Notes under the pieces: generated by a model | Told to the model about the DNA's origin: nothing | The model's database searches: none | Seen by the model: the letters and a program-made list of their open reading frames with translations, nothing else | NCBI RefSeq assembly: GCF_017908595.1 | Contig: NZ_JAGKTL010000003.1 | Span: 186,001 to 250,000 of the forward strand | Source of the DNA: Rhodothermus bifroesti | GTDB lineage: Bacteria > Bacteroidota > Rhodothermia > Rhodothermales > Rhodothermaceae | DNA length: 64,000 nt | Direction of reading: 5' to 3' | Shown: positions 1-64,000 of the stretch, piece by piece | How positions within the stretch are numbered: the first letter of the stretch is position 1 | Layout of the letters: each line of letters opens with the position of its first letter | Translations under genes and position numbers: made by a program

Positions 1-166
1 CCCCGCGAAATTTGAAGGATCCGGTGCGTTGAAAGTTTTCGCACTTGAGCAGCACGTAAGCCCCGCATAGCTTATCCAGCGTGCGTCCATGCATGACCGG
101 CGTGCGGTGCGCTACGCCGTCCAACTGCCGGGCTGCCGCGAGCACAAACTTATAGGAAGGAATCAT
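1..166 (-). CDS. Threonine/serine dehydratase, N-terminal part (runs off window)
   Basis: The minus-strand reading frame starts at the ATG whose complement is at 164-166 and is open to the window edge (55 codons). The translation begins MIPSYKFVLAAARQL and reaches LLKCENFQRTGSFKFRG. That last block is the PLP-lysine region of fold-type II threonine dehydratase / serine racemase enzymes; the lysine in SFKFRG is the Schiff-base residue in the family. These enzymes deaminate threonine or serine to 2-oxo acids. With only the first 55 residues I cannot separate biosynthetic IlvA (C-terminal regulatory domain) from catabolic TdcB or serine racemase. It is divergent from the outer-membrane protein at 277, across an AT-rich gap that probably holds both promoters. 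Confidence 0.85.
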   Translation of the reverse strand, partial: MIPSYKFVLAAARQLDGVAHRTPVMHGRTLDKLCGAYVLLKCENFQRTGSFKFRG

Positions 167-206
167 GAATATTTAATACATAAGGCTTTTTTGATTAAAA
201 AATATG

Positions 207-235
207 TTGATTTACAAAATTCTATTTAATAATAT
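207..235 (+). promoter_or_regulatory. Candidate promoter for the outer-membrane protein gene
   Basis: TTGATT at 207-212 and TAATAT at 230-235 are separated by 17 bp, in a strongly AT-rich 110-bp gap, and lie about 40 bp before the ATG at 277. This is pattern matching only. The gap is so AT-rich that chance matches are likely. Confidence 0.4.
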
Positions 236-276
236 AGGAAGAAGTCAAAATAATCAAAATTAAATTAGGTATCCCT

Positions 277-966
277 ATGAGACCTCTAATTTGCCTACTC
301 CTGCTCGGTAGTTTGCTGCACGTACACGCAGCGCAGGCCCAAGAGATTCACTTAGGAGCTGATGTAGTGAGCCGCTACGTTTGGCGTGGACTGGATTTTG
401 GGGAGTCGATGAGCGTACAACCGGGATTACGGCTCACCACAGGTCCACTAACAATTGGCACCTGGGCTTCCTATGCCATCGCTACTCCAGGAGCTTATGC
501 CAATGAGCACGACCTGTACCTTAGCCTCAATTTTGGCGCTTTAACGATAGGCGTGACCGATTATCACTTCCCAACTCCAGAGGGGCGGAAGTTCTTTAAC
601 TTTGATAACAACGGAAGAGGTGCACATTATTTGGAGCCTTTTGTGCAACTCTCTGGACCAGCGCAGGCGCCGTTCACGCTCTTTGCAGGGCTTTTTGCCT
701 ACAATGACCCTGATTATTCGGTCTACCTGGAAGCCCAATATCCCTTTGCTGTCAATGGGGTCCAGCTGACAGCAAAGGTAGCAGCTGTAGGGGGCAGGAG
801 CAGCTTTTATAATACCGGCAGTGCGGCGTTGGTAACATTAGGGCTTTCGGCTTCCCGAACGATCCCTATTACCGAGCAGTTTGGACTTCCCGTTTTTGTA
901 AGCTATATCCTCAACCCCAATCCCCGTGTTGAGCGGTCTTATCTGGTTTTTGGCCTTACATTGTAA
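277..966 (+). CDS. Outer-membrane beta-barrel protein of unknown role
   Basis: The 229-residue protein opens with a clear signal peptide (MRPLICLLLLGSLLHVHAAQ, cleavage near residue 21). The rest alternates short hydrophobic and polar stretches typical of a small outer-membrane beta-barrel, with the N-terminal motif VVSRYVWRGLDFG. That 'SRYVWRG' start is shared by a family of conserved bacterial outer-membrane proteins (TorF/TIGR02001-like putative porins), but I assign this only by resemblance. It ends in a hydrophobic strand with a penultimate aromatic-like pattern (YLVFGLTL). It stands alone and is followed by a strong hairpin terminator. Function unknown. Confidence 0.7.
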   Translation: MRPLICLLLLGSLLHVHAAQAQEIHLGADVVSRYVWRGLDFGESMSVQPGLRLTTGPLTIGTWASYAIATPGAYANEHDLYLSLNFGALTIGVTDYHFPTPEGRKFFNFDNNGRGAHYLEPFVQLSGPAQAPFTLFAGLFAYNDPDYSVYLEAQYPFAVNGVQLTAKVAAVGGRSSFYNTGSAALVTLGLSASRTIPITEQFGLPVFVSYILNPNPRVERSYLVFGLTL

Positions 967-971
967 GCAAA

Positions 972-1016
972 CGCGGGTGCTCTGGTGCTTGAGGTATACC
1001 AGGGCGCCCGCGCTTT
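972..1016 (+). terminator. Hairpin terminator between convergent genes
   Basis: Bases 972-986 pair with 998-1012 as a 15-bp stem, including two G-U pairs when read as RNA, with an 11-base loop. On the plus strand the stem is followed by CTTTT. It lies just past the stop of the outer-membrane protein and next to the end of the convergent DUF4342 gene, so it may serve both directions. Confidence 0.7.
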
Positions 1017-1328
1017 TCAGGATTCAGAAGACGGAGGGATTTCGCTACCTGGAAGCTCAGGGGGTGAAGGGGGACGGCGCTCGATAATCACGTCTACGTC
1101 GCTTACAAGCGCAGCAATTGCGCCTACTGCAGCCAATGTAGGGGCAAACAGTACAGCCGCTGCCGCACCACCTACGCCTACAGAAAGCGGAAACTCCAGC
1201 AACACCCGATCATCCTTTTTGAGAATCACCCTTCGGGCATTCCCTTCCTCAATAATCTCCTGAACGCGCTCGAGCAGTTGCGTGCCACGTACCCGAAATT
1301 TTTCAAACTGAGGGCTGGTTGTCTTCAT
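1017..1328 (-). CDS. DUF4342 domain protein
   Basis: The 103-residue protein (from the ATG at 1328) contains FRVRGTQLLERVQEIIEEGN, then RRVILKKDDRVLLEFPL, then a glycine/alanine-rich hydrophobic segment (VGVGGAAAAVLFAPTLAAVG). This order matches DUF4342: a small helical region, a two-strand region and one membrane-like helix. The C-terminal 25 residues are proline-rich. A longer in-frame GTG start exists at 1364, but the conserved part begins after the internal ATG, so I chose the ATG. Its function is unknown; in other bacteria the domain often sits beside small membrane proteins. It lies downstream of the small gene at 1420-1614 on the same strand. Confidence 0.7.
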   Translation of the reverse strand: MKTTSPQFEKFRVRGTQLLERVQEIIEEGNARRVILKKDDRVLLEFPLSVGVGGAAAAVLFAPTLAAVGAIAALVSDVDVIIERRPPSPPELPGSEIPPSSES

Positions 1329-1419
1329 CGCTTGATCAAAAAGGCGCCTCTTGCTTAGAGGCACAATACGTGCAGCCCTGCTTGAGGTTGCGCCTCTTTT
1401 GGAAAAGTTCGGTTACGAC

Positions 1420-1614
1420 TCAGTTGACCGTGGTATACTGTCGAAATTCAAACCAGAGCAGCATACCGATGTCGGTTGGACCTAAGGGACAGCCTGCCTG
1501 AGCATACGCCAGCCAAACGCGCCGGTAAAGCAGGTGTACATAACGCTGTAGCACTGGGGGCAATGCAGCTACTGCCCGGTGATCAAAGGTAAATTCCATA
1601 AGTAAACGACGCAT
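1420..1614 (-). CDS. Small hypothetical protein, 64 aa
   Basis: This ATG-started frame encodes MEFTFDHRAVAALPPVLQRY and a C-terminus GPTDIGMLLWFEFRQYTTVN. The composition is protein-like (balanced, amphipathic, aromatic-rich) and unlike the low-complexity shadows on the other strand. It would form a two-gene unit with the DUF4342 gene, 91 bp downstream of its stop. I do not recognise the family. Start could also be the second methionine (residue 6). Confidence 0.45.
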   Translation of the reverse strand: MRRLLMEFTFDHRAVAALPPVLQRYVHLLYRRVWLAYAQAGCPLGPTDIGMLLWFEFRQYTTVN

Positions 1615-2010
1615 TGCGTAACGACAAAGGAGTGATGTATAGGGAAGTGATCGACCAGAAAAGCCTTGTATTAAGGCCTAGATGGCACTTCTATGAGCCG
1701 CTTTTAGTCCATCTAAAGTAACCGCAGTTTATAAAAACTTTTAGGGGGAGCAAACCCTGGGCCCCATTGGAAAATATGCACGCTCTCTAAGCTAGGCTGC
1801 GTGCAGCAAGTGCAGATGAAATGCCTGGTCTCCGTAGGCTGTCGCTGGATAGCTGCATCCGATTGCAGGGTAGGGTTGTGCAGCGCGAAAGGTGTGTTTT
1901 GATGGCTCCCAGTATGCTTACGAGTGACGTTGCCTCTGGCCTGAAGCCTTGGAAACCTCGTGCCCCCTTGGCTATTATGTACCGTCTCTGTGATATAGCT
2001 CAAAGGTGGC
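1615..2010. other. 396-bp region with no recognisable gene
   Basis: This gap lies between the divergent small gene (minus) and the PH-domain operon (plus). Frames here are short and not protein-like. A plausible SD (AAAGGTGG) sits immediately before the ATG at 2011. I see a G-rich then C-rich stretch around 1742-1764 that could fold locally, but no RNA family I can name. Confidence 0.5.
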
Positions 2011-2478
2011 ATGGAATCGCTGGATCCGGCTGTTCGAACCGTATGGACGGTCAAATTGGCACTTTGGACCTTGGGCGGTGTGTTGCTAGCGTTGGCCTAT
2101 GAAATTACCCATCTTTTTCGGCCTGATCGCTGGTTGCCCTGGGGCTTTTGGATAGGCGCTGTGTTAGGGATTGGGGGGCTGTTGTGCTGGGTAGTGCCAC
2201 GACTGCGTTATCGGTTTTGGCGCTATGCCCTACTTCCTGAAGAGCTCATTCTCGAGCGAGGCATTTTCACGCGTGTGCGCACGATTGTTCCGCTGCGACG
2301 GGTCCAACATTTGGATGTGGCTCAGGATCTGATTGAGCGCGAGTTTGGGTTGGTCCGGGTGGTGCTGCACACGGCTGGCGCGCGCTATAGCACCATTGTC
2401 TTGCCCGGATTGCGACCGCAGCAGGCAGCGCAGCTTCGCGAGCGCATTAAACAACATGTGTTGGAAGACGTGCTCTGA
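2011..2478 (+). CDS. PH domain-containing membrane protein (YdbS-like)
   Basis: The 155-residue protein has two transmembrane helices (about residues 14-32 and 45-65). They are followed by a bacterial PH domain (bPH2/DUF304) whose core includes YALLPEELILERGIFTRVRT and IVPLRRVQHLDVAQDLIERE. It corresponds to YdbS, which is normally paired with the larger YdbT. An SD-like AAAGGTGG precedes the ATG. The stop overlaps the next start as TGATG at 2476-2480, so the two are translationally coupled. In Bacillus the ydbS-ydbT pair is linked to membrane stress and bacteriocin resistance; that role is not shown here. Confidence 0.85.
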   Translation: MESLDPAVRTVWTVKLALWTLGGVLLALAYEITHLFRPDRWLPWGFWIGAVLGIGGLLCWVVPRLRYRFWRYALLPEELILERGIFTRVRTIVPLRRVQHLDVAQDLIEREFGLVRVVLHTAGARYSTIVLPGLRPQQAAQLRERIKQHVLEDVL

Positions 2479-3974
2479 TGACTGCGTTTGAGGAGTTCTC
2501 AGGGCCTATGCCTGAAGCGCGTCGGCTGCATCCGCTGACGCTGCTGGTACGGCTGTTGATGAGCCTGCCGGCGTTGGGGGTATTGTTGCTGCCTGTGCTT
2601 TGGGGAAGGGGTGTAGACCGCAGCGCAATTGCTACGCTTGTGCTTTATGGATGCATTGCCTGGCCGCTTATCTTGGCGCATTACCTGCGCTTTCAATATG
2701 CTTTAACACCGCGTGAGCTCATCCTGGAAAGCGGTTTGCTTACCCGCCGGCGGCGTAATATTCCCATAGAGCACATCCAAAACGTGCAAATCGAGCGCAG
2801 TGTGCTGGCGCGTTTATTAGGGCTAGCGCGCGTTCGCATTGAAACCGCTGGTAGCAGCGAGACCGAAGGCGAGCTGGCTTTTGTCAGTTTGGCCGAAGCC
2901 ATGCGCCTTGAGGCGCAGCTTAAAGCCTTGCGCGAAGCTTTGCCTGCCGTTTCTGCCAAGGCACAGGCCGCGGAGCCTTTGTTTTCCATGTCGCTGGGTC
3001 GCCTTTTACGCTCTGGGGCGTTTCGATTTTCGCTGATTTTTTTGGCCGGTTTGTTTTCAGCAATGGAGTATTTGAACCTCAGCCCTGAAGAGCTGGTCTA
3101 CGGTATAGCGCGGGGGCGTTTACGCTGGGTTCAGGATGCTTTTGCCCATGCACCGCTGCTGGCTACACTGGCCACGCTCCTTGTAGCAGCCCTATTGGGA
3201 TGGGTTGGGGGCATTCTGGTGCATGGAGCGCGCTACTACGGGTTTCGACTTTGGCAGGAAGGCGATCGGCTTTACCGTCAAAGCGGTTTGTTGACGGTGG
3301 CTGCTGTTGTTATTCCGCGTCGACGGGTGCAGGCGCTGGTGATCCAAACGAATCCGCTCATGGCCCACTTTGGCTGGTTTGCTTTAGAAGCTCGGCTGAT
3401 GGGGTTGGCCCAAGAACAACGGGGGAACCAGCTTTTGGTGCCCCTGGGGCGGCTGCACGAAGTGCAGGCTGTAGCGACGCAAGTGTGGCCGCTGGCGTTG
3501 CCTGAAGCTTGGAAGCGGGTCTCGCCTCGCCATGGGCGCCGCCTGGCTGTACGCTACCTGCTTGTTGGTGTGCTTGGTTTGGGTGGAATGCACTTGCTAT
3601 GGGACGTGCAGCTCTGGATTGGGATAGGCTGGGCTGTTGGATCCCTGCTTTGGGCGTGGTGGCAGTATCGCGGACACGGCTATGCCTGTGATGCACGTTT
3701 CCTGTTCATTCGTCGTGGGGTTCTCCGCCGCCAGATCTGGTGTTTGCCTTATGCTAAAGTGCAAACGCTCTCGCTACGGCAATCGCTTTTCCAACGGCGG
3801 CTAGGACTGGCCACCATGGTGGTTGACGTGGCTGGCGCTTCGCTATGGGATGGACCTGTGCTGCGCGACCTTCCCTTGACAGAAGCTCAAGCCTTGTTTG
3901 AACTGCTACATGTACGCTTGCAGGAAGGCCAGCAAGCCTTCAAGGGAACGTCTGAGACATCTCGCCCTGTTTAA
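2478..3974 (+). CDS. Multi-domain PH (DUF304) membrane protein (YdbT-like)
   Basis: This 498-residue protein contains three repeats of the bPH2 module, each preceded by a pair of membrane helices. The PH cores are near residues 76-150 (RELILESGLLTRRRRNIPIE), 265-335 (YRQSGLLTVAAVVIPRRRVQ) and 400-475 (LFIRRGVLRRQIWCLPYAKV). This three-module layout is that of YdbT. It is coupled to the YdbS-like gene before it by a one-base overlap. The pair probably forms one membrane complex. No enzymatic motif is visible. Confidence 0.85.
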   Translation: MTAFEEFSGPMPEARRLHPLTLLVRLLMSLPALGVLLLPVLWGRGVDRSAIATLVLYGCIAWPLILAHYLRFQYALTPRELILESGLLTRRRRNIPIEHIQNVQIERSVLARLLGLARVRIETAGSSETEGELAFVSLAEAMRLEAQLKALREALPAVSAKAQAAEPLFSMSLGRLLRSGAFRFSLIFLAGLFSAMEYLNLSPEELVYGIARGRLRWVQDAFAHAPLLATLATLLVAALLGWVGGILVHGARYYGFRLWQEGDRLYRQSGLLTVAAVVIPRRRVQALVIQTNPLMAHFGWFALEARLMGLAQEQRGNQLLVPLGRLHEVQAVATQVWPLALPEAWKRVSPRHGRRLAVRYLLVGVLGLGGMHLLWDVQLWIGIGWAVGSLLWAWWQYRGHGYACDARFLFIRRGVLRRQIWCLPYAKVQTLSLRQSLFQRRLGLATMVVDVAGASLWDGPVLRDLPLTEAQALFELLHVRLQEGQQAFKGTSETSRPV

Positions 3975-4007
3975 ACAGCAACGTTATCATCCTGCAGCAT
4001 CCGGTCC

Positions 4008-4577
4008 ATGCCAACATATATCCCTACCGCCCATGCCTGGCACGACGTCCCTGTCGGCCCTGAAGCACCGGATTGGTTCCACGTCGTGATTGAAATCCCC
4101 CAGGGCAGCAAAGTGAAGTACGAGCTGGATAAAGACACGGGGCTGATTCGGGTCGATCGTGTCCTGTATTCTTCGGTGATTTATCCGGCTAACTACGGTT
4201 TTATCCCGCAAACACTGGGTGAGGATCATGATCCGCTTGATGTGCTGGTGCTCATGCAAGAGCCTGTAATGCCCCTAAGCCTTTTGCGGGCGCGGCCTAT
4301 TGGCATGATGACCATGCTCGATCAGGGGCAAAACGACGAGAAAATCATTTGTGTGCACTTGGACGATCCAGCCTTTAATGGTTTTTATCACATTCGAGAG
4401 CTTCCCGAGCACCGATTGCGTGAGCTGCGCCGATTTTTTGAAGACTATAAAAAACTTGAGGACAAGGAGGTGCTGGTGCAAGAATTCTTTGGCCCAGCAG
4501 AAGCTCGGGCTGTGGTAGCTGAAAGTATTCGGCGCTATGCCACAGAGGTTATGCCAACGCTAGCCCGCACACCGTAG
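4008..4577 (+). CDS. ppa: Inorganic pyrophosphatase (soluble, family I)
   Basis: The 189-residue sequence shows family I motifs: [20 protein letters not shown] (the E-K pair that binds phosphate), [20 protein letters not shown] (the EDxDPLD metal-binding signature) and a C-terminal EFFGPAEAR helix. It hydrolyses pyrophosphate to two phosphates, pulling biosynthetic reactions forward. It starts 33 bp after the PH-domain gene, and the pabB-pabC fusion follows 14 bp after its stop, so it probably shares a transcript. Family I enzymes are usually 170-200 residues, so the length is normal. Confidence 0.97.
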
Positions 4578-4591
4578 CCTATATCCTGAAG

Positions 4592-6379
4592 ATGCATCCC
4601 CTGCTGCAGCCTGGAACGGTTTGGTTGGACACCGCACTTTCGGACGAAGAAAACCAGCAAAGCCTGCTTTTTGTGCAACCTGTGCACGTATTGCAGGCCG
4701 ACACCGCCGACCAAGTTCCGGCATTGCTGCAGGCATTGGACGCTGCAGTAGCGGCTGGTTATTACGTGGCGGGCTATATAGCCTATGAAGCAGGTTATGC
4801 GCTTGCGCCTGTGCCGCTGTCGGTTCCTGAAGATACAGGACCACTAGCCTGGTTTGGTGTCTATGCGCAACCCCATGGTCTAACAGCCGAAGCGGCTTGG
4901 GCACTGCTGGCCGAGGCAGAAAGCTATCGGGTGCAAAACCTACGCCCGTTGCTCTCCTTGACCGCTTATCGAGAACGCGTTGAGGCCATTCGCACTTTAA
5001 TTCGTGAGGGTGAGGTCTACCAGCTTAACTTCACGCTACCGATTTTTTTCCAGTTCGAGGGAGATCCACTGGCGCTTTATCGCAGCCTGCGGCAGCAGCA
5101 GCCGGTCCCATACGGAGCTTTTTTGAACACGGGTGAGCGTTTCGTGCTCAGCTTTTCTCCTGAGCTTTTCTTTCGGCGTTGTGGAGAGCGGATCATCACG
5201 CGGCCTATGAAAGGGACCATGCGCCGGTCAGAGGATCCCGAAGAAGATCGCGCCTTGGCTGAAGCGCTGCGGACCGATCCGAAGAATCAGGCTGAAAATC
5301 TGATGATTGTAGACCTGTTGCGCAACGACCTCTCGGTCTGTTGCCGACCAGGGTCGGTCGTTGTGCCACAGCTGTTTCACGTTGCCGCCTATCCTACGCT
5401 TTGGCAGATGACGTCTACGGTAGAAGGCACGCTGCGTCCTGGCGTAGGCTATGCGGCGCTTTTCCGGGCACTTTTCCCATCGGGATCGGTAACGGGGGCG
5501 CCAAAGCTACGGGCCCTGCAGCACTTAAGGCACTTAGAGCCAAGCCATCGGGGGGTGTATTGCGGAGCGATTGGGTATGCTGCGCCAGGTGGCGAAGCGG
5601 TCTTCAACGTTGCTATTCGCACACTCGAGCTGATCGGTTCAGAAGGGCGTTTGGGCGTAGGGAGTGGAATTGTATGGGATTCTGACCCAGAGGCGGAGTA
5701 TGCAGAATGCCTGCTCAAAAGTCAGTTTCTACGCCTAGCGGCTGAGCCGTTTGCTCTGATTGAAACCATGCGGTGCACAGCAGGCGCGATCCCCTTGCTC
5801 GAGGCGCATCTGGAACGGTTGCGTCGTTCAGCAGCACGGTTTGGGTTCCCGCTGGATGAGGCTGCGCTAAGAGCACGCCTACGCCAGGTGGTGCAGGCGC
5901 TGGATCCTATGCAAAGCTGGCGCTTGCGCTTGACGTTGGACGAGCGTGGACACATGAGGTTGACCAGTACGGTCTTGGAGGCTGAGGCTCCCCGTCCTTG
6001 GCGGCTCTGTGTGGCTCCATGGCGCCTTGACGCCGCCGATCCACTGCGTTATCACAAAACCACGCGCCGAGCTGATTACGAGGCAGCCTATCTGCAAGCG
6101 CGTGCCGCTGGCTACGATGAGGTCATCTTTTTGAACACCCGCGGAGAGGTGTGCGAGGGCTCTCGCACAAACATCTTCGCCCAAATGGACGGTCAGCTCT
6201 ACACGCCTCCGGTGCGCTGTGGGCTACTGCCTGGCGTGTACCGGGCGCATGTGCTTGCAACGCGGCCAGAAGCTGCCGAAAAGGTGCTCACGCTCGATGA
6301 TCTGCGGCGGGCTGAAGCCCTTTACGTGTGCAACGCGGTACTTGGTTGGCAGCCTGCAATACTTTGTCCTGAAGCCTAA
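4592..6379 (+). CDS. pabBC: Aminodeoxychorismate synthase component I / 4-amino-4-deoxychorismate lyase fusion
   Basis: Residues 1-380 form a chorismate-binding PabB domain with RPMKGTMRRSEDPEEDRALA, IVDLLRNDLSVCCRPGSV, LFPSGSVTGAPKLRALQ and GIVWDSDPEAEYAECLLKS. Residues about 381-595 form a class IV aminotransferase-fold PabC domain, with the PLP lysine in LRYHKTTRRADYE and the motif EVIFLNTRGEVCEGSRTNIF. Together they would convert chorismate to ADC (with a PabA glutaminase encoded elsewhere) and then to p-aminobenzoate plus pyruvate, for folate synthesis. Fused PabB-PabC proteins are known in several phyla. I see no PabA domain in the window. Confidence 0.93.
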   Translation: MHPLLQPGTVWLDTALSDEENQQSLLFVQPVHVLQADTADQVPALLQALDAAVAAGYYVAGYIAYEAGYALAPVPLSVPEDTGPLAWFGVYAQPHGLTAEAAWALLAEAESYRVQNLRPLLSLTAYRERVEAIRTLIREGEVYQLNFTLPIFFQFEGDPLALYRSLRQQQPVPYGAFLNTGERFVLSFSPELFFRRCGERIITRPMKGTMRRSEDPEEDRALAEALRTDPKNQAENLMIVDLLRNDLSVCCRPGSVVVPQLFHVAAYPTLWQMTSTVEGTLRPGVGYAALFRALFPSGSVTGAPKLRALQHLRHLEPSHRGVYCGAIGYAAPGGEAVFNVAIRTLELIGSEGRLGVGSGIVWDSDPEAEYAECLLKSQFLRLAAEPFALIETMRCTAGAIPLLEAHLERLRRSAARFGFPLDEAALRARLRQVVQALDPMQSWRLRLTLDERGHMRLTSTVLEAEAPRPWRLCVAPWRLDAADPLRYHKTTRRADYEAAYLQARAAGYDEVIFLNTRGEVCEGSRTNIFAQMDGQLYTPPVRCGLLPGVYRAHVLATRPEAAEKVLTLDDLRRAEALYVCNAVLGWQPAILCPEA

Positions 6380-6385
6380 AGTCCT

Positions 6386-8293
6386 ATGGCCTCTCAGCCG
6401 GTAACCCTAGAAACTTTAGCCGCGCTGTTAGACAGCACGCCGCCGTTTGATGGGCTGACGCCGGCAGCGCGTCGGATGCTTTTTGAAGCGGCCCTGCTGG
6501 TATCCTATGAAGCAGGCGACGTGATTTTGGCACAAGGGGTTATCCCCGCTCATCCTCGCTACTTGTATCTGGTCGTTTCTGGGGCAGTGCAGCAGGTCGA
6601 TAAAGACACGGGGCGTTTGGTAGATCACTGCGAAGCAGGTGATGTGTTTGGGTATGACGCACTCTTGCATGAAGCCCCCCTACCTTACGAAGCGCGTGCG
6701 TTAGAACCTACGCAATGTGTGCTGATTCCTGAGGCGGCCTTCTTTCGGGTATACCGATCTTGCGAGGCCTTTGCCGCATTTTTTGAAAAGAATCTGCAGC
6801 TGTATGCGCACCGTTTGGGCAGGAGCCGAATGGATATGGCTGGTGCCCAGGTGCTGCTTACAACCCCTTTACGTGCTTTGGTACATCGCGCACCAGTTGG
6901 GTGTGCACCTGAGACAACAGTGCAGGAAGCGGCTCGTCGCATGCGCGAAGCGCGCGTTGGGTCCATACTCGTGTTGGATACCGATGGGCGTGCCCTGGGG
7001 ATACTGACCAATAGCGACTTGCGCGACAAAGTCGTGGCCGAAGGACGCATGCCAGACATGCCCGTAAGCCAGCTGATGAGCACGCCGCTGATTACGCTGC
7101 CAGCTTATGCTCCGGTGATGGAAGGGCTCATGACTATGGCACGCCACCGCCTACACCATTTGGTGCTCACGGAAAATGAAAACCCAGATTCTCCGGTGGT
7201 GGGGGTGATTTCTGGGCAAGATATCGCCCATGTGCGCGGGCATGACCCAGTTGCTACGCTGAAGCGCATCGAAAAAGCCGATGCGATAGCAACGCTGGCT
7301 GTTTTGCGCCAAGAAGCCTTTGCCTTGTTACGCCAGTTGCGCCAACAAGGCATGGCTGCTACAGATTTGCTCTACCTCGCTGCAGAGTTAAGCGACCGCA
7401 TCGTTGTGCGGATCTTGCAACTGACCGAAGCGCAGCAGCCTGACAAAGCGTTAGCCATCCCCTGGGCCTGGATGGCGCTGGGTAGCCAAGGGCGACGAGA
7501 AATGGGCTTTCAGACAGAGCAGGCGAATGCCCTAATCTATGCCGATCCATACAGCGAGCAGCGAGCACGTTGGGCAGAAGACTGGCTTGGGAAGCTGGCG
7601 CACCAGGCCAATGAAGCACTGGAAGCGGTAGGATTTGCTCGTTGCTCTGAGGTTATCGCCAGCAGTCCGCGTTATCGGCAATCGGTCAGTGGCTGGAAGC
7701 ATACGTTTCGACACTGGATCGATAATCCCGACGAAAAAGTCCCAATATCCCTGTTTTTTGACCTTAGAGCCCTTTATGGGGCTGCAGCATTGGTTGAGCA
7801 GCTGAAAGTGGATCTGCAGCAGACTTTGCAGCAAGCACAAGGCTTTCTCGCATGGATGATGCACAATGCCTTACGCAACCGCCCACCTTTGTCTTTCTTT
7901 GGACGGTTTCTCCTGGATCGTTCAGGCAAACAGCAGCCTGGGTTCGACATCCAACAGCGCGGCTTAATGCCCATTACGGACCTGGCCCGCGTGCTGGCGC
8001 TGGAGGCCGGCTACGTGCATGCAACAGGAACGCTCGACCGGCTGCAGGTAGCAGCGCAATTGCCAGGGGTGAAGCAAATCGCTCAAGACCTGCAAGAAGC
8101 CTATCGATTTTTGGTCGAACTCCAACTCGACCATCAGTTGCAGCAAATCGAAGCCGGCCAACCCCCAGACAACCTCATCGCTCCTGAAGAGCTCACCAGC
8201 GGGCAACGCAAAATGCTTAAGCTTGTATTTTCGATCATTCAAGAGGCCCAAGAAGCCTTGGCCACGCGCTACAGTGCCCACAAGATTCGGTGA
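6386..8293 (+). CDS. cNMP-binding / CBS / DUF294 nucleotidyltransferase-like protein
   Basis: The domains in order are a cyclic-nucleotide-binding domain (residues about 15-150, with LYLVVSGAVQQVDKDTG and CEAGDVFGYDALL), a CBS pair (about 165-290), a DUF294 GlnD-like nucleotidyltransferase region (about 310-440) and a DUF294 C-terminal helical domain (about 455-630). This is the standard layout of signal-responsive DUF294 proteins. The nucleotidyltransferase signature is GSQGRREMGFQTEQANALIY. In active relatives this block reads TDQDNALI, so both catalytic aspartates are replaced here (TEQA). It may bind rather than transfer nucleotides. It starts 6 bp after pabBC. Its partner is not apparent; in other phyla such proteins sit beside exonucleases or Na+-linked transporters, and an NSS transporter follows here. 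Confidence 0.88.
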   Translation: MASQPVTLETLAALLDSTPPFDGLTPAARRMLFEAALLVSYEAGDVILAQGVIPAHPRYLYLVVSGAVQQVDKDTGRLVDHCEAGDVFGYDALLHEAPLPYEARALEPTQCVLIPEAAFFRVYRSCEAFAAFFEKNLQLYAHRLGRSRMDMAGAQVLLTTPLRALVHRAPVGCAPETTVQEAARRMREARVGSILVLDTDGRALGILTNSDLRDKVVAEGRMPDMPVSQLMSTPLITLPAYAPVMEGLMTMARHRLHHLVLTENENPDSPVVGVISGQDIAHVRGHDPVATLKRIEKADAIATLAVLRQEAFALLRQLRQQGMAATDLLYLAAELSDRIVVRILQLTEAQQPDKALAIPWAWMALGSQGRREMGFQTEQANALIYADPYSEQRARWAEDWLGKLAHQANEALEAVGFARCSEVIASSPRYRQSVSGWKHTFRHWIDNPDEKVPISLFFDLRALYGAAALVEQLKVDLQQTLQQAQGFLAWMMHNALRNRPPLSFFGRFLLDRSGKQQPGFDIQQRGLMPITDLARVLALEAGYVHATGTLDRLQVAAQLPGVKQIAQDLQEAYRFLVELQLDHQLQQIEAGQPPDNLIAPEELTSGQRKMLKLVFSIIQEAQEALATRYSAHKIR

Positions 8294-8373
8294 GCGCTTG
8301 ATTTTCTGCCCTGAATCCGGTTATTTGGGCGCCTATACCTTAGGTAAAGCATAAACCCTGAAATCCAGCACAT

Positions 8374-9741
8374 ATGACCACGCCAAGTGCTGAACGCGGG
8401 CAGTGGAGCTCGCGCGTTGGTTTTATTTTGGCTGCCGCAGGCTCGGCTATTGGCCTAGGTAACATTTGGCGTTTCCCGTACATTACCGGCCAGAATGGCG
8501 GTGCTGCGTTTGTGGTCATCTATCTGTTGTGCGTTGTGCTGATTTGCCTTCCCTATTTGCTTGCTGAACTGGTCTTAGGGCGACATACCCAAAAAAACCC
8601 CGTAGGCGCCATTCGCCTGTTGCGGCCTGGATCTCCCTGGATCGGGGTGGGCGTGCTGTGTGTGCTTACCGGCGTAGGGATCCTCAGTTACTACGCGGTC
8701 ATTGCTGGATGGACTTTTGGGTATATTTTTAAAAATTTGCTTTTTGCACATCTGGACTTTGGGCATTTTGTAGCCAGTCCTTGGATCGTGGTGCCCCTAT
8801 TTGCTGTGTTTTTAGGATTGACAATGTGGGTGGTGTTTGGGGGTGTAGAACAGGGCATTGAGCGCTGGTCAAAGGTGCTTATGCCGCTTTTGGTTTTGTT
8901 GATGGCTGTGCTTATTGTGCGCAGCGTGACCCTACCTGGAGCAGAAAAAGGGCTGGCTTTCTATCTCAAGCCAGATTTTTCGAAAGTAACCCCTGGCGTG
9001 GTGATGGCTGCTTTAGGACAGGCCTTCTTTTCTTTGAGTTTGGGCATGGGGGCGATGATCACCTACGGCTCCTACCTTTCCCGACGGGAAGACGTGGTGG
9101 CTTCTGGAGCCTATGTGGCGCTGTTTGATACGCTCGTTGCGCTCATGGCCGGATTTATGATTTTCCCTGCAGTGTTTGCTACTGGTCATGATCCAGCCAG
9201 CGGGCCGCGTTTGGTGTTTGTTGTGCTTCCGGAGATTTTCCAGACCCTGCCTTTAGGGGGGCTGCTTGGGGCATTGTTTTTCCTACTGCTGTCAATTGCA
9301 GCGCTTACGTCCACCATTTCCCTTTTAGAAGTGGTGGTAGCCTATTTTGTGGATGAGCGTCGTTGGAGCCGAAAGCGTTCGGTGTGGGTTGTGGGTGTGT
9401 TGACGTTTTTGATTGGCCTACCCTCAGCCTTATCACAGGGTACGGTTGAAGGGTTGACCCGAATGGACTGGCTGGTAGGAGAAGAGGGCTTTTTAGGACA
9501 GCACGACTTTCTCAGCATCATGGATGCGTTGTGGGGAAACTTGGCGTTGGCCTTAGGAGCGCTACTGCTGAGTGTTTTTATCGGTTGGGTGTGGGGAGCT
9601 GAGAAAGCTGCCCAAGAGTTGCAGCAAGGAAGTCAGATATCCCCGGGATTGTTGCGTATTTGGCAAGTTTTTATTCGCTACATTTGTCCGGTGGTAATTC
9701 TGATTATTCTAGTAAACGTGCTCCGTGGCTATCTGGGCTAG
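8374..9741 (+). CDS. Sodium-dependent transporter, NSS/SNF family
   Basis: The 455-residue membrane protein has about 11-12 helices. The NSS family signature is intact at the N-terminus: GSAIGLGNIWRFPYITGQNG, which forms the first sodium site, followed by GGAAFVVIYLLCVVLICLPY. The serine/glycine-rich FFSLSLGMGAMITYGSYLS in helix 6-7 is also typical. It imports an amino acid or related small molecule with sodium; I cannot tell the substrate. It lies downstream of the cNMP/CBS/DUF294 gene with an 80-bp gap, so the two may be co-transcribed. Confidence 0.93.
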   Translation: MTTPSAERGQWSSRVGFILAAAGSAIGLGNIWRFPYITGQNGGAAFVVIYLLCVVLICLPYLLAELVLGRHTQKNPVGAIRLLRPGSPWIGVGVLCVLTGVGILSYYAVIAGWTFGYIFKNLLFAHLDFGHFVASPWIVVPLFAVFLGLTMWVVFGGVEQGIERWSKVLMPLLVLLMAVLIVRSVTLPGAEKGLAFYLKPDFSKVTPGVVMAALGQAFFSLSLGMGAMITYGSYLSRREDVVASGAYVALFDTLVALMAGFMIFPAVFATGHDPASGPRLVFVVLPEIFQTLPLGGLLGALFFLLLSIAALTSTISLLEVVVAYFVDERRWSRKRSVWVVGVLTFLIGLPSALSQGTVEGLTRMDWLVGEEGFLGQHDFLSIMDALWGNLALALGALLLSVFIGWVWGAEKAAQELQQGSQISPGLLRIWQVFIRYICPVVILIILVNVLRGYLG

Positions 9742-9858
9742 TGTGGCAGGGTGTTTGCTGAAGCGTGAGAACCCTTTGCGGAACCTGTAAGGCCAAGTGA
9801 TCGTCAACGGTTTGCACCAATGGTAAATTGTTATGCCCCTTGAACCAACCGAGGGCGC

Positions 9859-11250
9859 TTGCCCTCACCAGCCTTGGACGCCGACGCACCGCCATCTCGC
9901 GCTGCTTTTCTTCTGTTGACGTTTTCCTTGGCACTGGCGCCGGAGCCAGTAATCCTTGCAGCTGAGTTTGTGTTTTTGGGAGTTTGCGTACTGGTTTCGG
10001 CATTGCTTTCGGGCGCAGAGGCAGTCCTGCAAGCGCCTTTGACAGCTTCTGTTGCCCCTGAGGCGATAACGCGTCGCCTGCAAGCCTTACGGGCACGACC
10101 GCGCCATTTGTTGTTGACGCTGCAATTGTGTAACCTTTTGGCTAATTTGGGCGCGGCCCTAATGGCCGTTTTGCTGGTAGTGCAGCTGTCTTGGTCCGCG
10201 CATTGGTCCTCTGTTTGGGTGCTGGTAGCGACGCTTTTGGGGATAACATTGCTTTTATTGGTTCTGGGAGAGATTACGCCCCGCCTGCTGGCTAGTCGTT
10301 ATGCCGCTGTGCTTGTGCATCGCCTGGTTGGGGTGCTCTGGGTACTGCAGCGGCTATTTTTCCCAATTGCAGACTTACTGGTACGCCTGTCGCAGCAGGT
10401 ACAGCAACGGCTTCGGGTTTCGGAGCGACCGTTATCTCCAGAAGAACTGAAAGCCTTGGCTGGGCTAAACGGTACAGCGGGTGCATTAAGTGAAGCAGAG
10501 CGCGCCTTACTGGCCTCGATTTTAGAGTTTGGTGAAACCACCGTGCGAGAGGTGATGGTGAGCCGGCTCGATATTGTGGCATTACCCATTACGGCTACTT
10601 TTGGAGAAGCCTTGGCCCGCATTCGAAGCAGCGGCCACTCGCGGCTCCCCCTTTACGCAGAGCACCTGGACAATATTGTGGGCATTCTTTACGCTAAGGA
10701 TCTCCTGCCTTATTTGGGACAAGCTGACTTGAATCAACCTTTGGATTGGGCACGTTTGGCACGTCCGCCTATGTTTGTGCCGCTCAGCAAAAAGCTTGAC
10801 GATCTATTGCGCGATTTTCAGCGGCGTAAAACGCATATGGCTATTGTAGTCGATGAGTATGGCGGAACGGCCGGGCTGATTACCATGGAAGATGTGCTTG
10901 AAGAAATTGTCGGTGACATTCGCGATGAACACGACGAGCGCGAGCCAGCGTTGTACGTTCGGCTGGATGCACAGACCTACCGTGTCGATGCGCGCATGAA
11001 CCTTGACGATCTGGTCGAACTGCTGGGCATTTCCCTGGATACGGAATCGTTCGATTTCGAAACCTTAGGAGGGTTGATTTTGCACGTGCTTGGCCAAATT
11101 CCCAAACCCGGCGATGAAGTCACGTATGGGCCGTTACAGCTGCGCGTGGAAACCGTCGATAACCACCGCATTGGTCAAGTATGGGTGCATGTAATCCCTC
11201 CGGAAGTAGCCACTTCGCCTTCCGGACATAAACCTGAGGAAGAAGCTTAA
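9859..11250 (+). CDS. CNNM/CorC-HlyC family membrane protein (DUF21-CBS-CorC)
   Basis: The domains are DUF21 (CNNM) with four membrane segments (about residues 25-195, including LLSGAEAVLQAPL), a CBS pair (about 215-345, with VREVMVSRLDIVALPI and MAIVVDEYGGTAGLITMEDV) and a C-terminal CorC/HlyC transporter-associated domain (about 360-450). These proteins are implicated in magnesium or cobalt homeostasis and were once called hemolysins. No in-frame ATG lies near the N-terminus. I chose the TTG at 9859, which has a short GAGGG upstream, so the exact start is uncertain. The next gene begins 1 bp after the stop. Confidence 0.88.
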   Translation: MPSPALDADAPPSRAAFLLLTFSLALAPEPVILAAEFVFLGVCVLVSALLSGAEAVLQAPLTASVAPEAITRRLQALRARPRHLLLTLQLCNLLANLGAALMAVLLVVQLSWSAHWSSVWVLVATLLGITLLLLVLGEITPRLLASRYAAVLVHRLVGVLWVLQRLFFPIADLLVRLSQQVQQRLRVSERPLSPEELKALAGLNGTAGALSEAERALLASILEFGETTVREVMVSRLDIVALPITATFGEALARIRSSGHSRLPLYAEHLDNIVGILYAKDLLPYLGQADLNQPLDWARLARPPMFVPLSKKLDDLLRDFQRRKTHMAIVVDEYGGTAGLITMEDVLEEIVGDIRDEHDEREPALYVRLDAQTYRVDARMNLDDLVELLGISLDTESFDFETLGGLILHVLGQIPKPGDEVTYGPLQLRVETVDNHRIGQVWVHVIPPEVATSPSGHKPEEEA

Positions 11251-11251
11251 G

Positions 11252-11641
11252 ATGCTGCTTCTATTGTTTTTGGTTGGGACGGCGACGGCACCGAGGCCTT
11301 TTCTCGCGGAAGATCCCCGCCTTTTGTGGGTTCAGCTCCGCTACACGCAGCCGACTTCCCCAACGCGTGCGCAACCAGCTGACCCTTGGTTGGCTTACGA
11401 CAAAGTGCAACACGCGGCCATTTCTTTTCTGTGGACCCTGAGTACGCAGTATGCCCTAGTGCAAAAAATAGGCTGGGCAGAACAACAGGCACTGCCATTT
11501 GCCGCTGGCGGTACCGCTCTTGTAGGGGTAGGTAAGGAACTGTATGACTGGAAAGTGGGTGCAACGCGTCGCTTTAGCTATCGCGACCTGGTGGCCGACG
11601 GCGTCGGGATCCTATTGGCTGTCGGTTTCATTCTCTTATAA
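11252..11641 (+). CDS. YfiM-like protein (DUF2279)
   Basis: The 129-residue protein has a hydrophobic N-terminus, then WLAYDKVQHAAISFLWTLST, whose DKxxH block marks the YfiM/DUF2279 family. It continues with GGTALVGVGKELYDWK and the C-terminal helix YRDLVADGVGILLAVGFILL. Its role is unknown; it is likely an exported or membrane-anchored protein. It is one base from the stop of the CNNM-type gene and 32 bp from purF, so it probably belongs to that transcript. Confidence 0.65.
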   Translation: MLLLLFLVGTATAPRPFLAEDPRLLWVQLRYTQPTSPTRAQPADPWLAYDKVQHAAISFLWTLSTQYALVQKIGWAEQQALPFAAGGTALVGVGKELYDWKVGATRRFSYRDLVADGVGILLAVGFILL

Positions 11642-11673
11642 CCCACCATCATCGGGGCTAAGGCCTCAGCGAC

Positions 11674-13167
11674 ATGCGCGAACTTAAAGAGTATTGTGGC
11701 ATCTTTGGTGTCTATAATGCGCCGAATGCAGCCCGCCTGATCTACTACGGCCTTCATGCTTTGCAGCATCGCGGACAGGAATCGGCAGGGATTGTTACCG
11801 CTACCTATGACGAGGTACGCCGAAGGCCGGTTATGGCTGTGCACAAAGACTTTGGGTTGGTGCTCGACGTGTTCAGTGAGCCCTCGATTTTTGAGACAAA
11901 ACTATTGGGGCGTGCCGGTATTGGCCACAACCGCTATTCTACCAGTGGCTCAGCCACCAACCGGGCCAATATCCAGCCTTTTGTGGTGCACTACCGTGAC
12001 GGCAATATTGCCCTGGCCCATAACGGCAACCTTTCAAACGCCCGTGAGCTGCGCCAGGCGTTTAGCGAACGGGGAACGCTCTTTCAGACCACCAGCGATA
12101 GTGAGCTCATCCTGCACTTGATTGCGCAAAGTCGCCGCCAGCAACAAATCGACCAGATTATCGATGCGCTCACCCAAGTTGAAGGCGCTTTTTCGCTGCT
12201 TATTTTGACCGACACCAGCTTAATCGCAGTACGGGATCCTAGTGGCTTCCGGCCATTGGCCTTAGGACGATTGCGCAACGACGACGGGTCGTGGGCCTAC
12301 TGCGTAGCTAGCGAAACTTGCGCCTTTGACCTGATCGGTGCGGAATACCTGCGCGATATTGAACCTGGTGAAATCCTGGTAATCGATCAGGAAGGCTGTG
12401 CTACCGGAAGTTTTGCCCGTTACTGGCTACCTCGGCGCTACCGGGTGAGCCAGTGCATCTTTGAGTACGTCTACTTTGCTCGGCCTGACTCCAAGGTTTT
12501 TGGGGAAATGGTCGATAAGGTGCGCCGCAAGCTGGGTAAACAACTGGCGCATGAGGCTCCAGTGCCGCGTGTAGCGCCCGAGGAAAAGCCCCCGATCGTC
12601 ATCTCGGTCCCCGATTCTTCGAATACGGTTGCTTTAGGCTATACCACCGAATGCCAAAAGCTGGGCTATCCATGCCGCTATGAAATTGGTCTCATCCGCA
12701 ATCACTACGTAGGACGTACGTTTATCGCCCCTGGCCAGGACCGACGCGAAATGAAGGTCCGCTGCAAGTTCAATACGGTAGAAGGCGTTTTGCGCGACCG
12801 CATTGTGGTGGTGGTGGACGATTCCATCGTGCGCGGTACAACCTCGCGCTTTTTGGTGCACATGATCCGGCAGGCCGGTGCGCGTGAGGTACATCTGCGC
12901 ATTGCCTCGCCACCCGTAATTAGCCCTTGCTTTTATGGCATGGATTTCCCGAGTGCCGAAGAGCTCTTGGCAAACAAGTTTGGCAGCATTGAAGAGATGC
13001 GGCGTTGGCTTGGCGTCGATTCATTAGCCTATCTTTCGGTGGAAGGGTTAATGGAAGCTGTGCACTCGGCTCATCCCAATGGGCTGGGGTATTGCAACGC
13101 TTGCTTTACGGCCAACTATCCGGTGCCTGTAGAAATGGGCGTGACCAAAGAGGAAAACGAGTGGTGA
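11674..13167 (+). CDS. purF: Amidophosphoribosyltransferase
   Basis: This enzyme catalyses the first committed step of purine synthesis: PRPP plus glutamine gives phosphoribosylamine. The N-terminus MRELKEYCGIFGVYNA contains a short propeptide and the catalytic Cys8, which becomes the N-terminal nucleophile after processing. The PRTase signature is RIVVVVDDSIVRGTTSRF. Cysteines in SQCIFEYVYFARPDS, SPCFYGMDFPSAEEL and GYCNACFTANYP match the four ligands of the [4Fe-4S] cluster in the Bacillus-type enzyme. This is therefore the Fe-S, oxygen-sensitive class rather than the E. coli class. At 497 residues its length is normal. It is convergent with ggt, with stops 4 bp apart. Confidence 0.97.
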   Translation: MRELKEYCGIFGVYNAPNAARLIYYGLHALQHRGQESAGIVTATYDEVRRRPVMAVHKDFGLVLDVFSEPSIFETKLLGRAGIGHNRYSTSGSATNRANIQPFVVHYRDGNIALAHNGNLSNARELRQAFSERGTLFQTTSDSELILHLIAQSRRQQQIDQIIDALTQVEGAFSLLILTDTSLIAVRDPSGFRPLALGRLRNDDGSWAYCVASETCAFDLIGAEYLRDIEPGEILVIDQEGCATGSFARYWLPRRYRVSQCIFEYVYFARPDSKVFGEMVDKVRRKLGKQLAHEAPVPRVAPEEKPPIVISVPDSSNTVALGYTTECQKLGYPCRYEIGLIRNHYVGRTFIAPGQDRREMKVRCKFNTVEGVLRDRIVVVVDDSIVRGTTSRFLVHMIRQAGAREVHLRIASPPVISPCFYGMDFPSAEELLANKFGSIEEMRRWLGVDSLAYLSVEGLMEAVHSAHPNGLGYCNACFTANYPVPVEMGVTKEENEW

Positions 13168-13171
13168 TCCC

Positions 13172-14902
13172 TTAATAGCCGGCTGCTGCGCCTTCTCCTC
13201 GAGGATCCACGCCAGCCAAATACACCCGTTCGGTGTAAGGCCTTGGGGCTAGCGGATCTGGATCGTAAAGTACCTGGATGGCATGCGCCCGACCGCTCGT
13301 CCCTTCACGCTCAAGGACGTTCCAACCTCGCCGCTTCAGATTTTCGATCACATCCATCGGGAAGCCGCGTCGTTCATAATAGAGCACGGGTGGCCATCCT
13401 TGGTGGTGGATGCGCGGCGCCAGCACAGCCTGCTGGATGTTCATCCCGTGATCAATGACGTTGAGTACCAGCTGAAAAACGGTCGTCACAATGGTTGCGC
13501 CGCCGGGTGTGCCCAGCACCAAAAACAGGCGTCCCTGGGGATCTTCAATGATCGTTGGGGTCATTGAAGAGAGCATGCGTTTGCCTGGCGCGATCGCGTT
13601 GGCTTCGGATCCGATCAGCCCGTAGAGATTGGGCACGCCAGGCGCCGCGCTGAAATCGTCCATTTCGTTGTTGAGAAAAAATCCAGCCCCGTCAACCACA
13701 ACCAGGGCGCCATAGGAGCCGTTCAGCGTGGTGGTGACGCTAACCGCATTCCCTTCTTCATCTACTACGGAGTAGTGCGTGGTTTCTTGTGACTCGAAGG
13801 CCAGTGGGTCGCCGTGCAAACGGCAGTGCGTGGTGTCGGTCTGCTCCAGGCGAAAATGGGCCATGCGCTGCCGCATATAGGCCTTGCTCAGCAAGCCTTG
13901 CACCGGAATGGTTACGAAGTCGGGATCCCCGAGCCAGTAGGCCCGATCGGCATACACGCAACGCATCGCTTCGGCCATTAAATGCAGCGTAGCGCTACTG
14001 CCAAAGCCCATGCGGCTAATGTCAAACGGCTCAACGGCATTGAGCAGCTGAATGAGTCCAATACCCCCAGCTGAAGGAGGCCCCATCGATAGTATGCGAT
14101 AGCCGCGATAGGTGCCGACTACGGGAGGGCGCTCAACCGCACGGTAAGTCGCTAGGTCTTCATGCGTGATCAGACCACCGCCACGTTGCATTTCGGCCAC
14201 GATCAGGTCTGCTGTCTGGCCGCGGTAAAAATCGTCTACGCCTTTGTCGCGAATGCGCCGTAACGTTTGGGCTAAGTCTTTTTGGATGAACCGTTCACCT
14301 TCTCGAAAAGGCTGGTCCTTGGTAAAGTACTTGCGCGTTGAAGGATAACGTAGAAAAGCCGTGCGTAAGGCGTTGAGCTGGGCAGCTTGCGTGCGCGTAA
14401 GCTGGAAGCCCGTTTCGGCCAAACGGATGGCCGGTGCAAGCACCTCGCTTCGAGAAAGACGACCATAGCGGGCGTGCGCTAGTAGCAGTCCAGCTACCGT
14501 GCCAGGCACCCCAACGGCCAGGTAGCCTTCCTGACTGCGCTCGGGCACAAAGCGCCCGTGGGCATCCAAAAACATGTCGCGTGTGGCAGCACGAGGGGCC
14601 GTTTCACGAAAGTCGATCGTGGTCGCACGGCCATCAGCAAATCGGATAACCATAAAGCCGCCGCCCCCCAGGTTGCCAGCTGAGGGCAATACGACAGCCA
14701 GCGCAAAACCTGTGGCCACGGCAGCATCAACAGCATTGCCCCCGCGTTGCAGCACTTCCAACCCCGCTGCTGCGGCTGCAGCATGCTCGGCAACCACTAA
14801 ACCCCGATAGGCCCGGTACGGATAGGGGACTTCCCCAACCTGGGCACTAGCACCCAGCGCCAAAAGCATCCCCCAAAAGACCAGGGGAAAGCACTGCTTC
14901 AT
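13172..14902 (-). CDS. ggt: Gamma-glutamyltransferase
   Basis: Starting at the ATG at 14902 gives a 576-residue precursor with signal peptide MKQCFPLVFWGMLLALGASAQ; the upstream extension is not protein-like. The N-terminal part has LQRGGNAVDAAVATGFALAV and GNLGGGGFMVIR. The autoprocessing site is the threonine in ETTHYSVVDEEGNAVS (Thr374), which becomes the N-terminal nucleophile of the small subunit. Later motifs are GFFLNNEMDDF and KRMLSSMTPTI. It cleaves glutathione and gamma-glutamyl compounds in the periplasm. It is divergent from the small gene at 15110, and the roughly 200 bp between them must hold both promoters. Confidence 0.95.
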   Translation of the reverse strand: MKQCFPLVFWGMLLALGASAQVGEVPYPYRAYRGLVVAEHAAAAAAGLEVLQRGGNAVDAAVATGFALAVVLPSAGNLGGGGFMVIRFADGRATTIDFRETAPRAATRDMFLDAHGRFVPERSQEGYLAVGVPGTVAGLLLAHARYGRLSRSEVLAPAIRLAETGFQLTRTQAAQLNALRTAFLRYPSTRKYFTKDQPFREGERFIQKDLAQTLRRIRDKGVDDFYRGQTADLIVAEMQRGGGLITHEDLATYRAVERPPVVGTYRGYRILSMGPPSAGGIGLIQLLNAVEPFDISRMGFGSSATLHLMAEAMRCVYADRAYWLGDPDFVTIPVQGLLSKAYMRQRMAHFRLEQTDTTHCRLHGDPLAFESQETTHYSVVDEEGNAVSVTTTLNGSYGALVVVDGAGFFLNNEMDDFSAAPGVPNLYGLIGSEANAIAPGKRMLSSMTPTIIEDPQGRLFLVLGTPGGATIVTTVFQLVLNVIDHGMNIQQAVLAPRIHHQGWPPVLYYERRGFPMDVIENLKRRGWNVLEREGTSGRAHAIQVLYDPDPLAPRPYTERVYLAGVDPRGEGAAAGY

Positions 14903-15032
14903 ACCAGATTTACAATAGGTTATGGGAATTTTCGAAGCGAAAAGGGAGCTTTTGTGATGCCTGGCGTAGTCAAAACGTAAAGCTTGCGCCAAAGGCGCAT
15001 GAAAAAAGCGCATTTTACCCCTTTTGGAGCAT

Positions 15033-15062
15033 TTGATCTTTAAAGCGCAAGCCCGGTATATT
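15033..15062 (+). promoter_or_regulatory. Candidate promoter for the 30-residue membrane microprotein
   Basis: TTGATC at 15033-15038 and TATATT at 15057-15062 are separated by 18 bp. A start near 15069 would give a leader of about 40 bases before the ATG at 15110. Nothing else on the plus strand lies downstream before the convergent amidohydrolase gene, so this promoter would serve only the tiny reading frame. Confidence 0.45.
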
Positions 15063-15109
15063 CCTTGCCCCTAACTGCCCTGCCGTGTGTAATTAAAAAA
15101 TAAGTAGTT

Positions 15110-15202
15110 ATGCGCTACCGTATTGATCAAGCAATCCGGGCATTGACGGTAGGCGCTGGCGTGGTCAGTCTGCTGGTGTATGCCATATTCCGTCTGCTTT
15201 AA
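15110..15202 (+). CDS. Possible single-span membrane microprotein, 30 aa
   Basis: The frame reads MRYRIDQAIRALTVGAGVVS and then LLVYAIFRLL. A positively charged N-terminus is followed by one hydrophobic helix of about 17-18 residues, the classic look of a small inner-membrane protein (cytoplasmic N-terminus). A sigma-70-like promoter lies about 50 bp upstream. Its TAA (15200-15202) overlaps the TAA of the convergent amidohydrolase (15199-15201). There is no strong SD, but many genes in this window lack one. I do not recognise a family; coding status is inferred from composition and the promoter. Confidence 0.45.
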   Translation: MRYRIDQAIRALTVGAGVVSLLVYAIFRLL

Positions 15203-16533
15203 TCGGTTGCCGACTGGAGATGTAGACCGGGCTGGCGATGGAGAAATTCGTGATACAGCTCCAGTTGGCGGTTGTGCAGAGGGATCGCGTAGCCCTCAAT
15301 AAATACGTACCGTACCTGCGTACGTGGTTCAAAGGGATCGCCATCGGTCACAAACAGCGTGGCTTTTTTGCCTGCTTCTAAGGAACCGATCTGATCGGCT
15401 ACACCAAAAATTTCTGCTGGATTGATGGTGACGGCCCGAAGGGCTGCTTCGCGTCCCAGGCCATAGGCAGCGGCAAATCCGGCGTGATAGGGCAAGTTGC
15501 GGACGTTTTCGGCTTCTCCGGTGCGGAGTGCGATTTTGACACCAGCCGCGTGCAGCAGCGCGGCATTGGCGTAGGGTTTGTCGTAGCGGTCTGATTCACG
15601 GGTAGGTAGGGCAAGCACAGGGCCTACCAGGCAGGGGATGCCGGCTGCGGCGATTTTGTCGGCCACGCGCCAACCCTCGGCTACGCCGCTAAGGATAACA
15701 CGCTTCAAGCCGCGTTTTTGGATCCACTCTAAGGCTGCAAGAATATCGGGCGCCAGGTCGACCTTGAGAAGCAGGGGCATTTCCCCGCGTAACACGGGTA
15801 GCAGTGCCTGCATTTCTGGCACATACAGGGGTTGCGGGTTACGTTCGGGATTGGCACGGTAAGCCGAGTCGATGCGGGCGTAGAGCATTGCTCGATCCCA
15901 GATTTCGTCGAGCTTCTGCATCGCTTCTCGAAAAGCTTTTTCAATTTCTTCCGGCTTGCGCCGATCAAAAGGGCTGCGGCGGCCTTTGGAGGGAAACTGC
16001 AGCACCATGAGCCGAACACCGCCTAGGTGCATGTGCTCGGGTGTGTAGCCAAACAGGTTGATCAGTGCGGCGGTGCCTGGCAGCAGGCCGCCTTCGGGTT
16101 CGGTGAGTACGGTAGTGACGCCATTGACCCGCGTTACAGGGATAAGCACGGAGTTGGGGTTCACAGCCGTGAGCGCTTCGAGCTGAGGGTTCAGCTCGCC
16201 CAGCTCACGGTAGTCGCGCGTTTCGGGGAGTGATTCGATCTCGGTCAGGCCCAAACGCGTACCGCTATCAATAAAGCCCGGATACACTTCCAGACCAGTG
16301 GCATCGAGCACCTCTGCCTCAGGGGGAATGGGAATGTTCTGCCCCAAGGCTTCAATGCGATCCCCGCGAATAATGAGCGTTCCATTTTCAATGATGCCTT
16401 GGGTGATGGTGACCAGTCGGGCATTGGTTAAGGCAAACACGCCTTGCCGCGCCTGCGGTGTGCTAGAACTTTGGGCAGCGGCTGGTCCTGTCATCAGCCC
16501 GAAGAGAAGTCCGTAGAAGCACAGCCGTTTCAT
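15199..16533 (-). CDS. Amidohydrolase-like periplasmic protein lacking the HxH metal motif
   Basis: The 444-residue protein has signal peptide MKRLCFYGLLFGLMTGPAAA, an amidohydrolase composite domain (ALTNARLVTITQGIIENGTL) and a C-terminal NPAEIFGVADQIGSLEAGKK, the usual end of imidazolonepropionase-like amidohydrolases. Where active relatives have PGxIDxHxH, this one reads YPGFIDSGTRLGLTEI, so both strand-1 histidines are missing. It is the last of three tandem paralogues. Its start overlaps the stop of the upstream gene by 4 bases (ATGA). Either it is a non-catalytic partner of the middle gene or it uses a different site. Substrate unknown. Confidence 0.82.
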   Translation of the reverse strand: MKRLCFYGLLFGLMTGPAAAQSSSTPQARQGVFALTNARLVTITQGIIENGTLIIRGDRIEALGQNIPIPPEAEVLDATGLEVYPGFIDSGTRLGLTEIESLPETRDYRELGELNPQLEALTAVNPNSVLIPVTRVNGVTTVLTEPEGGLLPGTAALINLFGYTPEHMHLGGVRLMVLQFPSKGRRSPFDRRKPEEIEKAFREAMQKLDEIWDRAMLYARIDSAYRANPERNPQPLYVPEMQALLPVLRGEMPLLLKVDLAPDILAALEWIQKRGLKRVILSGVAEGWRVADKIAAAGIPCLVGPVLALPTRESDRYDKPYANAALLHAAGVKIALRTGEAENVRNLPYHAGFAAAYGLGREAALRAVTINPAEIFGVADQIGSLEAGKKATLFVTDGDPFEPRTQVRYVFIEGYAIPLHNRQLELYHEFLHRQPGLHLQSATD

Positions 16534-17906
16534 GGTGCCTGCGTGATTTCGGTGAGCAATGCGAAGAAATCTGTGTCTTGTAGGCAGCGTTCGTGGTGTG
16601 TCTGAGGCGTGATCGCCAACTCGACAGGCTGCTCGGGATCGACACGCAGCCGCATGTCGTCGGGGTCACGGTCGGCGTCAAAGCGCACGATCCCATCAAC
16701 AATGGTTTTCTTGCACACAGCGTAGATGGAAAGTGGGTGCGCGCTAAAGAGGGCTAAGTCGGCATCTTTCCCAACCTCAATGGAGCCGACGCGGTCTTCA
16801 ATGCCAAGCTGGCGGGCAGGATTGATCGTGATCAGTGCCAGCGCCTCGTCTTCACTAAGGCCGCCATATTTCAGCGTTTTGGCGGCTTCATGGTAAAGAT
16901 GGCGGTTAAGCTCTGGAGAGTCGGAGTTGATCGAGGTGATGACGCCGTTACGTGTAAGGATTGCGGCATTGTAAGCGGTGGAGTAGTACACTTCAAATTT
17001 ATAGGCCCACCAGTCGGAAAACACCGAGGCCATAGCCCCAAAGGCAGCCAGCTCAGGCGCTACTTTGAAGCCTTCGTTTACGTGTTGAAAGACAACGCGA
17101 CGGATGCCAAAGTCTTTCAGCACACGCAGGAGCATCAGGATTTCATCGGCACGGTAAGCGTGGCAGTGAATGAGAATGTTGCCTCGGAGAATTTCGGCCA
17201 GTACTTCAAGGCGCGCGTCATAGGGGGGAGGCACAGCCCTGGGATTGCGACGACGTTCTTGTTCATACCGATCCCAGGCCTCGCGGTAACGTTGGGCTTT
17301 GTGAAAGGCGTCGCGGATGACGAATTCAACACCCATACGGGAGAGCGGGGGGACGTTGCTGTTGCGGCCGTGCACGCGCGTCGGGTTTTCGCCTAAAGCG
17401 AACTTAATCGTTCGCGGAGCGCCTTCCATACGGAGTGCTTCGGGGTCCGTCTCGCCGTAGCGATGTTTGATGGTCACGTTCTGTCCGCCGATAACGTTGG
17501 CTGAGCCGTGCATGACATGGGAAACTGTGACGCCGCCAGCGAGCGCGCGATATAGGCGAATGTCATAGGGGTTGAGCACGTCTCCCACGCGCACCTCGGC
17601 CGTGACCGGGTTGGTGGCTTCGTTGACGTTAGAGATGGCAATGTGGGAATGCGCATCAATGATGCCTGGCATTACGTAAAGACCGCTGGCATCGATGACC
17701 TCAATCCCAGGGGGAGCTGTAAGGTTCTGACCAATGGCAGCAATCTTGCCATTACGGATCAAAATGTCGGTGTTGGCAAGTGTACCCTGGGTAACGGTAA
17801 GTACGGTACCGTTGCGAATGAGCAGGTCACCTTTGCGCTGCGCGTATGCAGGAAGCGCAGCAAGCACTGCAGAAAATCCCAGGGCAAAAACCCAGTGTCT
17901 ACGCAT
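16530..17906 (-). CDS. Periplasmic amidohydrolase, intact metal motif
   Basis: The 458-residue protein has signal peptide MRRHWVFALGFSAVLAALPA. It keeps the amidohydrolase residues: MPGIIDAHSHIAI (HxH on strand 1), later histidines in LIHCHAYRADEI and VVFQHVNEGFKVA, and SINSDSPELNRHLYHEA with the catalytic-type aspartate. The C-terminal ARQLGIEDRVGSIEVGKDAD is typical of the imidazolonepropionase/dipeptidase-like group. It probably hydrolyses an amide, peptide or cyclic imide in the periplasm. It sits between two degenerate paralogues and is likely the catalytic member of the set. Confidence 0.88.
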   Translation of the reverse strand: MRRHWVFALGFSAVLAALPAYAQRKGDLLIRNGTVLTVTQGTLANTDILIRNGKIAAIGQNLTAPPGIEVIDASGLYVMPGIIDAHSHIAISNVNEATNPVTAEVRVGDVLNPYDIRLYRALAGGVTVSHVMHGSANVIGGQNVTIKHRYGETDPEALRMEGAPRTIKFALGENPTRVHGRNSNVPPLSRMGVEFVIRDAFHKAQRYREAWDRYEQERRRNPRAVPPPYDARLEVLAEILRGNILIHCHAYRADEILMLLRVLKDFGIRRVVFQHVNEGFKVAPELAAFGAMASVFSDWWAYKFEVYYSTAYNAAILTRNGVITSINSDSPELNRHLYHEAAKTLKYGGLSEDEALALITINPARQLGIEDRVGSIEVGKDADLALFSAHPLSIYAVCKKTIVDGIVRFDADRDPDDMRLRVDPEQPVELAITPQTHHERCLQDTDFFALLTEITQAP

Positions 17907-17922
17907 AGGCTAAAGCGTTTTT

Positions 17923-19647
17923 TTACCTTTGTGGCGATTCGGTTCGGTGGCAGCGGAGCGGTAGAGTACCGTAACCAGGAACGTCGAGGCTTCCTTCTGC
18001 AGTCTGCCCTGTCAGCGTTAGGCGTGCTGTTACCTGGCCAAATGCGCTGGTAAAAAAGCCAAACGTCAGTTGCTGGCCTTGTAGCCGGAAGTTTTCCAGG
18101 GTGGCTGGTTGCGGCAAGGCGCTGCTGGAGATGGTACCGCTCCCCTGGCGAATGCGCAACGTGCCGTCGACGGGTCCATCTGGCGAGCTGACGGTGCAGC
18201 TCCAGGTGCCGTCGGCCGTTGGTAGTGGGGTTTCGGTTGGGGGACGTCGGGCTTCCTCAGGTGCTTTGATCTCGAAAAGTTCACCGGCTACAAAGACGTA
18301 GCGAATGCGCGTTTTTTCGTTAAACAGCGGACCATCGGTGATCACCAGATTGGCCAGTTTCCCGGGTTCAACCGTTCCTACGGCTTGATCTATACCGAGC
18401 AAGCGTGCAGCATCGATGGTCAAAGCCGCCAAGGCAGCCTCTTCCGAAAGCCCATGTTTTCCCATCGTGCGCAAATGTGCAGCAATTTTTTTCGGTTCAA
18501 CGTCGCGTGTTGAAAATCCAAAGCGCAAACCGGCTGCATGCAGGCGGCTGGCTGTCTCATAGTATTTGATGCGCTCAAGCGCTTGTCGTGCTTTCAGGTT
18601 TTGCCTTTCGGCTTCGGTATTCCGATAGTCTACAACGCGCAAATTTGGACGATACTGTGCAGCTAAGGAATCATCAGAGGGCGCGATTGCCTTAGCTGCT
18701 GTATCCCGCGGCGCTTCAGGGAGGTTGAGCGTGAGAAATAGGGGTATGTTTGACGCACGGAGCTTTTCAAGGATATCGAAGCTGCCAGCCAGACCAGCCA
18801 GTACAACAGGGAAATTCAGTTCTCGATGCAAGGCCAAAACGCGGTGAAGATCCAGTGCGTCTTCCGTGTAGAAAAACACTGGTTTTTTCCCTTCAAGCAC
18901 AGGGAAGAAGGCGGCATGCACGGCGTCGTAAGGAGGCGGCTCTAAGCCCGAGGGATTGGCTGCGTAGAGCGCGTTGAGATGGTGGCGGCGCGCTGCTTCG
19001 CGATAAAGCTGACGAAAGCGGGCCAGCACGGCCATATCGGTGGCCGGATAAACGCCACGGGCGGGCTCAAGCTGCACAAACAGCGAAGCATCACTGCGGT
19101 AGATCATGGCGTCTGCCGAGCTGCCGCGTAGAAGAACCAAGGCGCCGCGCCCGGGAAGCATGCCTTCGCGGGGTACGACATGGGCTAAGGTAAAGCCCGC
19201 GCGTCGCAACTGCTCCACCGAGGGATCATCGGGCTTAAGCAGCACGCGTACGTCACGCTCCGGGGTTAGTCCTGCGCGTTCAGGAGGTGGATTGCCTGGA
19301 TTCGCAGACCGCTGTGGGGGTGTTTCCTCCTGTTTCGGAGCCGGAATGCCTACATGGGAAAGCCCATCAATAAACCCTGCATATACAACCAGCGAATCGC
19401 CTTGAATGACAAACGCATCGGGAGGTACACTAACGTTAGGACCCACAGCCTCGATAAGGCCGTTGCGCAAGACCACGGTTCCCTGAGGAATAATGCGGCC
19501 CGGTGCGACAACAATGCGGGCTTGCGTGATTGCATAGGTACGGGTTACCACCGGGGGGGAAGGAGCTGATTCGGCAGCGCGATTTTGTGCCTGGGATGCG
19601 CTCGGAAGCGCTACCAACAAAATAAACCCAATCCTTTGGAGCAGCAT
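17923..19647 (-). CDS. Amidohydrolase-like periplasmic protein with extra C-terminal domain
   Basis: From the ATG at 19647 the protein is 574 residues with signal peptide MLLQRIGFILLVALPSASQA. A TTG 21 bases upstream is possible but would spoil the signal peptide. The amidohydrolase region runs to about residue 445 and ends with DAARLLGIDQAVGTVEPGKL. The strand-1 motif is YAGFIDGLSHVGIPAP, with one histidine at most instead of HxH. After the domain, residues about 470-574 add a small beta-rich region (GTWSCTVSSPDGPVDGTLRI) seen in similar Bacteroidota proteins. It is the first gene of the three-gene unit. Role unknown. Confidence 0.82.
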   Translation of the reverse strand: MLLQRIGFILLVALPSASQAQNRAAESAPSPPVVTRTYAITQARIVVAPGRIIPQGTVVLRNGLIEAVGPNVSVPPDAFVIQGDSLVVYAGFIDGLSHVGIPAPKQEETPPQRSANPGNPPPERAGLTPERDVRVLLKPDDPSVEQLRRAGFTLAHVVPREGMLPGRGALVLLRGSSADAMIYRSDASLFVQLEPARGVYPATDMAVLARFRQLYREAARRHHLNALYAANPSGLEPPPYDAVHAAFFPVLEGKKPVFFYTEDALDLHRVLALHRELNFPVVLAGLAGSFDILEKLRASNIPLFLTLNLPEAPRDTAAKAIAPSDDSLAAQYRPNLRVVDYRNTEAERQNLKARQALERIKYYETASRLHAAGLRFGFSTRDVEPKKIAAHLRTMGKHGLSEEAALAALTIDAARLLGIDQAVGTVEPGKLANLVITDGPLFNEKTRIRYVFVAGELFEIKAPEEARRPPTETPLPTADGTWSCTVSSPDGPVDGTLRIRQGSGTISSSALPQPATLENFRLQGQQLTFGFFTSAFGQVTARLTLTGQTAEGSLDVPGYGTLPLRCHRTESPQR

Positions 19648-19912
19648 GATCGTGATTTTTTGGCACAAGGACTAAACGGTAAGCAATCGGTAAAATATAC
19701 AGTCACAGCTGCAGCTTGTCTATACATCAAGGGAGAAAGCAGGCTAGACTACGAAAGAATACGTAGCGTATTATTCAAACTGAAAGGTGAAAAAATTTCT
19801 GCTTATGTTTTAGAGTGGAATAGGATAGATTTTACTGCGAAACTTTCTCTTTTAAGGTTCATTTATATCTTCGTCATAGTATTACAAATTTTATCTAATC
19901 TAGAGGTACGCC
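19648..19912. other. AT-rich intergenic patch upstream of the antitoxin
   Basis: About 265 bp of clearly lower GC than its surroundings, rich in A/T runs and with no convincing gene; a 111-codon frame here looks accidental. It must contain the divergent promoters of the amidohydrolase unit and the antitoxin. Such a composition shift is a common sign of acquired DNA. Confidence 0.5.
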
Positions 19913-20161
19913 ATGTATAGCACTAAGGGGATTGACGCTGTAGCCACGATTACGGAACTGCGCTCAAAGACTTCAGAGCTCGTGGAGCATGCAAAAGGTA
20001 TCGAACGAGGCATTCTCATTCAGAAGAACAATGAGCCGTACGCTGTGCTTATTAGTTACGATTTATATCTCAAACTTTTGGGAGAACAGGTAGAAGCTCC
20101 ACCGGTCTCGACGCGTCGTCGTCGGTCCCGAAAGACCTCTGCAGAGGGAGAAGTCTCTTAA
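19913..20161 (+). CDS. Phd/YefM-type antitoxin, no toxin partner
   Basis: The 82-residue protein shows the Phd/YefM fold pattern: VATITELRSKTSELVEHAKG, then ILIQKNNEPYAVLISYDLYL, with the conserved EPxAVLISYDxY strand-helix. The tail (STRRRRSRKTSAEGEVS) is short, basic and likely disordered; in true antitoxins this part folds onto the toxin. An SD (GAGGT) lies just upstream. No RelE/ParE/Doc toxin follows; the next gene is convergent and 12 bp away. It may be a solitary regulator, or its toxin has been lost. Confidence 0.8.
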   Translation: MYSTKGIDAVATITELRSKTSELVEHAKGIERGILIQKNNEPYAVLISYDLYLKLLGEQVEAPPVSTRRRRSRKTSAEGEVS

Positions 20162-20172
20162 GCGCGGTCGTT

Positions 20173-21930
20173 TTAGCGTATCGCTAGGAGTTGTTTTAAA
20201 GCTTCTACACGGGCCAGCATTGCTTCTCGATCCATGTTTTGCAGTGGCTCGGGGAGCAATTCGCGGCTCGTGCATTCTAGCGCAGCTACCAGGGTTTGCA
20301 ACTCGATCTCCAGGGGGTAGGTAGGCGGTAGGAAGTCGTCTACTACCTCCTGGAGGATTTGCGGGGTCACTTCCTCGAGGCCTTGTGCCGCAGCCCGAAA
20401 TTTAGCACGGGTTAACAAGGCTTCTAGTTCAGCGCCACTGAAGGCCCGCTCACCCTTTCGCAGGGCCGAGGGTACTTCTTCGAGCGAGAGAGGGATTCCC
20501 GTGCGGCGTAGCATAACTTCAAGCAGCTCATCACGCTCTTGTTGCGAAGAAGGATAAAAAAGTGCCAAGTGTTCTTCGGCCCGTCCTTGACGCTTGAGGT
20601 CAACAGGCATGAGATCGGGTCGTGCAGTGAGTAAAAAGAACAAGATGCGCCCGCGGTGGGCCGGGTTGCTCATGAACGAAGCAATTTGTGCAAACACGCG
20701 CTTTGACACACCTGAGTCGCCTTCTGCCTCGCGATGGCCTAAGGCGGCATCAGCCTCGTCGATCATGACCGCTACAGGCGTCATGGCTTCAAGCAGGGTG
20801 AGGATCTTTTCGAGGTTCCCCTCAGTGACGCCTTGCCACTGCGAGCGAAAGTTTTTGAGTCGGACCATAGGAATGCCAATTTCACCGGCAAAACAGGTGA
20901 TCAGAAATGTTTTGCCGGTGCCAACCGGGCCCGTTACCAAGTATCCCATGGGAAGCACCTCGTAGCGACCCTGGCGAAGCGCTTGGGCTGCTGCACGCAG
21001 GTGGGCTTTGGCCCGATGATGGCCGGCTACCATGTCGAGCGTGTACTTCGTTTCAATAAACTCTAGAAGCCCATAGGCCTCGGCTTCGATGAAGGCTTTT
21101 TTCAGCGCTACCAGACGCTCAAAACTCAGCGGCGTGTGGTTTTCCAGCACATCAGCCAAAATGGTTCGGAGCTGAATAAGGTTGAGTCCTGCTGTATGGT
21201 GGGCCAGCACAGCGGGGGACAGCTCGGAGCGTTCAAGAAACGCTTTGGTTTGGCTACCTAGATAGCTTTCGATAAAGCTTTGCCGCACCTTTTCGTCGGG
21301 TAAAGGCAGGCGCAGCGCAGCGGTGTAGGGATTTTGCACCAACTGGCGGTGCAGATCGGTTAGGTTCTCTGTGATCAGGCATAGTGTAAAATCGCTTTGC
21401 AGCAGCAGGGGGTCATGCGACCACTTAAGCAGAAAAACCAACGCATCGCGATCTTCGCTGCTAGCAAAGGCGCCCTCTGTGGCAGGCACAATGGTTTCGG
21501 CATAGTCAATGATGCAGGCGATGCGGCGACCTTCGGCTAGGCGCAGCCGGAAGTAACGTTCCAGCAGCGTAAAGACCCGCACAGGGTCGCGTGGAAGCTG
21601 TCGGGCGTAGCTGCTACCATACAGTTGATCAAAGCCTTCCAGTGCACGGAAAAAGTCTTCGCGCGTAGCTGGGTTGGCAAACTGCAAGCCTGTCGAGCGG
21701 TCATAAAAAAGCACCAGATCGCGGGGCGCAAACAAATCGTCGCGCAGAAAGTCCCGCAACGGGACGTAACGAAAGCCATCGGGTTCGGGTAGCGGAATTA
21801 AATCGCGCACGTTGCCGTGCAAGATGAACTGGTTCGTTGTTTTCGTAAAGTAGCGGCGCGCCAGTTCTTGTACCCATTCCGGATAGAGCGGAAGCAGCGC
21901 GTCTACACTGGCTGGGGTTAGCGTGTTCAT
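20173..21930 (-). CDS. AAA-family ATPase with degenerate N-terminal AAA module
   Basis: Starting at the ATG at 21930 gives 585 residues. Residues about 30-290 look like a degenerate AAA module, with NQFILHGNVRDLIPLPE and a Walker-B-like RIACIIDYAETIV but no P-loop. The C-terminal module is intact: Walker A GPVGTGKT (near residue 335), Walker B PVAVMIDEADAALG, then a sensor-like FFLLTARPDLMPVDLKRQGR, and a helical lid to residue about 510. This resembles FtsH/Cdc48-like single-active-ring ATPases without a protease domain. Client unknown. Stand-alone on the minus strand, convergent with the antitoxin. Confidence 0.85.
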   Translation of the reverse strand: MNTLTPASVDALLPLYPEWVQELARRYFTKTTNQFILHGNVRDLIPLPEPDGFRYVPLRDFLRDDLFAPRDLVLFYDRSTGLQFANPATREDFFRALEGFDQLYGSSYARQLPRDPVRVFTLLERYFRLRLAEGRRIACIIDYAETIVPATEGAFASSEDRDALVFLLKWSHDPLLLQSDFTLCLITENLTDLHRQLVQNPYTAALRLPLPDEKVRQSFIESYLGSQTKAFLERSELSPAVLAHHTAGLNLIQLRTILADVLENHTPLSFERLVALKKAFIEAEAYGLLEFIETKYTLDMVAGHHRAKAHLRAAAQALRQGRYEVLPMGYLVTGPVGTGKTFLITCFAGEIGIPMVRLKNFRSQWQGVTEGNLEKILTLLEAMTPVAVMIDEADAALGHREAEGDSGVSKRVFAQIASFMSNPAHRGRILFFLLTARPDLMPVDLKRQGRAEEHLALFYPSSQQERDELLEVMLRRTGIPLSLEEVPSALRKGERAFSGAELEALLTRAKFRAAAQGLEEVTPQILQEVVDDFLPPTYPLEIELQTLVAALECTSRELLPEPLQNMDREAMLARVEALKQLLAIR

Positions 21931-22099
21931 GGTAGGTCGCAAGATTAGAGCATGTACGCTGCTTACGAGCAAAGCATAAAAGCTGATTCACGAGGATACG
22001 CCCATGGCGTGGTCAAACTTGTGCAGGTAGTCTCTAAGGTTAAACTTTAGCCTATGCTAAAGGCTCTTTTACCTTTAGGGAATCAGTATTGGGGGCAGT

Positions 22100-22137
22100 A
22101 CAAAAATAAATGTGCCCCTCCCTTATAAGGGAGGGGC
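22100..22137 (-). terminator. Terminator of the aldolase gene
   Basis: Bases 22114-22137 form a perfect palindrome: 12-base arms GCCCCTCCCTTA and TAAGGGAGGGGC with no spacer, so 4 or so central bases form the loop. On the minus strand it is followed by a T-rich run (complement of 22100-22113), and it lies 25 bp past the aldolase stop. A clear intrinsic terminator. Confidence 0.88.
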
Positions 22138-22161
22138 GAAGAAGGAGGGAAAAAGTGTTGT

Positions 22162-23244
22162 TTAGGCGATGGTGATTTCAGTATTCAAATACACATCCTG
22201 GATCGCGTGCAGCAGGGCAACGCCTTCTGACATGGGGCGCTGAAAGGCTTTACGTCCTGAGATGAGCCCCATACCCCCAGCCCGTTTGTTGATTACGGCT
22301 GTGCGCACCGCCTCTCGCAGGTCGTCTTTTCCCTTAGACCCTCCCCCGGAGTTGATGAGGCCGCAGCGGCCCATGTAGCAGTTGGCTACCTGGTAGCGTG
22401 TTAGGTCGATGGGGTGTTCACTGGTCAGCTCGGTGTAGATGCGCTCGTCCAGCTTACCGTAGCTTGAGTCGCCGGTATTCAGGGCCTTGTAGCCGCCATT
22501 GTGCGTGGGCTGCTTTTGCTTAATGATGTCAGCTTCGATGGTTACGCCCAGATGGTTGGCTTGGCCTGTAAGGTCTGCAGCCGTTTCGTGGTTGACACCG
22601 TTGACTTTGAAGGCGTTATTGCGCAGGTAGCACCAAAGAATCGTCACCATCCCCAGTTCGTGGGCATAAGCGAACGCTTCGCTGACTTCTTGAAGCTGGC
22701 GACGCGATTCCGGTGAACCAAAGTAGACCGTGGCCCCTACCCCCAGGCAGCCCATGTTCCAGGCGTCCTTAACACGGGCAAACAAAATCTGGTCGTAAGT
22801 ATTGGGGTAGGTGAGCAATTCGTTGTGGTTGAGCTTTAAAATGAAGGGAATCTTGTGGGCGTACTTGCGGGCCACGGCCCCCAACACGCCAAATGTTGTG
22901 GCTACCGCATTGCAGCCGCCTTCAATAGCCAAGCGAACGATGTTTTCGGGATCAAAATATTCCGGATTTTTGGCAAAGCTGGCGCCTGCGCTGTGCTCAA
23001 TGCCTTGGTCGACAGGTAAGATCGACAGGTAGCCCGTGCCGGCCAGCCGGCCTGTATTGAACAGCTCCTGCATGGCGCGGAGCACCCGCGGATTGCGATC
23101 GGAGTCCTTCCAGACCCGATCGACAAAGTCCGGTCCGGGCAAATGCAGCATTTCTTTAGGGATTGTGGTACACCGATGCTCGAGAAGGTATTCGGCTTCG
23201 TCGCCCAACAGCTCGGCAATACGGGACGTTGTGACCTCAACCAT
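22162..23244 (-). CDS. fbaB: Fructose-bisphosphate aldolase class I (DhnA/FbaB type)
   Basis: The ATG at 23244 gives 360 residues beginning [21 protein letters not shown] longer frame exists but its extra 32 residues are not protein-like. Characteristic blocks are [53 protein letters not shown] and the Schiff-base region [16 protein letters not shown]. The enzyme splits fructose 1,6-bisphosphate to DHAP and glyceraldehyde 3-phosphate without metal. The DhnA-type is unrelated in sequence to vertebrate class I aldolase. It stands alone, with a strong terminator downstream. Confidence 0.95.
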
Positions 23245-23371
23245 GATGGCTTTCGGATGGTTTGTGTTCGGCGTTGATGGACTATAAACATAATACCCGA
23301 AAGGGGATAAAAACGATTCCTTAAGCACGCTTCTTCGCAAAGCACCCGTGAAGGAATGCGCTTTCGGTGCC

Positions 23372-24418
23372 TTAGGCTCTGGTCAGTCGCACCTCAGGGG
23401 GTAGCCGCTCAGGTTCAAAGAGCACTTTGGGCAGCCAAGAGGCTAAAAGCGGTGCAAAGAGCAAGCCACGTGAACCCAGCGCTGAAAAAAGCCAGACCCG
23501 CCGCCGGCTTGGTAGAGGGCTAAGTACGGGTAAGGGTTGCAAGGGACGAATAACGCGTACGCCTACCCAGGCTTCTTTAAATGTTGCACGTGCTATAGCA
23601 GGTACCCAGTAGGCGGCTTGTTCCTGCAATTGAAGGCTTTGGGCTGGTGAGGGCGCTAAGCTGGAGAATGTGAGCTCATAGGAGCTCCCTACATGCAAGT
23701 GATCTGGCCCAAAAACCACATGGACGTTGGCTACAACCGGCGGTAAATGGCCGAGTTCTGGAAGGCTGCTGAGCGCGATCGCTTGTCCCTTAACCCCCTG
23801 AAGGGGCAGCCGTGCCAGTTCTGGGTGGCGCACGTAGCCATAGCCTGGAGCAAGCACGACGTAGTCAAACGTATACGCTGCGCCGTTGGCTGCCTGGAGC
23901 ACGACTTCCGTGGCCGTTTCTTGCCAATCAAGGATTTCTACGCCGCGATGTACTGGTACGCCAGCATGCGCCAATAAGCTTTGGATCAACGTGGCGACGG
24001 GAACCAGAAGGCCGCTGGGGATCCACAGAGCTCCATAGGGGGCATGTACTTGCGGAAAGTGGTCGCGGACGGCTTCGGGCGCAAGCCAAGAGGCCCACTG
24101 TGGGTAGCGGCGCGCTGCTTCCTGAAAATCGGTATATTGACGCGCTTCAAAGGCCACCCGCAGCAGTCCTCGTTGCACACGTACGCCAGTGGCCTCGAGC
24201 AAGCGCTCTAGCGCCTGAAGCGCTTCTTCATGGCGCCAGTTGGGGCGTGCACGCCGCGTCATGAGCGGATGAACCAGTCCGCCTTGGGCACGAAACGCTT
24301 CGGCTTGGGACGAACTTGCCTCAAAAACGGTTACAGTTGCATAAGGTGCAAGAGCGAAGGCTGCACACGCGCCCGCAAGGCCAGCGCCCACAACAGCAAT
24401 CCGAGGTGAAGCTTGCAT
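23372..24418 (-). CDS. FAD-dependent oxidoreductase, MnmC C-terminal-domain-like
   Basis: The 348-residue protein begins with a dinucleotide-binding motif ([20 protein letters not shown]). It belongs to the DAO family. The blocks [36 protein letters not shown] and especially [17 protein letters not shown] resemble the FAD domain of MnmC, which removes the carboxymethyl group of cmnm5s2U in tRNA. Here it is free-standing, without the methyltransferase half. It is divergent from thiO, which is from the same superfamily, so a relation to thiamine synthesis cannot be excluded. A stand-alone MnmC2-like role is my preferred but unproven reading. Confidence 0.75.
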
Positions 24419-24434
24419 GATTTTCCCACTACGA

Positions 24435-24464
24435 TTGAACCCGTAGCAAGGGCGACGTTATACT
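24435..24464 (+). promoter_or_regulatory. Candidate promoter for the thiamine cluster
   Basis: TTGAAC at 24435-24440 and TATACT at 24459-24464 are separated by 18 bp, about 40 bp before the thiO ATG. The leader is too short for a TPP riboswitch and shows none of its conserved CUGAGA-type segments. Confidence 0.5.
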
Positions 24465-24504
24465 TTAAAAGTGTCCTCTGTCCGAAAAACTTGCTACATA
24501 CGCC

Positions 24505-25632
24505 ATGTCACAGCAACCGGTTTGCATCGTAGGCGGCGGCGTGATTGGCTTGGCCATTGGTTGGGAACTGGCCCGCCAGGGAAAGACGGTATTGCTGCTC
24601 GAGCGAAGCCAGGTAGGCCGTGCAGCTTCGTGGGCTTCGGCCGGTATGCTGGCGCCTGACGCCGAGATTCAGTTTGAAGAGCCTGAGCTCTATCAGTTTA
24701 GTAAAGAAAGTTTACGGCGCTGGCCCGACTATGCACAGGCACTCGAAGCTGCTAGCGGTCTTTCGATCGACCTGCGTACGGAAGGTGCGCTCATGGTGGC
24801 ACCCGACCGCGACAGTGCTGAGGCCTACCGCCGCATCTATCGCTTTGCGAAAGAGCAAGGGCTCAACGTCGCGTGGTTGAGTGGGGAAGAGGCGCTGGCG
24901 TTGGAGCCGTTTCTAGCACCACGGTTGGCCGGGGCGATTCATGCACCGGAGACCTATCAAGTCGATAACCGACGGCTGGTCGAAGCCTTGCGCATTGCTT
25001 TTGAAAAAGCAGGCGGACAAATCCGTGAGCAAACACCTGTGGTCGCCATTGAGCCCGATGTGAAACGGCCGGTGGTACGCACCGCTCAAGGAGAGCGCAT
25101 TGAAGCCGAAGTGGTGATCTTAGCTGCCGGCGCTTGGTCAGGTGAAATCGAAGGGTTAGGCTGGAAGCCGCCGCTGCGGCCGATTAAGGGACAGGTCATT
25201 GTGCTAAGCATTGAACCTCCTTTTGGGCTGCGTTATGTGGTCCGTGGACCAGATGCCTACCTGGTACCTAAGCGGGATGGGCGATTGATTGTGGGGGCAA
25301 CCATGGAAGAAATGGGATTCGACACGCGCGTTACGGCCGGAGGGCTATACCGACTGCTGGAGGGCGCTTGGGAGCTCGTGCCTGGCATTTATGATCTACC
25401 TGTACAGGAAGTTTTAGCTGGACTCCGACCTGGAACGCGCGACAACCGACCGCTGCTGGGCTACGGAGCACCAGGCACGGTGCTGGCTACCGGACACTAC
25501 CGCCACGGCATTCTCCTGACGCCAATCACTGCCCAGGAAATTGCCCACCTGGTGCTTACTGGAGAAACCTCCGACTGGATAGCCCCGTTTTCCCCTGAGC
25601 GATTCCTAACGGCTTCTGAGACCTTGCCATGA
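24505..25632 (+). CDS. thiO: Glycine oxidase ThiO
   Basis: The 375-residue flavoprotein has an N-terminal FAD-binding motif (VCIVGGGVIGLAIGWELARQ) and the ThiO pattern GRAASWASAGMLAPDAEIQF. Further blocks are VVILAAGAWSGEIEGL and, near the end, LLGYGAPGTVLATGHYRHGI. It oxidises glycine to the imine needed for thiazole formation, using oxygen; this points to an aerobic lifestyle, since anaerobes use the radical enzyme ThiH instead. Its stop overlaps the thiS start (ATGA), and it leads the thiOSGED unit. Confidence 0.94.
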   Translation: MSQQPVCIVGGGVIGLAIGWELARQGKTVLLLERSQVGRAASWASAGMLAPDAEIQFEEPELYQFSKESLRRWPDYAQALEAASGLSIDLRTEGALMVAPDRDSAEAYRRIYRFAKEQGLNVAWLSGEEALALEPFLAPRLAGAIHAPETYQVDNRRLVEALRIAFEKAGGQIREQTPVVAIEPDVKRPVVRTAQGERIEAEVVILAAGAWSGEIEGLGWKPPLRPIKGQVIVLSIEPPFGLRYVVRGPDAYLVPKRDGRLIVGATMEEMGFDTRVTAGGLYRLLEGAWELVPGIYDLPVQEVLAGLRPGTRDNRPLLGYGAPGTVLATGHYRHGILLTPITAQEIAHLVLTGETSDWIAPFSPERFLTASETLP

Positions 25633-25859
25633 GTGCGCTGACCGAGTCGATGCCCATTGTACTCAACGGTGAACCGTATGAAGTGCCGGCAGGTATGTCG
25701 ATTGCGGACCTGCTGTGGCATCTAGAAATGGATCCTGAGACGGTGCGCGGCATTGCCGTAGCGGTCAACGACGAAGTGGTGCGCCGCGCGCAATGGGCCG
25801 AGGTGCGCCTTCAGCCTGGCGATCGGGTTGAACTGGTAACTGCCCGCCAAGGCGGATAA
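25629..25859 (+). CDS. thiS: Sulfur carrier protein ThiS
   Basis: The 76-residue ubiquitin-like protein ends in the diagnostic Gly-Gly ([10 protein letters not shown]), which is adenylated and thiocarboxylated to carry sulfur to the thiazole. The N-terminal [20 protein letters not shown] and central [16 protein letters not shown] match ThiS. It overlaps thiO by 4 bases and precedes thiG by 13. The adenylating partner ThiF/MoeB is not in this window. Confidence 0.93.
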
Positions 25860-25872
25860 TCCTACGTTAGCC

Positions 25873-26691
25873 ATGAAACCTTTGCCGATTGAGGGGGACG
25901 TACTGCAGCTGGCCGATGAGCCGCTCCGCATTGGGCCCCTAACGTTACATTCGCGGCTGCTGATGGGCTCCAGCGGCTATCCCAATGTGCAGACAATGCT
26001 TGAGGCGCTCAAAGCTGCTGGTGCCGAGCTGGTGACCGTAGCGATTCGCCGCATCAATCTTAAAGACCGCTCCGAAGAAAGTCTGCTTGCCCTACTAGAG
26101 CGTCACGGCTACACGGTGCTGCCCAATACGGCGGGTTGCTACACAGCCCGAGAGGCGGTTTTGGTAGCTGAACTCGCCCGCGAAGCCTTAGCGACCAATC
26201 TGATCAAGCTCGAAGTTATTGGCGACGACGAAACGCTGCTGCCTGATGTCGAACAGCTCCTAAAAGCAGCACGGGAGCTTATTGAACGTGATTTTGTGGT
26301 ACTGGCCTACACGAACGACGATCCGATTACCTGCCGCAAACTAGCCGATCTGGGTTGCGCAGCCGTTATGCCTTTGGCTTCCCCAATCGGGAGTGGCATG
26401 GGGGTGGTCAATCCGTACAACCTGCACCTGATTCGCGAGCTCATTGACGATGTCCCTCTAATTGTTGATGCGGGCATCGGCACAGCCAGTGATGCTGCCA
26501 TGGCTATGGAGTTGGGCTACGATGGCGTACTGGTCAACTCGGCGATATCTCAGGCCGAGCATCCCGTGCTCATGGCCCGTGCTGTTCGCTATGCGGTCGA
26601 AGCTGGCCGGTTGGCCTTTAAAGCCGGACGTATGCCCCGACGCTTTTATGCCCGACCCTCTTCACCGCTGGAAGGGCGCGTAGGGCATTAA
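25873..26691 (+). CDS. thiG: Thiazole synthase
   Basis: The 272-residue TIM-barrel protein has [32 protein letters not shown], the Schiff-base lysine region [20 protein letters not shown], and the phosphate-binding [20 protein letters not shown] and [15 protein letters not shown]. It condenses DXP, the ThiS thiocarboxylate and dehydroglycine into the thiazole phosphate of thiamine. It lies between thiS and thiE with short gaps, and its length is normal. Confidence 0.96.
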
Positions 26692-26696
26692 GGCTC

Positions 26697-27362
26697 ATGA
26701 ACGTTTCGTTACCTCGCTTGCTGTTGATTGCCGATCGGTTCACAGATCCAAAGCGGGCTGATCGGGTGGCGCAAGCTGTTGCTGCTGGTGTGGCTTGGGT
26801 GCAACTTCGTGACCACAGCGTCGATGTCTTTACCTTTGCGCGTGTTGCCAAAGAATTGGTAGGCAGGCTGCGCGCGCTGCGGCCTGAGGTACTTGTTACG
26901 GTGAACACGCACGTGGCTCTTGCTCAGCAGCTGGGTTTGGGCGTGCACGTTGGCCTGCGGGGGCCCTCGGTAGCCGAAGCGCGGCGCCAAGTGGGTTCCC
27001 AGCTGCTTTTGGGCTACTCGGCGCACGATGTGGCTTCGGCCCAACAGGCGGCTTCCGAGGGCGCCGATTATGTGGTTTTTAGCCCGGTTTTTGCTACCCG
27101 CAGCAAACCTGAACGTCCCCCTGCCGGACTAGAGGCGCTAAAAGCGGTCTGCCAGAATGTATGCATCCCTGTAGTGGCCTTGGGAGGGATTACCCCAGAG
27201 CGCGTGTCAGACTGTTTGCAACAGGGCGCCTACGGCGTGGCCGTCGTCTCCGCTATTTTGGAGGCCCCGGATCCTAAGCAAGCCGTTCGGGCGTTTTTAG
27301 ATGCATGCAAAAGCCTAGACCACACGCTATGCAACCCCAAACACGACCCCTTCCCCCTGTAG
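26697..27362 (+). CDS. thiE: Thiamine-phosphate synthase (ThiE/TenI family)
   Basis: The 221-residue TIM barrel shows GVAWVQLRDHSVDVFTFAR, GVHVGLRGPSVAEARRQVG, GYSAHDVASAQQAASEGADY, VVFSPVFATRSKP and VVALGGITPERV, the standard ThiE/TenI series. ThiE joins HMP-PP and thiazole phosphate to thiamine phosphate. TenI is a close aminase-type relative that aromatises the thiazole; the weak N-terminal pyrophosphate-binding region leaves some doubt between the two. The adjacent thiD favours a biosynthetic role. Its end overlaps the start of thiD by about 34 bases. Confidence 0.82.
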   Translation: MNVSLPRLLLIADRFTDPKRADRVAQAVAAGVAWVQLRDHSVDVFTFARVAKELVGRLRALRPEVLVTVNTHVALAQQLGLGVHVGLRGPSVAEARRQVGSQLLLGYSAHDVASAQQAASEGADYVVFSPVFATRSKPERPPAGLEALKAVCQNVCIPVVALGGITPERVSDCLQQGAYGVAVVSAILEAPDPKQAVRAFLDACKSLDHTLCNPKHDPFPL

Positions 27363-28195
27363 CCCTTACAATTGCAGGGAGCGATTCGGGTGGCGGAGCC
27401 GGCATTCAGGCCGACATTAAGGCCATGCAGGCGAACGGCGTGTTTGCCGCTTCGGTCATCACCGCCATCACGGCGCAAAACACCAAAGCCGTTACGGCGG
27501 CTTTTGAACTGCCATTGGACTTGATCGAAGCGCAGATCGATGCGGTGTGCGAGGATTTGCCCATTGCAGCTACCAAGACGGGCATGCTCTCTTCGGCTGC
27601 AATTATCGAGCTGGTGGCCAGCAAAGTGGAGGCCTGGCAACTACGCCCGCTCGTGGTCGACCCAGTGATGATTTCCAAAAGTGGTTATCCCCTTTTGCGA
27701 CCTGATGCAGTTGCCACGCTGCGCGAGCGTCTCCTGCCGCTAGCCACATTGGTCACGCCCAATGCTCACGAAGCTGCGCATTTGACTGGAGTAAAGATTC
27801 AGACCATAGAAGACCTTTATGAGGCCGCTCAGCGCCTAAAGGCTATGGGGCCTGAGGCCGTGCTGGTCAAGGGGGGCCACCTGGCGCAGATGGCTGAGGC
27901 GGTCGATGTACTCTACGATGGGCAGCGCTTTGAGGTTTTTCGGGCACCCCGCATCGATACGCCCCACACGCATGGGACCGGTTGCACCTATGCCTCGGCC
28001 ATTGCGGCCAACTTGGCCCGAGGATTTTCACTCCTAGAAGCTGTGCGTCGGGCCAAACAGTATGTGACTGAAGCCATCCGCCATGCCCTACCTTTGGGCA
28101 GCGGCCATGGCCCGACCCATCATTTTTATTTTCTGGAAGACTTTAACCGCTTTCCTATAGGTCCGGCAGAACCTGCTCCGCAGGGTCGCGTATAA
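27329..28195 (+). CDS. thiD: Hydroxymethylpyrimidine/phosphomethylpyrimidine kinase
   Basis: I chose the ATG at 27329 (288 residues, MQPQTRPLPPVALTIAGSDS) rather than the upstream ATG at 27305, as it puts the conserved AGSDSGGGAGIQADIKAMQA close to the N-terminus. Other family blocks are VVDPVMISKSGYPLL, TPNAHEAAHLTGV, GPEAVLVKGGHL and TPHTHGTGCTYASAIAANLA. The enzyme phosphorylates HMP twice to HMP-PP. It overlaps the 3' end of thiE in another frame and is last in the thiOSGED unit. The window has no thiC to make HMP de novo. Confidence 0.94.
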   Translation: MQPQTRPLPPVALTIAGSDSGGGAGIQADIKAMQANGVFAASVITAITAQNTKAVTAAFELPLDLIEAQIDAVCEDLPIAATKTGMLSSAAIIELVASKVEAWQLRPLVVDPVMISKSGYPLLRPDAVATLRERLLPLATLVTPNAHEAAHLTGVKIQTIEDLYEAAQRLKAMGPEAVLVKGGHLAQMAEAVDVLYDGQRFEVFRAPRIDTPHTHGTGCTYASAIAANLARGFSLLEAVRRAKQYVTEAIRHALPLGSGHGPTHHFYFLEDFNRFPIGPAEPAPQGRV

Positions 28196-28268
28196 CGCGA
28201 TGCATTTTCACAGGCGGCAGCTTGCCCGCGCAGGCATGCTGCGTGTATTTTAACCGCCCACAACCGGT

Positions 28269-28345
<77 letters not shown>

Positions 28346-28347
28346 GT

Positions 28348-28378
28348 AGCCCAGTCCAGTGGTGGACTGGGCTTTTTT
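28348..28378 (+). terminator. Terminator of the tRNA-Arg gene
   Basis: An 11-bp stem (28348-28358 with 28363-28373) has a 4-base loop, followed by a run of six T (28373-28378). It begins two bases after the CCA end of the tRNA. Confidence 0.93.
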
Positions 28379-28399
28379 GTTCAACCTTGCTTAAGCTCC

Positions 28400-29527
28400 A
28401 TGGTATCGCCAGCATTTTCACGTAGCCAAGCCGCTGCGTTATGGCGGCAGGCTCGTAAGGCGCATGCCCAAAGCCGATTTGCTGAAGCGGCACAGCATTA
28501 CCTGGCCGCTGCTCGGCTGCTACCAAAACATCCCGATAAGCAAGCTGCAGCCTACCTTGAGGCAGCGCATGCGCTTCGCCTGGTTGGGCGCTTTCGGCAA
28601 GCACTTCGCCTCTACGCACGTGTGCAGGCGCTAGCACGTAGGCTGGGCGATGCCTCGCTAGGCATGGATGCCCGTGTGGGCGAAGGGATGGCCCGAAGAG
28701 CCTTGGGCGACTTGCAAGAGGCCATCGGTTGCTTTCGCGAAGCACTGGCCTATTACCAAGCGCAAGGGGACACTGAAGGCTATGGCTATACGCTCTGGAG
28801 TTTAGGTGGGGCATTGCGCCTAAGCGGTGATTTTGAGGAAGCGCAGGATTGCTTGCTTGCAGCCCTAGAAATCTTCCAAGACGAGCAGCCCTCGACGGCC
28901 GAGGGGTACGTCCGCTGCGCACTGGGCGGTTTAAGCCGCATGCGAGGGGAATACGACGCCTCTTTGGCCTATTACCAGGCGGCCGAACGCATCCTCGAAG
29001 CATGCGACGATTTGTTTGGTCGTGCCTATGCGGCTTGTGGAATTGCGAATGCCTACCGCATGTTGGGCAAGACCGAAGCTGCCCATCACTACTTTGCGCA
29101 AGCCCAACAGCGCTACCAGCAGATCGGGGACCGGGTGAGCTATGCCTACACGCTTTGGGGTGAGGGAACGCTGTTGAAGATGACAGATGCTTTGGCGCAA
29201 GCCCGCGAGCGTTTCCGGCAAGCGCTACAGCTTTTTCGGGCTACAGGCGACGATCGGGGTATTGCCTATGCTTATTTGGGATTAGCTGAGCTGTTTCTTT
29301 TGGAAGGTCGTGCGCCCCAACGGGCACGACAGTACTTAGTGGCTGCACGCGATCGGACAGAGCAGCATGGGTACAGGTTTGAGCGGCTTCATGCTGAGCT
29401 GCTATTGCACCTTTCGGGTTTGGAACCCCGAGCAGATGGGCTTGAGGCCTTGCGCAATGCCTATCGTCGCTGCGGTTCGCATTGGCTTGAAACCACTGCT
29501 GGCACACTGCCCTTGAACATCCCCTAA
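28400..29527 (+). CDS. Tetratricopeptide repeat protein
   Basis: The 375-residue soluble protein is built of TPR-type helical repeats about 36-40 residues apart. Recognisable units include [100 protein letters not shown] and [20 protein letters not shown]. No signal peptide and no second domain are visible. It is probably a protein-protein interaction scaffold. Its stop codon overlaps that of the convergent glycerol kinase gene. Nothing in the context fixes the role. Confidence 0.85.
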
Positions 29528-31035
29528 ACAAGCCAGCCAAGTGCACGTTCTACGGCCCGTTTCCAATTTTGGTAGAGGTGCTCGCGTGTGGCAGCGTCCA
29601 TACGAGGCTCCCAACGCTGATCATAAGTGCATAAGGTGCGCAGGGTGTTCAGGTCGGGCCAAAAGCCAATGGCTAGTCCAGCCGCAAAGGCCGCTCCTAA
29701 GGCGGTGGCTTCGGCGAAGGCAGAGCGCAAGACAGGCAGGTTCAACACATCGGCCTGGAATTGCATGAGCAGTGCGTTGCGTACCATGCCGCCGTCTACT
29801 TTGAGCAACCGGGGAGCAAAGCCAGCATCTTGGGTCATTGCCTCTACTACGTCGCGTGTTTGATAGGCGGTAGCCTCAAGGGCAGCTCGGCAAAGGTGTT
29901 CTTTGCGGACGTAGCGGGTAAGCCCAATCACCAATCCACGGGCATCGCTGCGCCAATAGGGGGCAAAGAGGCCGGAAAATGCGGGTACCATGTAAACGCC
30001 TCCGCTGTCGGGCACGCGCTGGGCTAAGGCTTCAATTTCGGCTGCTTCCGTGAAAAAGCCCAGATTGTCCCGCAGCCATTGTACTAAGGCCCCGGCGATA
30101 GCGACGGACCCCTCCAGGGCATACGTGGCGGGTTGGTTGCCCAACTGGTAGGCTACTGTAGTCAGCAGGCCATGCCGAGAGGGCACGGGTTGCATTCCTG
30201 TGTGGAGCAGTAAAAAGCAGCCGGTGCCATAGGTATTTTTGAGTTCTCCGAGTTCAAAGCAGCCCTGCCCTATCAGTGCAGCTTGTTGATCTCCCAGGGC
30301 AGCGGTGAGCGGGACTTCTGCGCCTAGGGGGCCGTCTTTTCGCGTGAATCCCCAGGGCTCTGGTGCACTGGATGGGACAATGCGCGGCAGCATTGCTTGG
30401 GGGATATCCAAAGCGCGCAGAATGTCTTCGTCCCACGCCAGCGTATGCAGGTTCATCAGGAGGGTTCGGCTGGCGTTGGTCACGTCGGTTACATGCACGC
30501 CGCCTTGGGGACCACCGGTAAGATTCCAAATGAGCCAGCTTTCGATGGTGCCGCACAGCGCCTGGCCGTTTCGGGCAGCGCGTTCAAGTTCAGGAAGACG
30601 GTCGAGCAGCCAGCGTAGCTTAGGGCCAGAGAAGTAGGTGGAAAGGGGCAGGCCTGTCTGTGTGCGAAAGCGGTCTGTGCCGCCGTCGCGGGCTAGCTTC
30701 TGGCAGAGGGCATCGGTACGCGTGTCTTGCCAAACAATCGCGGGAGCGTAAGGCTGGCCGGTGCTTTGATCCCAAACGACGAGGGTTTCGCGCTGGTTAG
30801 CTATGCCAATGGCAGCGATTTCGCGGCCGTTTAAGGCAGCCTGCGAAAGGGCCGTACGGATGACCGATTGGGTGTTTTGCCAGATCTCCAGCGGGTCATG
30901 CTCTACCCAGCCTGGTTTTGGGTAGTGTTGCTTATGCTCTTGCTGGGCCAGGCTGACCAGCTGCGCTGCACGATCGAAAATCAAACAACGTGTGCTGGTG
31001 GTCCCTTGGTCAATCGCAAGGATATAGGAAGCCAT
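29524..31035 (-). CDS. glpK: Glycerol kinase
   Basis: The 503-residue FGGY kinase starts [20 protein letters not shown]. It has the GlpK hallmarks [58 protein letters not shown] and [20 protein letters not shown]. It phosphorylates glycerol to glycerol 3-phosphate. The gene starts 1 bp after the stop of a GntP-family permease on the same strand, so the two are coupled. There is no glpF or glpD in the window. Confidence 0.95.
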
Positions 31036-31036
31036 A

Positions 31037-32350
31037 TTATAGGAGCACGTAATACAAGAGCGTGACTGTTAGGATGCCAGCAAGCCCCTGAAAAAGGGTA
31101 GCCAGCGAAAAGGTGCGCAAGGCTGTGGTCATGTTCATACCCGAAAACTGGGCAACCACCCAAAAATAACTGTCGTTGAGGTGCGAAACCACCATAGCCC
31201 CGGCACCCATGGCCAGTACGACCAAAACGCGGGCCAGCTCAGACGTTAGTCCCATTGCCGGCAGCAACGGGGCCATCAAAGCCGAAGTGGTAATGAGCGC
31301 GACGGTTGACGATCCCTGTGCACTTTTGAAGAGGGCAGCAATAAGAAACGGCATCCAAAGTCCTAGGGGATGTGCTGCCAAGGCAGCGCCGAGCTTGTCC
31401 CCTAAGCCTGTAGCCTGCAGCACATAACCTAGAGCTCCTCCAGCTCCAGTAATCAGGAGAATGCTCCCTGCTTGGGTGAGTCCGTCGGCAATCCAGCGCT
31501 GCTGCCGCATTTCGCCAGCGGGCGCTTTAAACATCAAGGCTAGGAGTACGCCTATAAGCAAGGCAATCACAGGGTGACCAGCAAAAACGAGCGTAGCGTG
31601 CACCCAGCTTTTGTTTGAAGGCGCTCCAAAAGCGAGCACAATCGATCGCAGTGCGATGAGTACCACGGGGAGTGCGATCGGAGTTAAGGCTTTTAAGGGC
31701 GATAAGGGCGTATCTGGCTCAGGCGCTGAGGGTCCCTCAGGCATTTCCGCTGAAAAACGCGTCGCATAGCAATGGGCCCACAGCAAACCCACGGCAGCTG
31801 CAGGGAGCGAGGTAAGTAACCCTAAGAGGAGCACCAAGCCTACGTCAGCCTCCAAGGTGGCAGCAGCTGCTAGGGGTCCTGGGGTAGGTGGGACAAAAAC
31901 GTGGGTTGCGTAGAGGCCGCTGGCCAGGGCCACAGCTAGTAACGGAATGCTATATGTTTGTGAGCGTAGTGCTCGAAGTAGTGGGGCCATAAGTACAAAG
32001 CCAGCGTCGCAAAAGACAGGAATAGCGATTGCCCAGCCGCCAAGCGATAAAGCCAAAGGGGTACGCGTTGGACCGAGCTTGCGCAGCAGGTAGTGGGCTA
32101 AAGCGCGTGCGCTGCCGCTGCGCTCGAGGGCAACGCCCAGCACAGCTCCTAAGGCAATGACCAATCCGATACTTTCCATGGTGCGGCCAAAGCCTGTAAT
32201 CAAATGCGTTACGAGTTCTGATGCTTTCAGGCCGCCAGCAAATCCTACAGCGAGGCTGCCAAGCAAGAGCGCTAGAAATGGGTGCACGCGGAAGCGCGCA
32301 ATGCTTACCACAAGAGCAGCAAAAAGTAGCCCCAAGGCCAGCCACAGCAT
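31037..32350 (-). CDS. GntP-family permease
   Basis: The 437-residue protein has about 12 membrane helices. The GntP-specific blocks are [40 protein letters not shown] and [20 protein letters not shown]. GntP members import gluconate, glycerate, fructuronate or serine with protons. The tight link to glpK suggests a three-carbon or sugar-acid substrate here, but the sequence does not settle it. Upstream (76 bp) lies a broken SorC-type regulator that may once have controlled the unit. Confidence 0.88.
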
Positions 32351-32426
32351 GTCCGATAAGCCTTTGTTTTGCCCTTAAAGTAGGCAATCCCCCGAAGCAT
32401 TGCCACACAGCATAGGCTGCAGCAGC

Positions 32427-33086
32427 TTAGGGGAGCAGCTGCTGTGCTGTTTCGTGGTCCGTAATGAGCACCTTAACATAGCCGCCCCGTAGGGCGCCTC
32501 GGATAGCCTCGACTTTAGCGGTTCCACCTGCAATGCCCACTACGCGCGGGATGCGTTTAAGCTCTTCCAGCGTGATTCCGATAAGATGACGGTCCAGGGA
32601 AGTGTGTACGGGTCGCCCTTGGGCATCATAAAAGCGCATGGCAATGTCCCCCACGGCACCGGCTTGGACGAGTTCCTGGTAGAATTGCGCAAGCTGTTCA
32701 TCTTTTTGATAAAAGATCGGGTTGGTAGTTAGGGCTCCAATGCCTGTGTAGGCGATGGTCAGTTTGGGAAACAGCGCCAGTGCTGCCTGTACGTACCGGT
32801 CGGAGAGAAGAATTTCCTTGGCTTCTGGGCGTTGCACAATGCCTGGAGCAGGGAGGAGGGTGACCGATGCCTGGAGCAGCTGAGCTAGGCGTCGAGACAG
32901 ATCCGCTGCGTAGGCTTCCGCTTCTGGGGGGCCGATGCCGCCTAAGGTTTGCACGACGTGCACCCTGGGGATGGGAAGCGCCTGCAGCTGCTGTATCATT
33001 GCCTGTAGCGTCGTTCCCCAGGTAATCCCAATGATGTCACCTGGCTGGAGGGTACGGTGCAGGTATTCGGCTGCTGGCCCGAAGTG
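32427..33086 (-). pseudogene. Truncated SorC/DeoR-type sugar-binding transcriptional regulator
   Basis: The frame is open from 33086 down to the stop at 32427, but has no start codon before the internal ATG at 32999. In the translation, EYLHRTLQPGDIIGITWGTT is the typical beginning of the SorC effector domain, and the part after the ATG (VQTLGGIGPP, TSLDRHLIGITLEELKRIP, VVGIAGGTAKVEAIRGALRG) completes it. An in-frame TAG lies at 33087-33089 and the whole helix-turn-helix N-terminus is missing. Full proteins are about 320 residues; about 219 remain. It abuts an inverted LutB fragment, so the gene was cut by rearrangement rather than by a point mutation. It lies upstream of gntP-glpK. Confidence 0.8.
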
Positions 33087-33193
33087 CTACAGGACAACCC
33101 ATCACAGTGTACACAACGCACATCGGTCGCCCGCGCCTAGGGCAAGAGCTGCACGTCGTACTGGTTGATAACGGTCGAAGCCGTCGGTTAGGC
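33080..33193 (+). pseudogene. Fragment of lactate-utilisation Fe-S protein LutB
   Basis: The plus-strand frame reads RSATGQPITVYTTHIGRP and then [19 protein letters not shown]. The TGQ..T.YTT block and [11 protein letters not shown] are the middle part of LutB, just before its first ferredoxin-like cysteine cluster. The next residues do not continue into the expected CIRCGACL motif, so only about 38 residues of a roughly 470-residue protein remain. There is no start or frame on either side. It overlaps the truncated regulator head-on. Identification is from remembered family consensus. Confidence 0.6.
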
Positions 33194-33252
33194 CTGCCGC
33201 TGCAGTGCTGGCTTCGCGATGGCAGGGGTTTGGTCTTTGGGTGGCCGGCCCC

Positions 33253-33405
33253 TCAAAAACTGCCGATATTGAGCAGACCCTGGTACATGGCGTCCATGGC
33301 CCACGAAGGTTTACGGTAGTGCTCGCCAACGCATAGCAGTTGGGAATGCTCAAGACGCGCCTGAAGCTGGTCACGGATGGCCTTGTTCTCAGGCTGCGTA
33401 GGACG
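33253..33405 (-). pseudogene. Orphan C-terminal coding remnant
   Basis: This frame begins directly after the stop of the esterase gene (same frame) and ends with TGA at 33253-33255. It has 50 codons and no start. The sequence looks like real protein: [20 protein letters not shown], then [20 protein letters not shown] and NIGSF. I do not recognise the family. It lies between the esterase and the LutB fragment, so it is probably the tail of a third gene cut in the same rearrangement. Confidence 0.4.
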
Positions 33406-34494
33406 TCAGTCAGCCAGTTTCTTGCTTTGGAGCCAGGCGTAGAGATGGTCCGCTATTTCCACATTATTTAGATCAGACATAGGAAAATGCGTATTGCCTC
33501 GAATGCCAATAGCGGGGAGTTCAACCAAGGTGACATCACCCCCATGGCGATTTACCGCGTCTCTCCAAAGCCGCGCCAGCGCAAGGAAAGCCCGCCATTG
33601 ATCTTGGCCCGGGTACGCACTGGGTGTTTCAGGAATATTATCGCCGTAATAAACCAAAATGGGGATTGGGGTTAACTGCCGAAACTCTTCCAGAGGTGCT
33701 GTGGTGGGTGCGGCTAGTCCACCAGAAAAAGGTATCGGATCTGGGGTTTCTCCTTCTGGAAAGACGAAGCCGCTGGCAGGTTCAAAAGACACGATAGCGC
33801 GAACGTTGGGGTTTTTCATGGCTAGGCGCCATCCCAAACCACCGCTTTGGGAATGCGTAACTAGGATGCCTGGCCCGATGCGGTCAAACAGGGCCGAGAC
33901 GGCCTCGATAAGGACCTGAGGTTCATAGGGCCCTGTATTCGGCGTCATCTGGCGGAAGAACTGGTTGAGCGCTTCAGGGTCGCGTGAAAACTGCACGTTG
34001 GGGAAAAAGTCTGGCCAGATGCCGAGGCGGAAAATGCCAAACCAAAGTTGCTCGTCAGGGGTAGCCTCCAGCATTGTAGGTTGCGTGCTGCGTCCAGCGC
34101 GTCCCCGGCGAGGTTGATCGATCAAGTAGACTGCAAAACGCCGACGTAAAAACAAATTTTGAAAGCCTTCGCGCCCATCTGGTGTGGTTTCCCAGGTCTT
34201 TGCCGATTGTCCGTGCCCATGCCAGAAGACAAGCGGTAACTTTCGGGCACGAACCGGGATCTGATAAAACACATAGGCATGATCCCCGTGTAGCGTTTGT
34301 CCCTGAGGATCGGGGCCAGCCGGGTTGTAAGCCCCTTGCCGAATAGGATCAAAGGTGCCAGGGGCAGCGACAACAGTACCTCCTACAAAAAAGCTTCCCT
34401 GCTCCTGCACAACTAAGGGCTCAGCTTTCCGGTTCAAATCTTGTGTGCTGCAGGCACAAAAAAGCATAGCGATAAGGACAAGCTTCACCCGCAT
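33406..34494 (-). CDS. Lipoprotein alpha/beta hydrolase (esterase)
   Basis: The 362-residue protein has a lipoprotein signal (MRVKLVLIAMLFCAC, Cys15). The alpha/beta fold is marked by PLVFWHGHGQSAKTWETTPD (oxyanion-hole region), LIDQPRRGRAG and the nucleophile motif VTHSQSGGLGWR (Ser between Gln and His in an atypical elbow). A late histidine, in RGNTHFPMSDLNNVEIADHL, would complete the triad. The layout resembles the 'esterase 713'-type hydrolases. The natural substrate is unknown. A DUF4440 protein gene lies 2 bp upstream on the same strand, so they are likely co-transcribed. Confidence 0.85.
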   Translation of the reverse strand: MRVKLVLIAMLFCACSTQDLNRKAEPLVVQEQGSFFVGGTVVAAPGTFDPIRQGAYNPAGPDPQGQTLHGDHAYVFYQIPVRARKLPLVFWHGHGQSAKTWETTPDGREGFQNLFLRRRFAVYLIDQPRRGRAGRSTQPTMLEATPDEQLWFGIFRLGIWPDFFPNVQFSRDPEALNQFFRQMTPNTGPYEPQVLIEAVSALFDRIGPGILVTHSQSGGLGWRLAMKNPNVRAIVSFEPASGFVFPEGETPDPIPFSGGLAAPTTAPLEEFRQLTPIPILVYYGDNIPETPSAYPGQDQWRAFLALARLWRDAVNRHGGDVTLVELPAIGIRGNTHFPMSDLNNVEIADHLYAWLQSKKLAD

Positions 34495-34496
34495 GG

Positions 34497-34949
34497 CTAT
34501 TGGCCCAAAAGTCGCGTAAAGGTCAAAGCGCCTAACTTCCAGTTACCTTGTTCCTGCACATACACTTCGGCCACCATGAAGGGATTGGTAACTTCATTGC
34601 CTCCAACTACAGCATCTAAACGAATGCGGTTGAGTAGCAGTGCTGTTGTGGGAGACAAAAAGCGCACAGATACCTCAAAGATCTCGGCATGTTTGTAGTG
34701 AATACCGCCACCCCGAATAACCTCAAGCTCTTGATCTCTGGTTAACGTTCCCCCCATGTGCACAAAAACAGCCTGTGCATGAAAGAGCGCAGCGAGCGAG
34801 TCCACTTGACGCTCGGCCATCCATTCCCACTTCTTTTTCGAGAGGTTGATGAGTTCTTGCTCCAGAGTGCCTAACGGTTGGGCATAGCTATAGGGTGAGC
34901 TTAGGCAAACAACACAAAAAGCGAAAAGAGCTGCGCGTAAGGTTTTCAT
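34497..34949 (-). CDS. Exported SnoaL/NTF2-like protein (DUF4440)
   Basis: The 150-residue protein has signal peptide MKTLRAALFAFCVVCLSSPY, then a compact NTF2-like alpha+beta domain: NLSKKKWEWMAERQVDSLAA, LFHAQAVFVHMGGTLTRDQE and EVYVQEQGNWKLGALTFTRL. This is the DUF4440 pattern. Such proteins are small periplasmic binding or isomerase-like units, and the role is not predictable. It precedes the esterase by 2 bp, suggesting a two-gene unit. Confidence 0.82.
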   Translation of the reverse strand: MKTLRAALFAFCVVCLSSPYSYAQPLGTLEQELINLSKKKWEWMAERQVDSLAALFHAQAVFVHMGGTLTRDQELEVIRGGGIHYKHAEIFEVSVRFLSPTTALLLNRIRLDAVVGGNEVTNPFMVAEVYVQEQGNWKLGALTFTRLLGQ

Positions 34950-35691
34950 AGCCAGTCATTAACCTTTTGCCAAGCATTGCCAAAAGTTAAGGCCTAAGGA
35001 GGTCAACAAGGGTAGAAAGATTTTCTTAAATGCCTATAGAATTTTCCAAACCTTGGCGTGTCTAGGCCTAAAGCTAGGCTTAGGCGCAACCGTGATCCTT
35101 AGCGCAGGATAGTGCAGATCGCATGGATCACCAAAGCGGTTTGGCAGGGGGGTAGTTACTTAGGGCTAGCTTTTCGCTGTTAGCATTTTGGGGCTGAAGC
35201 GCGCATCTTGAAGATGGCTAGCGTGCCGACAGGGTTCTGGATAACGTGCCCGAGCAGGCGGCGTCGGAGAAATGACGCCGCGTATAAAGGGCTTCTCCAA
35301 ACGAGAGAGAAATGGTTTGCTTTGGGATGGCCGCTCATTGGGGCATTGCTATTGGGGGTTGGTAAAAGACACAGCAGGCCTTCCGGTAGCAGACCAAGGC
35401 ACTTGGCAGGATTGGCCCAAGCTAGCGGCTGATTGCGCTTCGTTTGGGGATGAGCGTTTCAAACAGGCTAAAATGGTTCATAGGGAGGCTGTACCACTTT
35501 GGGTAGGGTCTGTTGGCTTGTAGACTGCAGACCATACGGCTCGCCACCTGGAGGGCTTGCACCGAAAAGGATGATGGTCCTATTATTAAGACCAGCAATC
35601 GGAAGCGCTTTTGCACAAGACTTTCAAGTGCACTGCGTTGCTGGCACTTTGTAGTTCTCTGTAAACCTAAACGTATTTGCTGTACGCCACA
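34950..35691. other. 742-bp region without an intact gene
   Basis: The region separates the divergent esterase unit and abgT. A plus-strand frame at 35272-35523 (ending AKMVHREAVPLWVGSVGL) has protein-like stretches such as LPVADQGTWQDWPKLAADCA but no recognised family or SD. A perfect 8-bp hairpin lies at 35258-35281 with no T-run. The stretch GAGGCTGTACCACTTTGGG around 35478-35497 looks like an insertion-sequence end, but I find no partner end. The region is probably decayed DNA plus a promoter for abgT. Confidence 0.4.
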
Positions 35692-37212
35692 ATGAATCGT
35701 AAATCGACGCGTTCTGGGGGGTGGTTGGCCTGGATCGAACGTAGCGGCAATGCCCTGCCTGACCCTGTGAGCCTTTTCTTTATCCTCATTGGCTTGGTGA
35801 TGGTCATCTCGGCCTTGCTGGCCACTATGGGTGTAGAAGCCACACACCCAGGCACAGGCGAGACGATTCGGGTGCAAAACCTTTTCTCTGCAGAACTTAT
35901 CCGCCGGCTTCTTATGGAAATGCCCCGCACGTTTGCAGGCTTTCCGCCCCTTGGACTTGTACTGGTTGTGATGCTGGGCATTGGCGTAGCGGATAAAACC
36001 GGACTGATTGCAGCCGCGTTGCGCGGGATGCTCCGGCGCGTGCCGCCCAAGCTGCTTTCGGCAGCTGTGGTGTTCGTGGGCATTATGTCTTCGCTGGCTG
36101 TCGATGCTGGCTATGTGGTCGTTATTCCTTTGGGTGCTTTTGTTTTCTGGGCTGCGGGGCGCCATCCGCTGGCCGGGCTGGCTGCTGCTTTTGCTGGGGT
36201 TTCGGGTGCTTTTTCGGCCAATTTGCTTTTAACGTCTTTAGATCCGCTGCTGGCCGGCTTTACGCAATCGGCTGCCCAGCTTATCGATCCAAACTACATT
36301 GTACGTGAAACGGCCAACTACTACGTCATTGTGGCCCTTACTCCCTTGCTTACGCTCGTGGGCATGGCTGTAACCGAATGGATTGTGGAACCGCGCTTGG
36401 GACCTTACCAAGGCCAAGCCGATGTGGCTGACCTGCCCGCGGAGTTTAGTCCCGAAGAGCGACGGGGTTTGCGCTGGGCTGGGCTTGCGCTTTTGGGTGT
36501 GCTTGGACTCATTGGCTTTTTGGTGCTGCCTCCGGGGGCGCCGCTTCGGGGCGAGGATGGGTCGCTGGCGCCGTTTTATGGTAGCATTGTAGCCATTATG
36601 TTCCTGTTTTTTCTGATTCCGGGCTTAGCCTATGGTATTGCCACTGGACGTATCAAGAGCGATCGTGATGCGGTACGCATGTCTTCGGAGGCAATGTCGG
36701 ATATGGCGCTGTACATCGTGCTCGCCTTTGCTGCAGCGCACTTTATCGCCGCCTTTAACTGGTCCAACCTAGGGGCCATTCTGGCGATCAAAGGTGCTGA
36801 GCTGCTCAAAAGTTTGGGCTTAAGCGATGTGCCCCTCTTGGTGGGCATTATTTTGGTTTCGGCCACAATCAACCTCTTTATCGGTAGCGCAAGCGCTAAG
36901 TGGGCACTGCTGGCGCCAATCTTTGTGCCCATGTTTATGCTCTTGGGTTTTTCGCCGGAACTGGTGCAGATGGCGTATCGGGTAGGCGATTCGGCTACGA
37001 ACATCATCACCCCGCTTTTGCCCTACTTCCCACTGATTCTCACGTTTGCACTGCGCTATGACCGCTCGGCTGGTATCGGCACGCTCATCGCGCTGATGCT
37101 GCCGTATGCGCTGTCCTTTCTTTTGGCTATGACGCTTATGCTCATCCTTTGGATTCTTTTGGGCTTGCCGTTGGGGCCAGATATTCCTTTGCGCTATGAG
37201 GTCATTCGCTAA
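35692..37212 (+). CDS. AbgT-family transporter
   Basis: I use the ATG at 35692 (506 residues), five codons inside a longer frame. The protein has about 12 membrane segments and the AbgT blocks GNALPDPVSLFFILIGLVMV, MSSLAVDAGYVVVIPLGAFV, SANLLLTSLDPLLAGFTQSA and, near the end, YRVGDSATNIITPLLPYFPL. AbgT imports p-aminobenzoyl-glutamate in E. coli; several members instead export sulfonamides or take up related peptides. It lies 18 bp before a signal-peptide S9 peptidase, suggesting a peptide or amino-acyl use. Confidence 0.9.
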   Translation: MNRKSTRSGGWLAWIERSGNALPDPVSLFFILIGLVMVISALLATMGVEATHPGTGETIRVQNLFSAELIRRLLMEMPRTFAGFPPLGLVLVVMLGIGVADKTGLIAAALRGMLRRVPPKLLSAAVVFVGIMSSLAVDAGYVVVIPLGAFVFWAAGRHPLAGLAAAFAGVSGAFSANLLLTSLDPLLAGFTQSAAQLIDPNYIVRETANYYVIVALTPLLTLVGMAVTEWIVEPRLGPYQGQADVADLPAEFSPEERRGLRWAGLALLGVLGLIGFLVLPPGAPLRGEDGSLAPFYGSIVAIMFLFFLIPGLAYGIATGRIKSDRDAVRMSSEAMSDMALYIVLAFAAAHFIAAFNWSNLGAILAIKGAELLKSLGLSDVPLLVGIILVSATINLFIGSASAKWALLAPIFVPMFMLLGFSPELVQMAYRVGDSATNIITPLLPYFPLILTFALRYDRSAGIGTLIALMLPYALSFLLAMTLMLILWILLGLPLGPDIPLRYEVIR

Positions 37213-37230
37213 AACCTGGAGGATGTCACC

Positions 37231-39267
37231 ATGCGTGCACTGCGTTGGATACTGATTGTTAGCTTTCCTTTAAGCCTTTGGGCTCAGGACCGGGCAGGTC
37301 TAACGCCTCTGGAAGTAGCTCGACTGCAGATGGTAACGGCCGCAGTGTTTTCGCCCGATGGCCGGTATGTGGCCTATGCGGTTTCTGTGCCTGCAGACCC
37401 CTTACAGGAAAACCGTCCTGCTGCAACGCATGTGTATGTATGGGACCTTGAAGCAGGGCAGGTCGTCAAAAGTTTTACCCAGGCGAGCGTTTCCGAAATA
37501 GCTTTCCGCCCTGGCGCAGGTACGGTCACGTTTCTGGCTTCTATAGAAGAAAACGAGCCGCGCAGCTTGTATGAACTTGCGCTTACGCCGGAAGCTACGC
37601 CGAGGCGCTTGCTGCGGCATGAAACAGCCGTTTTGACGTATCAGTGGGCACCTGATGGGCAGCGTGTGGCTTTTGTGGCGCCTGCGCGGTCAGATACCCC
37701 ACGCACGCCCTTGCCTGTGCGGCCTATTTTTTATGAGGAAGTGCAGCCGCAGCGGCTGGGTTTTGTGCATGACTTGCAATCGGGGCGTTCGGTGCCGTTG
37801 GCTGTAGAAGGGTCGTTTTATTTGCTGGCTTGGAGCCCAGATGGTCGGCAGCTGGCTGCTTCGGTCGCGCCTACGCCGTTGGTGGACGACATGTACATGG
37901 CCCAGCAAGTGCACGTCTTCGATCCAGCTACCGGAGCAGTGCGGTTGCGCTTGGCCAATGAGGGCAAAATCGGCGCCATCCACTGGAGTCCAGATGGCCG
38001 CTGGCTGGCGCTCAAGGCAGCCGATCACCTGCATGATCCTATTGACGGCCGGCTGATGATCGCTTCGGTTACAGAGGGCGCTCGGCCTCAGAACGTCTGG
38101 CGGGATTTTGAGGGGCAGTTTGAACAAATTCTCTGGAGCGCGCCCGATCAGCTCTACGTGCTGGTCAGCGTAGGTGTCGAAAAAGGGTTGGCCGTGATAC
38201 GCCCTGACGGGAGCGGGTTTCGCTATCTTGTGGCACCTGGGATAGCCAACTGGGTAAGCTTCGATCGCGCGTCAAATGGCTTCGTGGTACTTGTGGGCAA
38301 CACAGCGCAGCACCCAAGCGAGCTTTACGTCTGGCGTCCAGGCATGGCGGCTCCGGAGCGGCTTACAGATCATAATCCATGGCTGGCTGAGGTGCAGCTG
38401 GGCGAGCAGCGTGTGGTCCGCTACCGGACACGCGACGGTGCTTACGAAATCGAAGGCATCCTTATGCTGCCCGTAGGCTACCAAGTTGGCCAGCGCGTGC
38501 CGCTGATCGTGGTGGTACACGGAGGTCCAGAGGCCCACTATTCAAACGGATGGCTGACGACGTATGCTGCACCTGGACAGATGGCCACCGGACGCGGCTA
38601 TGCGGTTTTTTACCCGAACTATCGCGGCTCTACCGGTCGGGGCTTGGCCTTCGCTATGAGTAGCCAGGCAGACTTGGCCGGGAAGGAGTTTGACGACATC
38701 GTCGACGGTGTCGACTACCTGATTGCCCAGGGCATTGCGGATGCTGCGCGCGTAGGCGTCACTGGCGGCTCCTATGGGGGCTATGCCACGGCTTGGATGT
38801 GCACCCGCTATGCACACCGGTTTGCGGCCGGGGTAATGTTCGTGGGCATTAGCAACAACCTTTCAAAATGGGGCACAAGCGACATTCCCAATGAACTCTA
38901 TTTGGTGCACTCGCGCACGCGCTTTTGGGAAAGCGATGCGAAATGGCTCGATTACCTGCGACGTAGCCCAGTCTATCACGTAGACCAAGCACGCACGCCG
39001 CTGCTCATCATACACGGCGCTGAGGATACGCGCGTGCATCCAAGCCAGTCGCTAGAGCTTTATCGGCATCTTAAAGTGCGGCGGCCTGAGCTGCCCGTGC
39101 GGCTTATCTTGTATCCTGGTGAGGGACATGGACTCTTGCGCTCGGCGGCTCGTTTGGACTATAGCCTGCGCATGATGGGCTGGTTTGATCACTTCCTTTT
39201 GCGCGGAGAACGAACGCTGCCGTCGCTAGAGCTTCCTTCTGAACTCATGGAAGCCAGTTCGCCGTAA
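37231..39267 (+). CDS. S9-family prolyl oligopeptidase, exported
   Basis: The 678-residue protein has signal peptide MRALRWILIVSFPLSLWA and a good SD (GGAGG). Residues about 25-400 form a beta-propeller with TolB-like repeats (FSPDGRYVAYAVSV, WAPDGQRVAFVA, WSPDGRQLAASVAP, WSPDGRWLALKAAD). The C-terminal hydrolase domain carries GVTGGSYGGYATAW (Ser514), HGAEDTRVHPSQ (Asp near 599) and YPGEGHGLLRS (His633), the acyl-aminoacyl-peptidase/DPP type triad. It removes dipeptides or acyl-residues from oligopeptides in the periplasm. It follows abgT at 18 bp. Confidence 0.94.
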   Translation: MRALRWILIVSFPLSLWAQDRAGLTPLEVARLQMVTAAVFSPDGRYVAYAVSVPADPLQENRPAATHVYVWDLEAGQVVKSFTQASVSEIAFRPGAGTVTFLASIEENEPRSLYELALTPEATPRRLLRHETAVLTYQWAPDGQRVAFVAPARSDTPRTPLPVRPIFYEEVQPQRLGFVHDLQSGRSVPLAVEGSFYLLAWSPDGRQLAASVAPTPLVDDMYMAQQVHVFDPATGAVRLRLANEGKIGAIHWSPDGRWLALKAADHLHDPIDGRLMIASVTEGARPQNVWRDFEGQFEQILWSAPDQLYVLVSVGVEKGLAVIRPDGSGFRYLVAPGIANWVSFDRASNGFVVLVGNTAQHPSELYVWRPGMAAPERLTDHNPWLAEVQLGEQRVVRYRTRDGAYEIEGILMLPVGYQVGQRVPLIVVVHGGPEAHYSNGWLTTYAAPGQMATGRGYAVFYPNYRGSTGRGLAFAMSSQADLAGKEFDDIVDGVDYLIAQGIADAARVGVTGGSYGGYATAWMCTRYAHRFAAGVMFVGISNNLSKWGTSDIPNELYLVHSRTRFWESDAKWLDYLRRSPVYHVDQARTPLLIIHGAEDTRVHPSQSLELYRHLKVRRPELPVRLILYPGEGHGLLRSAARLDYSLRMMGWFDHFLLRGERTLPSLELPSELMEASSP

Positions 39268-39414
39268 CCCTATGCCCTGCCATAGGATTACGTTTGAACC
39301 TAGCTTGGTCGTTTCTTTGGACCCGCTGTCCTGATGAGCGTGCACGGCCGCTACTGATGCTTGCACTCCTAGAAGGGCTATCGGCTTAGAATGCGATAGG
39401 GCACGGAGAAGGGC

Positions 39415-39443
39415 TTGACAGGTAACGAGGCGTGTATTATAAT
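39415..39443 (+). promoter_or_regulatory. Consensus promoter of the glucan operon
   Basis: TTGACA at 39415-39420 and TATAAT at 39438-39443 are separated by 17 bp: a perfect sigma-70 consensus in both boxes and spacing. The first LacI-type operator starts inside the -10 box, so a bound repressor would block RNA polymerase. The 68 bp to the lacI-family start codon includes a second operator. Confidence 0.85.
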
Positions 39444-39457
39444 GGAAACGTTTCCAT
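39442..39457 (+). promoter_or_regulatory. LacI-family operator O1
   Basis: ATGGAAACGTTTCCAT is a perfect 16-bp palindrome with the central CG typical of LacI/GalR/CcpA operators. It overlaps the last two bases of the -10 box and the likely start site. An identical copy lies 43 bp downstream (centre to centre), about four helical turns. Confidence 0.9.
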
Positions 39458-39484
39458 CCGAGCGCTTTATTTTTTTGGTTGGAA

Positions 39485-39500
39485 ATGGAAACGTTTCCAT
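39485..39500 (+). promoter_or_regulatory. LacI-family operator O2
   Basis: Identical copy of the O1 palindrome, ending 10 bp before the ATG of the regulator gene. At this position it would act as a roadblock or support looping with O1. Confidence 0.9.
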
Positions 39501-39510
39501 TTTGCACCAT

Positions 39511-40527
39511 ATGGCTGTAACGATCCGAGACGTGGCGCGCGAGGCTGGGGTAGCTATTGGGACTGTATCGCGCGTATTTAACAATAGTGGCCCGGTTAAG
39601 GCCTCAACCCGAAAGCGGGTTGAAGAGGCTGCGCGTCGCTTGGGCTATGTGCCGCATGGCGCTGCGCGCAGCCTGATTACCCGGCGTACCCAAACGCTAG
39701 GTGTTTTGCTGCCCGACTTATACGGAGAGTTTTACTCGGAGCTGATTCGCGGTTTAGATCAGCAGGCACGGCAGTGGGGTTATCATTTGTTGGTTTCGGG
39801 GATGCATGCCGATGCGCGCGAAATGCGCGCCTTGGTACGGGCTATGCGGGGGCGGGTGGATGGTCTGATTCTGATGGGTCCTCATCTGGAATCGGCCCTG
39901 TTGGCGGAATACTTGCCTTCAGGTGTGCCGGTTGTATTGATAGGTAATCGGGCAGATTTTCCTTGTGATACTGTGCGGGTGGATAATGTGGCGGGTGCCC
40001 GTATGGCTGTTGCGCACCTCATTCAGCTGGGTCATCAGCGCATTGCCTTACTGAGTGGACCGCTAACCAACCAAGAGGCTCGGGAGCGACGCGAAGGGTA
40101 TCGCCAGGCGCTTCAAGAGGCTGGTCTGGCGCTGCTTCCCATGTTAGAGTTGGAAGGCGACTTTACTGAAGCGTCGGGTTATGGACTAGGGCAAAAATTG
40201 CTTTCTCGTAGGCCTACAGCCGTTTTCGTATCGAACGACGCCATGGCCATAGGGCTATTGCGTTGGTTGCACGAGGCAGGGGTGCGTGTACCTGAGCAGT
40301 TGGCGCTGGTGGCTTTCGATGATATTCCTATGGCCCGTTACACGCGTCCGGCCTTAACCACAGTACACAGTCCAATTTATGAGCTCGGTGCTCGGGCAAT
40401 AGATCAGTTGCTTCAAGCGCTTAGTGACGGCGCGCAGCACGTCCCTCAAGAAGTGGTGTTACCTGTGCACCTTGTAGTGCGTGAGTCTTGCGGCGCCGGA
40501 CAAGATCGGTTTCATCCTATACCTTAA
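39511..40527 (+). CDS. LacI-family transcriptional regulator
   Basis: The ATG at 39511 gives 338 residues. A TTG-started extension upstream reads through the operators and is discarded. The N-terminal helix-turn-helix is TIRDVAREAGVAIGTVSRVF with hinge EEAARRLGYVPHGAARSL. The effector domain (residues about 60-335) is a periplasmic-binding-protein fold with LGVLLPDLYGEFYSELIRGL, RVDGLILMGPHLESAL and LALVAFDDIPMARYTRPALT. It probably represses its own promoter and the eleven glucan genes downstream, and is released by an oligosaccharide or a derivative. The first structural gene begins 31 bp after its stop. Confidence 0.93.
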   Translation: MAVTIRDVAREAGVAIGTVSRVFNNSGPVKASTRKRVEEAARRLGYVPHGAARSLITRRTQTLGVLLPDLYGEFYSELIRGLDQQARQWGYHLLVSGMHADAREMRALVRAMRGRVDGLILMGPHLESALLAEYLPSGVPVVLIGNRADFPCDTVRVDNVAGARMAVAHLIQLGHQRIALLSGPLTNQEARERREGYRQALQEAGLALLPMLELEGDFTEASGYGLGQKLLSRRPTAVFVSNDAMAIGLLRWLHEAGVRVPEQLALVAFDDIPMARYTRPALTTVHSPIYELGARAIDQLLQALSDGAQHVPQEVVLPVHLVVRESCGAGQDRFHPIP

Positions 40528-40544
40528 TCCGCTCACCAACGCTT

Positions 40545-40552
40545 AAGGAGGT
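40545..40552 (+). promoter_or_regulatory. Full-length Shine-Dalgarno sequence
   Basis: AAGGAGGT, full complement of the 16S tail, ends 6 bases before the ATG at 40559. It is among the strongest SD sites I see in the window; several neighbours have none. It suggests high translation of the first structural gene. Confidence 0.8.
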
Positions 40553-40558
40553 CCTTCG

Positions 40559-42466
40559 ATGAAAACCGCTACAATGCTCAGCTTGCTTAGCCTTTGGGCA
40601 CTGCAAGCTATGGCACAGCCTGCGCGCACCCACGACATCTTGTGGGCCCGCGACGTAGCAGGTGCTGCGCTGACACTCGACGGGCGGCTCGATGAGCCGG
40701 TCTGGCAACAAGCTGAAAAAATTGATCTGCTCTGGAATAATCCGACATTTTTTGCACCTGGCGGTGGTTGGGATAACTTTTTTGATTCTTTCACGATTGA
40801 ACCTACCGATCCTGTCCACGGCACGCTCTACGTACTTCGGGATGGGAACAAGCTCTGGATAGGTGTGGTGGCGCAAGACAAGTCGATTGGGGGAGATCCG
40901 GCCAATGATTTCTTCCGAAATGACGGGTTGATTATTGCCATTTTAAACAAAAACCGGCGCCAGACGGCCTACAGTGGTCCTCATTACACCAAAGATGTGA
41001 ACGTTGACGAATTCTTCTTCACTTGGCGGGGCAGCAGCAATCCAGGGGATCTTCCTACGCTAAACTTGGGGGGACGAGGTGGAGATTTGACCGATGACCG
41101 GACGGTGTGGGATGGGGCGGCCACGGTGGACGGCAGTTCGAACGACGATGCCACCGAAGACATCGGCTATACCTTGGAGTTGTGGATTGACTTATCGAAG
41201 CTAGGCTTCGACATGACGCAGCCGGAGGGAGATCACGTTCCGATTTCGTTTGCCCTTTACGATTATGACTACGCCTGGCCGGCTGATCCTGCACGTCAGT
41301 ATCTGTCGCGGGCCTGGTGGCAGAATCCTTGGGGGAACGATATGCCCCATGGCGTCGGCTATGTACTGGGTCGCCCGGACGTGACCGTGGGCTCTGGAGC
41401 AGTGCCTGTAGTGAATACGCCAGACCTGCGCATCCCTGTGATGCCGCTAGGCGCAACGCTCACGATAGACGGCAAACTCGATGAGTCGGTTTGGATGCTA
41501 CTCGAGCCGACCTTGTCGTTGCAGTACCAGATGCCGCCGGAAGCGCTGGATGCGTTGCCCGGACTCTTTGGCCCCTATCAAACGCACTGGTTTCGTCCAG
41601 GGGGTGACGCCCCGGAGGCGCCACCTGTCGTGGATGCTACAGCAGGACGCATTTACTTGGTAGCCTCAGGGACTACGTTGTACGTCGGACTGGATACGGA
41701 CGATCAGGCGATCAACGGAGACCTAAGCGATGGCTTGCGGATTAACCTTCGCGCCAAGCAAAACAGCCGTCCAGGGGCGCCTTATGTGGTCAAGCGTTTC
41801 CGCATCGGCATTGATTCTACTGGCGCAGCTGTCCTTATGGATGAGGCCCAGCCAGATACTGCCGGCAACACGCCGGTTCAGGCAGCGGTGCATCTGAAAG
41901 GCACCTCCACTGTAGCGGATCCTTCAGATGTTGACGAGGGCTACCAGCTCGAAATTGCTATAGACCTCACCCAGATTCCGGGCTATGAAGAAGGCCTCGG
42001 CGATGGGACGTTGGGGATAGGCTTTACCTTCTTTGATGGCGATGCCCTGGATCCGGCGGATCAGAGCTATAGTACGTTTGTCTGGTACATGAATGAGGGG
42101 AATGCGGACATCTGGGGAGGGCCTACAGCGCTGGCATATGTGGATCCACTTTGGGTCGTGGCTAACGAGTCGTGGTCGGCCGAGTTGCCGCCCACGCTGC
42201 AACTGCTCGGCAATGCGCCCAATCCATTCCGGAGCCAGACCCGGATCGCCTACCTCGTTCCCGAAGCAGGTCAGGTCGAGCTCGAGGTGTTTGATTTGCT
42301 TGGGCGTCAGGTAAAAACTATTGCAGCAGGCTATCAGCATCCTGGACGCCATGAATTCGTCCTGGATGCTACCGGTATGGCTGCAGGGCTTTACGTGTAT
42401 CGCATTCATTGGCAAGCGGGTGCGCGCCGTGCGCAGGCAACAGGCCGCTTGATTCTTGGGCATTAA
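40559..42466 (+). CDS. Secreted CBM9-like double-domain protein with T9SS sorting tail
   Basis: The 635-residue protein has signal peptide MKTATMLSLLSLWALQAMAQ and two related CBM9/DOMON-type domains: one from ALTLDGRLDEPVWQQAEKID (residues about 35-290), the other from LTIDGKLDESVWMLLEPTLS (about 300-545). The final 85 residues (LLGNAPNPFRSQTRIAYLVP, then LEVFDLLGRQVKTIA and GLYVYRIHW) form a T9SS type A C-terminal sorting domain. It is probably exported and anchored on the cell surface, where it could bind the glucan. It follows the LacI gene by 31 bp, and a 12-bp hairpin follows its stop. Confidence 0.82.
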   Translation: MKTATMLSLLSLWALQAMAQPARTHDILWARDVAGAALTLDGRLDEPVWQQAEKIDLLWNNPTFFAPGGGWDNFFDSFTIEPTDPVHGTLYVLRDGNKLWIGVVAQDKSIGGDPANDFFRNDGLIIAILNKNRRQTAYSGPHYTKDVNVDEFFFTWRGSSNPGDLPTLNLGGRGGDLTDDRTVWDGAATVDGSSNDDATEDIGYTLELWIDLSKLGFDMTQPEGDHVPISFALYDYDYAWPADPARQYLSRAWWQNPWGNDMPHGVGYVLGRPDVTVGSGAVPVVNTPDLRIPVMPLGATLTIDGKLDESVWMLLEPTLSLQYQMPPEALDALPGLFGPYQTHWFRPGGDAPEAPPVVDATAGRIYLVASGTTLYVGLDTDDQAINGDLSDGLRINLRAKQNSRPGAPYVVKRFRIGIDSTGAAVLMDEAQPDTAGNTPVQAAVHLKGTSTVADPSDVDEGYQLEIAIDLTQIPGYEEGLGDGTLGIGFTFFDGDALDPADQSYSTFVWYMNEGNADIWGGPTALAYVDPLWVVANESWSAELPPTLQLLGNAPNPFRSQTRIAYLVPEAGQVELEVFDLLGRQVKTIAAGYQHPGRHEFVLDATGMAAGLYVYRIHWQAGARRAQATGRLILGH

Positions 42467-42472
42467 CGTAAA

Positions 42473-42511
42473 GCGCTCCGGGGCTATGCCTAAAGGCGTG
42501 CCCCGGAGCGC
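42473..42511 (+). promoter_or_regulatory. Intercistronic hairpin before the TonB receptor
   Basis: A perfect 12-bp GC-rich stem (GCGCTCCGGGGC with GCCCCGGAGCGC) with a 15-base loop, between the CBM9 stop (42466) and the TonB ATG (42528). No T-run follows, so it is not a classic terminator. It may mark an mRNA 3' end or a stabilising and partial termination point that tunes expression. Confidence 0.7.
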
Positions 42512-42527
42512 CTACCTTATCACAGCG

Positions 42528-45212
42528 ATGCGTGTCAGGCTTCTGGCAAGTTTATGGCTGGGGTTGGTAACGCAGGCCGCTTGGGCGCAAAGCGGTAAGC
42601 TGGCCGGTCGCGTCACCGATGCTCAGGGTACGCCTCTACCTGGAGCCACCGTATTTGTGGAAGGCACTACGCTGGGTGCAGCAGCCGACATCGAAGGCGA
42701 TTATGTGGTACTCCGGATTCCGCCTGGTACTTATCGGGTGCGTTTTAGCATGGTCGGCTATCAGACCAAGCTTGTAGAGGGCGTTGTCATTGCCTCAAAC
42801 CAAACCACAACGCTCAACATCTCGCTTGAGGAGGCCTTGCTGACCGGACAAGAGGTAGTGGTGGTAGCCGATCGGCCAGTGGTCGATGTGACACTGACCA
42901 GTACCATGGCCACGGTGTCGCGACAGGAGATCGAGCAACTTCCCGTTCAGCGTCTGGAAGATCTTGTTAACCTGCAGGCCGGTGTGGTTGATGGACACTT
43001 TCGGGGCGGCCGTTTAGGCGAAGTGCAATATCAGGTCGATGGGGTGACCGTCAACAACCCCTTCAATAATCAGTCGATGCTGACCCTGGACCGATCGGTG
43101 CTGCAGGAAGTGCAGGTGATTCAGGGCACGTTCGATGCCGAGTATGGCCAAGCCCTTAGCGGTGTGGTAAATGCTGTGCTGCGAAGTGGTGCACCCGATC
43201 GCTATGAATTTATGGTAGAAGCTTTTGGTGGCGACTACCTAAGTCCAGGTAGTGATTCTATGTGGGTTCGCACGGCGCAAGGCCGGATGCGGGTAGCCCG
43301 TTTCCCTTTTATTGATCGTTTTGATCCCCAAAGCATCCGCAACCTGCAGGCCAGTTTTAGTGGTCCTTTGCCCCTAGTGCCGCATACCACCTTTCTGCTC
43401 AACGGCCAGCGTTATGAAAACCAGGGACATCTGATGGGCCAGCGGCGCTTTCGGCCGCTGGCCGACGACAGTACGAACTTCGAGCGTGGCATTTTTGTGG
43501 AAAACGGAGATTGGGCTATTGTGCCGATGCAGTTTGAGCGACGCTGGTCTTTCTTAGGCAAACTGAGCAACCGCAGCTTAAGCAATGTCGTGCTCAACTA
43601 TCAGGCCGTTGGCGGATGGGTGCGTCGCAAGCAGTACAACCACGCCTTTCGCTTTAATCCAGATGGCACGCGTACCATTCGCGAGTTCTCCATTTCCCAT
43701 GGTCTGGACGTAACCTACACGCCTACGCCTACGACGTTTGCCGAGCTTAGCTGGCGACACAACGTTTTTGACCATAAAAACGTGCGGTTTGAAGACGTGC
43801 ACCACCCGCTTTACTTCGAATACGGGGCGCCACAGGGCAGTCCAGTCTATGAAGACGGGGCCGTTGTGCAAGGCGTGGATCTAGGGCGTTTTGTGCAGCA
43901 CACCAATGCCCTTGTGGTCAAGCTAGCTCTGACCAGCCAGGTGACCAAAGTACATTTGGTGAAGGCCGGCCTTGAAGTGCAGCCGTTCATCTTAAAGTTT
44001 GGCGTTCCAGGCCTAATTACGCAAGGAGATATTGGCGGAAGGCAGGGCCTAGTGGTGCGTGAGGATTCTATTGGAGCACGGGTGCTGACGTACAAACCGG
44101 TTCAAGGCGCCGCGTTTGTGCAAGATCGGGTGGAATGGGGTAACCTGCGCATTCGGCTTGGCCTGCGGCTGGAATTCTTTGATGCCAATGGGCGCGTGCC
44201 CAGCGACTGGGAAAATCCTGCCAATGCCATTCCTGGTGCCCCACCTTCGCGCTTAGTGCCTACATCGGTCAAATGGGCGATTGCCCCCCGGCTGGGCGTG
44301 TCGTTCCCAATCTTGGCCAATGCCTCGGTCTTTTTCTCCTATGGCCATTTTTACCAGATGCCAGGGCTGGGGCTGCTGTTTGACAATGCAGACTACACGA
44401 TCCTGCGGGATTTGCAAGCCGGAAATGTCAGCTATACGGTCATGGGCAACCCAGACCTAAAACCTGAATTTACAGCACTCTATGAGTTTGGCTTCAAAGC
44501 AGCCTTAACGGCAGACTTGGGTGTGGATGTCAATTTGTTTTACAAAGACATTCGGGACCTGCTGGGGGTGGCTTTTCAGTCGACCTACACGGCTGCAGAG
44601 TATGCCCGATTTACGAACGTGGATTTTGGTCATGTGCGAGGCTTTACGCTTTCACTGGACCAGCGCCGACTGGGGCCGCTGAGCGTGGCGATCGACTATA
44701 CCTACCAAGAGGCTTTAGGCAACAGTAGTGATCCACGCGAAACAGCCAATCGGGCAGCGGCTGGCGAAGATCCGCGTCCGAGGCAGGTGCCGCTCAATTG
44801 GGACCAAAGGCATACGCTAAATGTCAGCGTATTGCTTAGCCAAGCTGAGCGCTACGCGCTAACTGGAATTTTACGTTTGGCCTCAGGACAGCCCTATACC
44901 CCTACGCTGGGCTCTGGCTTTGGGGCTGAGCTGGAACCCAACTCGGGCCGTAAGCCCTCGGCTGTGCTCATCGACGTGCAGGCGGAAAAGTATTTCCGCC
45001 TGGCAGGGTTGCCGCTTGTGCTTTTTGCTCGGGTGTTCAATGTGCTCGATACGCACTATTTCAACGGCTTTGTGTTTGCCGATACCGGAAGTCCGTTTTA
45101 CACGCTTAACCCGATAGCTCAGCGTAACCCGGATCCAGCCCGCTTGTATCCGCCTCGACGGGTAGAGTTTGGCATTCGGCTTCAAGGAAGTTGGTCAGCA
45201 AACGCACGCTAA
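42528..45212 (+). CDS. TonB-dependent outer-membrane receptor (no SusD)
   Basis: The ATG at 42528 gives 894 residues with signal peptide MRVRLLASLWLGLVTQAAWA. A carboxypeptidase-regulatory-like domain follows (GKLAGRVTDAQGTPLPGATV, residues about 25-105), then the plug (VVVVADRPVVDVTLTSTMAT, VQYQVDGVTVNNPFNNQS, EVQVIQGTFDAEYGQALSGV) and a 22-strand-type barrel ending YPPRRVEFGIRLQGSW. It resembles SusC-family receptors but is shorter, and no SusD gene adjoins it. Next in line is a large T9SS protein. It likely imports glucan oligosaccharides to the periplasm. Confidence 0.92.
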   Translation: MRVRLLASLWLGLVTQAAWAQSGKLAGRVTDAQGTPLPGATVFVEGTTLGAAADIEGDYVVLRIPPGTYRVRFSMVGYQTKLVEGVVIASNQTTTLNISLEEALLTGQEVVVVADRPVVDVTLTSTMATVSRQEIEQLPVQRLEDLVNLQAGVVDGHFRGGRLGEVQYQVDGVTVNNPFNNQSMLTLDRSVLQEVQVIQGTFDAEYGQALSGVVNAVLRSGAPDRYEFMVEAFGGDYLSPGSDSMWVRTAQGRMRVARFPFIDRFDPQSIRNLQASFSGPLPLVPHTTFLLNGQRYENQGHLMGQRRFRPLADDSTNFERGIFVENGDWAIVPMQFERRWSFLGKLSNRSLSNVVLNYQAVGGWVRRKQYNHAFRFNPDGTRTIREFSISHGLDVTYTPTPTTFAELSWRHNVFDHKNVRFEDVHHPLYFEYGAPQGSPVYEDGAVVQGVDLGRFVQHTNALVVKLALTSQVTKVHLVKAGLEVQPFILKFGVPGLITQGDIGGRQGLVVREDSIGARVLTYKPVQGAAFVQDRVEWGNLRIRLGLRLEFFDANGRVPSDWENPANAIPGAPPSRLVPTSVKWAIAPRLGVSFPILANASVFFSYGHFYQMPGLGLLFDNADYTILRDLQAGNVSYTVMGNPDLKPEFTALYEFGFKAALTADLGVDVNLFYKDIRDLLGVAFQSTYTAAEYARFTNVDFGHVRGFTLSLDQRRLGPLSVAIDYTYQEALGNSSDPRETANRAAAGEDPRPRQVPLNWDQRHTLNVSVLLSQAERYALTGILRLASGQPYTPTLGSGFGAELEPNSGRKPSAVLIDVQAEKYFRLAGLPLVLFARVFNVLDTHYFNGFVFADTGSPFYTLNPIAQRNPDPARLYPPRRVEFGIRLQGSWSANAR

Positions 45213-45222
45213 TAGCACAAGC

Positions 45223-48200
45223 ATGATGTTCAAGCACTGCTGTGGTTTGGTGGCATGGTCTATTGCTTGGGTTTGGGCAGCGCATGCACAGCACTTGGAA
45301 CCGGTAACACCACCCCAGTGGCGTAGCCAAATCAGTGCTGAGCGCATGGGGCTGCACGATGCCAATCGCATCCGGACCATGTTTTACAACTTTGGCATGG
45401 TGGGCAACTTTGAGGTTAATCCCGATCTAAGCGTTTTCCACTCGGTTGAGGTGCCCAAAGGCATTGGACTGAATTATTCGGATGGCATTACCCCGTTTGT
45501 GCTTACGCGGGTAGCAAGGGCTTCGAATCCAAACGACTCGATTTATGTGATGCTCACGGGCTATCGGGAGCGACAGGCGGTCGACCCCTTTCACCCCGGG
45601 CGCCAACTCCGCTTTGAGCCTCGGCCAGGCTTTTTTGAACCAGATCCTATGATTAACCGAGGTCGCTCGATAGCAGTCTCGAACGATCCCCGTACCTGGC
45701 CAGGTGCTGTTGATGCTGCGGGCAATCCCCGCCAGGGTGTTTCGCCAGAGCAGTGCTGGTATGACAAAATCAATGATCCGGACGACCCCGGCTGGTGCGG
45801 CTCTTGGAATGGCTACTTTGGCAAACGCCCTAATGCCGATCAGGAGTCGTTTTTTGTGATGGACGATAATTTCTACGCCACCTTTGATTTTTACCCAGAT
45901 GCTCGGGACCAAACGCGGCGCGGTCTTGGCCTGCGGGTTGAAGTGCGTGGCTTTCAGTGGTCTAATCCCCAAGCCCAGAATGTCATCTTCTGGCACTACG
46001 ATATCATCAATGAAAGCACGACGGACTACCCGAACATGATCTTCGGGCTTTACATGGACTCGGGCGTAGGGGGCTCGCAGCTCTCATGCGACGGGGTCTA
46101 CGAAAGCGACGACGACAACGCGTTCTATAATACCGAGCTGGGATTGAACCTGGTCTATACGTGGGATAAAGGTGGCCATGGCGTCAGCCTGCGCTCCACC
46201 TGTGAACCTACAGGCTACGTGGGATATGCCTATCTGGAAACTCCTGGAAATCCCTTTGACGGTTTCGACAACGACGAAGATGGCATCACCGATGAACGCC
46301 GCGACAGCGGTCCAGGTCAGCGTATCGAAGGCCAAGAGGCCATTCGGGCTTATGTCATGCAGCATTACGACCTGGCACGGTTTGAGCGGGCTTATGGTCC
46401 ACTAGAAAACCGACCTGCGTATCTGGCAGGCGTTTGGTGGACGGGCGACGAAGACCTTGACTGGGTTTGTGAAGCACACGACACCGGTGCTGATGGCATT
46501 TTTGCAGATCCAGAGGAAGGCATCGAGCCAGATACGGGCGAGGGGGACTGCATCCCTACCGAGGGGGAGCCCAACTTTGACCGCACCGACATTACCGAAA
46601 GTGACCAGATCGGCCTGACTGGCTTTAAGATGAACCGCATTCGTCCCGGTACCGGCTCACCGGCTACGGAGACCGACAACATCGTCTTTTTCATGGATCA
46701 AAACGAATGGCCTAAGCGGCTCTATCAGCAGTTTACGCATCCTGACCCGGCTGTTCGTTTCGATCCTCCCCTAGTGCTGAACTACAACATCGGCTTTCTT
46801 TTTGCTTCTGGACCTTTTGCGCTTAAGGCCGGTCAGCGAGAACGGTTCAGCTTGGCGCTAGCTTACGGAGAAGACCTAATCGACCTGGAAAGCACCGTGC
46901 GTGTTGTCCAGTCGATCTACAATGCCAACTATCAGTTTGCTACTCCGCCTCCAGCGCCAACCGTTCAGGCTTATGCTGGCGATGGTTTCGTAACGCTCAT
47001 GTGGGACAATCGGGCCGAAACAGCTGTCGACCCGGTCACAGGTGAGCGCGACTTTGAAGGCTACCGGATCTACCGGGCCACCGATCCTAACTTTCTCGAT
47101 GCGCAGCTTATTCGGGATGCTCGGGGTGGGGGACCCGTGGGTAACGGACGGCCGATTGCCCAATTTGACTTGATTAATGGTATTCGGGGTTTTTCGGAGC
47201 TGGCGGTGCAGGGCGTGCAGTACTGGTTGGGCGAAGACAACGGCATTCGGCACGTTTGGACGGATTCAACAGTCATCAATGGTCAGCTCTACTACTACGC
47301 CGTAACCGCCTACGACCGGGGTGTGGGACCGCCGTTTAACTTTTATCCTTCCGAGAATGCCATTTCGGTCTCGCGCACGGTTCGCGGCGGTACGATCCTG
47401 CCACGTAATGTGGTGGCTGTAAGGCCTAATCCCCCGGTACCCGGATATATTCCAGGTGCGGTAGTCGAAGGGAGCTTGCGTCAGCTATCTGGCCGTGGCG
47501 TGGGTACAGTGCAGCTGCGCGTAGTGCACCCCGACCGCGTTCCCGAGGGGCATGTGTTTCGCTTGACGTTTGACGCCCCCACCGACAGCATTCGCGCCCA
47601 GTCTTATCGGTTGGTAGATGTTACCACAGGTGAAGTGCTGTTCGAGCATGGACGAGACCTTGAGGGGGCGGGCACGGGACCAGTTGGAGCTGGTCTGCTC
47701 CCAGTCATTCAGACAGCCCTCTGGCCTGAGGTCGATACACTGGCCAGCGGATTTACGGCTGAGAGCCAAACCCGTGTGCGCCTGCGGCCTTTGTATCAAA
47801 GGACGCGCTCCCCAAATCTGCGCCGACCTGGCTACCCAGAGGACCTGCTCATTGTGTTTGCCAACGAGCCGCTCGACACGTCACGCGCGGCCATTGGCAT
47901 GCCGGCTACGCCAGCGCACTTCAAGGTGATCACGGCCGACGGCAGGTGGCAGTTTGATTTTCGCTTTCGGGATGTAAACCGAGACCGCACGCTCAGCGCC
48001 GACGGAGAGTTTATCGAAGTGCTGCTGCCGGAGCGCGAAGGCGGCCCCTTGATCCCTACCTGGCGCATCTTCTACGATGCTGCGCGTACGCCTGCTGACG
48101 CTATGCCGCCCGGTCAAGGTGACGTGTATCGACTCCGCATGCGGCTGCCGCTAACGGCAGAAGACGTCTTCGAGTTTACCACCCAAGGGGCCTACGTGGA

Positions 48201-48540
48201 TGCTGCGCAGGCGCGCGATCAGCTTCGCGAGCAGGAGCCGTATGTTGTTCCCAATCCCTATGTAGCCGCTGCGGCTTTTGAACCTGAACGCTTTGCTGTA
48301 AGCGGACGCGGTGAGCGCCGTCTGGAATTTCGCAACATTCCGGCAGGTGCCACAATCCGGATTTACACTGTGCGTGGCGAGCTCGTGCAGACCCTCCATC
48401 ACGACGGCTCCAGCATCGGTATGGTGCCCTGGGATCTACGTACCAAAGACAATTTGGAAATCGCGCCGGGGCTTTACCTCTTCCACGTTGAAGCACCAGG
48501 TGTGGGCGAATACATTGGTAAGTTTGCTGTCATCAAATAG
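45223..48540 (+). CDS. Very large secreted T9SS protein with FN3 domain, 1105 aa
   Basis: Starting at the ATG at 45223 gives signal peptide MMFKHCCGLVAWSIAWVWAA. No enzyme motif is visible. Residues about 50-330 are beta-rich and aromatic. An acidic DxDxDG calcium-type loop occurs in FDGFDNDEDGITDERRDSG (near residue 350). An FN3-like domain follows near 590-720 (DFEGYRIYRATDPNFLDAQL). Near residues 865-965 comes a module shared with the glucanase at 49595 (GYPEDLLIVFANEPLDTSRA), and at the end a T9SS-type tail (RIYTVRGELVQTLHHDGSSI, GLYLFHVEAPGVGEYIGKFA). It sits where SusD would be, 10 bp after the receptor, and may be the surface glycan-binding partner. Function is not known. Confidence 0.75.
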   Translation: MMFKHCCGLVAWSIAWVWAAHAQHLEPVTPPQWRSQISAERMGLHDANRIRTMFYNFGMVGNFEVNPDLSVFHSVEVPKGIGLNYSDGITPFVLTRVARASNPNDSIYVMLTGYRERQAVDPFHPGRQLRFEPRPGFFEPDPMINRGRSIAVSNDPRTWPGAVDAAGNPRQGVSPEQCWYDKINDPDDPGWCGSWNGYFGKRPNADQESFFVMDDNFYATFDFYPDARDQTRRGLGLRVEVRGFQWSNPQAQNVIFWHYDIINESTTDYPNMIFGLYMDSGVGGSQLSCDGVYESDDDNAFYNTELGLNLVYTWDKGGHGVSLRSTCEPTGYVGYAYLETPGNPFDGFDNDEDGITDERRDSGPGQRIEGQEAIRAYVMQHYDLARFERAYGPLENRPAYLAGVWWTGDEDLDWVCEAHDTGADGIFADPEEGIEPDTGEGDCIPTEGEPNFDRTDITESDQIGLTGFKMNRIRPGTGSPATETDNIVFFMDQNEWPKRLYQQFTHPDPAVRFDPPLVLNYNIGFLFASGPFALKAGQRERFSLALAYGEDLIDLESTVRVVQSIYNANYQFATPPPAPTVQAYAGDGFVTLMWDNRAETAVDPVTGERDFEGYRIYRATDPNFLDAQLIRDARGGGPVGNGRPIAQFDLINGIRGFSELAVQGVQYWLGEDNGIRHVWTDSTVINGQLYYYAVTAYDRGVGPPFNFYPSENAISVSRTVRGGTILPRNVVAVRPNPPVPGYIPGAVVEGSLRQLSGRGVGTVQLRVVHPDRVPEGHVFRLTFDAPTDSIRAQSYRLVDVTTGEVLFEHGRDLEGAGTGPVGAGLLPVIQTALWPEVDTLASGFTAESQTRVRLRPLYQRTRSPNLRRPGYPEDLLIVFANEPLDTSRAAIGMPATPAHFKVITADGRWQFDFRFRDVNRDRTLSADGEFIEVLLPEREGGPLIPTWRIFYDAARTPADAMPPGQGDVYRLRMRLPLTAEDVFEFTTQGAYVDAAQARDQLREQEPYVVPNPYVAAAAFEPERFAVSGRGERRLEFRNIPAGATIRIYTVRGELVQTLHHDGSSIGMVPWDLRTKDNLEIAPGLYLFHVEAPGVGEYIGKFAVIK

Positions 48541-48560
48541 CAAAACCGACCTTCAAGCTT

Positions 48561-49568
48561 ATGAAGCGTGGCTATTGGATTGCTCTGGCAGGAGGGCTGA
48601 TGCTGAGCAGCTTGAGTGCCTTGGCGCAGACGAAAGTGGCTACCACGATCGGGCAAGTGCTTTTAATTGAGCCCAGTGCACGCGCGGCAGCTATGGGAAA
48701 CGCAGGTGTCACCGTAACGGTCGATGCCTTTGGTTTGTACTTTAATCCAGGACTCCCAGCTACGTTGGAACGCTCGGCCGTTGCCATAACCTATAGCCGC
48801 TGGTTGGCCGATTTGAACTACACGTATACAACAGCTTTGGTGCAGTTAGGGTCTAGTGCGCTTTCGCTGGCACTTACTACGCTAAACTCGGGCGAAATGG
48901 AGGTGCGCACGGTTGAGCAGCCGCTGGGTACGGGTGAGCGCTTCACGGTCGAGCAGCTGGTGTTGGGGTTGGGCTTCAGCCGCCGCTTGACGGACCGCTT
49001 TAGCGCAGGCGTGCAGGTTAAGTGGCTACACGAGACGATCTGGCATAGTAGCCTCTCAGCGTTGGCCTTGGATGTAGGCGTGTTTTACGAGCTGCCCTTT
49101 CGGGCTTATTTGGGCGCCAGCTTATCGAACTTCGGCACGCGGGGGCGTTATGATGGAAGGGATTTGCGTGTGCGCTACGATCAGGACCCCAATCGCCATG
49201 GAGACAATAGCAACCTGCCGGCCGCTTTGCACACCGAAAGCTACCAGCTCCCTATCCTGTTTCGGGTCGGGATGGGGTTGCCGCTCGAGCTTGGATCGGG
49301 GCAGCAGCTGCTGCTTGTTGCCGATGCATTTGAACCCAGTTTCAACACCGAAAGCATAAGCCTAGGTGCTGAATGGCAGTTGATGAACGTGTTGGCCTTG
49401 CGGGCGGGTTATCAAAATCTCTTTGAGCAGGATTCGGAGCTGGGATTAACCTTGGGTATGGGTCTGTCGTACGAAGTAGCGAAGCTGCGCTTTCAGTTTG
49501 ATTATGCCTGGGCTAGCCATGCCCATTTGAGCGCAATTCACCGGTTGAGTGCCAGCATTGCCTTTTGA
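48561..49568 (+). CDS. PorV/PorQ-family outer-membrane protein
   Basis: The 335-residue protein has signal peptide MKRGYWIALAGGLMLSSLSA and then the motif LIEPSARAAAMGNAGVTVTV with NPGLPATLERSAVAITYSRW, which mark the PorV/PorQ (LptO) family of FadL-like barrels. PorV delivers cargo from the T9SS translocon to the cell surface and to the sortase PorU. Its place among several T9SS cargoes suggests it handles these exported proteins. An alternative is a barrel that serves transport of the glucan itself. It ends shortly before the glucanase gene. Confidence 0.82.
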   Translation: MKRGYWIALAGGLMLSSLSALAQTKVATTIGQVLLIEPSARAAAMGNAGVTVTVDAFGLYFNPGLPATLERSAVAITYSRWLADLNYTYTTALVQLGSSALSLALTTLNSGEMEVRTVEQPLGTGERFTVEQLVLGLGFSRRLTDRFSAGVQVKWLHETIWHSSLSALALDVGVFYELPFRAYLGASLSNFGTRGRYDGRDLRVRYDQDPNRHGDNSNLPAALHTESYQLPILFRVGMGLPLELGSGQQLLLVADAFEPSFNTESISLGAEWQLMNVLALRAGYQNLFEQDSELGLTLGMGLSYEVAKLRFQFDYAWASHAHLSAIHRLSASIAF

Positions 49569-49594
49569 GCCTCATTAAATCACAAAGCGCGTCT

Positions 49595-52390
49595 ATGTGG
49601 CAATGGCTCGGCTTGCTGCTCGTATGGGGAGGACTGCTGCCCACTGCTTGGGCCCAACAGGCCACATGGACGCTGTGGGAAGGGACCGCAGGGGCAGCCT
49701 ATGAAGCTGCTTCAACGGGCAGTTTTTGGGGGGGCGACACCTTGGTCCTCAGCGGTCCTGGCAACCGATATTTGCCGCTGCGCACGCTTGCCGATGGACA
49801 AGCAGTAGCTCGGCTGGTCTTCCAGCATGTTGAAGGAGGATTTTGGCAGCTGGTCATGTATCAGCCTGAGCGCTTAAGCGACTTGCAAACGCCCGACACG
49901 CTTCGCTTGTGGCTCAACGCGCCAGCTGCACTGCCGGGCGTTTGGTTGCCTGAAATTGCCCTAATCGATCAAGAAGGCCATGCAACGGCTACAGTGGCGC
50001 TCAGGGCAGCTGCAGGGATAGGATGGAACGCGGTCCGTAGCGGCTGGCAGGCCGGTAGCCAGACAGACCTGGCGTTGTCGGTGCGCTACGTGTCGGCGCT
50101 TCCGGCTGAGTTGCCACGCTTAGGCTATCCTGAAGACCTTTGGATCACGTTTGCCGATGCTCCCCTCGATACCTCGCAGGCAGCTGTTGGCTTACCAGCC
50201 CATCCTGCCCGTTTTATGGTGCAAACCTTTTCCGGAACGCAGCTGCCGTTTCGATACCAGGAGCTCAATGGCGATCAGACGCTCAGCGCAGTGGGTGAAT
50301 ATTTCGAGGTGCTTACCCCAGAGCCAGAAACAGGTCGGCTGCGCCCTACGTGGCGTGTAGAAGTTATCCGCACCCCGTCCCGTCCCCCCAGCCTAGGTGA
50401 TCGCTACCTGCTGGCTGTAGATAACGACGGGATCGATAGCGATCCCAACAGCTGGCAAATTTTCCGGATTGCTTGGAGTGATTTTGGCCCCCTGGGTCGT
50501 TTTGATCCTGCTCGCGTAGCCGGCTTCCGCCTGCAAGCTGGTGCAAAGCCCACGTATGGGTTACGTGAGCTGTGGATCGGGCGGGTTGAAGCTGTTAGCC
50601 ATGATCTTGAAGGGACGCCACTGCCACCGCCCCAAGGCGTGCGTGCGGTGGCCGGCGATTCCAGTGTCGTACTTTATTGGGAGCCGGTAGCTGGTGCTGT
50701 GCGCTACCGTGTCTACCGCCAAGATGAGGAGGCGTTGCCTTTTCACTTGCTGGCCGAAGTCGTCCCACCCGAAGATTATGCCGACCTAGCGGTTCGTAAC
50801 GGCCAGACCTATACCTACGTGCTGCGCAGCGTGGATGCTCAGGGGCGCGTGAGCTCCGACAGCGCTCCAGTTCAGGCTACCCCTCAAGCCGGTCTGGAAG
50901 ATGCGTTTTTGGAGCTCGTGCAGCGCCGAGCATTTACCTACTTTTGGCAGGAGGCCAACCCGACCAATGGCCTTATCCGAGACCGAAGCCGTCCTGAAAG
51001 TCCAGCCAGCATTGCGGCCGTGGGTTTTGGGCTTTCGGCGTTGACCGTGGGCATTGATCGGGGTTGGATTTCTCGGGACCAGGGGCGCGGGCGGGTCCTG
51101 CGTACACTGGAGTTTTTCTGGAAGGCACCTCAGCATGCGGCTTCGAATGCAACGGGCTACCAGGGCTTTTTCTATCATTTTCTGGACATGCAAAGCGGGC
51201 AAAGGGCCTGGCAGTCTGAACTCTCTACGATCGACACAGCCCTACTCCTGGCTGGAGTGCTTCACGTGCGGCAGTACTTCGATGGTCAGGAGCCAGAAGA
51301 AGTCCGCATTCGTGCCTTGGCCGACTCGCTGTACCATCGCGTCCGTTGGCGCTGGTTTGCTCCCCGCATGCCGCTACTGGCACTGGGATGGACGCCGGAG
51401 AGCGGCTTTCTGCCTTATGACTGGACCGGATACAACGAGGCCATGATCCTTTATCTGCTGGCCCTTGGCGCTCCCGCAGATTCCTTACCGTCGGCAGCTT
51501 GGCAAGCTTGGACGCAAACCTACCGATGGGCTACGCACTACGGCTACAGTTTTGTGGAATTTCCACCCCTTTTTGGACACCAATACAGTCATGTATGGAT
51601 TGACTTTCGGGGCATTCAGGATGCCTACATGCGCCAAAAGGGCATCGATTACTTCGAGAACAGCCGTCGGGCTACGCTAGCCCAGCAGGCTTATCACCTG
51701 GCTAATCCTAACCGTTATCCGAACTACGGCGCTGACGAGTGGGGATTGACGGCTTCGGATGTGCCCGGAGGTTATCTAGCTCGAGGGGCACCACCGCCCC
51801 AGAACGACGAAGGTACCTTGGCCCCCACAGCCCCTGCCGGTTCAATTGTATTCACACCAGAAGCCTCCCTCTGGGCTTTGCGCACCATGTACCGCCGTTA
51901 CCGCAACCGCTTATGGGGGCCCTATGGTTTTCGGGATGCCTATAACGTGCAGCAAAACTGGTTTGCAACCGACTACCTAGGGATCGATCAGGGTCCAATA
52001 GTGCTCATGATCGAGAACTTGCGCACAGGTGCCATCTGGCGGCGCATGATGACGCACGAAGCCATTGTGCAAGGATTAGCACGGGCAGGTTTTCGTCCTG
52101 TATCTACATCCGCTGCTCCACTTGGCACCTGCGACCCCCAATCGCTCCGGTGTTTCCCTAATCCGTTTACACGGCGTCTCGAAGTGCAGTATGTTCTAGA
52201 AGGGGTAGCACGGGTTACCGTGTACGATGTGCTGGGACGTGTGGTGGCGGTTTATGCACCGCATTGGCAACCATCTGGTTTGCAGCACATGGTGCTAGAG
52301 GCTACGAGCTGGCCGGCAGGTCCCCTACTGCTTGAGCTGCGTGGGGACTCGATGCGAGCAAACTGTCTACTTATTCATCTCAAACCATAA
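49595..52390 (+). CDS. T9SS-exported PF10091 glucanase, likely endo-beta-1,2-glucanase (GH144-like)
   Basis: The ATG at 49595 gives 931 residues with signal MWQWLGLLLVWGGLLPTAWA. Residues about 165-275 repeat the module of the large upstream protein (LGYPEDLWITFADAPLDTSQ). An FN3 domain follows at about 335-425 (VRAVAGDSSVVLYWEPVAGA), then the PF10091 'glucoamylase-like' catalytic (alpha/alpha)6 domain at about 430-835 (RRAFTYFWQEANPTNGLIRD, SAALWTV-type helices, WTPESGFLPYDWTGYNEAMI, HVWIDFRGIQDAYMRQKGID). A T9SS tail ends it (RVTVYDVLGRVVAVYAPHWQ). GH144 endo-beta-1,2-glucanases belong to PF10091. The linkage is inferred from this and from the GH94 partner; the sequence alone does not prove it. 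Confidence 0.85.
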   Translation: MWQWLGLLLVWGGLLPTAWAQQATWTLWEGTAGAAYEAASTGSFWGGDTLVLSGPGNRYLPLRTLADGQAVARLVFQHVEGGFWQLVMYQPERLSDLQTPDTLRLWLNAPAALPGVWLPEIALIDQEGHATATVALRAAAGIGWNAVRSGWQAGSQTDLALSVRYVSALPAELPRLGYPEDLWITFADAPLDTSQAAVGLPAHPARFMVQTFSGTQLPFRYQELNGDQTLSAVGEYFEVLTPEPETGRLRPTWRVEVIRTPSRPPSLGDRYLLAVDNDGIDSDPNSWQIFRIAWSDFGPLGRFDPARVAGFRLQAGAKPTYGLRELWIGRVEAVSHDLEGTPLPPPQGVRAVAGDSSVVLYWEPVAGAVRYRVYRQDEEALPFHLLAEVVPPEDYADLAVRNGQTYTYVLRSVDAQGRVSSDSAPVQATPQAGLEDAFLELVQRRAFTYFWQEANPTNGLIRDRSRPESPASIAAVGFGLSALTVGIDRGWISRDQGRGRVLRTLEFFWKAPQHAASNATGYQGFFYHFLDMQSGQRAWQSELSTIDTALLLAGVLHVRQYFDGQEPEEVRIRALADSLYHRVRWRWFAPRMPLLALGWTPESGFLPYDWTGYNEAMILYLLALGAPADSLPSAAWQAWTQTYRWATHYGYSFVEFPPLFGHQYSHVWIDFRGIQDAYMRQKGIDYFENSRRATLAQQAYHLANPNRYPNYGADEWGLTASDVPGGYLARGAPPPQNDEGTLAPTAPAGSIVFTPEASLWALRTMYRRYRNRLWGPYGFRDAYNVQQNWFATDYLGIDQGPIVLMIENLRTGAIWRRMMTHEAIVQGLARAGFRPVSTSAAPLGTCDPQSLRCFPNPFTRRLEVQYVLEGVARVTVYDVLGRVVAVYAPHWQPSGLQHMVLEATSWPAGPLLLELRGDSMRANCLLIHLKP
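51614..51686 (+). repeat. 73-bp exact repeat, copy 1 (in the T9SS glucanase)
   Basis: Bases 51614-51686 are identical to 55495-55567 in the second glucanase gene. The segment encodes IQDAYMRQKGIDYFENSRRA followed by TLAQ. The flanking sequence 22 bp upstream has only a few third-position differences. Paralogues elsewhere differ clearly at the DNA level. Confidence 0.9.
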
Positions 52391-52402
52391 ATCTAATGAC
52401 CT

Positions 52403-54685
52403 ATGTTGCGCCTGTACCTGGTGCTCCTGCTTACGCTGATTGGCTTTACGACGGCTCGGGCCCAGTCGCTAGAAAAAGCCCGGGAAGATTCTCTGATCGA
52501 AGCGCTGCTGGCCCGCATGACGCTTGAAGAAAAACTTGGGCAGCTCACCCTCTACAATGGAGGGTTGGCGCAAACAGGACCGGTTGTGATGACTGCTGAT
52601 CCAGATGCTGTGCGTCGTGGGAGGGTTGGGGCTGTTATGAATCTTTTTGGTGCGGAAGCAACCTGTGCGCTGCAGCGGCAAGCTGTTGAGGAAAGCCGGC
52701 TAGGCATTCCCCTCCTGTTTGCGTTGGATGTAATTCATGGCTTTCGAACGATTTTTCCTGTACCCCTGGCCGAAGCAGCCACGTTCGATCCCCAGCTGGC
52801 TGAGCAAACTGCTCGTGTAGCCGCGCTTGAAGCTTCGGCGGCCGGGCTGCACTGGACGTTTGCCCCTATGGTCGACATTGCGCGGGATGCACGTTGGGGG
52901 CGCATTGTAGAAGGCAGTGGAGAGGATCCCTACTTAGGATCGCTCATGGCAGCTGCCCGCGTACGCGGCTTTCAGGGGAAGGATCTGCGCGAGCCCTCCA
53001 CCATTATGGCGTGTGCAAAGCACTTTGTAGCTTATGGTGGTGCCGAGGGCGGTCGAGACTACAATACGGTAGACCTCTCTGAGCGTACGCTTCGGGAGGT
53101 TTACCTGCCCCCGTTTGAAGCTGCTGTTCGGGCAGGGGCCCTTTCTGTGATGTCGGCCTTTAACGAGATTGGCGGCATCCCCGCTTCGGCCGATCGGCGG
53201 CTGTTGACCGATGTACTTCGGGGGGAGTGGGGTTTTGAAGGTCTGGTGGTGAGCGACTACACGGCTATCTGGGAATTGCTTTTTCATGGCATTGCGGCCG
53301 ACAGTGCCGAAGCAGGTCGTAAAGCGCTTGTCGCTGGGGTCGACATGGACATGGTTAGCGGCATTTACGTGCACAAGCTGGCCGAGGAGGTGCGGTCGGG
53401 TCGGCTACCAGAGGCAGTCGTGGATGAAGCGGTGCGACGCGTGCTTCGGGTGAAATACCGGCTGGGACTTTTTGAAGACCCCTACCGCTATTGCCGTGAT
53501 CCGGAGCGTGAGCGGCGGTTGTTGTTGGCCGCGGAGCATCGGCGTTTAGCCCGTGAAGTGGCTACAAAAGCCATCGTGCTGCTTAAGAATGAGGGCAACC
53601 TGCTGCCTTTGGCCGATACGCTACGTACGCTGGCCGTTATTGGCGCGCTGGCGACCGATTCAGCGAGTGTGCTGGGACCTTGGGCAGCAACGGGTCGGCC
53701 AGGCGAGGCCGTAACGATCCTTGAAGGCCTTCGGGCAGCTTTGCCCCAGACACGGGTACTCTATGCCCCGGGCTATCCTGAGGCGCCGCCAGGCGGTTTT
53801 CAGGAAATTGTTGCCACTGCTTTAAGCCCCGACACCAGTCGGTTTGCGGAAGCCGTGGCGGTAGCAGCGCAGGCCGATGTGGTCCTCTTAGTGCTCGGTG
53901 AGCACCGAGAGCTCAGCGGCGAGGCTGCCAGTCGGGCTTCGGTAGCGTTGCCTGGGGCTCAGGAAGCGCTGGCCCGACGCATCTTGGCGACAGGGAAGCC
54001 CGTGGTAGTGGTGCTCATGAACGGCCGGCCCTTGGCTATTCCTTATCTTGCCGAAGCTGCACCAGCCATTTTGGAAACCTGGTTTCTGGGCTCTGAGATG
54101 GGGAACGCTGTGGCAGATGTACTTTTGGGTCGGGCTAGCCCAGGTGGCCGCTTACCGGTATCGTTCCCACGGGCAACCGGTCAGGAACCCCTTTATTACA
54201 ACCATAAACCAACGGGTCGACCGCCGCGTGCAGAAGAAAAGTACACCTCAAAGTACCTCGACGTGCACTGGAGCCCGCTGTATCCTTTCGGATACGGCCT
54301 GACCTATACCACGTTCGCCTATCGAAATTTGCGCCTGAGCTCTAGCCGCTTAGGTTTGCAGGATACGTTGCGCCTTACCGTGGAAGTGACCAACACGGGA
54401 ACGCGGGCAGGAGAAGAGGTAGTGCAGCTCTACGTGCGCGACGAAGCCGCCTCGGTCACCCGTCCGGTGCGTGAGCTCAAAGGCTTTCAGCGCGTGGCAC
54501 TTGCACCGGGAGAAACAAAGACCGTGACTTTCGAGCTGCCCGTCGAAGCCCTGCGTTTTTGGGGCTTGGAAAATCGATGGGTGGTGGAACCTGGATGGTT
54601 TACGCTGCAAGTGGGACCTTCGTCGGCAGAAGGCCTCGAAGCCCGATTTGAGGTCTTGGCCCAAAGTACAATTCGATCAAGGTGA
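52403..54685 (+). CDS. Glycoside hydrolase family 3 beta-glucosidase
   Basis: The 760-residue periplasmic enzyme has signal peptide MLRLYLVLLLTLIGFTTARA. Its GH3 N-terminal barrel includes FALDVIHGFRTIFPVPLAEA, RDARWGRIVEGSGEDPYLGS and the nucleophile region EGLVVSDYTAIWEL (Asp285). The second domain (residues about 395-600) provides the acid/base glutamate in GEHRELSGEAASRASVALPG, and a C-terminal FN3-like domain ends at about 750 (EEVVQLYVRDEAASVTRPVR). It would release glucose from sophoro-oligosaccharides. It resembles BglX in layout. The next gene overlaps its stop by one base (TGATG). Confidence 0.94.
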   Translation: MLRLYLVLLLTLIGFTTARAQSLEKAREDSLIEALLARMTLEEKLGQLTLYNGGLAQTGPVVMTADPDAVRRGRVGAVMNLFGAEATCALQRQAVEESRLGIPLLFALDVIHGFRTIFPVPLAEAATFDPQLAEQTARVAALEASAAGLHWTFAPMVDIARDARWGRIVEGSGEDPYLGSLMAAARVRGFQGKDLREPSTIMACAKHFVAYGGAEGGRDYNTVDLSERTLREVYLPPFEAAVRAGALSVMSAFNEIGGIPASADRRLLTDVLRGEWGFEGLVVSDYTAIWELLFHGIAADSAEAGRKALVAGVDMDMVSGIYVHKLAEEVRSGRLPEAVVDEAVRRVLRVKYRLGLFEDPYRYCRDPERERRLLLAAEHRRLAREVATKAIVLLKNEGNLLPLADTLRTLAVIGALATDSASVLGPWAATGRPGEAVTILEGLRAALPQTRVLYAPGYPEAPPGGFQEIVATALSPDTSRFAEAVAVAAQADVVLLVLGEHRELSGEAASRASVALPGAQEALARRILATGKPVVVVLMNGRPLAIPYLAEAAPAILETWFLGSEMGNAVADVLLGRASPGGRLPVSFPRATGQEPLYYNHKPTGRPPRAEEKYTSKYLDVHWSPLYPFGYGLTYTTFAYRNLRLSSSRLGLQDTLRLTVEVTNTGTRAGEEVVQLYVRDEAASVTRPVRELKGFQRVALAPGETKTVTFELPVEALRFWGLENRWVVEPGWFTLQVGPSSAEGLEARFEVLAQSTIRSR

Positions 54686-56136
54686 TGAAAAGATTTCCAT
54701 GGGGATGGATTGGCGTCCTTTTGGTAGGGCTTGGGGGAATGGGTTGCAGGCTGGAGCATGACAGCCCGCAAGCTTCAGATGCGTTTTTAGATACGCTTCA
54801 GGCCCGTACGTTTGCGTTCTTTTGGGAAACCGCCCATCCGGAGACCGGACTGATTCCCGATCGCTGGCCGACGCCTTCGTTTTCAAGTATTGCCGCTGTC
54901 GGGTTCGGCCTGAGTGGTTATCTGGTAGGCGTAGAGCGCGGCTACATCACCCGCCAGCAAGCCGCCGAGCGCATCTATCGCACACTGCGCTTTTTATGGG
55001 AAGCACCCCAAGGTCCAGCTGCCTCCGGTACGGCTGGCTACAAGGGGTTTTTCTACCATTTTCTGGAGATGGATACCGGACACCGCTTCCGGGATGTCGA
55101 GCTTTCCTCGATCGATACCGCGTTGCTGATGGCCGGTGTGCTAGCTACGCAGGTTTACTTTGACGGCAGCGATACGCTGGAGGTGGCTATTCGGGCTTAT
55201 GCCGACTCACTTTTTCAGCGCGTAGAGTGGGATTGGATGCAGCCGCGGGCACCGCTCATTGCCATGGGTTGGTATCCAGAACGCGGTTATCACACGCACG
55301 ACTACACAGGCTACAGCGAGGCGATGCTGCTTTACGTGCTGGCGCTGGGCTCACCGACGTTTCCTGTAGCACCCCAAGCTTGGCAAGCCTGGACGCAGAC
55401 CTACCAGTGGGGGACGTTTTATGGACAGACGTTTGTGCAATACAGCCCACTTTTTACGCATCAGTATAGCCATGTATGGATTGATTTTCGAGGTATTCAG
55501 GATGCCTACATGCGCCAAAAGGGCATCGATTACTTCGAGAACAGCCGTCGGGCTACGCTAGCCCAGCGTGCTTACGCCATAGATAACCCAGGCCGCTGGC
55601 AAGGCTACGGTCCCGACCTATGGGGGCTAACCGCCTGCGACGGCCCGATAGATACCACGCTGGTGCTTAGTGGGCAGGAACGCACGTTTCGAAGCTATGC
55701 AGCGCGTGGCGCCAGTTTGGTTTACGTTCTGGACGATGGGACTCTTGCCCCTACAGCTGTAGGAGGTTCACTGCCCTTTACGCCCGAGCTAGCGCTGGCC
55801 GCGCTGCAAACCATGAAGGCACGCTATGGCGAAGCGCTGTGGGGACAATACGGCTTTCTGGACGCGTTTAACCCGACGTTTCAGGTGACCGATGTGCCCC
55901 TTAAGCATGGACGGGTCATTCCTGGCTTAGGTTGGTTCGATACCGATTATCTGGGAATCGACCAAGGCCCTATCTTGCTTATGGCAGAAAATTACCGAAG
56001 TGAATTGCTCTGGCGCCTGATGCGTCAGAGCCCTTACGTTGTACAAGGCCTACAGCGGGCTGGGTTTACCGGTGGTTGGCTCGAAGAGATAACCCTGCCT
56101 GAACTGCGCGTGGTCATTCACAACCGACAGGAATAA
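54685..56136 (+). CDS. Lipoprotein PF10091 glucanase, likely endo-beta-1,2-glucanase (GH144-like)
   Basis: The ATG at 54685 (a GTG one codon earlier is possible) gives 483 residues with a lipoprotein-type N-terminus (MKRFPWGWIGVLLVGLGGMG, then Cys). The rest is a single PF10091 domain: FLDTLQARTFAFFWETAHPE, YPERGYHTHDYTGYSEAMLL, SHVWIDFRGIQDAYMRQKGI and WFDTDYLGIDQGPILLMAEN. It lacks the FN3 and T9SS parts of its paralogue at 49595. It is probably tethered to a membrane and cuts imported glucan in the periplasm or at the surface. It shares a 73-bp identical DNA tract with that paralogue. Confidence 0.85.
   Translation: MKRFPWGWIGVLLVGLGGMGCRLEHDSPQASDAFLDTLQARTFAFFWETAHPETGLIPDRWPTPSFSSIAAVGFGLSGYLVGVERGYITRQQAAERIYRTLRFLWEAPQGPAASGTAGYKGFFYHFLEMDTGHRFRDVELSSIDTALLMAGVLATQVYFDGSDTLEVAIRAYADSLFQRVEWDWMQPRAPLIAMGWYPERGYHTHDYTGYSEAMLLYVLALGSPTFPVAPQAWQAWTQTYQWGTFYGQTFVQYSPLFTHQYSHVWIDFRGIQDAYMRQKGIDYFENSRRATLAQRAYAIDNPGRWQGYGPDLWGLTACDGPIDTTLVLSGQERTFRSYAARGASLVYVLDDGTLAPTAVGGSLPFTPELALAALQTMKARYGEALWGQYGFLDAFNPTFQVTDVPLKHGRVIPGLGWFDTDYLGIDQGPILLMAENYRSELLWRLMRQSPYVVQGLQRAGFTGGWLEEITLPELRVVIHNRQE
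55495..55567 (+). repeat. 73-bp exact repeat, copy 2 (in the lipoprotein glucanase)
   Basis: Identical to 51614-51686 in the T9SS-exported glucanase, in the same reading frame and same protein position. Confidence 0.9.
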
Positions 56137-56147
56137 CAAGCTGCGCT

Positions 56148-57440
56148 ATGGGCGATTGGCCCTATTCGCGTGCGGCATATTCCCAAGCGCCATTGGTGAG
56201 GGCGGTCGTCCTTTTTTGCCTAGCCGGAATAGCTGCTTGTCATGAACCGGAGCAGACCGTGCAGCTGACCTTTTGGGCTTTTGGCCGTGAAGGAGCACAG
56301 GTAGCTCCCCTGCTTGAATCCTTCGAAGCAGCGCATCCGGGCATCCAGGTCTCCCTCCAGCAAATCCCTTGGTCGGCAGCTTACGAAAAACTTGTCACGG
56401 CCTACGTTGGAGGACAACTGCCCGATGTGGCCCAGATAGGCAATAGCTGGCTGCCCCAGTTTGCAGCACTGCAGGCGTTGGTGGAGCTAACGCCGTGGGT
56501 TGTTCGGGATCGGCTGGATACAGCGGACTACTTTTCAGGCATCTGGGCAACCAACCGCTTACCCCAAGGGCTGTATGGTCTTCCTTGGTACGTAGACACG
56601 CGCGTCCTTTTTTATCGCACCGATTTACTGAAACAGGCTGGCTATGCCACCATGCCGCAAACCTGGGCTGGCTGGGAGCGCCTCTTGCACCGTTTGGTGG
56701 CACCTCCGGTCAATGCTCGCTTTGCGTTGGCATTGTTGCCGGATTGGTCTCCCGTAGTCATTCTGGGGTTGCAACAAGGCGCCACACTGCTGGGAGGCAA
56801 CGGGCGTTACGGCAACTTCCGGGATGAGCGCTTCCGACGTGCGCTGGCGTTTTATGTGCATCTGGTTGACGCACGTTTGGTCCCGCGCTCTGGTGCTACG
56901 CAGCTGGGCAACCTGTACCATGAGTTTGCTCGGGGACAACTGGCGATGTTTTGGAGTGGCCCTTGGAGTGTGGGAGAGTTGCGGGCGCGGTTGCCCGATT
57001 CACTGGCGCTGCGTTGGGCAACCGCGCCGCTACCTGGACCTGAGGGGCCGGGTGTTTCGTTGGCTGGTGGATCAAGCCTGGTCATTTTCCAAAATACCCG
57101 TAATCTAGAAGCGGCTTGGGCCTTGGTGCGGTTTTGGGCACAGCCAGAAGTGCAGCTGCAGTTTTATAGGCTAACTGGCAATCTGCCACCACGTCGCTCG
57201 GTGTGGCAGCAAGCAATCCTGCAGCGTGACCAGCAGCTTGAAGGTTTTTGGCAGCAGCTCGAGCGGATCGAGCCGTTGCCAGCTGTCCCAGAATGGGAAG
57301 CGATTGCAGCTCGCATTCATTACTACGCCGAAGCCACGGCAAGTGGTCTTTTGGGACTCGACGAAGCCCTAGCACGCCTGGATCAGGAGGTAGACCGGAT
57401 ACTGGAAAAAAGACGTCGGATAGCCACCGTACCGCGATGA
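56148..57440 (+). CDS. ABC transporter sugar-binding lipoprotein
   Basis: The 430-residue protein has a lipoprotein signal (LVRAVVLFCLAGIAAC, Cys28). It then shows the family 1 extracellular solute-binding pattern: QLTFWAFGREGAQVAPLLES, FEAAHPGIQVSLQQIPWSAA, GQLPDVAQIGNSWLPQFAAL and GQLAMFWSGPWSVGELRARL. The TonB/T9SS surface system upstream and permeases downstream place it in the periplasm as the receptor for oligosaccharides, probably sophoro-oligosaccharides as in the Listeria homologue. It precedes the first permease with an ATGA overlap. Confidence 0.92.
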   Translation: MGDWPYSRAAYSQAPLVRAVVLFCLAGIAACHEPEQTVQLTFWAFGREGAQVAPLLESFEAAHPGIQVSLQQIPWSAAYEKLVTAYVGGQLPDVAQIGNSWLPQFAALQALVELTPWVVRDRLDTADYFSGIWATNRLPQGLYGLPWYVDTRVLFYRTDLLKQAGYATMPQTWAGWERLLHRLVAPPVNARFALALLPDWSPVVILGLQQGATLLGGNGRYGNFRDERFRRALAFYVHLVDARLVPRSGATQLGNLYHEFARGQLAMFWSGPWSVGELRARLPDSLALRWATAPLPGPEGPGVSLAGGSSLVIFQNTRNLEAAWALVRFWAQPEVQLQFYRLTGNLPPRRSVWQQAILQRDQQLEGFWQQLERIEPLPAVPEWEAIAARIHYYAEATASGLLGLDEALARLDQEVDRILEKRRRIATVPR

Positions 57441-58315
57441 AGCGCTCCTGGACTGAGTTGCGAGCTGCTACTTGGTTTTTAGCCCCAGCGCTGGCGGTGG
57501 TGTTGCTTTTTTTGTTTTTGCCGGCTCTTGCTGCCTGGATGCTTAGCCTAACGGATTTTGATCTCTACACCTTTGCCGAGCCGGCAGCCCTTCGATGGGT
57601 AGGATTACGCAATTACCTGGCTTTGTTGCAAGACGGGCGCTTTTGGAAAGCACTGCAAAATACCCTGATTTTTGTGGGTCTGGGCGGACTGCTTACGCTC
57701 TGCTTAGCCCTTGGGGCTGCCTTGTGGATTCATCAACGATTTGTGCGTTGGAAAGCTTTCTGGCGTATGGTCTACTTTGCGCCTGTTGTGACTTCGCTAG
57801 TGGCTGTGGCTATCGTGTGGCGTTACCTCCTGCACGCGCGCTATGGCTTAGCAAATCAAGCGCTTGCTTGGTTAGGGCTGCCACCCATCGACTGGCTAGG
57901 GGATCCACAGTGGGCACTTCCCGCACTCATCTTGATGGCGGTGTGGAAAAACTACGGGTATGATTTGCTCATTTTTTTGGCTGCACTGCAGGCTATCCCT
58001 GAAGAGCTTTATGATGCTGCCCGAATGGACGGGGCCAGCGTGTGGCAACAGCTGCGCTACGTGACGCTGCCTGCCCTCCGTCCGATGATTGCCTTGGCTG
58101 GACTCATTACGGCCAATGGCTACCTGCAAGTTTTTGCCGAGCCGTACGTGATGACGCAGGGTGGTCCGCTAGACGCCACGCTAACGCTGGTGCTTTTGCT
58201 CTACGAGCAGGGTTTCCGGTGGTGGCGATTAGGCTATGCGGCTGCCTTGGCCTTCGTGCTGTTTGTCTTGATGCTCGGCCTTTCCTGGATGCTCTGGCGT
58301 CAACATAGGTCATGA
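57437..58315 (+). CDS. Sugar ABC transporter permease (MalF-like)
   Basis: The ATG at 57437 overlaps the binding-protein stop (ATGA). The 292-residue protein has six membrane helices and the coupling-helix motif EELYDAARMDGASVWQQLRY (EAA loop) followed by VTLPALRPMIALAGLI. The opening helix (FLAPALAVVLLFLFLPALAA) and GLRNYLALLQDGRFWKALQN are typical of MalF/UgpA-type sugar permeases. It pairs with the permease at 58312. No ABC ATPase gene is in the locus. Confidence 0.93.
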   Translation: MKRSWTELRAATWFLAPALAVVLLFLFLPALAAWMLSLTDFDLYTFAEPAALRWVGLRNYLALLQDGRFWKALQNTLIFVGLGGLLTLCLALGAALWIHQRFVRWKAFWRMVYFAPVVTSLVAVAIVWRYLLHARYGLANQALAWLGLPPIDWLGDPQWALPALILMAVWKNYGYDLLIFLAALQAIPEELYDAARMDGASVWQQLRYVTLPALRPMIALAGLITANGYLQVFAEPYVMTQGGPLDATLTLVLLLYEQGFRWWRLGYAAALAFVLFVLMLGLSWMLWRQHRS

Positions 58316-59145
58316 ATTACCGCTGGATACGCTTAGGCCATCACCTTCTGGGCTATGCGGGGCTCGTCCTGCTCGCTATGTGGACGCTGCTGCCCCTGGG
58401 ATGGATGGTTGCCGTTTCGCTTATGCCTTCTGGTGCAGCCAGCACCTCTCCGGTTCCCTTGTGGCCCGATACCCCTACACTGGTCCAGTACGCAACCCTT
58501 TTTGCCCACTTTCACATGGCCCGCTACTTGGCCAACAGCCTGCTCATTTCGGGAAGTATTACGCTAGGAGCCCTGTTGCTTAACGCCATGGCAGGCTATG
58601 CCTTTGCCGTGTTGCGTTTTCGTGGTAGGGAAGCGCTGCTGCGCTTGCTGCTTATGGCCTTACTCATTCCCATCCACATCACCATCTTGCCGCTTTTTTT
58701 GATGCTGCGGGCTATGGGGCTAATCAATTCGTACCTCGGCGTCATCCTGCCTAACCTGGCCAGCGTGCTGGGCATTTTCTTGATGTATCAGTTTATGCGC
58801 ACCTTACCGTTGAGCCTAATTGAAGCTGCGCGAATGGATGGCGCTTCAGAGTTTCAAATCTTCTGGCGCGTGGCCTTGCCGCTTAGCCGTCCCATGCTGG
58901 CGTCGGTTGGGATGCTTACGTTTTTGGGGGCTTGGAATGACTTTCTGTGGCCATTGGTAGTGCTGACGCAGCACACGCACTACACGTTGCCGGTTGCATT
59001 AGCCAACTTAGCGGGCGAGCACGTGCAAGACGTCGAGCTGATGATGGCTGGGTCGGTTGTCACCATCCTGCCAGTCCTGTTGTTGTTTCTGGGGTTGCAG
59101 CGGTTTTATCTCCCTGTACTGCTTCGGAGTGGTCTAGCCGGATAA
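58312..59145 (+). CDS. Sugar ABC transporter permease (MalG-like)
   Basis: The 277-residue protein has six membrane helices and the EAA loop LSLIEAARMDGASEFQIFWR with VALPLSRPMLASVGMLTFLG, plus the MalG/UgpE-type AWNDFLWPLVVLTQHTHYTL. Its ATGA start overlaps the preceding permease stop. It would complete the transmembrane channel and needs an external ATPase of the MsmK/UgpC type. The GH94 gene begins 5 bp after its stop. Confidence 0.93.
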   Translation: MNYRWIRLGHHLLGYAGLVLLAMWTLLPLGWMVAVSLMPSGAASTSPVPLWPDTPTLVQYATLFAHFHMARYLANSLLISGSITLGALLLNAMAGYAFAVLRFRGREALLRLLLMALLIPIHITILPLFLMLRAMGLINSYLGVILPNLASVLGIFLMYQFMRTLPLSLIEAARMDGASEFQIFWRVALPLSRPMLASVGMLTFLGAWNDFLWPLVVLTQHTHYTLPVALANLAGEHVQDVELMMAGSVVTILPVLLLFLGLQRFYLPVLLRSGLAG

Positions 59146-59149
59146 ACCC

Positions 59150-62100
59150 ATGTTGTTTGCTTTACCTCAGTGGCTTGATGAGGCCAATTGGATCAACCGC
59201 AGCGGTTGGCTGCTCCGTCAAGGAAAGCTTTGGAGCTTTTTGGGTGATGATGGCGGGGGTGGTCTAGGCTGGGAACAAATGCTGCTCACGCGCTGGCATC
59301 CAGATCCGGCTGCGCCAGAAGTAGGGTATTTTTTCTACATACGGGATTTGGAAACGAGGCGGTACTGGTCGGCCGGATTGCGTCCAAGCGGCTGGCAGCC
59401 GGAAACGTACACCCTCTACCAAGGACCAGAATGCTGGCGGCTGGTGCGTCAGGATGGGGGCCTTGAGCTTATGCTGGAGGTGTGGCTGTGCGAAATGATG
59501 GAAGTGCGGCGGCTGCGGCTCATCAACCACACCAGCTGCACCCGCCACCTTGAAGTGACCAGCTATGCCGAGCCTGTACTGGCCGATCCTTACGTTGACG
59601 CATGTCACCCTGCGTTTGGGAAGCTTTTTATGCAGACGGCCGCCCTTCCTGATGGACTGGCAGTTTGGCGCCGCGCGCGCAGTCCTGAAGAGCCCAGTAG
59701 GACGCTGGTCCATTTAATCTACGGTCACGAGGGCAAACTAACCTGGGAGACCGATCGACGGCGTTTTTTAGGACGCGGGCACACACTAAGGATACCGGAG
59801 GCGCTCTCAGGACCGTTTCGGCTGAGCGAAACTACCGGCAATGTGCTTGATCCGATTTTGTGTTTACGCACCCAGATCGTGCTTAGGCCTCAAGGCAGCA
59901 AAGAATTACATTTTGGCATGGGCATGCTTGAAGATCACTATGCACTGCCCGTACACCTTGAGCAGTTCCGCTGCAGCCTAACGCAGCTTGGCCCGTCGCG
60001 CAAAGGACAACGCCGTAAAATTTTTGCTGCAGTGCAGCATTTTCGGTCCGCTCCTTATCGAAGCGCAACACCGGAAGGCGTCGGGCCGCTTCCAACAGCG
60101 CCGCTGGTTTACGACAACGGCTGGGGGGGATTTACAGAGACGGGCGATGCATACGTGGTGCGCTTAAGGCCTAAGACTGAGGGCACCCTAGCGCTGCCAC
60201 CAATGCCCTGGGTGAATGTGGTGGCTAACGAACAGGCGGGTTTCATCGTGACCGAGCGGGGGGGAGGCTACACCTGGACGCGAAATAGCCGGACAAATCG
60301 GCTGACGCCTTGGTACAACGATCCAGTGGCTGACCCTTGCGGCGAAGCATTGTATCTGCGCGACGAGGTGGTAGGCGTCTATTGGTCACCACTTCCGGCA
60401 CCGGCTCCTGTCGCAGCACCGTATGAGGTAACGCATGGCATGGGCTACACCCGCTTTCGGCATCACAGCCAAGCACTAGCGCAGGAAGTTTGCTGCTTTG
60501 TGCCCCGAGGCGCTCCTGTTAAGCTGATTTGCCTGCGCCTGCACAATCAAAGCCTGCAGCCACGCCTGCTTTCGGTTTTTTATGTAGCCCGTTGGGTGTT
60601 GGGCGAAACGCTGAGCGATCGCGCCGGCATACGCACCCGCTACTCCCCGACGAATCGGATGATCCTGGCGGAAAAAGAAGGCCGTCCAGTAGCATTTATG
60701 GCTTGCGCTGCCCCAGAAGCAGCTGCTGTGTGGGCTAGCGGCGACGGCCGCAGCTTTTTTGGTGCTGCAGGTCGACCTGAAGCGCCAGAAGCGCTGACGC
60801 ACCACAGGCATCTTAAGGCTCGTTTTGGAGACAGCCTAGATCCCTGCGCAGCCCTGCAGGTGCAGTTGTCCTTGAGCCCAGGAGCGCAGGCCGAGGTCAT
60901 CTTTTTGCTAGGTGAAGCCGTAAGCCAAGCCGAGGCTGGACGTTTAGCTCAGGCCTACAGCCAACCGGAGCAAGTTGCGCAGGCTTTAGCGGAAGTGCAG
61001 CAGTTCTGGGCAGAACTCCGTGGGCATCTCCAGGTGCAAACCCCTTGTGCAGCGCTCAATCTGATGGCCAATGGCTGGCTACTGTATCAAACCGTCAGTT
61101 GTCGGCTTTGGGCGCGTTCTTCGTACTATCAGGCCGGCGGTGCGTTTGGCTTTCGGGACCAGCTGCAAGATGCTGCCGCCTTGGTGTATGTACGCCCGGA
61201 TTGGACGCGACAGCAGCTTTTGCTGCATGCAGCCCATCAATTCCCCGAGGGCGACGTGCTGCACTGGTGGCATCCCGAAGGCCTAGGCGTGCGCACCCTA
61301 TTTTCAGATGACCGGCTCTGGCTTCCCTATCTTGCACTGCACTACCTGCAAGTAACCGGCGATGAAGCACTGCTGGAGGTGCCTGTGCCGTTCGTGCAAG
61401 GACCGCTGCTGCCGCCAGGAGTAACCGAGCAGATCGTGCACCCAACAGCAGGGCCGGTTGCGTCATTTTTTGAGCACTGCCTGCGAGCTATTGATTGCTC
61501 CTTAGAAACAGGCCCGCACGGCCTGCCCCTTATGGGTAGCGGCGACTGGAATGACGGCATGAGCCGCATAGGCATCGAAGGGCGTGGCGAAAGCGTCTGG
61601 TTAGGATTTTTGCTCTATGCTGTGCTGGATGGATTTATTCCCTTGTGTAAGCAACGGGGTGAACAGGAGCGGGCAGCTCGCTACCAGGTTCATCGCGAGC
61701 AGCTCCGGCAGGCTTTGGAGGCGGCTGGGTGGGATGGCGCCTGGTACCGGAGGGCCTACTTTGACGATGGAACCCCGCTAGGCACTCGGGAAGGACCAGC
61801 TTGCCAAATTGATGCCCTGGTTCAGGCATGGGCAGTACTCTCGGGGGTAGCTTCACGCGAACGCGCACAGCAGGCATTTGCCGCTGTAGAAACCTATCTG
61901 ATCGATCCTGCTGCGCGACTTGTGCGGCTACTGACCCCACCTTTTGAGGATATGCACCCACATCCAGGCTACATCCAGGGATACATCCCCGGCGTTCGCG
62001 AAAACGGTGGCCAGTATACCCACGCTGCCTTGTGGGTTGTGCAGGCACTGGCCCGGATGGGACAGCTGGATCGGGCGACCGAGCTGCTGACGTGGATTAG

Positions 62101-62521
62101 CCCCGTAACGCGGACAAAAACACCCGACGACCTCGGGTGCTACCAAGTAGAACCCTATGTTTTAGCAGCCGACATTTATGCCGAACCGCCGCACACAGGA
62201 CGTGGCGGCTGGACCTGGTATACTGGATCGGCGGGCTGGATGTACCGCGTGCTCCTTGAAGAGATCATCGGCTTTGGCATCGAGGCAGGTCGCTGGCTGA
62301 CGTTGCGCCTAAGCTGGCCCAAGGCATGGCCAGGCTATCGGCTCACCTATCGGCACCCCCAAAGTAACACAGAATACCACATCGAGGCCCGTCGCGAAGG
62401 CACACAACCCCACGTCTGGCTGGATGGCCAAGCTTTGCGTTTTGCGTCAACCCACGTGCGGATTCCCCTAGTTCAGGATGGCGCTAGCCACCATGTAGTG
62501 CTTACCCTTCCTGTGATCTAA
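59150..62521 (+). CDS. GH94 phosphorylase, probable 1,2-beta-oligoglucan phosphorylase
   Basis: The 1,123-residue protein has no signal peptide, so it is cytoplasmic. It shows the GH94 layout: an N-terminal beta-sandwich region (residues about 1-590), a helical linker and a catalytic (alpha/alpha)6 domain with AGGAFGFRDQLQDAAALVYV and GSGDWNDGMSRIGIEGRGES (catalytic Asp in the DWND block near 799-802). Blocks such as EVTSYAEPVLADPYVDACHP, TWETDRRRFLGRGHTLR and NSRTNRLTPWYNDPVADPCG match the C-terminal half of cyclic beta-1,2-glucan synthase. Cellobiose phosphorylases are about 800 residues; 1,2-beta-oligoglucan phosphorylases are about 1,110, as here. Product would be glucose 1-phosphate. It ends the operon. 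Confidence 0.9.
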   Translation: MLFALPQWLDEANWINRSGWLLRQGKLWSFLGDDGGGGLGWEQMLLTRWHPDPAAPEVGYFFYIRDLETRRYWSAGLRPSGWQPETYTLYQGPECWRLVRQDGGLELMLEVWLCEMMEVRRLRLINHTSCTRHLEVTSYAEPVLADPYVDACHPAFGKLFMQTAALPDGLAVWRRARSPEEPSRTLVHLIYGHEGKLTWETDRRRFLGRGHTLRIPEALSGPFRLSETTGNVLDPILCLRTQIVLRPQGSKELHFGMGMLEDHYALPVHLEQFRCSLTQLGPSRKGQRRKIFAAVQHFRSAPYRSATPEGVGPLPTAPLVYDNGWGGFTETGDAYVVRLRPKTEGTLALPPMPWVNVVANEQAGFIVTERGGGYTWTRNSRTNRLTPWYNDPVADPCGEALYLRDEVVGVYWSPLPAPAPVAAPYEVTHGMGYTRFRHHSQALAQEVCCFVPRGAPVKLICLRLHNQSLQPRLLSVFYVARWVLGETLSDRAGIRTRYSPTNRMILAEKEGRPVAFMACAAPEAAAVWASGDGRSFFGAAGRPEAPEALTHHRHLKARFGDSLDPCAALQVQLSLSPGAQAEVIFLLGEAVSQAEAGRLAQAYSQPEQVAQALAEVQQFWAELRGHLQVQTPCAALNLMANGWLLYQTVSCRLWARSSYYQAGGAFGFRDQLQDAAALVYVRPDWTRQQLLLHAAHQFPEGDVLHWWHPEGLGVRTLFSDDRLWLPYLALHYLQVTGDEALLEVPVPFVQGPLLPPGVTEQIVHPTAGPVASFFEHCLRAIDCSLETGPHGLPLMGSGDWNDGMSRIGIEGRGESVWLGFLLYAVLDGFIPLCKQRGEQERAARYQVHREQLRQALEAAGWDGAWYRRAYFDDGTPLGTREGPACQIDALVQAWAVLSGVASRERAQQAFAAVETYLIDPAARLVRLLTPPFEDMHPHPGYIQGYIPGVRENGGQYTHAALWVVQALARMGQLDRATELLTWISPVTRTKTPDDLGCYQVEPYVLAADIYAEPPHTGRGGWTWYTGSAGWMYRVLLEEIIGFGIEAGRWLTLRLSWPKAWPGYRLTYRHPQSNTEYHIEARREGTQPHVWLDGQALRFASTHVRIPLVQDGASHHVVLTLPVI

Positions 62522-62635
62522 GACACTCGGAGAACAGCACCGCTGCGACTGCAAAAGCTCCACAACACGCGGGCGCTAAGCATTTAGGCTCAAAGCCGAG
62601 ATGGACTACCTGCGTCAGCATCAAAAGGCACGGGT

Positions 62636-63358
62636 TTAAACAATGGTAGCGAGGCGTGCTTCCAGAACCGGGCGCAAAACGCGCCAAACATTTTCGGCTA
62701 CAATACGCTGGCCCTGGGCCTTAGGATGGATCCCGTCAGCTTGGTTCAGCTCTGGGACGCCGCCCACGCCCTCAAGCAGGAAAGGAATCAGGTGTGCACG
62801 GTTTGCCCGAGCCAAATCGGGATAAATTGCCTGAAATGCCGCAGTGTAGTCTGGGCCCAAGTTTGGGGGCATCTGCATACCGGCTAAGATAATGTCCGCT
62901 TCTGGATAGCGATCCCGCACTTTGTCGATGATGCCTTGCAGATTACGTCGCGTGATCTCTGGATCAATGCCGCGCAGGCCGTCGTTGGCCCCTAACTCCA
63001 GGATAAGGATATCGATGCGTTCTCGGAGGAGCCAGTCGATGCGGCGCAGGCCTCCGGCCGATGTTTCGCCACTAACGCCAGCATTGAGGATGCGCACGGG
63101 CCAGCCTAGCGAATCGACCTTGCGTTGGAGCAGTGCCGGAAAGGCTTCGGCTGGTGAAAGGCCATAGCCAGCTGCCAGGCTGTTGCCCAGCACAAGCACC
63201 GTGATCACCTGCCTGGTTTGCAGCGTATCGGTAGGTTGCGTTGCCAGGGTATCGGTCTGTGTTTCGGACTGCACGGCAGGTCCTGAAGCCCGGCGGCAAG
63301 CTGCTATCCCCAGAACTATCAGAAGCCAAAGCGTTATAACAGACACTTTACGGCCCAT
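62636..63358 (-). CDS. TesA-like GDSL arylesterase/lysophospholipase, lipoprotein
   Basis: The 240-residue SGNH hydrolase has a lipoprotein N-terminus (LLIVLGIAAC, Cys21). The catalytic blocks are VLVLGNSLAAGYGLSPAEAF (Ser in GNSL, a GDSL variant common in this phylum), GETSAGGLRRIDWLL, ILELGANDGLRGIDPE and the C-terminal DGIHPKAQG with Asp and His of the triad. It hydrolyses acyl thioesters, esters or lysophospholipids in the periplasm. It is divergent from the ybbA-like ATPase gene, with the two starts only 9 bp apart. That pairing is conserved with E. coli tesA-ybbA. Confidence 0.92.
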   Translation of the reverse strand: MGRKVSVITLWLLIVLGIAACRRASGPAVQSETQTDTLATQPTDTLQTRQVITVLVLGNSLAAGYGLSPAEAFPALLQRKVDSLGWPVRILNAGVSGETSAGGLRRIDWLLRERIDILILELGANDGLRGIDPEITRRNLQGIIDKVRDRYPEADIILAGMQMPPNLGPDYTAAFQAIYPDLARANRAHLIPFLLEGVGGVPELNQADGIHPKAQGQRIVAENVWRVLRPVLEARLATIV

Positions 63359-63367
63359 GTCGATATC

Positions 63368-64000
63368 ATGATGTTACAGGTTGCGCATCTGACCAAAACC
63401 TTCCAGAGCGGCTCGCGGGTGCTGACCGTTTTAGAGGACGTTTCATTTAGCGTGACTGAAGGCGAAACCTGCGCGATTGTGGGTCCTTCGGGCAGCGGTA
63501 AAACGACCTTGCTGGGCTTGTGTGCCGGACTGGACCTGCCTACGTCGGGAAAGGTGTGGCTGGACGGTCATGATCTAACCGTGCTCAACGAAGATGCGCG
63601 GGCTGCTCTGCGTAATCGGTTGGTGGGATTTGTCTTTCAGACCTTCCAGCTCTTGCCTACGCTGACGGCGCTGGAGAACGTAATGGTGCCGGCTGAGCTA
63701 CAGGGCGACCGTAAGGCGCGCCAACGTGCCATGGCGTTGCTCGAACGGGTAGGGCTTGCCGATCGAATGCACCACTACCCACGGCAGCTTTCTGGAGGAG
63801 AGCAGCAAAGGGTAGCGCTGGCCCGAGCGTTTATGAATCAGCCGCGCATCCTATTTGCTGACGAACCTACAGGCAACCTAGACGCAGAGACCGGCGCTGT
63901 TATCGAAGCTCTGCTGTTTGAGCTCAATGCCACAGCAGGCACGACGCTGGTTATCGTTACCCATAACCTGGAACTGGCGCAACGGACCGGACGCATCCTG
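63368..64000 (+). CDS. ABC transporter ATPase, YbbA/LolD type (runs off window)
   Basis: Open from the ATG at 63368 (a second ATG follows at 63371) to the window end, 211 codons. It shows Walker A GPSGSGKT (residues 39-46), Q-loop FVFQTFQLLPTLTALENVMV, signature LSGGEQQRVALARAFMNQPR, Walker B LFADEPTGNLD and the H-loop VTHN. This is the MacB/LolD/YbbA clade, which works with permeases of lipoprotein or lysophospholipid export. The divergent TesA-like gene supports YbbA over LolD. The permease (YbbP-like) should lie beyond the window. Confidence 0.93.
   Translation, partial: MMLQVAHLTKTFQSGSRVLTVLEDVSFSVTEGETCAIVGPSGSGKTTLLGLCAGLDLPTSGKVWLDGHDLTVLNEDARAALRNRLVGFVFQTFQLLPTLTALENVMVPAELQGDRKARQRAMALLERVGLADRMHHYPRQLSGGEQQRVALARAFMNQPRILFADEPTGNLDAETGAVIEALLFELNATAGTTLVIVTHNLELAQRTGRIL

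What the first reader, a model, noticed from the sequence alone, without database searches (positions are those of the whole stretch)
42528..48540. TonB receptor paired with a giant T9SS protein instead of SusD
The receptor has a CarboxypepD-reg domain and plug like SusC, but nothing resembling a SusD lipoprotein follows; the next gene is a 1105-residue T9SS-exported beta-rich protein with a DxDxDG-type acidic loop and FN3, then a PorV-like barrel. This order may be an alternative glycan-capture arrangement in this phylum.
Basis: inference. Interest (0 to 1): 0.6.

Follow-up and report, generated by a model that had tools for sequence, protein, structure and literature searches.

The report
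Sugar importer with unusual surface partner
A TonB-driven outer-membrane sugar receptor is encoded next to a large type IX-secreted surface protein and a barrel that probably holds that protein on the cell, where better-known relatives would have a SusD lipoprotein; the same three-gene set recurs beside different sugar-degrading genes in many related bacterial groups, so it may be a second, undescribed way of catching and importing complex sugars.

Summary
The TonB receptor (42528-45212), the 1105-residue giant (45223-48540) and a PorV/PorQ-family barrel (48561-49568) form a fixed cassette. In 64 giants from this genome and its order, the receptor lies directly upstream and the barrel directly downstream in all 64 after checking. 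In 84 giants from other FCB bacteria, 79 and 78 keep these positions; most exceptions are contig ends. No SusD lies within 16 kb of the 64 giants. The genome's five SusD-partnered receptors pass the SusC model; this receptor does not. The window copy belongs to a beta-1,2-glucan locus: 35 of 36 members of its clade sit beside GH144/GH94 genes, against 1 of 95 others. The giant's confident model has an N-terminal beta-supersandwich like that of GH94/GH15/GH65 enzymes (Z up to 20.9). Its C-terminal domain resembles PorZ/PorU, which stay docked on PorQ/PorV. Best reading: a SusD-independent glycan importer whose T9SS-exported capture protein is held by a private PorV/Q-like barrel. Binding, docking and transport are inferred, not shown. 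No description was found in the searches made.

The parts
39443..39456 (.). LacI-type operator TGGAAACGTTTCCA, copy 1
   Evidence: exactly two exact copies in the whole genome, both here
39486..39499 (.). LacI-type operator, copy 2
   Evidence: exact copies also in L075 and L076, near-copies in L081-L083
39502..40527 (+). LacI-family regulator (ATG at about 39511)
   Evidence: PF00356 6.8e-17, PF13377 2.3e-43
40559..42466 (+). CBM9-like secreted protein with T9SS type A tail
   Evidence: PF06452 8.6e-6; TIGR04183 25.0 bits, cut-off 23
42466..42530 (+). intergenic RNA hairpin between the CBM9-like and receptor genes
   Evidence: -37.5 kcal/mol, z -5.5
42528..45212 (+). TonB-dependent receptor, 894 aa, not SusC/RagA by model
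45223..48540 (+). giant, 1105 aa: signal peptide, supersandwich-like N-terminal region, FN3-like region, beta domains, PorZ/PorU-like C-terminal domain
47698..48177 (+). module of the giant (residues 826-985) also found in the neighbouring beta-1,2-glucanase
48561..49568 (+). PorV/PorQ-family barrel, 335 aa
49565..52390 (+). secreted beta-1,2-glucanase-type enzyme (PF10091) with sub-threshold T9SS tail
52403..54685 (+). GH3 beta-glucosidase
54682..56136 (+). second PF10091 enzyme, lipoprotein-like N-terminus (read by eye)
56148..57440 (+). ABC solute-binding protein, related to the Listeria sophorooligosaccharide binder Lin1841
57431..59145 (+). two ABC permeases (57431-58315 and 58312-59145)
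59150..62521 (+). [quoted passage not shown]

Best explanation
The three genes encode a TonB-dependent glycan uptake complex that does without SusD. A LacI-type repressor controls a beta-1,2-glucan operon. The giant is exported by the type IX system and stays on the surface because its C-terminal domain, of the PorZ/PorU kind, docks on its own PorV/PorQ-like barrel, as PorU does on PorV and PorZ on PorQ. Its N-terminal supersandwich-like region, a fold used by glycan-handling enzymes, catches beta-1,2-glucan chains and hands them to the receptor, which imports them with TonB energy; periplasmic enzymes, the ABC importer and the GH94 phosphorylase finish the work. Shown here: gene order and its conservation, absence of SusD, family memberships, folds of predicted models, clade-specific association with beta-1,2-glucan genes, the private operator. 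Inferred: glycan binding by the giant, docking on the barrel, contact with the receptor, transport.
For: Fixed order: 64 of 64 after inspection (62 and 60 as first called); 79 and 78 of 84, of which 3 and 3 lack a neighbour because the contig ends. Co-diversification over 131 cassettes: receptor-giant r=0.912, receptor-barrel 0.874, giant-barrel 0.822; giant-LacI 0.726 (n=58), against 0.938 for receptor-giant in that subset. No SusD within 16 kb of 64 giants. Clade specificity 35/36 against 1/95. Glycan enzymes, LacI, CBM9 or sugar ABC genes lead the neighbour tallies of the other clades. Giant model pLDDT 90.6, pTM 0.83; the 50 listed VIA rows are GH15/GH94/GH65/GH116/GH149/GH161-type enzymes, galactose mutarotases or similar, best Z 20.9 over 265 residues, 3.0 A. 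C-terminus: PorZ model in 20 of 32 members; a 35-member profile finds PorZ 5m11 (1.3e-4) and PorU 6za2 (0.0022). Barrel: best match 8gl6_F, a chain of the T9SS RemA-CTD complex, Z 33.9. Literature passages: PorU anchored by PorV, PorZ by PorQ (PMC5562754); both CTDs retained, and cognate PorV-like barrels suggested to protect CTDs (PMC10202324).
Against: No binding, localisation or transport data. No complex prediction was possible. The PorZ match of the window giant itself is weak (E=0.01), and WD40-repeat proteins outrank PorZ. The correlation of the C-terminal segment with the barrel is not higher than with the receptor (0.648 against 0.679). Neighbouring genes correlate too (giant-SBP 0.862, n=26). 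A supersandwich fold does not prove sugar binding. SusD and giant are only weakly exclusive across genomes (p=0.057 outside the class). More distant cassettes of the same layout are not clearly next to glycan genes.
Confidence: 0.62

Rival explanations
1. The barrel is only a dedicated secretion shuttle, like PorP/SprF for type B cargo: it extracts the giant from the SprA translocon, and the giant then works as a free or lipid-linked glycan binder that never forms a complex with the receptor.
For: PorP/SprF-like shuttles are encoded directly downstream of their type B cargo (PMC12618676 introduction); the barrel family is that of a shuttle, PorV.
Against: The receptor is as tightly linked as the barrel and correlates best with the giant. 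The giant has no standard type A tail, and PorU/PorZ CTDs stay on their barrels (PMC10202324).
Confidence: 0.2
2. The three genes are neighbours only because they share a regulon; the giant is a surface adhesin or scaffold for the enzymes and the receptor works alone or with the CBM9-like protein.
For: CBM9-like or T9SS-tailed relatives of that protein lie in most cassette loci (36 of 36 in clade 3, 55 of 63 in clade 5; part of these matches may be the T9SS tail only); one module of the giant is shared with the adjacent glucanase in 4 loci.
Against: The CBM9-like gene changes position and correlates less (giant-CBM9 0.803 against receptor-giant 0.931 on the same 93 cassettes); the receptor and barrel positions hardly change.
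Confidence: 0.1
3. The giant is itself an enzyme of the GH94/GH65/GH15 kind.
For: Its best structural matches are these enzymes.
Against: The secondary structure shows only short helices and no stretch like an alpha/alpha barrel. No catalytic-domain Pfam hit in any of 32 members.
Confidence: 0.04
4. A SusD encoded elsewhere serves this receptor in trans.
For: The genome has five SusD homologues.
Against: The SusD genes are paired with SusC-family receptors; this receptor is not SusC family; the exact operator is found nowhere else; a Melioribacter roseus-labelled genome has giants and no SusD hit.
Confidence: 0.03

Closest known systems
SusCD / RagAB glycan and peptide importers of Bacteroidota
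   Same: TonB-dependent receptor with CarbopepD_reg domain, adjacent surface partner gene, glycan enzymes and regulator in one locus.
   Different: Receptor fails the SusC/RagA model; partner is a T9SS-type beta-rich protein, not a SusD lipoprotein; a PorV/PorQ-like barrel is part of the set.
T9SS attachment complex PorU-PorV and PorZ-PorQ
   Same: Surface protein with a PorZ/PorU-like C-terminal domain paired with a PorV/PorQ-family barrel.
   Different: Encoded with a TonB receptor and glycan genes, in several copies per genome; the barrel scores below the PorV and PorQ equivalog cut-offs.
Type B CTD cargo with PorP/SprF-like shuttles (SprB-SprF, PG1035-PorP)
   Same: Surface cargo with its own dedicated barrel encoded directly downstream.
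   Different: Different CTD type and barrel family; no TonB receptor in that pair.
Beta-1,2-glucan (SGL) gene cluster of Ignavibacterium album (PMC8861115)
   Same: GH144, GH94, ABC binding protein and a TonB-dependent transporter.
   Different: In the passages read, the giant and barrel are not mentioned, and the transporter step is marked as without biochemical evidence.
Xylan locus of Rhodothermus marinus (PMC6987092, Table 1)
   Same: A TonB receptor followed by two hypothetical proteins, the first with a T9SS tail (Rmar_1070-1072), beside a SusCD pair.
   Different: In the passages read the three are not treated as a unit; homology to the giant was not checked here.

Membership tests
SusC/RagA receptor family | score above the TIGR04056 cut-off (368 bits) | tested here: not met
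   87.4 bits; positive control: 5 of 5 SusD-partnered receptors score 391-875
SusC/RagA receptor family | CarbopepD_reg domain, plug and TonB barrel | tested here: met
   PF13715 2.9e-19, PF07715 7.7e-7, PF00593 1.5e-31
SusCD system | adjacent SusD/RagB gene (PF07980) | tested here: not met
   none within 16 kb of 64 giants; genome hits all on other contigs
SusD/RagB | PF07980 match of the partner protein | tested here: not met
   no Pfam hit; not among the families matched by the 32 members
SusD/RagB | mostly helical TPR fold (recalled) | tested here: not met
   model is mostly beta with few short helices; absence from the VIA list alone would be inconclusive
PorV/PorQ family | NF033709 above cut-off (90) | tested here: met
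   190.8 bits
PorV equivalog | NF033710 above cut-off (250) | tested here: not met
   95.5 bits; the genome's own PorV scores 294
PorQ equivalog | NF033711 above cut-off (220) | tested here: not met
   75.6 bits
T9SS type A cargo | TIGR04183 / PF18962 tail on the giant | tested here: not met
   no hit at E<=0.01 on the giant or in 32 members
PorU/PorZ-type retained C-terminal domain | sequence similarity of the C-terminus to PorZ/PorU | tested here: inconclusive
   PorZ model in 20 of 32 members, best 5.5e-8; 5m11 1.3e-4, 6za2 0.0022; window giant alone E=0.01
PorU/PorZ-type retained C-terminal domain | CTD not cleaved and bound to the barrel | not testable with these tools
   needs biochemistry or a complex structure
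T9SS type B cargo with PorP/SprF | type B tail and PorP/SprF barrel | tested here: not met
   no such model among the hits of giant or barrel
beta-1,2-glucan utilisation locus | beta-1,2-glucanase, GH94 phosphorylase and sophorooligosaccharide ABC binder homologues | tested here: met
   XcSGL 1.6e-120 and endo-beta-1,2-glucanase 5gzh 6e-67; [quoted passage not shown] Lin1841 1.2e-55
GH94/GH15-type beta-supersandwich | fold of the N-terminal region | tested here: met
   Z 20.9, 265 aligned, 3.0 A, dextran dextrinase; Z 15.8 to LpSOGP 5h3z (predicted model)

The most novel reading that the evidence does not exclude
A second paradigm of TonB-dependent glycan import spans the FCB superphylum: the capture protein evolved from a glycosidase supersandwich, is exported by the type IX system and kept permanently on the membrane by its uncleaved C-terminal domain sitting in a private PorV/PorQ-like barrel, and forms a receptor-capture-anchor complex in place of SusCD, duplicated and retuned for each glycan.
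Probability: 0.5. Interest if true: 0.85.

Novelty: new variant of a known kind. Interest (0 to 1): 0.72.

Why it matters
SusCD is the textbook glycan importer of Bacteroidota, and SusCD pairs are used to find and count polysaccharide utilisation loci. If this cassette does the same work, loci of Rhodothermales, Ignavibacteria and several candidate phyla are being missed by that criterion: the giant was found in 63 of 148 sampled genomes of the phylum, 27 of which had no SusD hit. It would also give the type IX system a further role, building stable transport complexes, and make the open question of how PorV-like barrels protect C-terminal domains testable with a many-copy natural series of pairs.

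Tried and rejected
Considered and rejected: SusD in trans, the giant as an enzyme, chance adjacency (see rivals). A segment-wise mirror-tree to show that the C-terminal domain follows the barrel gave no support. Strict mutual exclusion of SusD and giant across genomes was not found (36 genomes have both, 27 giant only, 45 SusD only, 40 neither). My first gene caller chose long antisense frames in GC-rich DNA; it was replaced by a codon-scored one, and the six remaining exceptions were read by hand. A first count of GH144 neighbours could have been inflated by the module shared with the giant; it was redone with the second enzyme as query and gave the same numbers. The GH13 counts are inflated by the T9SS tail of the query and are not used. 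The idea that the published SusCDE of Melioribacter roseus (Mros0761-0759, PMC3534657 passages) is this cassette was tested on a genome labelled M. roseus: giants present and no SusD hit, but gene order did not settle it. No SusD row appears in the VIA list of the giant; this is not evidence either way. Literature: searches found no description of the cassette in the listings; the library is open-access only. Passages of PMC5317091 (Caldithrix abyssi) and PMC11285876 (CTD structures) were read and gave nothing on the cassette.

Rows dropped: of the neighbour proteins listed, 59 of 65, 73 of 74 and 75 of 80 went into A5-A7; 66 of 68 background genes into A8. For clade 5 only 22 of 63 cassettes were sampled. 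The 60 relative regions were my choice from the list, which was cut. The 131 cassettes are those with all three genes found near full length.
Full report
WHAT IS THERE. The receptor-giant gap is 10 bases and the giant-barrel gap 20; the barrel overlaps the next gene. Two perfect LacI-type operators lie upstream of the LacI gene and occur nowhere else in the genome as exact matches.

WHAT SUGAR. The enzymes point to beta-1,2-glucan. The secreted PF10091 enzyme matches the beta-1,2-glucanase XcSGL (XCC2207; PMC12102758 passages) at 1.6e-120 and the endo-beta-1,2-glucanase 5gzh at 6e-67. [quoted passage not shown] The ABC binder is related to Lin1841 (1.2e-55); that Lin1841 is the Listeria sophorooligosaccharide binder is recalled and fits the text seen. 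A similar Ignavibacterium album cluster was described, with the TonB step marked as without biochemical evidence for close homologues (PMC8861115 passages).

THE CASSETTE IS FIXED. Homologues of the giant occur in 37 of 40 sampled relatives and at least 570 places in a collection of named genomes. Among 64 giants (window, three paralogues in this genome, 60 regions of relatives), the receptor was called directly upstream in 62 and the barrel directly downstream in 60; reading the six exceptions showed them to be gene-calling artefacts. Among 84 giants on the best 80 named loci, 79 have the receptor directly upstream (3 contig ends, 2 in locus L169 with order giant-giant-receptor-barrel) and 78 the barrel directly downstream (3 contig ends, the same two, and L194 with one gene between). 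The record titles span KSB1, Ignavibacteria, Eisenbacteria, Krumholzibacteriia, Calditrichia, Neomarinimicrobiota, Gemmatimonadetes, Stahlbacteria and Rhodothermales.

NO SUSD. None of the 131 cassettes has a SusD homologue in the held flank by phmmer with this genome's five SusDs. By the Pfam model, 26 of 64 giants share a contig with a SusD and the nearest lies 16.7 kb away. All five SusD-partnered receptors of the genome pass the SusC/RagA model, while the five giant- or T9SS-partnered receptors scanned, the window's included, score 71-87 against a cut-off of 368. Across 148 genomes of the phylum, the giant is in 63 and SusD in 81; in the own class and order, 27 of 37 genomes have both; in the other 111, 9 have both, 23 the giant only and 39 SusD only (p=0.057). 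So the two systems coexist in some lineages, and in others only one is found.

CO-DIVERSIFICATION AND SPECIFICITY. Distances over 131 cassettes correlate most between receptor and giant (0.912), then receptor-barrel (0.874) and giant-barrel (0.822), and less with LacI (0.726, n=58) or CBM9 (0.803, n=93). Clustering gives five clades. The window's clade sits beside GH144 and/or GH94 genes in 35 of 36 cases; the exception, L162, ends at the giant; only 1 of 95 others does. A second clade is rich in alpha-amylases (17 of 59 neighbours), LacI and peptidyl-prolyl isomerases, a starch-type locus; a third has GH16, GH3, GH10 and CBMs; the largest has sugar ABC systems, alpha-amylase, GH16, malectin and GH3. 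Background genes of this genome gave no glycoside hydrolase among the 25 listed of 103 families. The clade tallies are pooled, not per cassette.

STRUCTURE. The giant's model is confident (pLDDT 90.6, pTM 0.83). Its residues of about 10-700 align with the beta-supersandwich of GH15, GH94, GH65, GH116, GH149 and GH161 enzymes and with galactose mutarotases: Z 20.9, 265 residues, 3.0 A for dextran dextrinase; Z 15.8 for 1,2-beta-oligoglucan phosphorylase. That these shared parts are the supersandwich domains is recalled knowledge of those enzymes. Foldseek alone gave weak whole-chain scores, with laminaribiose phosphorylase at probability 1.00 and PorZ and PorU in the list. The barrel model (pLDDT 92.4) is nearest to 8gl6_F (Z 33.9) and 6h3i_F (33.8), chains of T9SS translocon structures (PorV, by recall), ahead of FadL (30.5).

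THE ANCHOR. The C-terminal 100 residues are the most conserved part of the giant (mean majority fraction 0.65, against 0.57, 0.60 and 0.39 for the other segments). They do not match the standard type A tail; 20 of 32 members match the PorZ model, the middle proteins of four more distant cassettes do too, and the profile finds PorZ and PorU in the PDB (the WD40 proteins above them are sums of many weak repeats). PorU and PorZ are anchored by PorV and PorQ (PMC5562754 abstract and passages), and a review states that both CTDs are retained and suggests that cognate PorV-like barrels protect CTDs from cleavage (PMC10202324 passages). Type B cargo likewise sits on PorP-like barrels (PMC9143113 abstract; PMC12618676 introduction). 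The natural inference is that this barrel is the giant's private anchor.

MECHANISM, WITH STATUS. Repression by LacI on two operators (inferred from sites). Export of the giant through SprA, which is present (inferred). Docking on the barrel (inferred). Capture of beta-1,2-glucan by the supersandwich region, perhaps helped by calcium at the invariant acidic loops (inferred). Handing over to the receptor and TonB-driven import (inferred). Periplasmic and cytoplasmic breakdown (from known families).

NOVELTY. Ten literature searches found no description of this cassette. It works like SusCD in layout and probable task but is not a member: the receptor model and the SusD partner were both tested and not met. 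I therefore file it as a new variant of TonB-dependent glycan import.

Noticed in passing
window 47698-48177 and 49565-52390: Residues 826-985 of the giant recur in the adjacent secreted beta-1,2-glucanase (52% identity in the matched part); seen in 4 of 47 such enzymes (window, L075, L077, L080), so a recent domain transfer between neighbours, perhaps a docking module.
   Followed up: partly
window 42466-42530: Very stable RNA hairpin (-37.5 kcal/mol, z -5.5) between the CBM9-like gene and the receptor gene, without a T-run.
   Followed up: no
window 39443-39499: Private LacI operator TGGAAACGTTTCCA, only two exact copies in the genome; several Ignavibacterial and other relatives carry TGTAAACGTTTACA instead.
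   Followed up: partly
L062, L063, L065, L066 (this genome): More distant cassettes of the same layout (TonB receptor, T9SS protein with PorZ-like end, PorV-like barrel) beside two-component regulators, FG-GAP/ASPIC-UnbV or TPR proteins; their cargo is unknown.
   Followed up: partly
L169: Two giants in tandem before the receptor and barrel, a reordered cassette in a Calditrichia record.
   Followed up: no
L061 and clade 2 loci: A PPIC-type peptidyl-prolyl isomerase gene lies upstream of the receptor in starch-type cassettes (10 of 59 neighbours scanned), perhaps a folding helper for the receptor, giant or barrel.
   Followed up: no

Follow-up and report, generated by a model that had tools for sequence, protein, structure and literature searches.

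How do two glucanase genes that diverged long ago come to share, within one genome, a run of 24 codons without a single difference, silent positions included? The question is raised by genes A and B of Rhodothermus bifroesti (G000, the own genome), and is answered here from the window (the whole 64-kb stretch of DNA that was analysed) and from related genomes, among them one of the same genus (G001). What the data show is a local and recent sameness, inside a single genome, of genes whose divergence is ancient. We regard it as very probable that a single, recent interlocus gene conversion produced the tract in the lineage of G000, once this had split from G001.

The glucanase locus and the identical tract

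The features of the locus are collected in Table 1. Both proteins match the PF10091 'Glycoamylase' domain, and for both genes the PDB entry that matches best is XcSGL (XCC2207; PDB ID: 8XUL), with E=1.4e-171 for gene B and E=1.6e-120 for gene A. By these matches the two are classed as GH144-type (clan GH-S) beta-1,2-glucanases. When the gene B protein was used as a query against the own genome, genes A and B were the only matches at E<=0.001. The GH94 protein has cyclic beta-1,2-glucan synthases as its best PDB matches, and the gene content suggests a locus for beta-1,2-glucan utilisation. Part of the N-terminal extension of gene A (residues ~155-284) resembles a stretch at window positions 47734-48138, in the ORF lying two genes upstream (52% identity over ~130 residues), and a similar match is present in G001.

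Table 1. Features of the glucanase locus, in positions of the window.
Feature	Position	Strand	Remarks
TonB-dependent receptor			upstream of gene A
PorV-family protein			upstream of gene A
ORF	45169-48540		upstream of gene A; without family match
Gene A	49565..52390	+	941 aa; PF10091 match at residues 617-831; GH144-like region from ~residue 446; N-terminal extension of roughly 440 residues
Second, weaker patch, gene A	51497..51523	+	AWQAWTQTY; A and B vary together within G000 and within G001
Near-identical shoulder, gene A	51590..51613	+	21/24 against 55471-55494
Identical tract, gene A copy	51614..51686	+	residues 684-707 plus one base
Inverted repeat GGGCTA-CGC-TAGCCC, copy A	51669..51683	+	perfect; stops 3 nt short of the 3' end of the tract
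GH3 glycosidase gene	52403..54685	+	between genes A and B
Gene B	54682..56136	+	484 aa; GH144/PF10091
Second, weaker patch, gene B	55378..55404	+	AWQAWTQTY
Near-identical shoulder, gene B	55471..55494	+
Identical tract, gene B copy	55495..55567	+	residues 272-295 plus one base
Inverted repeat GGGCTA-CGC-TAGCCC, copy B	55550..55564	+
Sugar-type ABC transporter (solute-binding protein, two permeases)	56148-59145		downstream of gene B
GH94 protein	59150-62521		PF06165 and PF17167; downstream

The 73-bp identity described in the initial annotation is exact: the copies agree at 73/73 nt with a spacing of 3881, third positions included, and at 94/97 when the shoulder is counted (51590-51686). The tract consists of 24 whole codons and one base, and the peptide it encodes is IQDAYMRQKGIDYFENSRRATLAQ; the initial annotation had placed the coded segment correctly but ended its peptide four residues short. 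All 24 residues are the same in genes A and B, and among codons for a shared residue that could differ silently, 23/23 are identical in the tract and 68/211 outside it. These counts, together with the 21/24 of the shoulder, bear out the divergence that had been described on both sides beyond a short near-identical stretch. Over their whole alignment (419 aligned codons) the genes have 61% nucleotide and 61% residue identity. No other direct repeat of at least 40 nt was found in the window (22-nt seed), and a 101-nt query covering 51590-51690 matched the own genome only at the A and B copies at E<=0.001 (7 of the 14 first-look candidates having been scored). The idea of a genome-wide repeat or signal was rejected, since both the tract and the inverted repeat match the own genome at these two places alone.

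Chance, constraint and the comparison with relatives

One alternative is that chance, helped by strong protein constraint, made the copies identical, which would accord with the sameness of all 24 residues. With codon usage taken from ten ORFs of the window, however, only 9.3 of the 23 codons are expected to be identical in the tract, and the probability of all 23 is 2.2e-10. Outside the tract the same calculation predicts 72.2/202 and 66 are observed, so the synonymous sites of the pair are saturated there. (The denominators outside the tract, 211, 202, 194, 193 and 192, differ because alignments and excluded margins vary.) The longest identical runs in three null models, with 20,000 draws each, were 35, 44 and 50 nt, none attaining 73. 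Where codons were redrawn synonymously with the protein alignment held fixed, 0/20,000 draws reached 73 nt (maximum 44), which refutes this explanation and upholds the earlier argument that constraint on the protein cannot account for the codons of the tract. The probability left to chance and constraint is practically nil.

Within the genus, 2 of 7 genomes carry the genes, namely G000 and G001. The other five (G002-G006) have no match to the gene B protein at E<=0.001, and their matches to gene A are weak and partial, so the glucan locus seems patchy across the genus. At the level of the order, 25/114 genomes give one match or more at E<=1e-60. The G001 locus has the same gene order as that of G000, with ~70-74% DNA identity in the pieces that align; the comparison thus draws on one congeneric genome with both genes and on one strain of the own species. 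The early comparison of orthologue codons used 26 rows, the later comparisons, the tree and the folding 35 rows, and the three-way codon counts four rows, while the counts for A/B pairs come from 12 genomes or contigs with near-complete A and B. Left out of the 35 rows were G026 (two copies), G035, G014 (one TGA inside), G056, G059 and G075, further copies in G036, G060, G061 and G062, the truncated second copies of G010, G021 and G007, and 34 of 38 additional loci (L031, L034, L051 and L063 were kept).

In the protein tree built from them, a 100/100 branch divides the 14 rows of A from the 21 of B, with the A protein of G000 next to that of G001 and the B protein of G000 next to its G001 counterpart, which places the duplication much earlier than the genus. 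The 24 tract codons show a different relation: between G000 and G001 the orthologues agree at 62/72 nt for A and 62/72 for B, while the paralogues within G000 agree at 72/72. This is the outcome of the check on orthologous loci that the initial annotation had called for. Each G001 orthologue departs from the tract at 10/72 nt, a Gln-to-Ala codon included. Neither of the two findings named beforehand as fatal to conversion was made, the tract codons not being the same in all orthologues (10/72 nt differ in each G001 copy) and synonymous identity not being high throughout A and B (68/211 outside the tract). Given the separate A and B groups and the differing G001 orthologues, the pattern is one of sameness within one genome and not of codon conservation.

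Some conservation of silent sites is nevertheless present. Codons identical three ways make up 14/23 in the tract vs 53/192 outside (p=0.0018), a mild effect in the genus by which part of the tract identity is baseline. The G000 pair, at 23/23, still stands above the level that the tract reaches between G000 and G001 (15/22, p=0.0038). Its synonymous excess in the tract over the rest of the gene, +0.68, is the highest of 595 row pairs, the next being +0.37, and cross-genome pairs average +0.04 (301 orthologue pairs) and +0.05 (282 paralogue pairs), with standard deviations of 0.12-0.13. This excess supports the proposal, already made from the window alone, that gene conversion between the copies is the simplest cause.

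Probable conversion between the copies and its extent

Selection on the nucleotide sequence itself, through codon choice or RNA or DNA structure, could in principle keep the copies identical without exchange. The mild conservation of tract codons in the genus would fit this, as would the folding of the tract, which is stable against dinucleotide shuffles (z -4.71 for B, -2.77 for A) and synonymous redraws (z -4.09 for B, -2.93 for A, compared with a mean of -0.23 and sd of 1.08 over 263 windows drawn from genes A, B and GH3). Part of this folding is due to the perfect inverted repeat. The stable fold is missing, however, from G001, whose two copies have z -0.69 and -0.13; apart from the two of G000, all rows (33) stay at or above a synonymous-redraw z of -1.9, and the codons differ in orthologues. 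The inverted repeat is likewise restricted: the pattern GGGCTANNNTAGCCC has two matches in the own genome (2.88 Mb), the A and B copies, and the repeat has no match in G001, either gene copy included. We therefore consider such selection a quite improbable explanation. A conserved RNA element was rejected as well, the stable fold being found in the two G000 rows alone of 35 and Rfam giving no match at the gathering threshold over 49500-56500. As the copies share their fold through conversion, it counts as one observation among 263 windows, and it may be due to chance. The lowest synonymous-redraw z of all 263 windows, -4.19, belongs to a window in gene A (50837-50929).

An artefact of assembly or polishing, by which one sequence was copied onto the other, might be suspected in a genome assembled in 8 contigs. 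Both copies are nevertheless in frame and lie within diverged flanks on one 497-kb contig, and ordinary short reads are longer than a 73-nt tract, which also counts against it. The probability of such an artefact is very slight.

Two features by which interlocus conversion is recognised are present, namely synonymous identity with diverged flanks, and a duplication that predates the species split with paralogues that are closer to each other in the tract. The process would be an interlocus (ectopic) conversion, the partners being two GH144 paralogues that are oriented in tandem. One copy would have suffered a break or gap and been repaired with the other, ~3.9 kb off and oriented alike, as the template. 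The two would have paired by homology within the block in which they code for the same protein, an identity that also keeps local A/B DNA identity high. Some 73-100 bp would have been copied without crossover; a crossover between direct repeats would delete or duplicate the GH3 gene. We infer break repair, a dependence on RecA and a non-crossover outcome. One point against conversion is the overall identity of A and B, just 61%: a review places conversion mainly above 80% identity, while noting that it can occur below (PMC3924818). The converted stretch may be patchy and extend to ~100 bp. As to the direction of copying, the signals are evenly split: within the tract, two codons side with G001 gene B only and two with G001 gene A only; in the shoulder of the G000 gene A, CAT GTA and CGG match G001 gene B, and GAC and GGC match G001 gene A.

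For the protein, the consequences are probably minor, since the congener, too, conserves the greater part of the block in both of its paralogues. The initial annotation had suggested that an active-site segment could be homogenised. XcSGL and CpSGL are GH144 endo-beta-1,2-glucanases. According to PMC12102758, the defining residues of XcSGL are the conserved acid E239 together with F286 and Y367, and the most plausible base is the residue matching CpSGL E142. Both A and B keep counterparts of the three XcSGL residues: E213, F258 and Y339 in B, and E625, F670 and Y737 in A (an offset of 14 for XcSGL, counted by hand from the printed alignment, is consistent for all three; positions in gene A derive from the A/B alignment). 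Candidate counterparts of the base, assigned by eye from the CpSGL alignment, are D145 in B and D557 in A. Gene A differs from the two characterised enzymes in its N-terminal extension, and A and B are known here from sequence. The counterpart of F286 precedes the tract by 14 residues, and in the linear sequence the tract contains neither the general acid nor the candidate base nor the two clan-defining pocket residues. With the mappable GH144 catalytic and pocket residues so placed, homogenisation of the active site is not supported.

Possible repeated exchange in the genus

A further reading, compatible with a single conversion and extending it, is that the patch is a hotspot at which A and B were repeatedly homogenised within the genus, as a partial concerted evolution, the event in G000 being the latest. 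The A/B pair of G001 gives some reason to consider it. The two copies are identical at 67/72 nt in the tract (window rank 4/294), and their degenerate codons agree at 18/23 in the tract vs 82/187 outside (p=0.0016). The one variable residue of the tract (A 51635-51637, B 55516-55518) is Gln in both G000 copies and Ala in both G001 copies, and of the four residue sites in the domain with this within-genome pattern, three fall in the tract or in the second patch. In the G000/G001 quartet, the maximal within-genome segment covers B residue indices 250-269, the tract being at 244-267. The same data also argue the other way, as the 18/23 of G001 is not distinguishable from the cross-genome level of the tract (15/22, p=0.33), and codons shared by the G001 pair alone are no more common in the tract (4/23) than outside (39/192, p=0.72). 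The four within-genome residue sites are hardly more than the three in the chance class, and orthology sites number 82. Within the tract, the quartet has seven within-genome sites and none of orthology (Fisher p=2.2e-6 for all positions, 0.011 for third positions), an excess that follows largely from A being equal to B in G000. As this equality precludes orthology sites in the tract, the count is not evidence for both lineages, and conversion in both was rejected as its explanation, the three-way codon counts being without an excess in G001.

Among eight further A/B pairs tested, enrichment in the tract was found in G012 alone, at 19/19 vs 143/195 (p=0.004) or vs 139/192 (p=0.003). It was discounted as conversion on account of 94-95% third-position GC and similarly high cross-genome tract values. 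By counts alone, G060 has 11/14 in the tract vs 117/165 outside, and L051 8/14 vs 74/165. In the other quartets the tract holds 14 orthology, 3 cross and 1 within-genome site (G008/G022), 13 orthology and 3 cross (G008/G032), 23 orthology (G022/G032), 13 orthology and 1 cross (G036/G060), and 2 orthology and 3 cross (G025/G034). Elsewhere in the gene, the G025/G034 quartet has 9 within-genome sites vs 1 orthology site at B residue indices 184-208 (permutation p=0.02), which is maybe a conversion patch in another family, and the G008/G022 quartet has a weak within-genome segment at indices 93-98 (p=0.048).

The second, weaker patch reads AWEVWTSTY and AWEAWTSTY in the two G001 copies. Its six consecutive within-genome nucleotide sites are spread over four codons, two of them with a changed residue, and it is possibly an older exchange. 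Recurrent conversion in the genus is thus possible judging from the aligned copies, and we put forward the hotspot tentatively, as doubtful but with some substance. More speculative still, and rather unlikely, is that the protein-conserved block acts as a self-sustaining island of homology. Both enzymes retain nearly the same 24-residue segment, so the block would stay pairable; it would be repeatedly overwritten in this genus, carrying linked changes (Gln/Gln vs Ala/Ala) between paralogues that are otherwise saturated, and the 3' hairpin could be a break-prone initiator.

That paralogues in bacteria undergo gene conversion is well established (PMC5485169, PMC6053082, PMC3924818). For tufA/tufB, as for A and B, a block is copied non-reciprocally between two copies in one genome, with tracts shortened by mismatch repair (PMC5485169). 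The two tuf genes are almost identical and separated by 762 kb, whereas A and B share ~61% identity, are oriented alike at a distance of 3.9 kb, and are clearly homogenised in one short block. In PMC6053082, paralogues are closer within a genome than orthologues are across genomes, at synonymous sites too, as in the A/B tract; homogenisation there is full-length, with partial-gene cases named as a future question, whereas just 24 codons are clearly affected here. Among the matches listed, the literature on conversion in Rhodothermus, on Rhodothermus GH144 and on conversion between glycoside hydrolase paralogues contains no report of this A/B pair.

The tract is a clean, ordinary case of gene conversion, a fresh instance of a known process and no new system. 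It provides a clear natural example of conversion over a very short stretch, between bacterial paralogues whose overall identity is lower than is usual for exchange, and a congeneric reference genome with the same synteny is available for it. Such patches can mimic codon constraint or the coevolution of residues, and they can mislead trees built from short alignments.

What the first reader, a model, noticed from the sequence alone, without database searches (positions are those of the whole stretch)
59150..62521. A stand-alone GH94 that resembles the phosphorylase half of cyclic beta-1,2-glucan synthase
Several long blocks (SYAEPVLADP, DRRRFLGRGHTLR, NSRTNRLTPWYNDPVADP, GFRDQLQDAAALVY) read like the C-terminal part of NdvB-type synthases, but here without the GT84 domain and with no signal peptide. 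Its length of 1,123 fits 1,2-beta-oligoglucan phosphorylase rather than the roughly 800-residue cellobiose type. In a presumed thermophile it could be a heat-stable enzyme.
Basis: partly seen in the sequence, partly recalled or inferred. Interest (0 to 1): 0.65.

Follow-up and report, generated by a model that had tools for sequence, protein, structure and literature searches.

The report
Beta-1,2-glucan phosphorylase in a utilisation operon
The gene encodes a free-standing enzyme, derived from one module of the machine that makes cyclic beta-1,2-glucan, that now sits in an operon for eating beta-1,2-glucan and most probably cuts imported oligosaccharides with phosphate; the type has been noted before, but its evolution and active site are newly mapped here.

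Summary
Window 59150-62521 (+) is an intact 1,123-aa GH94 protein, without signal peptide, GT84 or GH189 domain. [quoted passage not shown] It lacks that module's Rossmann-like RFL insert.

It is the last gene of an operon with two GH144 beta-1,2-glucanase homologues, a GH3 beta-glucosidase, a TonB receptor and a Lin1841-like sugar ABC importer. The genome has no CGS and no OpgG, so the role is most likely catabolic: cytosolic phosphorolysis of imported beta-1,2-glucooligosaccharides to Glc1P.

[quoted passage not shown] It belongs to a clade of stand-alone CGS-type enzymes nested within CGS, found in many phyla, nearly always in such clusters; RFL was lost repeatedly. A predicted structure aligns end to end only with CGS and LpSOGP. 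Active-site residues exclude the cellobiose type; one +1 residue (Tyr941) also differs from SOGP (Arg907).

Prior art: IALB_1177 of Ignavibacterium album was described in 2022 as the same kind of protein in the same kind of cluster. Activity, minimum chain length and heat stability are untested. New member of a known kind, moderate interest.

The parts
59150..62521 (+). Stand-alone CGS-type GH94 phosphorylase, 1,123 aa, cytosolic
59204..59935 (+). Ndom1/GP1: extra N-terminal beta-sandwich (aa 19-262), corresponds to CGS 1544-1779 and LpSOGP Ndom1
59936..60100 (+). Short linker (aa 263-317; 282-301 low confidence) where CGS carries the ~165-residue Rossmann-like RFL subdomain, missing here
   Evidence: RFL 1847-2012 from PMC10901819
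60101..60919 (+). Ndom2/GP2: GH94 supersandwich domain (aa 318-590)
61004..62272 (+). Catalytic (alpha/alpha)6 barrel (aa 619-1041)
61553..61555 (+). Codon of catalytic acid Asp802, aligned with CGS Asp2528; invariant in 66 relatives
   Evidence: PMC10901819, PMC11842490
58312..59145 (+). MalG-type sugar ABC permease
57437..58315 (+). MalF-type sugar ABC permease (likely start 57437, overlapping the binding-protein stop)
56148..57440 (+). Solute-binding lipoprotein; PDB hits 3uor (371 bits), then Lin1841, the Listeria beta-1,2-glucooligosaccharide-binding protein (192 bits)
54682..56136 (+). GH144 endo-beta-1,2-glucanase homologue; best PDB hit XcSGL (575 bits), clan residues E, F and Y kept
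   Evidence: PMC12102758
52403..54685 (+). GH3 beta-glucosidase with signal-peptide-like N terminus; PDB hits include BT_3567 (714 bits) and Lin1840 (584 bits)
49565..52390 (+). Second GH144 homologue, 941 aa, signal-peptide-like N terminus
48561..49568 (+). PorV-like outer-membrane protein (name from own knowledge, not tested)
   Evidence: conserved in syntenic loci
45169..48540 (+). Large conserved secreted protein without Pfam match, part of the syntenic block
42456..45212 (+). TonB-dependent receptor
40559..42466 (+). CBM9-like protein with possible secretion tail
39415..40527 (+). LacI-type regulator (from sequence; true start probably downstream)

Best explanation
It is a cytosolic inverting glycoside phosphorylase that shortens imported beta-1,2-glucooligosaccharides from the non-reducing end. 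Inorganic phosphate, held by Tyr956, His958 and Thr1025-Gly1026, attacks the terminal glucose in subsite -1. Asp802 protonates the leaving chain, releasing alpha-glucose 1-phosphate and a chain one unit shorter. The pocket is formed within one chain, between Ndom1 and the barrel, as in LpSOGP. Upstream, secreted GH144 enzymes cut beta-1,2-glucan, the TonB receptor and ABC importer bring the pieces in, and a periplasmic GH3 trims part of them. Lineage: the phosphorylase module of CGS was released from the synthase and recruited into catabolism in a common ancestor of a now widespread clade; the RFL insert, which in CGS contacts the synthase N-terminal domain, was later lost several times. Shown by computation: gene, domains, predicted fold, operon, tree, invariant residues. 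Inferred: reaction, direction, location, substrate. Unknown: minimum chain length and fate of sophorose.
For: Sequence and domains. The operon is tight: MalG ends at 59145 and GH94 starts at 59150. Neighbours match proteins shown to act on or bind beta-1,2-glucan: XcSGL, BT_3567 and Lin1840, Lin1841. The block recurs, with variations, in five other genomes of the order. Of 40 stand-alone loci 37 have GH144, importer or partner genes nearby; of 33 full CGS loci 7 do, by GH144 only. The genome has no CGS and no OpgG. All 35 stand-alone cluster enzymes form one clade (SH-aLRT 99); monophyly of CGS is rejected at p 0.024, that of RFL-less forms at 5e-55. AlphaFold2 pLDDT 90.2. Full-length structural match only to CGS (1,030 residues, 2.4 A, 38% identity) and LpSOGP (980 residues, 3.7 A, 13%). 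Catalytic and phosphate residues are invariant in 66 sequences; Gly664 stands where CBP has Arg362, Tyr1024 and Arg950 where LpSOGP has Tyr1004 and Arg916.
Against: No activity has been measured for this protein or, as far as found, any stand-alone member. The loop 800-803 around the catalytic acid has pLDDT under 50. Mapping to LpSOGP residues rests on published numbers and motif spacing, since its sequence could not be retrieved. No cytosolic GH1 of the kind found beside many relatives was found in this genome, so the fate of sophorose is open. Only this genome and one of six others of the genus carry the gene. The window protein and its same-genus relative alone carry R533G and E884A, which could alter specificity.
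Confidence: 0.85

Rival explanations
1. It acts mainly on sophorose (disaccharide) or on beta-1,2-glucosides with another reducing-end group, not on chains of three or more units as SOGP does.
For: The +1 site differs from SOGP (Tyr941 for Arg907, small residue 157 for Tyr141). R533G and E884A are found only in the window protein and its same-genus relative, with K943Q and N805S rare elsewhere. The genome lacks a match to the GH1 beta-glucosidase that many relatives have beside the gene.
Against: Tyr1024, Gly664 and Arg950 point to an open +2 site as in LpSOGP. Nearly all active-site residues are shared with CGS, which acts on long chains.
Confidence: 0.15
2. It is a phosphorylase for another beta-glucan (cellobiose, cellodextrin or laminaribiose type).
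For: GH94 fold; cellobiose phosphorylases align over 744-749 residues at Z about 43.
Against: Ndom1 present; Arg362 and Glu649 of cellobiose phosphorylase are Gly664 and Tyr941 in all 66 relatives; far higher similarity to CGS; neighbours are beta-1,2-glucan genes.
Confidence: 0.05
3. It is a biosynthetic helper that sets glucan length in trans for a synthase.
For: That is the role of the homologous module in CGS (PMC10901819, PMC11842490).
Against: No CGS or OpgG in this 98.7% complete genome; the operon holds degradative enzymes and an importer; the RFL subdomain that contacts the synthase is absent.
Confidence: 0.03

Closest known systems
IALB_1177 of Ignavibacterium album (Kobayashi et al. 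2022, PMC8861115)
   Same: Described there as a homologue of the C-terminal phosphorylase domain of CGS, encoded in a cluster with two GH144 genes and a Lin1841-like binding protein; expected to release sophorose.
   Different: Different organism; that cluster also holds the GH35 enzyme IaSGT. Neither protein has been assayed as far as found. Its sequence was not compared here.
[quoted passage not shown] Agrobacterium CGS 8RF0
   Same: Closest solved relative (763 bits; 1,030 residues at 2.4 A, 38% identity); same catalytic residues (D802 = D2528, D670 = D2393).
   Different: No transmembrane, GT84 or GH189 parts, no RFL insert; catabolic operon.
1,2-beta-oligoglucan phosphorylase LpSOGP 5H3Z and LiSOGP Lin1839 (EC 2.4.1.333)
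   Same: Same layout with Ndom1, same length, presumably same reaction; Lin1839 sits with a GH3 and a binding protein in an equivalent cluster.
   Different: Distant in sequence (13% in the structural alignment, 34 bits by profile); Tyr941 where LpSOGP has Arg907.
Cellobiose phosphorylase (GH94)
   Same: Catalytic and phosphate-binding core.
   Different: About 800 aa, no Ndom1, pocket at a dimer interface; Arg362 and Glu649 are Gly and Tyr here.

Membership tests
GH94 | Supersandwich and (alpha/alpha)6 catalytic domains above Pfam cut-off, catalytic Asp | tested here: met
   (388 and 373 bits, cut-offs 23 and 27); Asp802 aligned with CGS Asp2528
[quoted passage not shown]
   1,123 aa, only GH94 domains
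[quoted passage not shown]
   about 66 residues between the two matched pieces, against about 245 in CGS; full CGS relatives carry 165-195 (one 233) extra residues there
CGS-type GH94 lineage | Groups with CGS GH94 modules by sequence | tested here: met
SOGP (EC 2.4.1.333) | Extra N-terminal beta-sandwich Ndom1 | tested here: met
   aligned from residue 14 to 1122 with 5H3Z
SOGP (EC 2.4.1.333) | Belongs to the Lin1839/LpSOGP sequence group | tested here: not met
   34 bits to 5H3Z against 1,131 to CGS and 399 to cellobiose phosphorylase
SOGP (EC 2.4.1.333) | +1/+2 residues R907, Y141, R916, Y1004, small residues at the CBP Arg362 site | tested here: inconclusive
   R916, Y1004 and the small residues have equivalents (R950, Y1024, G664); R907 and Y141 do not (Y941, G157); mapped by published numbers and spacing
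SOGP (EC 2.4.1.333) | Phosphorolysis of sophorotriose and longer, not of sophorose | not testable with these tools
   needs an assay
Cellobiose phosphorylase | About 800 aa without Ndom1, Arg362 and Glu649 in the acceptor site | tested here: not met
Beta-1,2-glucan utilisation locus | SGL, beta-glucosidase, Sop-binding ABC importer and GH94 together | tested here: met

The most novel reading that the evidence does not exclude
The stand-alone CGS-type enzymes are a second family of catabolic beta-1,2-glucooligosaccharide phosphorylases, separate from SOGP and made by releasing a module of a biosynthetic machine. They would hold the +1 glucose differently from SOGP (Tyr941 instead of the Arg907-Tyr141 pair), and the members of the window's genus would have a shifted chain-length preference, down to sophorose itself.
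Probability: 0.25. Interest if true: 0.55.

Novelty: new member of a known kind. Interest (0 to 1): 0.38.

Why it matters
It gives a concrete, testable case of a module leaving a biosynthetic multi-domain enzyme and being reused for catabolism, with intermediate forms (stand-alone with and without the RFL insert) still present. It also points to a large, apparently unassayed group of phosphorylases from many phyla that could serve in making beta-1,2-glucans from glucose 1-phosphate, if active.

Tried and rejected
LpSOGP was not found by phmmer even at E 10, only by profile. Searches of 245 Clostridia and two narrower searches turned up no obvious SOGP (about 1,100 aa), so a residue-level alignment could not be made. 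One PDB search used a wrong frame and returned porphobilinogen deaminase; ignored. NCBIfam has no model for the protein. The 16S search of the own genome found nothing, so the genus could not be named; R. profundi is unlikely (59.1% G+C, 3.13 Mb in PMC6767994, against about 56% in the window and 2.88 Mb). Charged-versus-polar residue bias was +3.2 and says little about heat stability. Length alone as an argument for SOGP is weak, since stand-alone CGS-type forms share it. The empty searches for the partner protein and GH1 in the own genome had no positive control in the same run, but the same partner query did match other genomes.

Full report
Observation. The ORF at 59150-62521 (+) is intact, 1,123 aa, with the quoted motifs. 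Pfam gives only the two GH94 domains. The best PDB match is the phosphorylase part of Agrobacterium CGS (763 bits), three times the score of cellobiose phosphorylases. There is no signal-like N terminus.

Surroundings. The gene follows MalG by 4 bp and ends a run of same-strand genes starting with a LacI regulator at 39415: CBM9-like protein, TonB receptor, large conserved secreted protein, PorV-like protein, GH144, GH3, GH144, binding protein, two permeases, GH94. The nearer GH144 is closest to XcSGL, a shown endo-beta-1,2-glucanase (PMC12102758). The three clan residues of XcSGL (E239, F286, Y367) are kept; the solved chain has Gln at the first, presumably an inactivating mutation, which I infer from a constant numbering offset. 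The binding protein is close to Lin1841, the Listeria beta-1,2-glucooligosaccharide-binding protein, and the GH3 to BT_3567 and Lin1840. No other GH144 exists in the genome, no CGS, no OpgG. A single MalK-type ATPase lies about 25 kb past the window end and may power the importer.

Relatives. The block is conserved in G001 (same genus; GH94 60% identical) and, with variations, in four other genomes of the order. The GTDB scan gave 80 loci in many phyla. They fall into full CGS (2,700-3,000 aa, with RFL), stand-alone with an RFL-sized insert (mostly 1,240-1,330 aa, +116 to +164), and stand-alone without (mostly 1,100-1,200 aa). Of 40 stand-alone loci, 37 have GH144, importer or partner genes within the held flank, against 7 of 33 CGS loci, by GH144 only. 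The stand-alone group was defined by protein length and domains, not by context, but was sampled by similarity to the window protein.

Tree. On the GP2 plus catalytic region, 35 stand-alone proteins form one clade (SH-aLRT 99) and CGS surrounds it. Holding CGS together is rejected at p 0.024; holding the RFL-less forms together at 5e-55, with at least six changes of RFL state. These are quick trees without bootstrap and with a long outgroup branch, so the nesting inside CGS is moderately supported; that RFL state changed repeatedly is strongly supported, and with CGS outside, repeated loss is the natural reading. Two RFL-bearing short ORFs (L081, L120) group with CGS and may be broken synthases.

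Structure. AlphaFold2 with 66 rows gives pLDDT 90.2. Only CGS and LpSOGP align over the whole length; other GH94 enzymes cover residues 322-1123. By a sequence profile LpSOGP is far off (34 bits against 1,131 for CGS).

Active site. D802 aligns with CGS D2528, D670 with D2393 (residues from PMC10901819). R669, D670, W800, D802, E951, Y956, H958, T1025, G1026 are invariant in 66 sequences. By published LpSOGP numbers and spacing, R950 and Y1024 correspond to its R916 (+1) and Y1004 (+2), and G664 stands where cellobiose phosphorylase has R362, leaving room for +2. Y941, invariant, stands where cellobiose phosphorylase has E649 (an acceptor-site position, PMC7471185; its place in the motif is from my own knowledge) and LpSOGP R907; residue 157 (Gly here, mostly Ser) where they have Q165 and Y141. 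So the site is not of the cellobiose type and is similar, not identical, to SOGP. The window protein and its genus relative alone carry R533G and E884A, and share K943Q and N805S with few others.

Prior art. Kobayashi et al. 2022 (PMC8861115) noted IALB_1177 of Ignavibacterium album as a homologue of the C-terminal domain of CGS in the same kind of cluster, expected to release sophorose. The finding is therefore a new member of a known, apparently unassayed kind. What I add is the clade, its nesting within CGS, the repeated RFL loss and the residue comparison.

Noticed in passing
L035:12379-15411 and about 30 homologues in L037-L131 (not in the window): A conserved ~1,030-1,200-aa protein (F5/8 type C domain, beta-sandwich, (alpha/alpha)6 barrel, motif SYxRSWIRDG) lies next to the stand-alone GH94 in most loci; in Competibacter and Chromatiaceae loci no importer or GH144 gene was found beside the pair. 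It has only weak GH15-like or amylase matches and no close structural family. Possibly a new glycosidase family, perhaps acting on alpha-linked parts of cyclised beta-1,2-glucans.
   Followed up: partly
window 59150-62521, residues 533, 805, 884, 943: R533G and E884A occur only in the window protein and its same-genus relative G001 among 38 stand-alone and 28 CGS sequences; K943Q and N805S are rare elsewhere.
   Followed up: partly
genus of the window (G001-G006): Only G001 of six other genomes of the genus has the GH94 gene: patchy, by loss or transfer.
   Followed up: no
window 56148-57440: The best PDB hit of the binding protein is 3uor, an ABC sugar-binding protein (371 bits), ahead of Lin1841 (192 bits). 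The substrate of 3uor may deserve a check with beta-1,2-glucooligosaccharides.
   Followed up: no
L169:2730-5135 (G176:C495) and similar ~720-800-aa Clostridia hits: GH94 proteins without Ndom1 that score about 660 bits with the stand-alone profile against 350-400 for cellobiose phosphorylase types; the one read (L169) lies beside ABC permeases. An apparently separate GH94 subgroup.
   Followed up: no
L130: A full CGS on a contig of a MAG named Methanothrix (archaeon) groups with bacterial CGS; binning error or transfer.
   Followed up: no
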